Shown: positions 1 to 34,442, numbered from the stretch's first letter. The stretch: 34,442 nt of DNA from Bacteroidetes bacterium MED-G17 (GCA_002457675.1 NTKK01000004.1:155666-190107), one strand, 5' to 3'. Translations and numbers: made by a program. Notes: a model not told the origin generated them from the sequence alone.

Positions 1-2
1 CC

Positions 3-3000
3 ATTTCTGCTAAAGAAAATATTTGGGACGGCCTAAAAGTGGTTAAGCCAAGAACACATAAAGATCACCAATTAATGAAATTTGCTTTTGACTGCGAACC
101 GGCATCCCAACAAGCAGATTTAGATATTAATAATGTTAGAACAAGAATTTTAAATGGTGGTGATATGTGGTGGGATTTGTCCAATGCTCGATATGAAATA
201 CCTAAGGTTGAAGACCTAAATGATGTAAGAAAAAATTCCATGTTTGCTGGAGCCATTTGGGTAGGTGGACAAGACGCAGGTAACAACTTGAGGTTGGCTG
301 CGATGACCTACAGACAGTCAGGTTCAGACTTTTGGCCAGGCCCTTTAGATACCTTTACGGCAAATACAGAAGCCGGTAGATGTGATGATTGGGACAATAT
401 TTACAAAGTTGATGGTCAAGACATCATCGACCACTACGATGATTTTAAAGAAGGGATTTTGGCTGCTGCAAAGAATTCAATCGCTGAGTGGCCAGCAGAA
501 GGAAAAAACATCAATGAGCCTCAATACATCGCACCATTTTTTGATTATGACAAAAATGGTTTTTATGATCCTCTTTCTGGAGATTATCCAATCCTTCAAA
601 ATGAATGTAGGGGTATCGCTATCGAAGATGGAAAAAATCAACCCGAAGATCAACCTGATCAGATGTTGTTCTTCGTCTATAATGATAAAGGCAACATTCA
701 CTCAGAAAGTCAGGCAGAGCCTATTGGTTTGGAACTTCAAACAACAGCTTTTGCATATCAAACAAATGATGAAATCAATAATATGACCTTTTACAAAACC
801 CGAATCATAAACAGGGGTTTTGCCGAGCTTTATAATACATATTTCGGACAATGGGTAGATCCCGACTTGGGCAATTACAACGACGATTATGTTGGTTGTG
901 ACGTAGGTCTGAGTTTGGGCATTTGCTACAATGGAGACGATGACGACGAAGGAATTCGAGGCTATGGTCTGAATCCACCCTCAGTAGGTGTTGATTTTTT
1001 TGAAGGACCAAAAATTGATACAATTATTGATGGGGTACAAACAACGGCAGAACTGGGCTTATCCTATTTCTGTTATTATAACAATGATTTCAACCAGATC
1101 AATGGCAATCCTCAATTGCCAGTACATTATTACTATTACCTGAGTGGTAGATGGAAGAACGGAGACTATTGGACTAGAGGTGGAAATGGCGTTGGAGGAA
1201 CTGAAAGAACCAAATATATGTTCCCCGGGAATTCTGATCCAAGTTTTAGTGATGTATGGGACGAGAGAAGTGCAGGAAACGCACCTGGAGACAGAAGATT
1301 CTTACAATCTTCAGGACCATTTACTCTAAAACCAGGTGCAGTAAATAACATCACTGTAGGCGTGGTTTGGGCTAGAGCAAGTACAGGTGGCGCGATCGGA
1401 TCTCTAGGTCTTCTTAAAGAATCAAGCAGGAAAGCACAAGTTTTGTTTAACAATTGTTTTGATATATTAAATGGACCTGATGCACCAAAAGTTGATTTAC
1501 AAGAACTCGACCAATCACTTGTTTTTAACTTTTACGACTACAACAATGATCGGGTAGAAAAATATGAAGAGGTGTTTGTTGACGACAATAACAACGAAAG
1601 AAAGTACACTTTCCAAGGTTATAGAATTTATCAACTTGCAAGCTCATCCGTTAGTAAGAGTGATTTGGATGACCCGTCGAAAGCAGCCGAAATAGCGCAG
1701 GTAGATTTAAATGACAATGTTGTTCGACTCGTGAATCAAAAATTTGATGAAGACTTAAGCCAAGATTTACCCGTTCTAAAAGTGGAAGGCGAAGACGGTG
1801 GACTAAAACACAGTTTCATCATCACTGATGATGCCTTTGCGACTGGTTCTAATAAATCACTGGTAAACAATAAAAAATACTACTACACAGTGGTAAGTTA
1901 TGGCGCCCTCCCTGGATACAGCAAGCAAGAATACATACAAGGAAGGAAAAGTACCGATATCACTGCGATACCACACAAAACCGAGTCTGAAAACTTTGGA
2001 ACAAAAATAAATGGCCAGTATGGAACGGGACCAAGTATCACCCGTATTGATGGACAAGGAAATGGAGGCAATAATTTGGAACTTACACAAGAAACAATAA
2101 ATCAAATATTGACCAGTTCAGACAATAAAATTGACAATCCAAGCTACCAACCTGGTCTTGGCCCAGTGAAAATTACTGTTATTGACCCTTTAAAAGTACC
2201 CAAAGGGGATTTTGAATTATCATTTATTGAGAGCCCGATTAATGCCAATAATTTTGTAAGGAATAGAGATGGATTGATTGATAGCAACACCTCATGGATA
2301 CTGGTAAAATTCAATGAAAACGGATTAAACGATACAGTATATTCAGACACAAGCATCAATTATATAAATGACCAAACTATTTTGGCTTCTACAACTTTAA
2401 ATCCAGCGTTAGACTGGGGGTTAGCGGTTACAATCAGTCAAGTAAACAATCCTGGCGCTAATTCTGATGACAAGACCAATGGCTATATTGACAATGGAGA
2501 TTTGGTTGTTGAGTGGGAAGACCAATCCAACCAATGGTTAACAGCAATTGAAGATAGAGACAATTCTGTTTGGTTTGATTGGATTCGTTCAGGAACAAAT
2601 GGTAGAAACAATCAGTTTAATGATATGTCTGTTCATGACTACGGAATAGGTACAAATTCATTTGATCAATTTCAACGTTTTGAAAAAATATGGCCAGGAC
2701 AATCTGGTGGTGGTAGAATTGCACCATATGCCTTGGTATCAAGAAATACGCGCATGCAACAACCTGAAAGACCAAACAACCTTATTCATGGTATTGCTTA
2801 TGAAGGCATATCCCCTTCTGGTCAAAATAACACCACACAGCTAGGCAATATTGCTAGCGTTGATTTAGTAATAACACCAGATCGAAATCTTTGGACAAGA
2901 GTACCTGTGGTAGAAATGGGAGAAGAATCCACATTTAATCAAGGAGGTAGACAAAAATTTGACTTAAGAGATCATATATCTATAGATAAATTTGGCAACG

Positions 3001-3911
3001 AAAATTCTGAAGATGGTATAGGATTGTCTTGGTTCCCAGGTTATGCGATAAACATAGAAACAGGAGAACGATTAAATATTGTCATTTCTGAAGATTCAAG
3101 ACAAAAACAAAACAATGGCCAGGACTTGAAATGGAACCCAACATCAGAAAGAGGCTCCATTGGATCCAACTATCCAGCTTTTGGTGGAAGACATTATATT
3201 TACATTCTAGGAAGTTATGAAGGATTGCCTGCAGCAGCTTATCCACAGCAACCTATCTGTCAAGGTCCAAACTGCGCATCTAGTGCAAAAACCTTAAGAG
3301 ATATCTTAACCCAGGGAACCCAAGCTACTTCACCAAACACAAGAGACGTAGAATTTAGAAAGGTTTTCTTTCAATGTATGTGGGCTATTCCTACATTTTT
3401 GAATTCAGGTTATGAGATGGAAGGTCCCTATGGGATGACGCCACCAAGCAAAGTGAAATTACGCATCAGAGCGAGTAAAATGTACAAATTTGACCCCAAT
3501 GATTTGGACAATGAAAATGATGATAACCCAAAATTCACATTTAACACGGAAGACATTTTTACAGATTTCGACAAAGATGCAGGTAAAGCTTCTATTGAAA
3601 AGATACAGATTGTACCAAATCCTTATTACGCCACATCAGGTATTTATGAATCAAGTCCCGTTTCAAACAAAGTTAAATTCACCAATTTGCCGCCAAAGTG
3701 CACCATCTCGATTTTTACATTAGATGGAGCGCTTGTGAATAGATTTAAAAAAGAAGACGAGGGAACCATACTTGAATGGAATTTGAAAAATAGTGCAAGA
3801 GTACCCATAGCAAGTGGACTTTACCTAATCCATGTAGACGCGGGAGATTTGGGTGAGAAAGTTCTTAAGTGGATGGGAATAATGCGACAATTAGATCTAG
3901 ATTCATTTTAA
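3..3911 (+). CDS. Very large secreted protein with T9SS-like C-terminal domain (5'-partial)
   Basis: The reading frame is open from base 3 with no stop upstream, so the gene starts before the window; the GTG at 39 is only an internal codon. About 1300 residues are visible. The final 105 residues or so contain the VPNPYY motif and a beta-rich ending (GLYLIHVDAG, then EKVLKWMG) that resembles the type A T9SS sorting domain, although about 13 residues follow the usual basic end. The N-terminal visible part (NGGDMWWDL, FAGAIWVGG, MTYRQSGSDFWPGPL) resembles a family of very large conserved Bacteroidota surface proteins of unknown function. There are many Asp/Asn-rich DxNxD-like stretches that could bind calcium. 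The PorV/PorQ-family gene follows 20 bases downstream, so the two are probably co-transcribed. Function is unknown; secretion to the cell surface is inferred. Confidence 0.8.
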   Translation: MSAKENIWDGLKVVKPRTHKDHQLMKFAFDCEPASQQADLDINNVRTRILNGGDMWWDLSNARYEIPKVEDLNDVRKNSMFAGAIWVGGQDAGNNLRLAAMTYRQSGSDFWPGPLDTFTANTEAGRCDDWDNIYKVDGQDIIDHYDDFKEGILAAAKNSIAEWPAEGKNINEPQYIAPFFDYDKNGFYDPLSGDYPILQNECRGIAIEDGKNQPEDQPDQMLFFVYNDKGNIHSESQAEPIGLELQTTAFAYQTNDEINNMTFYKTRIINRGFAELYNTYFGQWVDPDLGNYNDDYVGCDVGLSLGICYNGDDDDEGIRGYGLNPPSVGVDFFEGPKIDTIIDGVQTTAELGLSYFCYYNNDFNQINGNPQLPVHYYYYLSGRWKNGDYWTRGGNGVGGTERTKYMFPGNSDPSFSDVWDERSAGNAPGDRRFLQSSGPFTLKPGAVNNITVGVVWARASTGGAIGSLGLLKESSRKAQVLFNNCFDILNGPDAPKVDLQELDQSLVFNFYDYNNDRVEKYEEVFVDDNNNERKYTFQGYRIYQLASSSVSKSDLDDPSKAAEIAQVDLNDNVVRLVNQKFDEDLSQDLPVLKVEGEDGGLKHSFIITDDAFATGSNKSLVNNKKYYYTVVSYGALPGYSKQEYIQGRKSTDITAIPHKTESENFGTKINGQYGTGPSITRIDGQGNGGNNLELTQETINQILTSSDNKIDNPSYQPGLGPVKITVIDPLKVPKGDFELSFIESPINANNFVRNRDGLIDSNTSWILVKFNENGLNDTVYSDTSINYINDQTILASTTLNPALDWGLAVTISQVNNPGANSDDKTNGYIDNGDLVVEWEDQSNQWLTAIEDRDNSVWFDWIRSGTNGRNNQFNDMSVHDYGIGTNSFDQFQRFEKIWPGQSGGGRIAPYALVSRNTRMQQPERPNNLIHGIAYEGISPSGQNNTTQLGNIASVDLVITPDRNLWTRVPVVEMGEESTFNQGGRQKFDLRDHISIDKFGNENSEDGIGLSWFPGYAINIETGERLNIVISEDSRQKQNNGQDLKWNPTSERGSIGSNYPAFGGRHYIYILGSYEGLPAAAYPQQPICQGPNCASSAKTLRDILTQGTQATSPNTRDVEFRKVFFQCMWAIPTFLNSGYEMEGPYGMTPPSKVKLRIRASKMYKFDPNDLDNENDDNPKFTFNTEDIFTDFDKDAGKASIEKIQIVPNPYYATSGIYESSPVSNKVKFTNLPPKCTISIFTLDGALVNRFKKEDEGTILEWNLKNSARVPIASGLYLIHVDAGDLGEKVLKWMGIMRQLDLDSF

Positions 3912-3931
3912 TATAAACAGAAGATTAGCTA

Positions 3932-5020
3932 ATGGAAAGAAAAATAATATTTATACTATTCTGCCTAATTATTGCTGCGCGTTCAAATGCAGGTAATGAG
4001 GATAGAATTGGACAAGCTGGAGCCACCCAATTAAGCATGAATTCTTGGGCCCAATCAGCAGGTTTAGGTTATGGCTATATTCCAATGGTAAGAGGCCTTG
4101 AATCAATGTTTTTGAATGTTGGAGGTCTTGCCTTTACAGAACAAACAGAAATTGGGTTTTCAAGATCAAACTGGTTGAAAGGAACTGATATCAATATAAA
4201 TACCTTCGGCATAGCACAACGAGTTGGTGCGGAAGGGGTTTTGGGTATTTCGGTTATGTCTATGGATATTGGAGAAATTGAAATTACAACCACATCAAAC
4301 CCAGATGGTGGAATCGGCACATTTAAGCCAACTTTTAACAATTTAGCACTTGCATATTCTCAAAGGTTTACCTCCTCTATCTCAGGTGGTGTGTTGCTTA
4401 GAGGATTCTCTGAAGGATTACCAAATGCCAAGGCACAAGGAATTGCACTAGATGCTGGGATTAGCTATGTAACTACAGCCAATAAAGATGATAAAGTCAA
4501 AAAAGATGATATCAAATTTGGCATTAGTTTAAAAAATGTTGGACCAGACTCTAAGTATACAGGAGATGCGTTCTCAGCAAGAACCACAAATGACGAGGTG
4601 ACCTCAGAAGAAAAATTCACCTACAACATTAGGACTGCATTATTCAACCTACCAACCATATTTAATGTTGGTGCCTCCTACGACTTACGACTTGATGCCA
4701 GTAATGAAACCTATTTTCACAGACTAACTCCAACCGTAAACTTCACTTATCACGCTTTTAAAAAAAATCAGCTCAGTCTTGGTTTAGAATACGGATACAA
4801 AAACTTAATAATGGTTAGAGGTGGTTTTGCTTATGAGGAAGGAATATTTGAATATGAGACTCGTAAAAATGTATACACCGGTGCTATGGGAGGTATAACC
4901 TTACAGGCACCAATTTCTAAAGGCAATAAGTCAAAGTTTGCAATAGATTATTCATATCGAAGTTCTTCACCATTTTCGGGAACCCACAATTTGGGCATCA
5001 GGATCATTGTTGGTGAATAG
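3932..5020 (+). CDS. PorV/PorQ-family outer-membrane barrel protein
   Basis: A 362-residue protein with a cleavable signal peptide (IIFILFCLIIAARSNA, cleavage near residue 20) followed by GQAGATQLSM, the small-residue N-terminal motif typical of the PorV/PorQ (UPF0164-like) barrels. The rest alternates hydrophobic and polar residues with many Gly and aromatic positions, as in an outer-membrane beta-barrel, and ends in a short hydrophobic strand (GIRIIVGE). PorV is the T9SS shuttle that carries cargo to the sortase PorU; paralogues often sit beside individual cargo genes. Here it lies 20 bases after a giant T9SS cargo gene, suggesting a dedicated partner. Whether this is the main PorV or a locus-specific paralogue cannot be told from the window. 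Confidence 0.72.
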   Translation: MERKIIFILFCLIIAARSNAGNEDRIGQAGATQLSMNSWAQSAGLGYGYIPMVRGLESMFLNVGGLAFTEQTEIGFSRSNWLKGTDININTFGIAQRVGAEGVLGISVMSMDIGEIEITTTSNPDGGIGTFKPTFNNLALAYSQRFTSSISGGVLLRGFSEGLPNAKAQGIALDAGISYVTTANKDDKVKKDDIKFGISLKNVGPDSKYTGDAFSARTTNDEVTSEEKFTYNIRTALFNLPTIFNVGASYDLRLDASNETYFHRLTPTVNFTYHAFKKNQLSLGLEYGYKNLIMVRGGFAYEEGIFEYETRKNVYTGAMGGITLQAPISKGNKSKFAIDYSYRSSSPFSGTHNLGIRIIVGE

Positions 5021-5039
5021 GCGCATTTAGTTACTTTTG
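5010..5039 (+). promoter_or_regulatory. Putative greA promoter (TTG-N19-TACTTTTG)
   Basis: TTG at 5010-5012 is separated by exactly 19 bases from TACTTTTG at 5032-5039, matching the Bacteroidota sigma-ABfr -33/-7 consensus (TTG...TAnnTTTG). The -33 element lies inside the end of the upstream barrel gene. The -7 box sits inside a perfect inverted repeat, GTTAC-tttt-GTAAC (5030-5043). Transcription would begin around 5044-5047. Confidence 0.55.
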
Positions 5040-5045
5040 TAACGG

Positions 5046-5074
5046 GTTGTTCTGCAAAGAGCAACTTTTTTTTT
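5046..5074 (+). terminator. Intrinsic terminator-like hairpin with U-tract upstream of greA
   Basis: An 8-bp stem (5046-5053 with 5058-5065, one G-U pair) is closed by a GCAA tetraloop and followed directly by nine T (5066-5074). This is a textbook Rho-independent terminator for the T9SS cargo/barrel operon, yet it lies downstream of the predicted greA promoter, so it would also form the very 5' end of the greA leader. Confidence 0.75.
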
Positions 5075-5092
5075 CTACAATATTCAAGAGTT

Positions 5093-5566
5093 ATGACCAA
5101 AATAAATTATATGACCAAGCAAGGTTTTGAAGACCTCAAAAAAGAGATTGAGCAGCTAAAGACCAAAGAAAGACCCAGTATATCAAAGCAAATAGCTGAG
5201 GCGCGCGACAAGGGTGATCTTTCTGAAAATGCTGAGTATGACGCAGCAAAAGAAGCCCAAGGTCTTTTGGAGGCCAAAATAGCCAAGTTAGAAACCATAC
5301 TTGCTAGTTCAAGAATTATGGATACAAGCAAAGTTGATTCAAGTAAAGTAAATATACTCAGCACTGTAAAATGTATGAATCTGAAAATAAAAAAAGAAGT
5401 CTCATTTACGATTGTTTCTGAAAAAGAAGCCAATATAAAACAGAATAAAATATCCTCAAGCTCGCCAATTGGCAAGTCACTTCTAGGAAAAAAAGTTGGT
5501 AACAAAGTTGAAGTAAGAGTTCCTGCGGGCATCATAAACTTTGAAATTCTAGAGATATCCTTGTGA
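5093..5566 (+). CDS. greA: Transcription elongation factor GreA
   Basis: A 157-residue protein, the normal GreA length. The N-terminal half is the antiparallel coiled coil that enters the RNA polymerase secondary channel; the tip motif DLSENAEYD carries Asp42 and Glu45, equivalent to E. coli Asp41/Glu44, which help hold the second catalytic Mg2+ for cleaving backtracked RNA. The C-terminal FKBP-like domain ends with PIGKSLLGKKVGNKVEVRVP, the usual GreA/GreB ending. The start at 5093 was chosen as the first ATG; a second in-frame ATG at 5111 (MTKQGFEDL) aligns equally well with the family start. The downstream HIT gene begins at the greA stop codon, so both are probably one transcript from the promoter at 5010-5039. 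Confidence 0.95.
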   Translation: MTKINYMTKQGFEDLKKEIEQLKTKERPSISKQIAEARDKGDLSENAEYDAAKEAQGLLEAKIAKLETILASSRIMDTSKVDSSKVNILSTVKCMNLKIKKEVSFTIVSEKEANIKQNKISSSSPIGKSLLGKKVGNKVEVRVPAGIINFEILEISL

Positions 5567-5967
5567 TGGATTCCATTTTCAGCAAAATTATTGCAGGAGA
5601 TATACCCGCTTATAAAATTGCAGAAAATGACAATTGTATTGCGTTTTTAGACATTTTCCCAATTAAAAAAGGTCATACTTTGGTTGTACCCAAAAAAGAA
5701 GTTGACAAATTAATTGATCTAGATGAGGCCAATTACACCGAATTGATGCGCTTCACAAGGAAAGTTGCAAAAGCACTTGAAGACACCATACCTTGTTTAC
5801 GTGTAGGAATGGCAGTTGTGGGCCTTGAAGTGCCTCACGCACACATTCACTTAATACCACTCCACCATGCAGATGACATCAACTTCTCCAAGCCTAAACT
5901 CAGGTTTAGCGAGGAAGAATTCCAACAAATCAGCTCATTGATAAAAGAAAATTTCAAAAACTATTAA
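5566..5967 (+). CDS. HIT-family nucleotide hydrolase/transferase
   Basis: A 133-residue histidine triad protein with the signature HAHIHLI (His91, His93, His95); in this superfamily the middle histidine attacks the alpha-phosphate of purine nucleoside phosphoramidates or dinucleotides. N-terminal IFSKIIAGDIPAYKIAE and the central PIKKGHTLVVPK are typical of the Hint/HinT branch. I chose ATG 5566, which overlaps the greA stop by one base (TGATG); a GTG at 5563 would add one residue. The gene end overlaps the convergent XRE/S24 gene by 14 bases. The greA-HIT pairing suggests co-expression; the exact cellular substrate is unknown. Confidence 0.9.
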   Translation: MDSIFSKIIAGDIPAYKIAENDNCIAFLDIFPIKKGHTLVVPKKEVDKLIDLDEANYTELMRFTRKVAKALEDTIPCLRVGMAVVGLEVPHAHIHLIPLHHADDINFSKPKLRFSEEEFQQISSLIKENFKNY

Positions 5968-6655
5968 CCGTTTCAAATTTCCAAATTTCTTGAATTTCTA
6001 ATAAAGGTAAGCGGTAAGGTTTGTATATAGAATTTGTTGAAACCAATTGCAAGCTTCCCTCCTCCTCTATTTTTTTATAAATTATCTTAAAGACAATTCC
6101 TTCATTTTTGGTTACCAAAATATACTTTTCACCGTCATATATATCTGCCCAATTTTGAACATAACTTGCAGTAATCCATGAGCCCTCTTCTATAGGCAGC
6201 ATGCTATCTCCTGCAACTTGAAAACATCTATAACTTTTGTTTTGAGAAAGAAATGGAAGACGAAACTTTGGTAGAGCTTGTATGAAATCTGGATCAGAGA
6301 AACCATTGGTGTAACCCGCATGCGCTTTTTTTGCCACCATCTCAATATTTTCTTTACCATCATCATCGCTTGTAAGCATAATCATCCTCAATTTTTTTCC
6401 AGTGATATCAACGTCCAAACCACGAAACATTTGACTCAACTGAAAATCACCCATTGCAGTTAAATCATACCGTAAAAGTGCATCCACAGAGACATTAAAA
6501 TGATCAGCAATCTTAAGTAAAACTTGTAAAGTTGGCTGAGTTGATCTCTCATAGCTATTCAATGAAGGTCTTCCAATACCCAAAATATCCGATAATTGCT
6601 GTTGAGAAATTCGCTTCTTCTTCCGAAGAAATTTTAAATTTTCGTGAAATCGCAT
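5954..6655 (-). CDS. XRE-family regulator with S24 (LexA/CI-like) autoprotease domain
   Basis: A 233-residue protein. Residues 5-62 form a Cro/CI helix-turn-helix (ISQQQLSDILGIGRPSLNSYERS). Residues about 105-230 form an S24 peptidase fold: AHAGY (Ala113-Gly114, the likely self-cleavage bond), QVAGDSMLP with nucleophile Ser151, and Lys190 in GIVFK as the general base about 39 residues later. The block KAHAGYTNGFSDPDFIQALP is characteristic of Bacteroidota members of this family. It therefore probably represses genes until a stress signal triggers autocleavage, as LexA or CI do. It is divergent from hddA and convergent with the HIT gene. A palindrome over its own promoter box (6659-6671) suggests autoregulation. 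The true regulon is not visible. Confidence 0.88.
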   Translation of the reverse strand: MRFHENLKFLRKKKRISQQQLSDILGIGRPSLNSYERSTQPTLQVLLKIADHFNVSVDALLRYDLTAMGDFQLSQMFRGLDVDITGKKLRMIMLTSDDDGKENIEMVAKKAHAGYTNGFSDPDFIQALPKFRLPFLSQNKSYRCFQVAGDSMLPIEEGSWITASYVQNWADIYDGEKYILVTKNEGIVFKIIYKKIEEEGSLQLVSTNSIYKPYRLPLLEIQEIWKFETVNSF

Positions 6656-6658
6656 ACA

Positions 6659-6671
6659 GTATCAAAGATAC
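6659..6671. promoter_or_regulatory. Palindrome GTATC-AAA-GATAC over the regulator's promoter box
   Basis: GTATC (6659-6663) and GATAC (6667-6671) are exact inverted copies around AAA. On the minus strand the same bases contain TATCTTTG (6670-6663), a TAnnTTTG -7 box whose last base is 7 nt from the ATG at 6655. A second inverted pair, AGATATT (6689-6695) and AATATCT (6719-6725), lies closer to hddA. Together these are plausible operators for the XRE/S24 protein; this is inference from position and symmetry. No good -33 TTG was found at the usual spacing. Confidence 0.42.
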
Positions 6672-6726
6672 ATATTACAACAAAAAGTAGATATTTAATT
6701 TATCAAAAATTACAAGTGAATATCTT

Positions 6727-6734
6727 TACCTTTG
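6727..6734 (+). promoter_or_regulatory. Putative -7 box TACCTTTG for the hddA operon
   Basis: TACCTTTG matches TAnnTTTG and ends only four bases before the hddA ATG at 6739. With the usual distance from -7 box to start site, transcription would begin at or next to the A of the ATG, implying a leaderless mRNA. No clear -33 TTG is seen 19-21 bases upstream, so this rests on the -7 element alone. Confidence 0.42.
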
Positions 6735-6738
6735 AAAT

Positions 6739-7758
6739 ATGATTGTTAGAAGCAAAGCCCCTTTGCGCTTGGGTTTGGCTGGAGGAGGTACTGACGTAAG
6801 CCCCTATTCAGATTTATATGGAGGCTGTATTCTTAACGCAACAATCAATTTATATGCAAGAGCAAGTATTACAGAAAATGAAAAAGAAATTGTAATTCAA
6901 GCTTCAGATATTGGTTTGAAAGAAACCTACCCAATACAAAAGAACTTACCCATCAACAAAAAACTCGACTTGGCAAAAGGTGTGTACAACCGGTTGGTTA
7001 ATGAGTTTGATTTACAACCAAGAGGATTTCATATTAATACCTTTGTTGAAGCTCCTCCAGGATCTGGCTTAGGCTCATCGTCCACATTGGTGGTTGCAAT
7101 TTTAGGCGCTTTTGTCGAGTGGCTAAAGTTGCCTCTTGGTGAGTATGATATTGCACGTTTGGCTTACTCAATTGAGAGAGAAGATTTGGCTTTGGCTGGA
7201 GGCAAACAAGACCAGTATGCCGCCACCTTCGGAGGGTTTAATTTTATGGAATTTTACAAAGACGAAAAAGTTATTGTAAACCCTTTAAGAATAAAGCAAA
7301 GATACCGCAATGAACTTCAGCACAATCTCCTATTATTATACACTGGTACAAGTAGAGAAAGTGCCAATATCATACATACACAATCCAGCAACGTACAAAA
7401 AAGCAAGCACGATGCCATAGAGGCAACACATCAAATCAAAAAGTCTTCTTTACTAATGAAAGAAGCTATACTAACAGGAAAAATAGATAAAATAGGGAAT
7501 ATTCTCCACCAAAGCTGGCAATACAAAAAACAAATGGCCATTGGCATCACAAACTCGCATATCGATCAATTATATCAAACAGCCATTAAACATGGCGCTA
7601 ATGGAGGAAAAATATCTGGTGCTGGTGGTGGTGGATATATGTTTTTTTATTGTCCAAAAAACACAAAATATCGGGTTAAAGAAGCTTTTGATAAAATGGG
7701 CATTCAAACTTTCCCTTTCGAATTCACCGTTGACGGATTATATAGTTATACAATCTAA
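6739..7758 (+). CDS. hddA: D-glycero-alpha-D-manno-heptose 7-phosphate kinase
   Basis: A 339-residue GHMP-family sugar kinase. The N-terminal APLRLGLAGGGTDV, the ATP-binding PPGSGLGSSSTLVV (about 110-123) and the C-terminal GANGGKISGAGGGGYMFF are the three GHMP motifs in the form seen in HddA. The enzyme would phosphorylate C1 of heptose 7-phosphate to the alpha-1,7-bisphosphate. The next two genes supply the matching guanylyltransferase and phosphatase, which strengthens the call over L-fucokinase-like relatives. Its stop codon overlaps the next ATG by one base (TAATG), so translation is coupled. GmhA, the isomerase making the first heptose phosphate, is not in the window. Confidence 0.86.
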   Translation: MIVRSKAPLRLGLAGGGTDVSPYSDLYGGCILNATINLYARASITENEKEIVIQASDIGLKETYPIQKNLPINKKLDLAKGVYNRLVNEFDLQPRGFHINTFVEAPPGSGLGSSSTLVVAILGAFVEWLKLPLGEYDIARLAYSIEREDLALAGGKQDQYAATFGGFNFMEFYKDEKVIVNPLRIKQRYRNELQHNLLLLYTGTSRESANIIHTQSSNVQKSKHDAIEATHQIKKSSLLMKEAILTGKIDKIGNILHQSWQYKKQMAIGITNSHIDQLYQTAIKHGANGGKISGAGGGGYMFFYCPKNTKYRVKEAFDKMGIQTFPFEFTVDGLYSYTI

Positions 7759-8456
7759 TGGAGGCAATTATTTTAGCAGGTGGTTTTGGAACTCGATTAC
7801 AATCAGTAGTTAATGACGTCCCAAAACCCATGGCACCAATTGGCAAAAAGCCTTTTCTCGAATATCTTATGGCATACCTCGCAAGTCATGACATAAAACA
7901 TTTTATATTGTCCGTTGGCTATTTACATGAAAAAATAATTTCTCATTTTGGTGATTTCTATCAAAATATTCCCATAACCTACATCATTGAAAAAGAAGCA
8001 CTAGGAACTGGTGGCGCCATAAAACTAGCACTTGCGAATACACAAAACGATACCAGTTTAGTTTACAATGGAGATACATTTTTCAGGCTAAGCCCCAAAG
8101 ACCTATTCCATTTTCATCAAGAGTCCAATGCAGATGTTTCAGTAGCTTTAAAAAAAATGGACAGACCCCATAGATATGGCACCATAAACATGCTGGGCAA
8201 TAAAGTGGTAAACTTCTTTGAAAAAAGAATAGACCTGAAGGATGGCCTCATAAATTGTGGCGTATATTGTATAAATAAGAATATTTTTTATTCATCCACA
8301 TTGAAAAATAAATTTTCATTTGAAAAAGACTTTTTAGAAAAACAATTAAGCAAAAAAAATATATGTGGATTTACACACAACGAATACTTTATAGACATCG
8401 GCATCCCAAAAGATTATGAAAAAGCCCAATCAGAACTTTCTCAACACACAACTTAA
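7758..8456 (+). CDS. hddC: Heptose-1-phosphate nucleotidyltransferase (HddC-like)
   Basis: A 232-residue nucleotidyltransferase. The N-terminus IILAGGFGTRLQS followed by VPKPMAPIGKKPFLEYL is the nucleotide-binding signature of the sugar-1-phosphate transferases, and LGTGGAIKLA plus YNGDTFF (metal-binding Asp) follow in order. Sequence style and gene context fit HddC, which makes GDP-D-glycero-alpha-D-manno-heptose from the 1-phosphate and GTP. A mannose-1-phosphate guanylyltransferase-like or CDP-specific role is possible from sequence alone; the flanking hddA and gmhB favour heptose. It overlaps hddA by one base and gmhB by 41 bases. Confidence 0.82.
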   Translation: MEAIILAGGFGTRLQSVVNDVPKPMAPIGKKPFLEYLMAYLASHDIKHFILSVGYLHEKIISHFGDFYQNIPITYIIEKEALGTGGAIKLALANTQNDTSLVYNGDTFFRLSPKDLFHFHQESNADVSVALKKMDRPHRYGTINMLGNKVVNFFEKRIDLKDGLINCGVYCINKNIFYSSTLKNKFSFEKDFLEKQLSKKNICGFTHNEYFIDIGIPKDYEKAQSELSQHTT

Positions 8457-8973
8457 CAAAAATTGGACACTATTCCTCGATAGAGATGGTGTGATAAATG
8501 AGCGCCTAATTGGAGATTATGTGAAATCTGTGGAGGAGTTTACTTTTTGTAAAGGTGCTGTTGAGGCCATAGCAACTTTCACCAAAATTTTTGGCAAAAT
8601 AATTGTGATAACCAATCAACAGGGAATTGGAAAATCTATTATGAGTGAAATGGATTTATTAACGATTCATCAATATATGTCAGCTGAAATTAAAAAACAT
8701 GGCGGCTTTGTAAATGACATCTTTTATTGTCCTGACCTAGCATCAAAAAATCAAAATTGTAGAAAACCAAATCCAACCATGGCATACAAAGCCAAAGAAA
8801 AATACCCAAGCATTGATTTTAATAAATCCTTAATGATCGGTGATAGTGAAAGTGATATGATTTTTGCCCATAACGTTGGTTGTCATGCATTATTCATATC
8901 GCCAATCATTCATAAGAATTATCAAACATTTCCTAGTTTAATACATATAGCAAAAAAGCTGTTAAATGAGTAA
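8416..8973 (+). CDS. gmhB: D-glycero-D-manno-heptose-1,7-bisphosphate 7-phosphatase (GmhB-like)
   Basis: A 185-residue HAD-superfamily phosphatase. Motif I is FLDRDGVIN with Asp22 nucleophile and Asp24 acid/base; VITNQQG is motif II; CRKPNP carries Lys117; IGDSESDM (Asp143, Asp147) is motif IV. This is the histidinol-phosphatase/GmhB branch and would remove the C7 phosphate between the hddA and hddC steps. The loop that holds structural zinc in E. coli GmhB (Cys92, His94, Cys107, Cys109) is shorter here and keeps only Cys105 and Cys115, with Asp and Gln at the other two positions. I used ATG 8416, which lies inside the end of hddC; no later in-frame ATG precedes motif I. Confidence 0.86.
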   Translation: MKKPNQNFLNTQLNKNWTLFLDRDGVINERLIGDYVKSVEEFTFCKGAVEAIATFTKIFGKIIVITNQQGIGKSIMSEMDLLTIHQYMSAEIKKHGGFVNDIFYCPDLASKNQNCRKPNPTMAYKAKEKYPSIDFNKSLMIGDSESDMIFAHNVGCHALFISPIIHKNYQTFPSLIHIAKKLLNE

Positions 8974-9007
8974 ACCAAAATAACCCTCTAAATCGTTATT
9001 GATATAA

Positions 9008-12000
9008 GTGATTAAGAAAGCGACATATCTATTATTAACACTTGTGTTGTCTAAGACCTCGTGGTCTACACATTTGGTTGGTGGATATACCTCTTATACC
9101 TACCTAACAACAAATGCTGACGGAACATTTAAGTATCGCCTAGATCTTAATTTATTTCGAGACTGCAAGCCTTCTTCAGCAGATTTTGTTAAAACAATAG
9201 AAATTGGCATCTACAAAGATGCGGCATTACAAGATTTGATTCAAAAAGTTAGCATTTCTAACCCTAGCATCAACAAAGTAAATCCTCCTGGTAATACACC
9301 CTGTCCTTTCCTATTGCAAAACGTATGCGTAGAAAAGGGGTTTTTTTCAACCATCATTAACCTGCCATCCATCAACTCCGGCTACCATATTGTTTATCAA
9401 GTTTGTTGTAGAAATACACAAGTCAATTTAGCTGACAACAACGGGACCACACAAGGACAAACCTATTATGCATTTATTCCTTCCCCAGAAAAAATTATAA
9501 ATAGTTCGCCTCGGTTTTCCGGTGTACCTGTTCCTTACATGTGTCAAAACGAGTTAAGCGATTTTTTATTACGCGCCATAGATCCTGACGGAGACTCATT
9601 GGTTTATCGCTACTCAAGGCCATATCAAGGGGCCTCCGTCATCGACCCAAATCCATCTCCCCCGCAATTTAAACCTTCACAGAAAGGAGTGAATTATGCC
9701 AATGGGTTTTCAGAGAACCAGCCTTTTGGCAATAGTGGAAGCTTTTCTGTCAATCCACGTACTGGACTAACCTCCTTACTTTCTAAGAATACAGGCAATT
9801 TTACCGTTGGTATAGAAGTCAGAGAGTTTCGTAATGGAGTGGACTTGGGAAACTCCACCCGTCTTGATCTGCAGGTTTGGGTGATTTCCTGTCCAAAAAA
9901 TCAAGTTCCCAAAATTTCCAAACCATCAATTAAAGAATTTGAAGTAGATGCAGGCGAAGAAATTTGCTTAGAATTTGAAGCCACAGACCCAGACAATGAC
10001 TATGTAACATTATCAGCTGCAGGCAATCTATTGGATGGCCAAAATGGTTTTAAAGGCCAAAAAGCAAAATTTAAAAGCAACTTTGGTCTTGGTAAAGCAA
10101 CTGGAGAACTGTGTTGGACGCCTTCATGCCCAAGCGGTGCATTTTTAAACCAAGCTCGAGATACGCCATATTATTTCACGGTTGATGCTTTGGATAATGG
10201 TTGTCCACCTAAAAGAGATGGTGAAGTTTTTTCCATTAAGGTAAAACCTTTTGAAGGCGCAGACTCAATTTTTGGCCCCAACATTATTTGTGGTGGCTCA
10301 AAAGCTTGGTACAATATCATTAGAAAAGAACAAAACGGAGGAACCGTTTATTGGACAGCTGATAATGGAAAAATCAATGCCTTGAAAGAAAGTTCAGCAC
10401 AAATAAAGTGGGATTCTCTAGCTACAAAAGGAAGAGTTGCCGCGGTAGAAATTAATAAATATGGATGCCCCGGAGATACCATATATTATGAAGTAGACAT
10501 AAGACCTCAACCAAAAAAGCCTTCTATATTTGGCGATGACACAGTTTGCTTAGGTTCTTCAAATATTTATTTCACCAATGCTGACAACGCGCTAAAAAGT
10601 GAATGGTCGGTTTTTGGTGCCACAAACAGTAAATTGGTTCAAGACACATTAGAGGTACTTTTTGATAGAACAGGAGACGGTCTAATCTCTTTGTTTATGT
10701 CAGATAATTTCGGATGTAAAAGCAATACCGCAACCTTACCATTCAATGTGAGAAGAAAACCAGAAGCCAAAATTATTGGTCCTGCAGTGGTATGTCCAAA
10801 CAATAAAGATTACCAATACTGGGCGAAAGACGGAATTACAGAAGCCAATTATTTATGGATAAGCTCGGGAGGTATTTCAAAAATAAATACAAGCGCACCA
10901 GACTCTATTTCTGTTTCATGGGGAAGTGAAGGATTAGGTCAATTAATACTATTGATTACCGATAAGTATGGGTGCGCCAGTGATACAAGCAAACTTCAAA
11001 TTAGAAAAGACTATTTGCTTGATGCGCCACTAATTCTTGGCGATACCGATGTATGCCAAAATGAGACACAAGCATATCAAGTTCTTTCAAGTAAAAACGC
11101 TTGGTACATCTGGGCAACATCGGGTATACAAACCCAAGTAAACGATAGTTCTGCACAGATAAGCATAAAATGGCCAATTGTAGGAAAAAGTGATATTGCG
11201 GTAACTGAACAAGCATTCGATACAGTTAATAAAAAATATTGCGTTAGTAGGGTAGCAAACTTGGTTGTCTCTGTTCACCCGAACCCTGATGCACCAAAAA
11301 TTATAGGCCGCGACACGAGCTGTCAGTTTGATTCTACTCGTTTTCAAGTTGACAAAAATCAAGTGCAAAAGTATTTTTGGAGGATCAACGGAGACTCCTC
11401 CAATATCTTAGGTCAGCAAACTCCAAATATCCATATTTTTTGGTCAGACACAGGAAAATTTGATCTATCTGCACAAGCGATTTCAGTGCAAGGTTGTAAA
11501 TCTGAAATAGTCGATACCACCATAATTATTCACCCAAAACCTCAAACAATATTCACAAGAATATTACCTGCATACATCTGCCACCCAGACAAAGAACTAA
11601 AAAAGATTGTAGCAAAAGGATTCAAGCATTCAACTTTCATGTGGGGTATAAAAAATGGTACCATACAAAAAGAAGATTATGACACAATAGAAGTTATTCT
11701 CTCAGAACAAGGCGATGCAGACGTATGGACACAGGAAACTTCATCATTTGGTTGTATTGGTGATACGATTAAGACTTCGACCTATTATCAAGATTTAAGA
11801 CTAAAATTGGACTTTGTATCTGTGTTGTTGCCGGACAATCAAGTTGAAATCCAATGGAGAAGTGAAAACCAAAACGAAGTCTTAAACAACAACCAAGAAA
11901 TGTACCGAGCAAAAAACTTAGGTGGTTTTTCAAAAATTTCTACACTTGACAAGTCAACAACTTATCAAACTGACAAAGGAATAAATACAGACAACAATAT

Positions 12001-12616
12001 TTACTCTTATTATATATCTACCATCAATTTATGTAATGAAACAGTAGTATCTGATACGCATAGTCATGTGAAAGGAATCGTCAACAAACAAGATGACCAG
12101 CAAAATGGAGAAATTGATTTTACAGCTTATATCGGATGGAATAAAGGAGTTAAGCAGTACGAACTGTTTAGAAAATTACCAGATAAAAATTATGAACTTT
12201 TTGACGTCTTTCAACAAAATACGAAAACAACATACAATCTAGGCCTTGCCTATTACCAACAATGTTTCAGAGTTAAATCTATTGCGAATAGCCCCGATAC
12301 GAGCATTAGTTGGAGCAATGAATTTTGCATTAATTTCGACCCTTTGGTTTTTATACCCAACGCCTTTACTCCCAATGAGTCAGGAGAATTAAATCAGACA
12401 TTTGGTGCTTACATAGGAGCGGTAAAATCTTTTGAAATTCAGATTTTCAATAGATGGGGCGAACAAATCTTCTTCAGTAAAGATAAAAATTTTCGCTGGA
12501 CTGGAGAATACAATAAACAGCCACTCCCTATTGGCGTTTATGCCTATTTGGCCAAATACACAGATTTTTACGGAAAATCTTATCAAAAATCAGGTTCGAT
12601 TCACCTGTTACGTTAA
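9008..12616 (+). CDS. Large PKD-like repeat surface protein with type B T9SS (CHU_C-like) C-terminal domain
   Basis: A 1202-residue secreted protein from a GTG start, chosen because it gives a clean signal peptide (IKKATYLLLTLVLSKTSW). An N-terminal domain beginning THLVGGYTSY with several cysteine pairs is common to Bacteroidota gliding-associated proteins. From about residue 415 to 900 come repeated 85-95-residue Ig/PKD-like units, each opening with a 'xIxGxxxxC' phrase (for example IFGDDTVCLG, IIGPAVVCPN, ILGDTDVCQN, IIGRDTSCQF). Residues 1114-1202 are the gliding-motility-associated/type B sorting domain (VFIPNAFTPN, IFNRWGEQIF, GVYAYLAKY). It is probably exported by T9SS to the cell surface as an adhesin or matrix protein; the ligand is unknown. 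It lies 34 bases after gmhB. Confidence 0.87.
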   Translation: MIKKATYLLLTLVLSKTSWSTHLVGGYTSYTYLTTNADGTFKYRLDLNLFRDCKPSSADFVKTIEIGIYKDAALQDLIQKVSISNPSINKVNPPGNTPCPFLLQNVCVEKGFFSTIINLPSINSGYHIVYQVCCRNTQVNLADNNGTTQGQTYYAFIPSPEKIINSSPRFSGVPVPYMCQNELSDFLLRAIDPDGDSLVYRYSRPYQGASVIDPNPSPPQFKPSQKGVNYANGFSENQPFGNSGSFSVNPRTGLTSLLSKNTGNFTVGIEVREFRNGVDLGNSTRLDLQVWVISCPKNQVPKISKPSIKEFEVDAGEEICLEFEATDPDNDYVTLSAAGNLLDGQNGFKGQKAKFKSNFGLGKATGELCWTPSCPSGAFLNQARDTPYYFTVDALDNGCPPKRDGEVFSIKVKPFEGADSIFGPNIICGGSKAWYNIIRKEQNGGTVYWTADNGKINALKESSAQIKWDSLATKGRVAAVEINKYGCPGDTIYYEVDIRPQPKKPSIFGDDTVCLGSSNIYFTNADNALKSEWSVFGATNSKLVQDTLEVLFDRTGDGLISLFMSDNFGCKSNTATLPFNVRRKPEAKIIGPAVVCPNNKDYQYWAKDGITEANYLWISSGGISKINTSAPDSISVSWGSEGLGQLILLITDKYGCASDTSKLQIRKDYLLDAPLILGDTDVCQNETQAYQVLSSKNAWYIWATSGIQTQVNDSSAQISIKWPIVGKSDIAVTEQAFDTVNKKYCVSRVANLVVSVHPNPDAPKIIGRDTSCQFDSTRFQVDKNQVQKYFWRINGDSSNILGQQTPNIHIFWSDTGKFDLSAQAISVQGCKSEIVDTTIIIHPKPQTIFTRILPAYICHPDKELKKIVAKGFKHSTFMWGIKNGTIQKEDYDTIEVILSEQGDADVWTQETSSFGCIGDTIKTSTYYQDLRLKLDFVSVLLPDNQVEIQWRSENQNEVLNNNQEMYRAKNLGGFSKISTLDKSTTYQTDKGINTDNNIYSYYISTINLCNETVVSDTHSHVKGIVNKQDDQQNGEIDFTAYIGWNKGVKQYELFRKLPDKNYELFDVFQQNTKTTYNLGLAYYQQCFRVKSIANSPDTSISWSNEFCINFDPLVFIPNAFTPNESGELNQTFGAYIGAVKSFEIQIFNRWGEQIFFSKDKNFRWTGEYNKQPLPIGVYAYLAKYTDFYGKSYQKSGSIHLLR

Positions 12617-12618
12617 GA

Positions 12619-12647
12619 ATTGTTAAAAAGTTGTACAATTTAACAAT
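12619..12647. repeat. Inverted repeat ATTGTTAAA / TTTAACAAT
   Basis: Nine-base perfect arms (12619-12627 and 12639-12647) flank an 11-base loop containing the palindrome TTGTACAA (12631-12638). It lies three bases after the stop of the PKD-like gene. It could be a weak AT-rich terminator or an operator for the next gene; there is no T-run, so neither role is certain. Confidence 0.4.
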
Positions 12648-12659
12648 ACTCCAATCGGT

Positions 12660-12667
12660 TATTTTTG
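12660..12667 (+). promoter_or_regulatory. Putative -7 box TATTTTTG for the TPR gene
   Basis: TATTTTTG fits TAnnTTTG and ends 7 bases before the ATG at 12675, so transcripts would have almost no leader. No TTG at 19-21 bases upstream was found; the nearest, at 12631-12633, is 26 bases away and lies inside the inverted repeat. Confidence 0.35.
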
Positions 12668-12674
12668 AGTAGGA

Positions 12675-15600
12675 ATGTTGAAAAACTTATTATATACTTT
12701 TTTTTGGATTTTTTTATTCTTACCAAGTGCACAAGCACAGGTAAGCAACCGTTTTGTGAGTGCATACCAACATTATCAAAATGGCAAAGACCTTTACAAC
12801 AAAAATCAGTTTGGTCCAAGTATAATAGCATTCCAAAAATTTACAGAGATGGCACCCAATGCACCTCAAAATTATGATGCTCAGATATATATTTTGTTAA
12901 GCAAATTAAAGCTTCAACACAAAAACACCTCCCGACAGTTGACCAGACTTGCTCTCCAAAATACTGGAATGCCCGTTAATAATTTTGCACTTTTTGAACT
13001 GGGTAATCATTATTTTTCAAAAAGTAAATATCGTCAAGCAAAAAAGTATTATTCAAAAGTAGACGCATCAGAATATGACTATGAAAATTATGAAAAAATT
13101 CAATTTAATTTGGGTTATAGCTATTTCAAGATCAATGAAATGGACGTGGCTAAAAGGCGATTTGAAAGAATAAAAAACAAAACCACTAGTCCGTATTATC
13201 TTAGAACAAATTATTTTTATGGTTATATATGTTATGCCCAAAAGCAATTCGAAGAGGCAATTGAAAATTGGTCAAAATTAGGTGATAAAGGGCCAAAAAC
13301 TATGCAGTTACAATTGGCTCAGATTTACTATGGGAAAGGCGATTATAAGCAAGCGATTGAAAAAGCCAAATTGGCAAACATCAACAAATTGAATCAAGCT
13401 TCAGATTTACTATTAGGGAAATGCTATTTTCAACAAGCAAATTATGAAAATGCATACATCTACCTAAAAAATATTGATTCTGACAAACTAACAAACGAAG
13501 AAAAAGCCCAAATAGCCTATTGTGAATACTTGTACGAGCATCCAGAAAAAGCAACCGCACTCCTATCAGAAATTAGCTCAAGCGAAGGCAGTTTAGGCCA
13601 AATGGCAAACTATTACCTAGCAAAAACATATCTAAAAAACTCGGACAAAAAGAACGCTTTTTCTGCCTTGGCTATCTCAAAAAATATTGAAGAAGACAAA
13701 AATATTCAAGAGCTAAGCCTATTTAACTATGCAAAACTTTGCTTTGAGCTAAACAGGCACACAGAGGCATTTTCTGCCCTTGAACTGTTTCAAAAAAAAT
13801 ATCCTAAAAGTCAATATCAAGGTGAAACCAACCAAATTATGGCCTTCATATTTCTAAAGAATAAAGACTACATTAAAGCCATTAATTATATAGAAAAGAT
13901 GCCTATACTGTCTAAATCTATTAAAGAAGTTTACCAAAAAACGACTTTGAAATATGCAAAACAAAAGATCTTAAATGCTGATTTTGAAGACGGGATAAAA
14001 TTTCTAAATAAATCAAAAAAATACCCTGTCAGCAAAGCAATATTGGCCGAAACCAACTTCTGGTTAGGTGAATCATATTTTCAATCTCAAAAATTCCAAA
14101 AAAGTAAACACTTTACTGAGGCTTATTTGATCAACAAAAAATTAGCGCCAAATCTTCAATACAAAGCGAATTACAATTTAGGGTATGCAAACTACCAAAT
14201 GAAGAAAATTAAATTGGCTGCATCAAATTTTTCTAAATGTGCCAAACAAATGGAGAAAGCGCATAAGAAAAATAAAATGTATGTTGATGCACTTACCCGT
14301 TCTGCAGATTGCTATTTCTTAATTGGCAATTACAACGGAGCGAGCTGGCAATACAGGAAAATTATTAAAAACAACTTTTTCAATAAAGATTACGCATTGT
14401 TTCAAAGTGGAATAATTTATGGCTTACTAAACCAATACAACAAGAAAATTTCATCCCTCAAAGAAATCATAACTTCCTTTAAAAAATCAAGTTATATGGA
14501 CGATGCGATCTTCGAGCTGGCTTCTACCTATCAAGAGAAAAACAACACTGAAGACGCCGTTAAGTTATATGAACTACTAGTTTCAAAATATAATTTCTCT
14601 CCATATCTCGCAGATGCACAACTTCGGATAGGCTTGATATATTATAATAAAGGACGCAATCAACAGGCCATTGACAACTACAAAAAAGTCGTAGAAAACT
14701 TTCCCAATACCGCCTATGCAAAGCAAGCCATGAATTTTGTAAAACTTATCTATACCGATATGGGCCAAGGAGATCTATACATAGACTTCGTAAATAGCAC
14801 AGGCGTGGAAATGAGCATGTCCTTGCAAGACTCCTTGCTATATGAAACAGCATGGAAAAAATATCAAAACGGTGATTGTGACAAAGCTTCGATAGGCTTC
14901 GATAAATACCTAAAGCAATTTAAAAAGAATGGATTTTTTAAGATTCAAGCAGCTTATTATTTGGCTGAATGCTCTTTTTATGGTCAAAATATTCCAAGAG
15001 CAACAAACTATTACAGGTTCGTAGCAAATTCAACCAGAAATGAATTCTCAGAAAAAGCAGCTAAAAAAGCAGCAAAGATTTTATCAAAAGACAGTACTTA
15101 TGATTTAGCTTATACCTATTATCAAAAGTTTGAACAATACGCCAGCAACACGAGCAATAAAATCATTGCCTTAATGGGCCAAATAAGGTGCCTTGATCAT
15201 TTAAATCAAAAAGAGGAAATGAAAAGCCTGGCCTTTAAAGCTTTAAGTTTTGAAGAAATAAATACTACGGATAAAACTGAATTAAATATGAAATTGGCCC
15301 ATTACTTTTGGGATAAAGAAGTAAAAGATAGTGCGGTTGTTTTCTACTCCAATGTTGTTGCTTTAAGTCGGTCTGAATTTGCTGCTGAAGCTCAATACAA
15401 AATCGCGAGCTATCATTTTTCAAAAGGTGATTTGAAAGCATGCGCTGATGCCATTTATTTTTTAAACGATCAACTGGGTAACTACACTTTCTGGTTGGCA
15501 AAAGCATTTGTATTGCTTGGAGATATATACATGAAAGATGAAGACTATTTTCAAGCAAGAGCTACCTATCAAAGCATTTTAGACGGTTATGATGGAAATC

Positions 15601-15713
15601 AAGAAATTTTAGATGAAGTAAAACATAAAATTTATTTGCTTAATCAATTAGAAATGAATAAAGTAGAAGAAAATATCATAGACGATTCAGAAGCAGGAAG
15701 CATTGGCGGCTAA
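12675..15713 (+). CDS. Large tetratricopeptide-repeat (TPR) exported protein
   Basis: A 1012-residue protein with a signal peptide (LLYTFFWIFLFLPSAQAQ, cleavage near residue 21). The rest is almost wholly helical TPR-type units of about 34 residues with recurring A/G-Y-Y and A-P spacing, for example LGNHYFSKSKYRQAKKYYSK, AQIYYGKGDYKQAIEKA, GLIYYNKGRNQQAIDNYKK and FPNTAYAKQA. The C-terminal tail is acidic. Such long periplasmic or outer-membrane-anchored TPR proteins are widespread in Bacteroidota and are thought to scaffold envelope protein complexes; a more exact role is not visible. It is preceded by its own putative promoter box and followed 32 bases later by the photolyase gene. Confidence 0.86.
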   Translation: MLKNLLYTFFWIFLFLPSAQAQVSNRFVSAYQHYQNGKDLYNKNQFGPSIIAFQKFTEMAPNAPQNYDAQIYILLSKLKLQHKNTSRQLTRLALQNTGMPVNNFALFELGNHYFSKSKYRQAKKYYSKVDASEYDYENYEKIQFNLGYSYFKINEMDVAKRRFERIKNKTTSPYYLRTNYFYGYICYAQKQFEEAIENWSKLGDKGPKTMQLQLAQIYYGKGDYKQAIEKAKLANINKLNQASDLLLGKCYFQQANYENAYIYLKNIDSDKLTNEEKAQIAYCEYLYEHPEKATALLSEISSSEGSLGQMANYYLAKTYLKNSDKKNAFSALAISKNIEEDKNIQELSLFNYAKLCFELNRHTEAFSALELFQKKYPKSQYQGETNQIMAFIFLKNKDYIKAINYIEKMPILSKSIKEVYQKTTLKYAKQKILNADFEDGIKFLNKSKKYPVSKAILAETNFWLGESYFQSQKFQKSKHFTEAYLINKKLAPNLQYKANYNLGYANYQMKKIKLAASNFSKCAKQMEKAHKKNKMYVDALTRSADCYFLIGNYNGASWQYRKIIKNNFFNKDYALFQSGIIYGLLNQYNKKISSLKEIITSFKKSSYMDDAIFELASTYQEKNNTEDAVKLYELLVSKYNFSPYLADAQLRIGLIYYNKGRNQQAIDNYKKVVENFPNTAYAKQAMNFVKLIYTDMGQGDLYIDFVNSTGVEMSMSLQDSLLYETAWKKYQNGDCDKASIGFDKYLKQFKKNGFFKIQAAYYLAECSFYGQNIPRATNYYRFVANSTRNEFSEKAAKKAAKILSKDSTYDLAYTYYQKFEQYASNTSNKIIALMGQIRCLDHLNQKEEMKSLAFKALSFEEINTTDKTELNMKLAHYFWDKEVKDSAVVFYSNVVALSRSEFAAEAQYKIASYHFSKGDLKACADAIYFLNDQLGNYTFWLAKAFVLLGDIYMKDEDYFQARATYQSILDGYDGNQEILDEVKHKIYLLNQLEMNKVEENIIDDSEAGSIGG

Positions 15714-15745
15714 AACCATTATCCCATTTAGTTTGTACATTATTT

Positions 15746-17038
15746 GTGTATTCTATTCACTGGTTTAGGCGAGATCTAAGATTACAAGACAACCACGGAC
15801 TTTTTAAAGCTTTATCTTCTGGGAAACCCACACGATTGGTGTTCATTTTTGATGAAATTATTTTAGGAAAATTGAAAAACGAAAAAGATGCTCGGGTGCA
15901 CTTTATTCATGAACAAATACAAAAAATCAATAAAAAACTAAGCAATTTTAATGCTTCTATAGATGTTCATTATGGAGAGCCTAAAAATGTTTGGAAAGAA
16001 ATCATAGCAGCTAATAATGTTTCCGAAGTTCATGCCAACGAAGATTACGAGCCTTATGCAATCCAAAGAGATGAAATGATAGAAAACTTATTGAAATCAA
16101 AAGGTATACCATTTACCTTGCATAAAGACCAGGTCATATTTGCAAAAAATGAAGTATTGAAAAAAGATGGAACTCCTTATACGGTCTATACCCCCTATTC
16201 AAAAGCTTGGAAAGCTCGATTATTGGAAAACCCAATCCAATCATATCCGTCAGAAAATTTATTACAAAACTTAGATCCAAATGGTTTTAACGAGCCGATA
16301 AGTCTGGAAAAAATGGGATTTAAGAAGTCTAATCAACATTTCCCTGAATCTGTCGTTTCCGAAAGCCTAATAAAAAACTATGCGAAAACACGGGATATCC
16401 CAGGTATGTTTGGAACATCAAGATTGGGCATTCACTTTAGGTTTGGAACAATAAGTATAAGAGAAAAAGCAAAAAGGGCTGAAGCTCTTAGCACAAAATA
16501 TTTTAATGAGCTTATTTGGCGGGAATTTTACGCAAGCATTTTGTACCACTTTCCACAAGTCGTATCCAATGCATTCAAACCCATTTATGACACCATACAA
16601 TGGGACAATAACACCGATTTTTTTGAAAAATGGACCAAAGGACAAACTGGCTACCCTTTGGTAGATGCGGGCATGCGCGAACTAAATGAATCAGGCTACA
16701 TGCACAACAGAAGCCGAATGCTGGCAGCAAGTTTCTTAACTAAGCATCTTTTAATTGATTGGAGATGGGGTGAAGCTTATTTTGCGGAAAAATTACTTGA
16801 TTTCGACCTTGCGTCAAATAATGGAGGTTGGCAATGGGCAGCAGGATCGGGAGTAGATGCAGCACCTTATTTCAGGATTTTTAATCCTTATATTCAGCAT
16901 AGTAAATTTGACCCAAAGGATCTATATGTCAAAAAATGGGTTCATGAATATGATACACCAAATTACACTGAAGAAATCGTTGATCATCAATTGGCAAGAA
17001 ATAGATGTTTAGAAGCATATAAACACGCATTACAATAA
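15746..17038 (+). CDS. phr: Class I deoxyribodipyrimidine photolyase / cryptochrome
   Basis: A 430-residue flavoprotein. The canonical N-terminus IHWFRRDLRLQDN begins right after a GTG start at 15746, which is therefore favoured over later ATGs. An alpha/beta antenna-binding domain (about 1-130) is followed by the helical FAD domain: GTSRLGIHFRFGTIS, WREFY, GYPLVDAGMRELNESGYMHNR, and NNGGWQWAAGSGVDAAPYF near residues 358-376, which contains the flavin-adjacent Asn and Trp of the electron-transfer chain. It would use blue/near-UV light to reverse pyrimidine dimers; cryptochrome-type signalling cannot be excluded by sequence alone. Length is at the short end of class I. The small unknown gene follows after 6 bases. 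Confidence 0.92.
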   Translation: MYSIHWFRRDLRLQDNHGLFKALSSGKPTRLVFIFDEIILGKLKNEKDARVHFIHEQIQKINKKLSNFNASIDVHYGEPKNVWKEIIAANNVSEVHANEDYEPYAIQRDEMIENLLKSKGIPFTLHKDQVIFAKNEVLKKDGTPYTVYTPYSKAWKARLLENPIQSYPSENLLQNLDPNGFNEPISLEKMGFKKSNQHFPESVVSESLIKNYAKTRDIPGMFGTSRLGIHFRFGTISIREKAKRAEALSTKYFNELIWREFYASILYHFPQVVSNAFKPIYDTIQWDNNTDFFEKWTKGQTGYPLVDAGMRELNESGYMHNRSRMLAASFLTKHLLIDWRWGEAYFAEKLLDFDLASNNGGWQWAAGSGVDAAPYFRIFNPYIQHSKFDPKDLYVKKWVHEYDTPNYTEEIVDHQLARNRCLEAYKHALQ

Positions 17039-17044
17039 TTAGCC

Positions 17045-17497
17045 ATGAATAAATTTATACCCTACGTTTTTTATTTAATTCTGCTGTGTATGTGCACCAA
17101 TCCTAACTCCAATGAAGCTTATATAAAGTTTATAAAGAAAGGGTATAATGCTGATAGGTATAAATTAGAGAATATTTTAGAAGGCATTTCAGAAAGTTTA
17201 GAGGACAATAACGAAAATTTCTACCAACCATTGGCTATTCAGTTAATGAATTCACGAAGAGAGTTGACCTACAGAAAAGTACCGAGCAACGATTCCTTGA
17301 TTTGGTCGTATGCGCTAGGACTCAATTTGGTATACCTAGACTACGTGCAGGGGCTGCAAGGCGCGTATAGCCAAATCAATATTCAATTACTGAAGAACCG
17401 GGAAAAATACTTTTTGTATAAACTGCAGGAGATACTGCCTAGCAAAAAGTCAAGATTTGGAAAAACAACTTTTCACTCCATTATTAACCAGCATTAA
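17045..17497 (+). CDS. Small exported protein of unknown function
   Basis: A 150-residue protein I do not recognise. It starts with a hydrophobic segment (FIPYVFYLILLCMC) that could be a signal peptide or a poor lipobox ending at Cys17 (LCMC lacks the usual small residue before the cysteine). The remainder is helix-rich and basic at the end. The gene sits 6 bases after the photolyase stop and ends in a 4-base tail-to-tail overlap with rsmG, so it is squeezed between two conserved genes, and its reading frame and start fit a real gene. No function is proposed. Confidence 0.6.
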   Translation: MNKFIPYVFYLILLCMCTNPNSNEAYIKFIKKGYNADRYKLENILEGISESLEDNNENFYQPLAIQLMNSRRELTYRKVPSNDSLIWSYALGLNLVYLDYVQGLQGAYSQINIQLLKNREKYFLYKLQEILPSKKSRFGKTTFHSIINQH

Positions 17498-18105
17498 AAT
17501 ACAACTTCAAGTAACTTTTTGGTTTCAAAAAAAGATTCCTTAAAAGACGCTTTTAGTTTGTAGCTTTTCACGCGTATTTCAGGATGTTTATTTGACAATG
17601 TATCAATTTCTCCCTGTAGATCCCCTCCTTTTAAAGCGTAAAGCTTGTATTTGATATTTGTTTTTGTCCATTTTACCAAAACATCTAAAGGCGCTACTGC
17701 CCTTGTAACAGCAAAATGGTATTCATTAGCTAAACTTTCTACCCTCCCATGACTTGCTGTGATATTCTCTAAATCGAGTTTTTGCTTGATGTCCTCTACG
17801 ACCTTTATTTTCTTTCCAATAGAATCAACCAAATGAAAATGAACATCTGGATACAAAATAGCCAATACCACTCCAGGGAAACCTCCTCCTGTGCCAATAT
17901 CTAAAACCTTATTATCCTTTTTAAAATCCGCAAAGTTTGCTATGGCAGCTGAATGCAAAAAATGACGTGTTTCTAAATGTGGTATATCCTTTCTAGAAAT
18001 GAGATTTATTTTCTCATTCCACGCTGAATACAAAGCACATGCAGATATAAATTTACTCTTTTGACTTTGAGTTAGATTAGGTAAATAACGGCCAATTATT
18101 TCCAT
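17494..18105 (-). CDS. rsmG: 16S rRNA (guanine527-N7)-methyltransferase RsmG
   Basis: A 203-residue SAM-dependent methyltransferase. Residues 67-80 (VLDIGTGGGFPGVV) form the SAM-binding loop in the exact RsmG form, followed by LVDSIGKKIKVV and TRAVAPLDVLVKW. The enzyme methylates N7 of G527 in 16S rRNA; loss gives low-level streptomycin resistance in many bacteria. The open frame extends upstream to 18183, but that would add 26 hydrophobic residues unlike any RsmG and would overlap the preceding gene by 88 bases; ATG at 18103-18105 gives the family-typical start MEIIGRYLP and a 10-base overlap with the glycosyltransferase. Confidence 0.93.
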   Translation of the reverse strand: MEIIGRYLPNLTQSQKSKFISACALYSAWNEKINLISRKDIPHLETRHFLHSAAIANFADFKKDNKVLDIGTGGGFPGVVLAILYPDVHFHLVDSIGKKIKVVEDIKQKLDLENITASHGRVESLANEYHFAVTRAVAPLDVLVKWTKTNIKYKLYALKGGDLQGEIDTLSNKHPEIRVKSYKLKASFKESFFETKKLLEVVF

Positions 18106-19226
18106 TTCAATTTTCTGTTGAACATGCTTAACGAAGCAAAATACCAAACATACAAAATCCACAAATATTCCAAAAACGGCCACAGATATATCAATGACTT
18201 ACTTTTAAAAAGGTCAAATTTATCTCTCTTCACCTGGTGCATGACGAACAAAACAAAAACAACTGGCATCCAAAATTTATCCATATGTTTAAGCATACCT
18301 AAAAACAAAACGCCCCAAAAAAAGGTGAAAATAATTTGCAGAAAACCCAATATGATCAAATTGTTCAAATGATAAGATTTACCCGCTTTCATATGCCGAA
18401 TTTTCTGAATTTTATACGTTTTCCATGTTTTTTTGGGTGGTGAATTTGTAAAAGTCTGTTTGTCTAATAAACAGCCAACATTGGCAAAATGAGCAACACT
18501 TTGAACAAAAAGATCATCATCTCCCATTGGAATATTTTTGTGTTTTTGGTAACCCTCAGCTTTTTCGAAAAGTGTCTTTGTAAATCCTAAATTTCTGCCC
18601 ACTCCCATATATGGCTTTCCAATTAGCGCAAAAGAAAAATATCTTGAAGCTGTACGAAAAGTTTCGTATTGAATAAATGTATTTAGCAAGCCTTTTCTCT
18701 TGTGGTAGTAACTATAGCCTAAGACTAGATCTTTACCATCTGTAAATTGCTCTGCATAGATATTCAAAAAGTTGACAGAATCGATACACACATCAGCGTC
18801 AATAAAAACCATGAACTCAGTCTTGGCTTTTAAAATACCCGTTTGTAACGCTTGCTTTTTTCCCGGACCAAATTTGTTTTGCAAAGCCACAACTCTTTCA
18901 TCATTGTATTCAGAAACAAATTCATAGCTGCCATCAGTAGAATGGTCATCAACTATGATTATTTTGAAATTTTCATGCGCCTGCTGCAACCAATTTGGTA
19001 AATTTTTTTGTAGGTTTTTAATTTCATTCTTTGCTGCGATAATTAATGAAATATCAGTACTTTCATATTCTTTAGCGCCTAATTTCTCTTTACATGCCCA
19101 ATTAAAAAGGAATACATAAAAAAATAGGACCGACACAGAGGAAATGAAAAATACCACCAACATTGAGAAAAATTGCGGTGAACTTAGTACATTTTTTGAA
19201 AAATGACATAAAATGGATTGATACAT
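18096..19226 (-). CDS. Membrane-bound family 2 glycosyltransferase
   Basis: A 376-residue GT-A fold transferase. An N-terminal membrane helix (about 20-43) is followed by SLIIAAKNEIKNL, IIIVDDHSTDGS and FIDADV (Asp143/Asp145, metal/nucleotide binding). GDDDLFV later corresponds to the acceptor-side acidic motif. The last 100 residues contain two to three membrane helices separated by basic loops. Transferred sugar and acceptor are unknown; a cell-envelope glycan or glycolipid is likely. An internal ATG at residue 22 is a possible alternative start. It overlaps rsmG by 10 bases and is probably co-transcribed with it. Confidence 0.85.
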   Translation of the reverse strand: MYQSILCHFSKNVLSSPQFFSMLVVFFISSVSVLFFYVFLFNWACKEKLGAKEYESTDISLIIAAKNEIKNLQKNLPNWLQQAHENFKIIIVDDHSTDGSYEFVSEYNDERVVALQNKFGPGKKQALQTGILKAKTEFMVFIDADVCIDSVNFLNIYAEQFTDGKDLVLGYSYYHKRKGLLNTFIQYETFRTASRYFSFALIGKPYMGVGRNLGFTKTLFEKAEGYQKHKNIPMGDDDLFVQSVAHFANVGCLLDKQTFTNSPPKKTWKTYKIQKIRHMKAGKSYHLNNLIILGFLQIIFTFFWGVLFLGMLKHMDKFWMPVVFVLFVMHQVKRDKFDLFKSKSLIYLWPFLEYLWILYVWYFASLSMFNRKLKWK

Positions 19227-19266
19227 TAAACACTACAAATAGATTTTCATAAATCATAAAGGATAG

Positions 19267-19274
19267 TATCTTTG
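19267..19274 (+). promoter_or_regulatory. Putative -7 box TATCTTTG for the tRNA pair
   Basis: TATCTTTG fits TAnnTTTG and lies 13 bases before the first tRNA base, a normal distance for a short tRNA leader. No clear -33 TTG is present at 19-21 bases upstream. Confidence 0.45.
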
Positions 19275-19287
19275 CAAACCATTTGAA

Positions 19288-19374
19288 GGAGAGGTGCCAG
19301 AGTGGTAATGGAGCAGCCTGCTAAGCTGTGATCGCGTAAGTGATCCCCGGGTTCGAATCCCGGTCTCTCCGCCA
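19288..19374 (+). tRNA. tRNA-Ser (anticodon GCU)
   Basis: The acceptor stem GGAGAGG pairs with TCTCTCC (one G-U), with discriminator G and an encoded CCA (19372-19374). The anticodon stem GCAGC/GCTGT encloses loop CTGCTAA, giving anticodon GCU that reads AGC/AGU. A long variable arm (GATCGCGTAAGTGATC) and the T-loop TTCGAAT confirm a class II serine tRNA. Confidence 0.96.
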
Positions 19375-19394
19375 ACGAGATTAGGTTCTTGTCT

Positions 19395-19468
19395 GGCTCC
19401 TTAGCTCAACTGGATAGAGCAACTGCCTTCTAAGCAGTAGGTTTCAGGTTCGAGTCCTGAAGGAGTCA
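19395..19468 (+). tRNA. tRNA-Arg (anticodon UCU)
   Basis: The acceptor stem GGCTCCT pairs with AGGAGTC (one G-U), discriminator A, no encoded CCA. The anticodon stem ACTGC/GCAGT encloses CTTCTAA, giving UCU for AGA/AGG codons. The T-arm is TCAGG-TTCGAGT-CCTGA. It lies 20 bases after tRNA-Ser, so the two are probably one precursor. Confidence 0.95.
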
Positions 19469-19706
19469 CTTTTTCTTCTAATATTTTCATTATTAAATAT
19501 TTACAATAACTTAATTTCTTTTGTACTTCATATGTATATTTAATTGAATCGAGTAAATAAGTAATATGTTAGACATTCAGAAACTTTTGCCTAATCTTTA
19601 ATCTAAACTTAGATCAAATGATTCGATAACGGTTTCAAATAGGTCTACCAGACCGAATTAGTTTATTATAAGCTCAATATTCCGATTTTATTTTTAGTAT
19701 TGAATT
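19469..19706. other. AT-rich intergenic region between tRNA-Arg and the sulfatase block
   Basis: A stretch of 238 bases without a credible gene. It holds a T-rich run just after tRNA-Arg and a small hairpin GGTCT-ACC-AGACC (19642-19654) flanked by the inverted pentamers ATTCG (19621-19625) and CGAAT (19654-19658). Near the first sulfatase gene, TATTTTTA (19689-19696) resembles a TAnnTTTG box with one mismatch. No copy of the tRNA 3' end (attachment-site duplication) was noticed. Confidence 0.5.
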
Positions 19707-21275
19707 ATGAATTACAAATCAATTTTACCGGTTTGTGTCTTCTTTTTAATAGTCTTATTAGTCTTCGGATCGTGTGATATGGGCTCAAATAAGGCAGTTA
19801 AGAAAAAAGAATCAATAGCGCAAATGAATGATAAATTAAATGTTTTATTTATTGTGGCCGATGATTTAAATTGTGACCTAACTGCGTATGGTAACGTAAA
19901 TACTCACACCCCCAATATTGATCAACTTTGCAAAGAGGGATTTTCATTTCTAAATGCACACAATCAATATCCACTTTGTGGACCATCAAGAGCATCTTTC
20001 ATGACTGGTATGTACACTGATCAAACTAAGATAGATAAAAATAATATGAATATACGGAATTCGATTCCAGATGTCATAACAATAGGTCAACGTTTTAGAC
20101 AACAAGGATATCACTCAGTGAGAATTGGAAAAATCTTTCATTATGATAATCCAAGTGCAATAGGAACATCAGGCAATGACGATATTTATTCATGGAGTCA
20201 AACTATAAACCCTTACGGCAGAGATAAAATTGAAGAATATAAAATTAATAGTCTTAGCGAGAGAAGATACGGAGGAACATTAAGCTGGTTAGCTGCAGAT
20301 GGGATTGATGAAGAACAAACTGACGGCATTGGAGCAACAATCGCCATTAATCAACTTGAACGTTTTTCTAATGATAGCATACCATTTTTTATGGCTATTG
20401 GTTTTTACAGGCCTCACACACCATTTGTAGCACCAAAAAAATATTTTGATCTTTATAATAGGGATGACATCAAGATTCCTGAATCTTCAGAAGATTATCT
20501 TAAGACTATACCTGAACCTGCAGCAAAATCTGTGAGATCAAAAAAGAATCAAATCAATTTGAAAAATGATCTTGCTAAAGAGATAAAACAAGCCTATTAC
20601 GCTTCTATTTCATTTGTTGATGCCCAACTTGGTAGAGTGATAGATAAGCTCAAAGAAACTAGATTGATTGAAAATACAATAATTATATTTATTTCTGACC
20701 ACGGATACCACTTGGGTGAACATGGGCACTGGCAAAAACAAACATTATTTGAAAATTCGACTAGAGTTCCACTAATTATTGCTACCCCAAATTTATCAAA
20801 TAAGGGATCGAAATCGGAGAGTCCTGTGGAGTTAGTCGATATATATCCTACACTAATGGATCTTACCGGCATAAAAATTCCTACGAACGTTGTTGGGAAG
20901 AGTTTAAAACCTATACTTGAAAATAAAGATTTTTCTACTCGTGGGAGTTCATTTACGAAATGGAGAAATGGTTATTCCATTAAAACAAAACGATATCGAA
21001 TAACAAAATGGGGGAAAAATGGGGAATTAGGTTACGAACTTTATGACCACAATTACGACAAGAGTGAACTTAATAATCTTGCTTCTCATAATGAATATAT
21101 TGAAGTAATGGACTCTTTAAAAATCATTCTTAATCAGCGAATTCGCGAATCAATGATAAAGCCAGACGGATTGGGTAGACAATTTAATAATGTAGAGCCG
21201 TTACATAAAGCAAAAAATATTACTTTAGGTGACCTCCATGATATTGAAGGGAAAATTTATATGCTAAAAAAATAA
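19707..21275 (+). CDS. Sulfatase lipoprotein, iduronate-2-sulfatase-like (S1_7-like)
   Basis: A 522-residue type I sulfatase. The lipobox FGSC (Cys23) predicts an outer-membrane or periplasmic lipoprotein. Metal-binding Asp52/Asp53 (IVADDLN) and the signature CGPSRASFMTG at Cys91-Arg95 are present; Cys91 must be oxidised to formylglycine. GFYRPHTPFVAPKKYFDLY and FISDHGYHLGEHGHW match the iduronate-2-sulfatase-like subfamily, whose bacterial members also act on algal glycans. It heads a run of eight plus-strand genes and is followed after 58 bases by another sulfatase. The substrate (a sulfated uronic or other sugar) is inferred only. Confidence 0.9.
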   Translation: MNYKSILPVCVFFLIVLLVFGSCDMGSNKAVKKKESIAQMNDKLNVLFIVADDLNCDLTAYGNVNTHTPNIDQLCKEGFSFLNAHNQYPLCGPSRASFMTGMYTDQTKIDKNNMNIRNSIPDVITIGQRFRQQGYHSVRIGKIFHYDNPSAIGTSGNDDIYSWSQTINPYGRDKIEEYKINSLSERRYGGTLSWLAADGIDEEQTDGIGATIAINQLERFSNDSIPFFMAIGFYRPHTPFVAPKKYFDLYNRDDIKIPESSEDYLKTIPEPAAKSVRSKKNQINLKNDLAKEIKQAYYASISFVDAQLGRVIDKLKETRLIENTIIIFISDHGYHLGEHGHWQKQTLFENSTRVPLIIATPNLSNKGSKSESPVELVDIYPTLMDLTGIKIPTNVVGKSLKPILENKDFSTRGSSFTKWRNGYSIKTKRYRITKWGKNGELGYELYDHNYDKSELNNLASHNEYIEVMDSLKIILNQRIRESMIKPDGLGRQFNNVEPLHKAKNITLGDLHDIEGKIYMLKK

Positions 21276-21333
21276 TTTGAATATTTGATAGTTATTCAAG
21301 TATGAATTCGATGTCAAAATTATAAATGAACAT

Positions 21334-22800
21334 ATGGATTTTTATCGGTCTTTTCTCAAAATTCATTTAGTAATCGTAAATAGGTCATGTTTAATAGGTA
21401 TTTCTTTATTGCTTATTTCATGTGTTGACTTCACAAGTTCTGCTAACAAACAGAAAAATTTAAAATCCCCAAATTTCATTTTCATACTTGCTGATGATCA
21501 AGGATGGAACGGAACATCAGTCCAAATGTTGCGAAATGAACCCCTATCAAAAAGTGATTACTTCGAAACACCAAATCTAGAATTACTTGCTAAAAGAGGA
21601 ATTCGATTTTCAAATGCTTATTCAGGTGCGCCGGTTTGTGCTCCATCAAGATATAGTATACAATTTGGGAAAACTCCAGCTCGGCTTTCGCTTATCCGCG
21701 TGGGAATGAATACAAGCCATATTGACCATAAAGGATTTGAAAGTATTCCTAAAGCACTTAAAAAAATTAATGCGAATTATATCTCAGCACATTTTGGTAA
21801 ATGGGGAATGGGCAGTAGGCCTGAAGTACTAGGTTATGATATAAGTGATGGCCCTACCAAAAATAAGAATGGGCATTTTGTAAACGACAGGACCCAATGG
21901 AAACATAGATCTCTAGAAGATCCCAAAAAAATTTTTTCTATAACTGAAAAGGCTGCTAAATTCATGAAGAGATGTAACTCAGAAGAAAAACCTTTTTACC
22001 TTCAAATTTCACATTATGCAGTGCATGCTAATATCGAGTCTAAGTCAAGTAGCTTAGACCATCTACAAAATAAGCAGAAAGGTAAGCAACATCTAGATGC
22101 AGGGTATGCTGCGATGACTTTCGATTTAGACATTGGACTTGGACAAATTTTAGATCAAGTTAATAAATTAGGGATAGAGGATAATACTTACATTATTTAT
22201 ATGTCCGATAATGGTTCTGTTCCTAATATACCTGGAGCTAAAAAGTATAAAAAAAGTTATAATTATCCACTAAGCAGAGGTAAATGGGATGCCTATGAGG
22301 GAGGAGTTCGTGTTCCACTTATTATTGCAGGACCAAATATTAAAAAATCATCAATCTCTGATATCCCTGTTTCTAGTTCAGATCTTCTTCCTTCTATCAT
22401 AGAACTTGCCGGAAATAAAAAATATACATTACTAGAAATTGACGGTGGTAGTTTTGCCTCAATCCTGTTAGACAAAAAAAATAAAGAAATAACAAGACCA
22501 GTTGAAGGGATTTTCTTTCACGTTCCTTATAAAAACGGAATTGCAATAAATAGGCCACATTCTGCTATTAGAAAAGGTGATTATAAATTGATAAAATTTC
22601 GGGATGATAAAAGTATTTTACTTTTCAATTTATCAAATGATTTAGAGGAGAAAAATGACCTGTCAAGAAACGAATCAGAAAAGGCGAAAGAATTAGAAAA
22701 AATTTTAGATAACTACCTAAAAAAAGTACATGCACCAAAATGGCAAGATGGCATTACTTGGAAAAACAAACCCCTTAAGGAAATCAATTCAAAATACTAA
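21334..22800 (+). CDS. Sulfatase lipoprotein (type I, Cys-type)
   Basis: A 488-residue sulfatase. A hydrophobic segment ending LLISC (Cys30) gives a lipoprotein signal; the n-region is long (about 17 residues). ILADDQGW supplies Asp54/Asp55 for the metal, VCAPSRYS contains the modified Cys102 and Arg106, AHFGKWGMGSRPE is the conserved Lys region, and YMSDNGS with RGKWDAYEGGVRVPLI are the later active-site blocks. The subfamily is unclear to me, but the shape is that of bacterial exo-sulfatases acting on algal or host polysaccharides. It lies 11 bases before the FGE gene, tightly linked to its own activator. Confidence 0.89.
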   Translation: MDFYRSFLKIHLVIVNRSCLIGISLLLISCVDFTSSANKQKNLKSPNFIFILADDQGWNGTSVQMLRNEPLSKSDYFETPNLELLAKRGIRFSNAYSGAPVCAPSRYSIQFGKTPARLSLIRVGMNTSHIDHKGFESIPKALKKINANYISAHFGKWGMGSRPEVLGYDISDGPTKNKNGHFVNDRTQWKHRSLEDPKKIFSITEKAAKFMKRCNSEEKPFYLQISHYAVHANIESKSSSLDHLQNKQKGKQHLDAGYAAMTFDLDIGLGQILDQVNKLGIEDNTYIIYMSDNGSVPNIPGAKKYKKSYNYPLSRGKWDAYEGGVRVPLIIAGPNIKKSSISDIPVSSSDLLPSIIELAGNKKYTLLEIDGGSFASILLDKKNKEITRPVEGIFFHVPYKNGIAINRPHSAIRKGDYKLIKFRDDKSILLFNLSNDLEEKNDLSRNESEKAKELEKILDNYLKKVHAPKWQDGITWKNKPLKEINSKY

Positions 22801-22811
22801 ATATTAATTTT

Positions 22812-23942
22812 ATGCAACTTAATATAAAATTACTTGGATTTTTTATGTTTTGGATTTTTGGGTGCAATTCCTCGAATAGTAAAAAGCACCCCGATAAATG
22901 TTGTGAAGTTTTTTTTAATAAAACTCATTATACTTTTGACACCCTTCTGAAACATTATAAAGTTGATTCTTTACTTATTAAAATTGCTGACTCCATTGCG
23001 GGAATGGTTTATATTCCTTCGGGAAATTATTTAATGGGAGCTAGTAGTTTAGAAATGGCTCTAAAACGTGAGCTTCCCACCCATAAGGTTAAAGTAAATT
23101 CTTTTTACATGGATATTCATGAGGTAACAAATGCTCAATTTGCTGAATTTGTAGCTGAAACTGGATACAAAACAGTAGCAGAAAGGGAAATTGATTGGAA
23201 CACTTTCAAGAAACATTTTCCTAAAAATACTCCTAAACCTAATCCTGATTTATTGCAACCCGGGTCTATGGTTTTTTCATCACCTAAAAATATTTTTAAC
23301 ATTACTGATATATCTCAATGGTGGAAATGGACAATTGGTGCCGATTGGATGCACCCATTTGGTCCGGAAAGCAGCATTCTGAACAAAGAAGATGAACCAG
23401 TAGTACACATTTGTTACCATGACGCTGCTGCATATGCCAAATGGTGCGGTAAACGTTTACCAACTGAGGCTGAATGGGAATGGGCAGCTAGAGGCGGATT
23501 ACGAAATAAAGTTTATCCTTGGGGGAATGAATCTGTAGAGCAAGGGAAGCCAAAATGTAACTATTGGACAGGTTCCTTCCCTACACTAAATACCAAAGAA
23601 GATAGTTTTTCAGGGATAGCTCCTGTGATGCAATATGATGCTAATGGTTATGGATTATATGACATGTCTGGCAATGTGTGGGAAATTTGTTCAGATTGGT
23701 ACGATGAAAACTATTATTCATTTTCAAAGAGAAATAATATCATAAATAATCCTAAAGGCCCAGACAAATGGTACTACCCTCTAGAACCAAATGATCCTAA
23801 ACGGGTCATTCGTGGTGGTTCTTTTTTGTGTAACAATAGTTATTGTTCAAGCTATCGAGTCTCGGCCAGGATGTCTACCTCACAAAATACTGGGATGAGC
23901 CATATTGGATTTAGATGTGTGAAAGACGCATATATTAAGTAA
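22812..23942 (+). CDS. Formylglycine-generating enzyme (SUMF1/FGE family), predicted lipoprotein
   Basis: A 376-residue protein. The signal segment ends in IFGC (Cys19), so it is predicted to be lipidated. From about residue 65 the FGE-sulfatase fold is complete: GMVYIPSGNYLMGAS, DIHEVTNAQFAEFV, RLPTEAEWEWAARGG, YPWGNE, MSGNVWEICSDWY, and the active-site block RGGSFLCNNSYC with Cys340 and Cys345, spaced as Cys336/Cys341 of human FGE, ending in GFRCVK. These cysteines bind copper and use O2 to turn the sulfatase CxPxR cysteine into formylglycine. Keeping both separates it from the many SUMF1-domain proteins without this activity. Its location among four Cys-type sulfatases indicates a dedicated maturase. 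An exported FGE implies maturation outside the cytoplasm. Confidence 0.88.
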   Translation: MQLNIKLLGFFMFWIFGCNSSNSKKHPDKCCEVFFNKTHYTFDTLLKHYKVDSLLIKIADSIAGMVYIPSGNYLMGASSLEMALKRELPTHKVKVNSFYMDIHEVTNAQFAEFVAETGYKTVAEREIDWNTFKKHFPKNTPKPNPDLLQPGSMVFSSPKNIFNITDISQWWKWTIGADWMHPFGPESSILNKEDEPVVHICYHDAAAYAKWCGKRLPTEAEWEWAARGGLRNKVYPWGNESVEQGKPKCNYWTGSFPTLNTKEDSFSGIAPVMQYDANGYGLYDMSGNVWEICSDWYDENYYSFSKRNNIINNPKGPDKWYYPLEPNDPKRVIRGGSFLCNNSYCSSYRVSARMSTSQNTGMSHIGFRCVKDAYIK

Positions 23943-23993
23943 ATATAATTTTCTCTAATTTAGATTGTTTTTTAAACTTATCTTTACAACGGG

Positions 23994-25907
23994 ATGTTGT
24001 CGGGACAATTTCTTAAATTTTGGATTAAATTTTTATTAATCTTCTTGTGTATTTCATCTTCGGCACAAGTCAAAACCACCAAATCAAGTCCTTTTAGGAG
24101 TAACATCTTAACCTATAGAAAACCTAACAGCTCAGTATCTTTTTCAGGTTTTTATCGTTTTTTAGGCTTTGTCCGTAATCAAGTAGAAACATTCCCTAAT
24201 AATAGCGGGAAAACCACCGTTATTAGTTCAGGAGATAATTATAGAGAACCTATGTTTCTTTTGAAGCTAAATGGAAGAACCAGAGAAAATGTAACTTTCG
24301 GTGCAGATTTTATGATAAACAGCCTATATAAGGGACCATCTGAAGATTACATTAGTCCTTTAACTCTTAATCTTGGATTAAACCTTACAACCACATTTTT
24401 AACAGAACATGGAATATTTAAACTTAAATCTGGCGGTATTTCATGGTATAGGCAAAGTCGGCTCACAGTTTGGGGTAATCGTTCGTTTAATAGGATTAGT
24501 TTGTTTGAGAGAAGACCACAAACACCCTTAAATCAATTTCCATTTAATCGTTATTCGAAATACTATAATAGTGGATTATTAGATCAAGGAATTCGTTACG
24601 GTAGTCGCGCATTTCAAGGGCTCTTTATTCAAGGAACAAAACTTCCATTAAATTTTTCCGTCAAAGGAGTGATAGGGAAAAGTAACTTTAACCGATCTTT
24701 TTTGGAGAGTAGTGATAATTTCACAGGTTGCTTTCAACTAAAAAATATACTAAATCAATCCACTAAAATATCCTATAATTACCTTTCGTCTTGGGCGGAC
24801 ACTGACTCGTTAAGTTATGATCGAAGAAACTATTTTATTCACTCACTTGATATCGATAAAAAAATAAATAAATTACAATTTCAAATGGAGCTTGGAATTG
24901 GGAATTATACAGACCCAGAAAAAAAACTCGGATTTGGTGAGGCTATAGTTTTAAATGTAAAGACTGCAAAGACATACAAAGTTCCATTAGATATTCAGTT
25001 ATATAGAATATCACCTCAATTCGTCAATGTCACTGGGAACTTTCTAAACACTACTGTCTTAGAAGTATTCCCAAATGTTGCTGGTGTAGGAACAACTGTT
25101 AGAACACCTTATCAAAGCCCAATGGTTGGACTAGGCTTTCCAGTAAATAATAGACAAGGAGCTTCAATAAATGCTGACTTGGAAGTAGGAAAATTTAGAT
25201 TTAATGCTGGTATTGGGGTGTTTGCTGAAATTGATACCTCTTATGCCTCTTTATCCTACATTCATAATGTCAACAGCCAAACACTATCTAGAATCTTTTT
25301 GTTCGGTCAGAATTGGGGGCCATATAATTCACTAAATTCAACATATAGAAGAGTATTTGAAAATGTAAATATCAGTGACACAAGTAAAACAGGACTTGCG
25401 AACTTCAAAAAGTTCTTTAACACAATTGAATTTGAAGCAAAATACAAGAATCAAGCTTTTGGAAAGAACTACTACATATTCTCACTTACACGTCTAAATA
25501 CTTGTCAAAAAAATCTTGTTTTAATCCCAAAATTTGGGGAAAGAACATTGATTTCTCAATTAAGCCAAGAGATTGATTTCAGTATTGGAATGAGTAAAAA
25601 AGCAGTTTTTATTCTAAGTTATGGAATACAAAAAGTATTAGGTAATTCCTCTACCGATATTGGAGATAACCCTGAGGCTTCTGTTCAAAGTAAGTTTTTT
25701 GAGAATTTAGGTCTGGAAAGTTTGTACAAGTACACCAATTACAGAAATCAAACTAATACACTGTTGGGATTTGGGATAGATTATAAAATTAATGATAATG
25801 TGTATTTGTTTTTACGCTCAACCAAATACCGCTATTTTGATCCAAATTTTATAGAAAATCATTTAAAAGGATTTGAAACAATGCTCGAACTAAAAATAAA
25901 TTTTTAA
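23994..25907 (+). CDS. Outer-membrane beta-barrel protein of unknown family (A)
   Basis: A 637-residue protein with a signal peptide (FLLIFLCISSSAQ, cleavage near residue 25). The mature part has porin-like alternation, many Tyr/Asn/Phe-rich strands (SVSFSGFYRFLGF, VTFGADFMINS, ISYNYLSSW) and ends in FETMLELKINF, a terminal strand with C-terminal Phe, as recognised by the BAM machinery. I cannot place it in a named porin family; it lacks a TonB box or plug domain. It lies 51 bases after the FGE gene and 3 bases before a second barrel gene, so it probably works in the same glycan pathway. A near-consensus box TATCTTTA (23979-23986) precedes the ATG, so an internal promoter is possible. Confidence 0.75.
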   Translation: MLSGQFLKFWIKFLLIFLCISSSAQVKTTKSSPFRSNILTYRKPNSSVSFSGFYRFLGFVRNQVETFPNNSGKTTVISSGDNYREPMFLLKLNGRTRENVTFGADFMINSLYKGPSEDYISPLTLNLGLNLTTTFLTEHGIFKLKSGGISWYRQSRLTVWGNRSFNRISLFERRPQTPLNQFPFNRYSKYYNSGLLDQGIRYGSRAFQGLFIQGTKLPLNFSVKGVIGKSNFNRSFLESSDNFTGCFQLKNILNQSTKISYNYLSSWADTDSLSYDRRNYFIHSLDIDKKINKLQFQMELGIGNYTDPEKKLGFGEAIVLNVKTAKTYKVPLDIQLYRISPQFVNVTGNFLNTTVLEVFPNVAGVGTTVRTPYQSPMVGLGFPVNNRQGASINADLEVGKFRFNAGIGVFAEIDTSYASLSYIHNVNSQTLSRIFLFGQNWGPYNSLNSTYRRVFENVNISDTSKTGLANFKKFFNTIEFEAKYKNQAFGKNYYIFSLTRLNTCQKNLVLIPKFGERTLISQLSQEIDFSIGMSKKAVFILSYGIQKVLGNSSTDIGDNPEASVQSKFFENLGLESLYKYTNYRNQTNTLLGFGIDYKINDNVYLFLRSTKYRYFDPNFIENHLKGFETMLELKINF

Positions 25908-25910
25908 CCA

Positions 25911-27668
25911 ATGAAAAGAAACTTAAGATTACTATTTATTGTTTTTGTAGCATTGGGAATTGTTAATAGTAGCATTGCACAAACTTATGAAAAGATATGG
26001 TTCGATGGATTTGCTAGATCATATTTTGCAAGAGATGCAATTGATAAAAATGTTAAAGATGATACGCTTTCTCCAAAAAATGCATCCAATGGCTACAACC
26101 TTTTGGACTTAAATACCCATGTAAATCCAATTGATGATATAGAGATATTTGCACAAATACGTATCAAAAATAGTTTTGGAGGGTTTTTTGGTTCAGGAAC
26201 TGAAATAGATAGTCGGCAGTTAAGAGTAAATGGAACTATTAACAATAAAGTACGCTTTAGTGTTGGAGATCTTTTTTTAAAGCAATCTAGATTTACACTT
26301 TTTAATTATGATGAAGAACTTTCTGAATTTGAAAATGATATGTTCAAACCATATCGAGACATTATTCATTACGAAAACTTCTATACTGAAAATAGATGGC
26401 GTCTTCAAGGAATTCAAACTAACTTTTCCTTCGGTTTTGACCGCTATATCAAAAATTTAGCTTTTGACTTTTTTGTCACTCGACCCCGTGGATCAAGGCA
26501 AATTAGCATTGATAATTATTCAAGTGATTTATTATTATCTGGGGGGTCTATGGTGGCTGAGCTCAATAATCATTTTACCTTAAAAAATGATTACATCAAC
26601 TTATTTGAAGTTCCATCTAGTGGTAATCAAAATGTTTCAGTTAGAAATCCAGTATATCAAATGACTCTCTCTCATTACTCGGAAAATAATGAACATTACA
26701 TTGAACAAAAGCTTGAAGCTGGTTTTTCTAAAAGACATTGGCTCCACTCAGAGCTTGAAAATGGTAATGTAGACTCAATATCAAATAAAACCCATGGGCT
26801 TTTTCTTGAATTAGAAAATAGTTACTTTAAAAAAGATTCGACCTTTGATTTTTCTATAGGCTATAGATATGTTGATCCAGACTTTAGAAGTGCTGGAGCT
26901 CAAACCAGGCGTTTGGATTATGGTGCAGGAAATATAAATTCTAACTACCCTCTTTACACAAATATGCAGATGGTAAGGCCAACATCAATTTTTGATCTTA
27001 TTGCTGATGATAGACTCTATAATCAAGACTTGTCCAGTAATTTAATGACTTTCAATCCTATATACTCCAATGTCTTTCCTTTTGGTGATGCAACACCGAA
27101 TAGAAATGGAATTTATTTTATTGGAAGGTACGCCCATAAAAGTAAAATTATTTTAGGTAAACTTAATACTGGTTTTTTCAGTGAATTGATTGGGCAAGGC
27201 ACCCCGGATAAAAGGAGGTTTACCCTAATTAGAGCTTCTTTAAAGCTAAATATTCATCATTTTTTAAAATTAAATAAGGAACTTAGCTTTTCTTTAGCAT
27301 CTGAAAATGAATTCACTAAAAGAAGTGGAAATTCTGTTTCATCTATAGATTTGAAAAGCAATCAAATTAGACTTTCAATAAATGCAGAATTTGCAAAAAG
27401 ATTTTTTATTCAAGCAAACTATAGACAGTTTGATGTTAAAGGAAATGAATTCCTCACAGAGAGAAATAATTTTGGTGAAATAACCTATTTTTCATTATCT
27501 GACTATAATCAAAAGGATAATATACTCTCTATCGGAATACTTAATAAAATAAGGAAAAATATTTATGCAAATATCCAATATAACTGGTGGGGAATGGAAT
27601 TTACTGGCCAACCTTTTTCTGATTACAAATACAACAGACTTTTATTTATTTTATCATTAAAATTATGA
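25911..27668 (+). CDS. Outer-membrane beta-barrel protein of unknown family (B)
   Basis: A 585-residue protein with a signal peptide (LLFIVFVALGIVNSSIAQ, cleavage near residue 24). The mature sequence starts WFDGFARSYFARDA and continues as amphipathic strands, ending LLFILSLKL. The barrel call rests on strand pattern, aromatic girdle residues and the terminal strand. It may be distantly related to barrel A: both have a short 'G-F-x-R' N-terminal strand and a phrase of the form 'QSRxT' (RQSRLTVWG, KQSRFTLFN) at similar relative depth. Its stop overlaps the next start (ATGA), a sign of translational coupling. It could be an oligosaccharide channel or surface binding barrel; neither is proved. 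Confidence 0.74.
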   Translation: MKRNLRLLFIVFVALGIVNSSIAQTYEKIWFDGFARSYFARDAIDKNVKDDTLSPKNASNGYNLLDLNTHVNPIDDIEIFAQIRIKNSFGGFFGSGTEIDSRQLRVNGTINNKVRFSVGDLFLKQSRFTLFNYDEELSEFENDMFKPYRDIIHYENFYTENRWRLQGIQTNFSFGFDRYIKNLAFDFFVTRPRGSRQISIDNYSSDLLLSGGSMVAELNNHFTLKNDYINLFEVPSSGNQNVSVRNPVYQMTLSHYSENNEHYIEQKLEAGFSKRHWLHSELENGNVDSISNKTHGLFLELENSYFKKDSTFDFSIGYRYVDPDFRSAGAQTRRLDYGAGNINSNYPLYTNMQMVRPTSIFDLIADDRLYNQDLSSNLMTFNPIYSNVFPFGDATPNRNGIYFIGRYAHKSKIILGKLNTGFFSELIGQGTPDKRRFTLIRASLKLNIHHFLKLNKELSFSLASENEFTKRSGNSVSSIDLKSNQIRLSINAEFAKRFFIQANYRQFDVKGNEFLTERNNFGEITYFSLSDYNQKDNILSIGILNKIRKNIYANIQYNWWGMEFTGQPFSDYKYNRLLFILSLKL

Positions 27669-28717
27669 ATATGAAACTATATAATTTTTTTTTAATCGGT
27701 TTAGTATTTTTCTTTTTCACTTGTTCGGAAAATGAGTTTGAGGGGATGCCCATTGAAAATCTGTATGGAGAATTTAAAATTCTTCAACCGCTTAAAATTA
27801 ATAATGGAAATCCCAATTTTTCAAAAAATGAAATTGTAAGATTTCATTGTGAATTTAGCATACCAGTTGAATATAAAATTACTATTGAGGGGATGAGTAC
27901 AAAAGCAAAAAGAGAAATTAACGGTTTTTCAAATCTTCTTGACTCTAACTTAATTACATGGGATGGAAGTCCGTTAAAATTACCTTTTTTTATAGATGAG
28001 TTCTGTGCGATCGAATTAACTTTCAAGGATCAAATTGATACCATTAGAGATACACTCAAAATCCTTTCAGCAAAAATGTACGAAGACGGTATTTGGTATG
28101 AAGATTTTGAAGATGGTTTACCTGAAGGTGCGCTAGTAGCATATAATAAAGATGGTGGTGAATTGACCTTTGCTACAGCAAATGATGTCCCATTATTAGG
28201 GAATAGCTATTTTAAAATGGGAGGAAAAGTAAATTGGGACTGGAATATTGGTAAGATTGATTTTGAATTGGACTTTAAAAATGTTAATGAATCAGCTGAT
28301 AATTTTTTCTTAAATATTGGTATCCTATCTGATTTAGAAGACTTTCATAGTGGACAATTTATAAATATTTTGATTTCGGAAGAAACTCAAATACCATTCA
28401 ATGGTATTTTAACTAATGATGCTTCAGACATATTCGAATCAGACATGGAGGTATATAAAATGAAAGTCCCTGTAGATTGGAATGGATGGGCAATTAAATC
28501 ATTTAGATATTCAGATTTCGAAGCAGTTTCACCGAATAATCCGGCTATTGATTTTAATATGAATCCTAAAGATATTAGAGCGATCCGAATTTCATGTCAA
28601 GCGTGCCCGTCATCGCCTGGCAACCCAATATGTCCTGAAAATTTTGGTAAGATTGTTCGTACAGATATTGATCACATTATGTTCACTAAAAATACTGATA
28701 TATTTAAGTCGAAATGA
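27665..28717 (+). CDS. Lipoprotein of unknown function with C-terminal beta-sandwich-like region
   Basis: A 350-residue protein with a lipobox ending FFFTC (Cys20). The first 120 residues or so resemble an Ig-like adaptor (VRFHCEFSIPVEYKITIEG). Residues about 135-345, from WYEDFEDGLPEGA to IDHIMF, look like a jelly-roll carbohydrate-binding or galactose-binding-type domain, including the closing 'DIDHIMFTK' strand seen in such folds; this is inference from pattern. It contains CQACPSSPGNPIC, a cysteine-rich loop that may form disulfides. It overlaps both neighbours by 4 bases (ATGA), so it is made together with the barrel and the next lipoprotein and may be its surface partner. Confidence 0.7.
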   Translation: MNMKLYNFFLIGLVFFFFTCSENEFEGMPIENLYGEFKILQPLKINNGNPNFSKNEIVRFHCEFSIPVEYKITIEGMSTKAKREINGFSNLLDSNLITWDGSPLKLPFFIDEFCAIELTFKDQIDTIRDTLKILSAKMYEDGIWYEDFEDGLPEGALVAYNKDGGELTFATANDVPLLGNSYFKMGGKVNWDWNIGKIDFELDFKNVNESADNFFLNIGILSDLEDFHSGQFINILISEETQIPFNGILTNDASDIFESDMEVYKMKVPVDWNGWAIKSFRYSDFEAVSPNNPAIDFNMNPKDIRAIRISCQACPSSPGNPICPENFGKIVRTDIDHIMFTKNTDIFKSK

Positions 28718-29889
28718 AATTGACTTTCCCAATAGCTCTATACTTCTTATCCTGTTGTTTAACTCTGTCTTGTTCGATAAATCAAGTTTCAATTTATGAA
28801 CCATATGAGCCTGAGACAAATTTTGAAAAATTTCCGTACAAAGTGCTATTTACTAGCTCTGAAGAAGATGCATTTTGGGGGACTAAAAATAATGAGTGCA
28901 AAACAGTTTTATTCGATACTTCTAATAATTTTATTGGTAATAATCATCTTCACATTAAGTGGGATCAATCCAATTGCAACTATATTGGATTAGGGCTAAA
29001 ATGGGGAAATTATAAACCTAAAAATCTTTTGCCCATTATAAAATCTTCAGCTTTAGAATTACGTATTCGAGTTGATTCTGGAGTGTATTCAAACATACCC
29101 ATGTTTTTTATTCTTGTAGATTATAATGATAAACAATGCCGAACAAAAATAAATTACCTAGATCTTGAGGGAGGAAAGATAGATAAGACATGGAGGAGAA
29201 TTCGTATTCCGTTTCAAGCATTTAACTATTTAAGTAAAGGAGTTAACATACGTAATATTAAAGAGCTTCGTCTTGAATTTCAGAGAAAAGGCGATATTCA
29301 CATAGACAATATTATCATTGTTGAACATGAACATAACTACGCTAAATTAGTAGATGATTTCACTAAGGTTTTCGATAAACATCCAATTAATTTGGGAGTA
29401 GGGAAAGAATATTGGTGGGGAATTAATCCTAAATATTCATCCAGCTTTAATTTTGGTGCATCTTTTGAAAATGAAAGTGTAGTCGTAAAGCTTGGTAAAT
29501 CTAATGGATCAACTTGGAATAATTTTGGATTTTCCGCATACAAATGGATGCATACAGATATTTCATTAATTTTTTCAACATCTGCTCTCAATTTCAAGAT
29601 CAAAGCATCAGAAATTCCAAAACTTAGAGTTTCTTTTATATCTTATCATGGACAGAGAAGAAGATTACAAAAAGAATTAAATGAAAGTAATTTTATAACA
29701 CGAAATTTAAATAATCATGAAGCCTACATTCCGCTCAAATCACTTGTTGGCCATGACGAATTTAGTTGGGATGATCTCAAGGAATTAAGATTTACAATAT
29801 TAAACGATGTTCCTTTTGAAATAGGTGACTTTAAAATCATCGAATTTCGTGGAAACCCAAAAAAACCAACTGAATGGAAAGGAATTTAA
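28714..29889 (+). CDS. Lipoprotein with two tandem CBM-like domains
   Basis: A 391-residue protein with a lipobox LTLSC (Cys20). Domain 1 (about 40-207) runs from the DAFWGT region to IKELRLEFQRKGDIHIDNIIIVE; domain 2 (about 215-383) runs from KEYWWGINPKYS to LKELRFTILNDVPFEIGDFKIIEF. The matching order (WG near the start, a central LELRIRVDSG / LNFKIKASE strand, LKELR/IKELR and a D-I-D/G-D-F closing strand) indicates an internal duplication of a CBM11-like jelly roll, which typically binds glycans. No catalytic motif is seen. It overlaps the previous gene by 4 bases and the hydrolase by 16, so it is likely a substrate-binding partner for the hydrolase. Confidence 0.72.
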   Translation: MKLTFPIALYFLSCCLTLSCSINQVSIYEPYEPETNFEKFPYKVLFTSSEEDAFWGTKNNECKTVLFDTSNNFIGNNHLHIKWDQSNCNYIGLGLKWGNYKPKNLLPIIKSSALELRIRVDSGVYSNIPMFFILVDYNDKQCRTKINYLDLEGGKIDKTWRRIRIPFQAFNYLSKGVNIRNIKELRLEFQRKGDIHIDNIIIVEHEHNYAKLVDDFTKVFDKHPINLGVGKEYWWGINPKYSSSFNFGASFENESVVVKLGKSNGSTWNNFGFSAYKWMHTDISLIFSTSALNFKIKASEIPKLRVSFISYHGQRRRLQKELNESNFITRNLNNHEAYIPLKSLVGHDEFSWDDLKELRFTILNDVPFEIGDFKIIEFRGNPKKPTEWKGI

Positions 29890-31148
29890 ATTTATTTTAT
29901 CTTATTTTTTTAACCATATTAAAACTTAATTTATTTGCTCAAGTAAGTAAGGTTGAAGTAAACTCTACTATTTATGGAGATTTTGAGTTACAACGAAACG
30001 GAAAACCATACTATATTAAAGGGGCAGGAGCTAAAGATCATTTTAACCTGCTATCTAAATCTGGTGCTAACTCTATTCGATTGTGGAGTACCAATAACCA
30101 GCACTTGCTAGATTCTGCCCATCAATATGGTTTTACAGTAACACTTGGTTTATACGTAAGACCTGAGAGAAGTGGGATGGATTATAACGATGAATACGCT
30201 GTAAAAGGGCAAATCGAACAACTTAAAAAAGAAGTACTGAAATACAAAGATCATCCCGCATTATTAATATGGGGTATCGGAAATGAGGTAGATCTTAAAT
30301 ATTCTAATTTTAAGGTTTGGGAAACTATCGAAGCTATTGCAAATTTTATAAAAAAAATAGACCAGAATCATCCAACAATGACTGTAATAGCTGGAATTGA
30401 TCCATCAAAAATATACCTCATAAAGAAATATTGTCCTAGTATAGATATATTAGGAATAAATGTTTATGGCTCAATTGAAGGTGCGGGCACTAACATTAGA
30501 AAGTTTAATTGGGATAAACCTTATATTGTGACTGAGTGGGGAGTTAACGGACCGTTTGAAGCGAAGAAAACAGCTTGGAAAGCGAAAATAGAACCACCTA
30601 ACGGTTTAAAGGCGGAACAAAGACTCAGAAGGTATAAACAACTCATCGAAAAAGATAGCGAACGCTGTTTGGGGAGCTATTGTTTCTTATGGGGACAAAA
30701 ACAAGAATCTACAGCTACTTGGCACGGCATGTTTCTAAGAGATGGTAGACCAACGGAAGCAGTTGACGTAATGCAATATTGCTGGACTGGAAAATGGCCA
30801 AATACTCGTGCACCTTCCATTAAAAATATATCACTTGAAAACGTAAATTGGAGAAAAGACCACGTACTTGCTTCTAATTCGCAAGTCAGCTTAAAAATTC
30901 AATACCTAAGGAATAATAACAAAGAGATAATTTCTGAATTCAAGTTATTTCCAGAGTCTTATAGTAACCAAATTGGCGGTGATTTTCAAGCCTCACCAGA
31001 AGCAATGGCGTTTGAAGTAATCCGTAAAGAAAAAGATGAGCTTATTTTTATTACCCCAAAAAGAAGGGGAGCCTATCGTATATTTGCTTTTGTTAAAAAT
31101 GAAATGGGGCAAAGTTCTGTTGCTAATATTCCATTTTTTGTTGATTAA
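29874..31148 (+). CDS. Clan GH-A glycoside hydrolase (GH2 TIM-barrel/GH5-like)
   Basis: A 424-residue enzyme with a signal peptide (LFYLIFLTILKLNLFAQ). A TIM barrel (about 40-310) shows YIKGAGAKDHF, SIRLWST, ALLIWGIGNEVD with acid/base Glu138 following Asn, ILGINVYGS, and IVTEWGVNGP with nucleophile Glu221; these are the beta-4 and beta-7 glutamates of clan GH-A, so a retaining mechanism is expected. Residues 315-424 form a beta-sandwich-like tail. GH2-type N-terminal domains are missing, so it is a minimal barrel form. I cannot name the GH family or substrate; context with sulfatases suggests a sulfated or desulfated polysaccharide. The ATG at 29874 lies inside the preceding gene (16-base overlap). 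Confidence 0.83.
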   Translation: MERNLNLFYLIFLTILKLNLFAQVSKVEVNSTIYGDFELQRNGKPYYIKGAGAKDHFNLLSKSGANSIRLWSTNNQHLLDSAHQYGFTVTLGLYVRPERSGMDYNDEYAVKGQIEQLKKEVLKYKDHPALLIWGIGNEVDLKYSNFKVWETIEAIANFIKKIDQNHPTMTVIAGIDPSKIYLIKKYCPSIDILGINVYGSIEGAGTNIRKFNWDKPYIVTEWGVNGPFEAKKTAWKAKIEPPNGLKAEQRLRRYKQLIEKDSERCLGSYCFLWGQKQESTATWHGMFLRDGRPTEAVDVMQYCWTGKWPNTRAPSIKNISLENVNWRKDHVLASNSQVSLKIQYLRNNNKEIISEFKLFPESYSNQIGGDFQASPEAMAFEVIRKEKDELIFITPKRRGAYRIFAFVKNEMGQSSVANIPFFVD

Positions 31149-31159
31149 AATTTACAAGG

Positions 31160-32740
31160 CTAATTTTTATACCTCCGAATAAAAACCTCGAAGCCAGGTT
31201 GAAAAAGTAAAACATCAAAATCTTCAGTTGGCTTGATTAATTCAGAGGGTTTGTAAATTCTCCAAGAAGTTTCATTTTTATTTCTCCATCCGATAGAAGT
31301 ATGCAAATTCATAGGCTCAATTACATAGCCTGAAGGCTTCATAATTACCTCTGGAGTGTCTATTTTAGGAATAGCCATAGTTGGTGTGAACATGGTGCTT
31401 AGCATGGTTGACTCACTCATATTGCCAAAATCAGATTCTCTCATCCACAGAAACAGTTTACTTCGTAAGTCTTTAAAAACCTGTTCGTATTCTGGATAAG
31501 AAATAATATTATTAAGTTCATAATAATCGTTTGTGACATCATATAATTCAAAACGATCTTTTTGCTTAGTATACCAATCCGAAAAATAAGAACTGTTTTC
31601 GTTCATAGCTTGTATCGAATCTAATACCTGCATTGTTTTCATCTGTTTACGATATTCAACTAAATTATAGATTGGGGAGGTTGTATCTTCATTATATATG
31701 AGTTTGTAATTTCCACCTCGAATACACCTTCGCTTGTCTATATTTTCATCAAATCTATCGGTTGCAGCGTATATATAATTCCGTTGGTCTTTTTTGTAAA
31801 ACGATATCCCCTCAAACGGAATATCTCTTTCAATATTTGCCGCATCTAAAATTGTTGGTGCAAAATCAATAAAGCTAATCAATTGATTGTTTTCTAGTTT
31901 ATCAGTATTTTTAATCCATTTAGCTACCATTGGACAACGAACTCCTGTTTCGTATATTGATCGTTTATATCTAGGGAATGGACCACCATGATCACTAAAA
32001 AAAAATATAATAGTATTATCATAAAGGCCGTCCTCTTTCAGCTGGTCAATGATGACTCCTATCTTTGCGTCTAATATTTCTATATTTTTATAGTTTGCTA
32101 AAAAATCACTTTTGATTGCATCGCTCTCAGGAAAAATTTTTGGAACCTTAATACTATTAAATTTATTAGTATCAAAAACATGTTTATTTTTCCAAATACT
32201 AGATTCATGTGTAACATAAAAGTTGAAAATAGAAAAAAAAGCCTGTCCTTTTTTTCTATTTCGCCAATGTGCAGCATTACTGCTTTCATCCCAAGCTAAT
32301 GGTGAGCACATCATGTTATAATCTTCTTTAGCATTATTAGTGCAGTAATATCCTTTAGCTCTTAGGTCCTCTGTAAAAAAACGAACTGGTTTAAAAGGTT
32401 TTGGACTGTAATAAGGGAGCTTATTATAAGGATTAATTTGATTTTCACTCACATTCTCTTTATATGACCGCATGTGTTGAGTACCAATTGAGGTTGGATA
32501 CATACCCGTTATTAGACTACTCCTACTTGGTGCACAAACTGGAGACGGAGTATAACAATTCTTATAAATAATCCCATCTTTAGCCAATTGATCAATATGA
32601 GGAGTATTTGCATTAGAGTCGCCGTACATTGAAAAAAATAATGATTGATCTTCACATACAAGCCATAGAAAATTAGGCGATTCTTGACAATAAGAAGAAC
32701 GAACTAGAAAAATAAATAGCCATAAAACATTACTCCTCAA
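31160..32740 (-). CDS. Exported sulfatase (type I, S1_8/sulfamidase-like)
   Basis: A 526-residue sulfatase with a short N-terminal signal (NVLWLFIFLVRSSYC). Metal site Glu30-Asp31 (VCEDQS), signature VCAPSRSSLITG with Cys69 and Arg73, the SIGTQHMRS phrase, FFFSDHGG and YETGVRCPMVAKW are characteristic of a subfamily related to heparan N-sulfatase (S1_8 by my recollection, not checked). It is the only complete sulfatase here without a clear lipobox, and the only gene of the block on the minus strand; it ends 11 bases from the convergent hydrolase. A 126-base spacer separates it from the divergent sulfatase. Substrate is unknown. Confidence 0.88.
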   Translation of the reverse strand: MRSNVLWLFIFLVRSSYCQESPNFLWLVCEDQSLFFSMYGDSNANTPHIDQLAKDGIIYKNCYTPSPVCAPSRSSLITGMYPTSIGTQHMRSYKENVSENQINPYNKLPYYSPKPFKPVRFFTEDLRAKGYYCTNNAKEDYNMMCSPLAWDESSNAAHWRNRKKGQAFFSIFNFYVTHESSIWKNKHVFDTNKFNSIKVPKIFPESDAIKSDFLANYKNIEILDAKIGVIIDQLKEDGLYDNTIIFFFSDHGGPFPRYKRSIYETGVRCPMVAKWIKNTDKLENNQLISFIDFAPTILDAANIERDIPFEGISFYKKDQRNYIYAATDRFDENIDKRRCIRGGNYKLIYNEDTTSPIYNLVEYRKQMKTMQVLDSIQAMNENSSYFSDWYTKQKDRFELYDVTNDYYELNNIISYPEYEQVFKDLRSKLFLWMRESDFGNMSESTMLSTMFTPTMAIPKIDTPEVIMKPSGYVIEPMNLHTSIGWRNKNETSWRIYKPSELIKPTEDFDVLLFQPGFEVFIRRYKN

Positions 32741-32866
32741 GATTATATTTTTAAGTATTCGATAATTAATTACTTTAGATTTGTTAAATAAACTACAGTT
32801 ATAGTTATTTTTAATAAATTTTTACGTTCTACTATCTAAATTTATACAAAAAAAAAATAACTCAAA
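32741..32866. promoter_or_regulatory. Shared divergent promoter region between two sulfatase genes
   Basis: 126 very AT-rich bases between divergent starts, including a run of ten A (32849-32858) close to the plus-strand ATG. It must hold promoters for both directions, but no clean TAnnTTTG/TTG pair was found; TATTTTTA-like near-matches are present. No further gene is seen. Confidence 0.4.
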
Positions 32867-34442
32867 ATGAAACTAAACAACATTATTTATGCTTGTTGGC
32901 TCTTTTTATTCTCAATTGGTGCATGTAATATTGGAGAAGAAAAAAGTCAATCAAATTCAGAAAAGGATAATGAACCACTGAATGTAATTTATATAATGGC
33001 TGATGACCATGCCTATCAAGCCATAAGTGCTTATGGCTCTCAAGTAAGTAAGCTAGCACCAACTCCAAATATTGACCGTATCGCAAAAAAAGGAGCTAGA
33101 ATGGATGCCGTTTATTGCACCAACTCTATCTGTGGTCCAAGCCGAGCTTCTATTCTAACTGGTAAATTTTCTCATGTGAATGGTTTTTATAAAAATGTCA
33201 ATGGAGGAGATTTCAATGGAGAACAACTTACCTTTCCTAAAATTTTTCAAAAAAATGGTTACCAAACTGCGGTAATTGGAAAATGGCACTTAGGAACTAC
33301 TCCAACCGGATTTGATTATTCTAAGGTTTTAATTAACGGGGGTGGGCAAGGAACTTACTATAACCCTCAGTTTTGTATCAATGGAAAAGATACAGTTATT
33401 GAGACTAATCGCCATTGTACTAAAGTTATAGAAGATGAATGCTTAAATTGGCTTTCAAATAGAGACAAATCCAAGCCTTTTATGCTTCTTTACCAATTCA
33501 AAGCTCCTCACAGAGATTGGAGACCTGACTCCATTTACCATGATTACTTATCTGATTTTGATTTTCCAATTCCCGCTACATTTAATGATGATTATAAGGG
33601 GAGAAATGCAGCTAGCGAGAACATGATGGAAATAAGTAATCATCTCAATAGAAGAGATATGAAACAAATACCGCCTCCGGGATTATCGAGAAGAGACTCA
33701 ATAAGGTGGTTATCGTATGGTGATCAGGGACAGTATTGGTCTCCAAGCGATACATTAAAAGGTGATGCACTAGCATATTGGAAATATCAGACATATATCA
33801 AAGATTACTTAAGGTGCGTTGCTGGAGTCGATCGAGCAGTTGGAAGTGTTTTAGATTATCTAGACGAAAATGGATTAAGTAATAATACCATTGTAGTTTA
33901 TACCTCAGATCAGGGATTCTATTTGGGTGAACACGGATGGTTTGATAAAAGATGGATGTATGAAGAATCCTTTAAAATGCCATTTCTCATTATGAGTCCT
34001 AAATTAATTAAACCAGGAACTGTGTCTGACGCTATTGTTATGAATATTGATTTTGCACCGACACTTTTGGATATGGCTGGATTAAATATACCCTCTGAAA
34101 TGCAGGGGGAAAGCTTTAAAAACGTATTTAACAATAAATTAGAATATATACATGAGGCTGCTTATTATCATTATTATGAGTATCCTATCTGGCATAAAGT
34201 TCAGCCACATTATGGCATAAGAACTAGTCGATACAAGCTTATTCATTTTTATTATTCAATGGACGAATGGGAATTATACGATTTAAAAAATGACCCTCAG
34301 GAACTATTTAATATATATGCAAATGCACCTGAAGCATTGGTTAGAGATTTGAAAAAGAAATTAACTAACCTAAAAGAAGAGTATAAAGACGATTACTCAA
34401 TCAAAGAAATGAAAAGTATAACTGATACTATAATTCGTAGGG
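32867..34442 (+). CDS. Sulfatase lipoprotein, GlcNAc-6-sulfatase-like (S1_11-like), 3'-partial
   Basis: An uninterrupted frame of 525 codons runs off the window end with no stop. It begins with a lipoprotein signal ending IGAC (Cys20). The sulfatase domain shows MADDHAY (Asp46/Asp47 metal ligands), SICGPSRASILTG with Cys89 and Arg93, VIGKWHLG, QFKAPHRDW, and TSDQGFYLGEHGWFDKRWMYEES, a phrase typical of the N-acetylglucosamine-6-sulfatase-like subfamily. The visible part already includes the C-terminal subdomain (ELYDLKNDPQE), so only a short tail is missing. It is divergent from the minus-strand sulfatase. Actual substrate is unknown; S1_11-like enzymes act on several sulfated glycans. Confidence 0.9.
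   Translation, partial: MKLNNIIYACWLFLFSIGACNIGEEKSQSNSEKDNEPLNVIYIMADDHAYQAISAYGSQVSKLAPTPNIDRIAKKGARMDAVYCTNSICGPSRASILTGKFSHVNGFYKNVNGGDFNGEQLTFPKIFQKNGYQTAVIGKWHLGTTPTGFDYSKVLINGGGQGTYYNPQFCINGKDTVIETNRHCTKVIEDECLNWLSNRDKSKPFMLLYQFKAPHRDWRPDSIYHDYLSDFDFPIPATFNDDYKGRNAASENMMEISNHLNRRDMKQIPPPGLSRRDSIRWLSYGDQGQYWSPSDTLKGDALAYWKYQTYIKDYLRCVAGVDRAVGSVLDYLDENGLSNNTIVVYTSDQGFYLGEHGWFDKRWMYEESFKMPFLIMSPKLIKPGTVSDAIVMNIDFAPTLLDMAGLNIPSEMQGESFKNVFNNKLEYIHEAAYYHYYEYPIWHKVQPHYGIRTSRYKLIHFYYSMDEWELYDLKNDPQELFNIYANAPEALVRDLKKKLTNLKEEYKDDYSIKEMKSITDTIIRR

Follow-up and report, generated by a model that had tools for sequence, protein, structure and literature searches.

The stretch of DNA analyzed here (the window) comprises 34,442 nucleotides of Bacteroidetes bacterium MED-G17 (GCA_002457675.1 NTKK01000004.1:155666-190107). 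It contains five co-directional open reading frames, all on the + strand, at 23994-25907, 25911-27668, 27665-28717, 28714-29889 and 29874-31148, encoding two outer-membrane β-barrels, two lipoproteins and a glycoside hydrolase. The first two genes are separated by a 3-nt gap and the following ones overlap by 4, 4 and 16 nt; the spacing given in a first-pass annotation of this DNA is thus reproduced by the ORF coordinates. Tight gene coupling by itself is commonplace in bacterial operons. As the median gaps across the related loci compared below are 2, 4 and -1 nt, it is a trait of the whole family as well. What goes beyond chance in the cassette is the gene order, which is kept in other genomes, and not coupling alone.

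Barrel A (23994-25907, + strand, 637 aa) and barrel B (25911-27668, + strand, 585 aa) are homologs of CHU_1276 and CHU_1277 from Cytophaga hutchinsonii, respectively, as found by phmmer (5e-32 and 2e-69) and by profile comparison (1.4e-89 and 1.4e-127). Judged by their profiles, the two barrels are distant paralogs of each other (hhalign 98.2%, E 4.6e-14; reversed and shuffled controls at most 0.3%). The AlphaFold model of barrel A is a large outer-membrane β-barrel (pLDDT 84, pTM 0.82), and barrel B is also modeled as an outer-membrane β-barrel, with middling confidence (pLDDT 65, pTM 0.61). Both large proteins are thus modeled as barrels and not as soluble folds, in agreement with the first-pass assignment. 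Barrel A is plug-less: in the model the barrel begins with the first strand, structural matches to large barrels begin only at model residue ~44, and matches to TonB-dependent receptors span the barrel portion of the receptors, not their plug. The SusC-type chain of BT1762-1763 is matched with a Z of 14.0 (395 aligned, rmsd 4.5), and a TonB plug Pfam domain was found in none of 67 barrel A members. The structural matches of barrel B are of the porin/AlgE type. Overall, Foldseek and VIA match the barrels to large barrels of a generic kind (ushers, the barrels of TonB receptors, AlgE, OccK), so that no specific fold family is claimed, nor is a new fold deduced from the lack of a closer family among these matches. 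Searching PDB sequences with the profiles of the barrels and of lipoprotein 1 gave nothing usable, and searching the cassette proteins against Pfam and NCBIfam yielded no family for these three proteins.

Lipoprotein 1 (27665-28717, + strand, 350 aa, lipobox Cys20) resembles surface glycan-binding proteins (SGBPs) and is a homolog of CHU_1278 (8e-8 with a single sequence, 5e-34 with a profile). The lipobox-position cysteine is kept in 105 of 105 members, 98 of which have an acidic residue among the next six positions. The commonest start in this family, C-[K/R]-[K/R]-[D/E], resembles C-X-K-(D/E)2, the signal for lipoprotein export in Bacteroidota (PMC5080379). At this point the window's own protein reads CSENEFE and does not have the lysine of the export signal. 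Lipoprotein 2 (28714-29889, + strand, 391 aa) is SGBP-B-like and carries tandem CBM-like domains, as had been proposed for this gene. Pfam CBM30 is matched above the cut-off at residues 58-188 (30.6 bits), and the N- and C-terminal halves are homologous to each other (hhalign 92%, E 5e-7). The protein occupies the same slot in the gene order as CHU_1279, of which it is probably a remote relative. The homology is weak: family profiles give 94.8% with an E of 5.5e-8 over 203 columns (reversed control 0.2%), the window clade alone gives a non-significant 7%, and nothing is visible by single-sequence comparison.

The last gene (29874-31148, + strand) encodes a hydrolase of 424 aa with a signal peptide and with neither a lipobox nor a T9SS tail. 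Pfam and NCBIfam place it as a GH2-like TIM barrel, and a PDB sequence search identifies it as an endo-β-1,3-glucanase-type enzyme of family GH158, with similarity over its full length (9oro, 2.8e-87; BuGH158, 6pal, 4e-59). Residues N137, E138 and E221 are present in 71 of 71 GH158 relatives and match N136, E137 and E220 of BuGH158, in which the corresponding catalytic residues are essential (PMC7157763). In relatives the cassette usually opens with the GH158 gene; in the clade to which the window belongs it closes with it.

The cassette is flanked by genes for sulfatases and for their maturation. Directly upstream lies a formylglycine-generating-enzyme (FGE)-type protein (22812-23942, + strand; Pfam FGE-sulfatase, 3.3e-78) with the double-Cys active-site motif RGGSFLCNNSYC, which would act as an accessory in sulfatase maturation in the window clade. 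It is preceded by two Cys-type sulfatases on the + strand, one at 21334-22800 (motif CAPSR; NCBIfam sulfatase-type matches below the curated cut-off), whose position adjoining the cassette is conserved in the window clade, and one at 19707-21275 (motif CGPSR; Pfam Sulfatase, 1e-49). Downstream, a third Cys-type sulfatase lies on the opposite strand (31160-32740, - strand; motif CAPSR; NCBIfam sulfatase-type, below the curated cut-off) and is kept in L060, L066 and L067. A fourth (32867-34441, + strand; motif CGPSR; Pfam Sulfatase, 4.6e-52) is cut by the contig end. Four CxPSR sulfatases and a paired-Cys FGE-type protein thus make up an FGE-dependent sulfatase set in the window.

To determine how far the cassette is conserved, genome contigs were scanned for barrel B. 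A scan with the single sequence found no relatives, and an alignment-based scan of GTDB contigs found 225, of which 80 were kept; after removal of duplicates, 106 distinct loci were compared. Since barrel B was used to select these loci and some contigs break off early, the counts of linked genes are lower bounds: in 104 of 106 loci barrel A is the gene directly 5′ of barrel B, on the same strand, lipoprotein 1 lies directly 3′ of barrel B in 101 of 103, and GH158 is in the neighborhood of at least 75 of 106, 57 of these 75 also having GH3 or GH16. The gene order on which the first-pass proposal depended is therefore conserved. Further neighbors among the 106 loci are GH3 homologs (49), GH16 (30), NrtR-type regulators (24) and propeller-LuxR regulators (16), and sugar transporters recur beside the loci as well. 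Evolutionary distances are correlated between barrels A and B (0.94) and between barrel B and GH158 (0.84).

SusC and SusD are nearly always absent from such loci, a SusD homolog being found in one of the 106. In the window itself, the Pfam search detected neither SusC-type TonB/plug domains in the barrels nor a SusD domain in the cassette, and membership of a canonical SusCD PUL was rejected on these grounds. The sole SusD of the genome lies on another contig. As the genome has one SusC/D pair, the cassette system is not its sole route.

The prototype of this arrangement is chu_1276-1280, an experimentally supported cellulose "atypical PUL" without SusC/D in C. hutchinsonii, C. aurantiaca and Sporocytophaga myxococcoides (PMC12016534). 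The locus is required for cellulose use in C. hutchinsonii (PMC12016534; PMC5553014), and CHU_1277 has been linked to cello-oligosaccharide assimilation (PMC5553014). The two SusC/D homologs of this bacterium have no part in cellulose use (PMC12016534; PMC5553014). The C. hutchinsonii locus compared here is the published one, as illustrated by its fourth protein, which has 375 aa with Y253, F256 and F343 as described, and 88.8% identity to the sister genome, against a published 89% (PMC12016534). The window shares with it, in the same order, two barrels, a CHU_1278-type protein, a tandem-CBM SGBP-B-like protein of the CHU_1279 type and a linked endoglucanase, and homology is detectable for both barrels and lipoprotein 1. 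In contrast, the hydrolase is GH158 in the window and a GH9 cellulase in C. hutchinsonii, so that the class of role is the same and the family is not. The window cassette further differs by its flanking sulfatases and FGE and by its host, a marine Flavobacteriales-type genome, and its barrel A is ~21-30% identical to non-marine members. The comparison extends the chu_1276-1280 type beyond the cellulose loci of Cytophagaceae to a wide range of Bacteroidota, in which GH158 is the commonest partner enzyme.

A second known system for comparison is the characterized β-1,3-glucan locus 1,3GUL of Bacteroides uniformis, which consists of SusC, SusD, SGBP-B, GH16, GH158 and GH3 (PMC7157763). Many relatives of the cassette have the same enzyme set of GH158 with GH3 or GH16, and a tandem-domain surface glycan-binding protein is common to both. 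However, the cassette has two plug-less barrels instead of the TonB-dependent SusC and SusD, and the window clade adds sulfatases. With canonical SusCDEF PULs the cassette likewise shares an outer-membrane channel, surface lipoproteins, a hydrolase and linked regulation, but no SusC or SusD homolog.

From these elements, the cassette is best explained as a chu_1276-1280-type system that takes up glycans across the outer membrane independently of SusC/D (probability roughly 0.8), its likely substrate being a β-1,3-glucan-like marine polysaccharide that is probably sulfated. What the analysis shows is homology, the order of the genes, the family and catalytic residues of the enzyme, the folds of the barrels and co-evolution. 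We infer that the proteins act as one complex in which the two surface lipoproteins would catch the glycan chain and feed it inward into the paired plug-less barrels, which would provide passage across the outer membrane. The neighboring FGE would mature the sulfatases, which would then remove sulfate groups. GH158, having a signal peptide and no lipid anchor, would cleave the chain after its import. The most likely site of this cleavage is the periplasm, in line with the location reported for CHU_1280, which has also been found extracellularly (PMC6247017). GH3 glucosidases would complete the breakdown.

The sulfated nature of the substrate is suggested by the window clade, which comprises eight loci from marine Flavobacteriales-type MAGs and forms one supported clade on the barrel B tree. 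Sulfatases are present in 8 of 8 window-clade loci and in 0 of 98 others, with FGE in five of those eight. A GH3-like protein, read from the start of its sequence only, lies 3′ of the cassette in L061, L066 and L067. At 11 positions that are near-invariant in the other 65 GH158 enzymes, those of this clade carry a different residue; two of these changes, P224V and W228F, lie near the nucleophile E221, and the substrate of this clade's enzymes may accordingly differ from plain β-1,3-glucan. It could be argued that this is an ordinary laminarin (β-1,3-glucan) uptake locus with the same barrel type, the sulfatases serving an unrelated neighboring pathway. This would affect the sulfated-substrate part of the explanation only, and it would fit the GH158 and GH3/GH16 set of most loci, which is the known β-1,3-glucan set (PMC7157763). 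The strict confinement of sulfatases to the window clade and the deviating GH158 positions speak against it and make it rather unlikely; together they favor a modified, β-1,3-glucan-like substrate.

Other functions are conceivable for barrels with lipoproteins and a hydrolase. In exopolysaccharide export or biosynthesis, the barrels would export the cell's own polymer, guided by the lipoproteins and trimmed or cleared by GH158, like AlgE/AlgK/AlgL or BcsC/BcsZ. AlgE is indeed among the fold matches, export operons can contain hydrolases, and there is a GT2 gene close by on the opposite strand. However, AlgE-like matches are common to many unrelated barrels, the cassette contains no synthase, polymerase or co-polymerase, and the neighbors across loci are instead GH3, GH16, transporters for sugars and regulators of the NrtR and propeller-LuxR types. 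As the C. hutchinsonii homologs are moreover required for using cellulose, this reading is ranked low and is highly improbable. Slightly less so, though still improbable, is a role in adhesion or enzyme display, in which the barrels would hold glycan-binding lipoproteins, together with surface enzymes, on an insoluble glycan and leave uptake to other transporters, e.g., the SusC/D pair of the genome. The likeness of both lipoproteins to surface binding proteins fits such a role, as does the lowered cell-associated β-glucosidase activity upon loss of CHU_1276 or CHU_1277 (PMC5553014). Yet adhesion as a whole was not impaired when CHU_1279 was deleted (PMC12016534), a link to assimilation of cello-oligosaccharides exists for CHU_1277 (PMC5553014), deletion of SusC/D in C. 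hutchinsonii had no cellulose phenotype according to work cited in PMC12016534, and GH158 has neither a lipobox nor a T9SS tail.

The proposed uptake system bears out the first-pass suggestion of a SusCDEF-GH logic built from unrelated parts, which is well supported by synteny, plug-less barrels, surface-type lipoproteins, the glucanase and homology to the cellulose locus. The accompanying proposal of a new envelope glycan-handling complex is partly supported: one physical complex of the proteins is a prediction, and glycan handling can be narrowed to uptake of a GH158-type (β-1,3-glucan-like), probably sulfated glycan. The complex is not new in a strict sense, as chu_1276-1280 was already described (PMC12016534).

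The partner enzymes vary among related copies, which lie beside GH9 (L087, L107, L157, L182, L183), GH18 (L156, L158; one locus also with glucosamine-6-phosphate-isomerase-type genes) or GH5 and GH27 (L117, L119), so that the barrel-pair cassette looks like a modular glycan-uptake platform. In a quick barrel B tree (short search, no bootstrap, group labels set by hand), the enzyme-partner groups and the sulfatase clade each fall on one side of a branch; L104, L190 and L191 were grouped with the cellulose loci, with no GH9 beside them in the stretch read. Tentatively, and at somewhat less than even odds, these loci represent a second, TonB-plug-free class of glycan importers in Bacteroidota, consisting of a barrel pair and two lipoproteins and re-tooled for β-1,3-glucan, cellulose, chitin and mannan-type substrates, with an undescribed sulfated β-1,3-glucan in the marine window clade.

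Detection of PULs, above all in metagenomes, is keyed to susC/susD pairs, and the putative uptake role of cassette-type loci is therefore missed. For the barrels and lipoprotein 1 there is also no specific Pfam or NCBIfam family. The loci suggest that many Bacteroidota import polysaccharides without a standard SusC/SusD transporter. If so, the SusC/D-free import of cellulose fragments, a recognized gap, turns into a question of wider scope, for which many loci other than those for cellulose can serve as test cases, uptake of marine laminarin-type carbon has been partly miscounted so far, and the sulfatase-bearing clade hints at a marine glycan yet to be identified. A search of the open-access literature, with subscription papers outside its scope, returned no publication that deals with copies linked to GH158 or GH18, and the cassette type is much wider spread than the literature found reports. 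Of 57 genomes related to that of the window, 13 have barrel B. A profile search, with the window's own genome included in the counts, detects it in 32 of 108 genomes from the order, in 36 of a sample of 295 from the class and in 5 of a sample of 296 from the phylum. Among 19 genomes of the family to which a Sporocytophaga genome belongs, 17 contain it, with up to eight matches each.

Among the cassette copies compared, L156, L158, L185 and L130 carry a tandem duplication of lipoprotein 1 and lack lipoprotein 2. These loci are the chitin-type copies and one other. A GH13 alpha-amylase-type gene, an assignment confirmed by Pfam for L132 only, precedes the cassette copy in L132, L193 and L194, and these copies are perhaps an alpha-glucan version of the cassette. 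In L016 and L018, barrel A is divided into at least two ORFs by an apparent frameshift, which is either genuine or an assembly error.

In the window, the cassette is adjoined by rsmG/GidB and a GT2 gene (17494-19226). A GT2 homolog is also present near the cassette in L015, L101, L112 and L116, and in the distant L087, reflecting either a common chromosomal address or chance. Because the window stops at the contig end (34441), the last sulfatase gene is incomplete and the cassette locus may extend further. Elsewhere in the window, consecutive genes encode a GHMP kinase, a nucleotidyltransferase and a HAD phosphatase (6739-8973), a row resembling heptose-type sugar-nucleotide synthesis. The sole SusC/SusD pair of the window's genome (G000) lies on another contig (C11:168006-170334).
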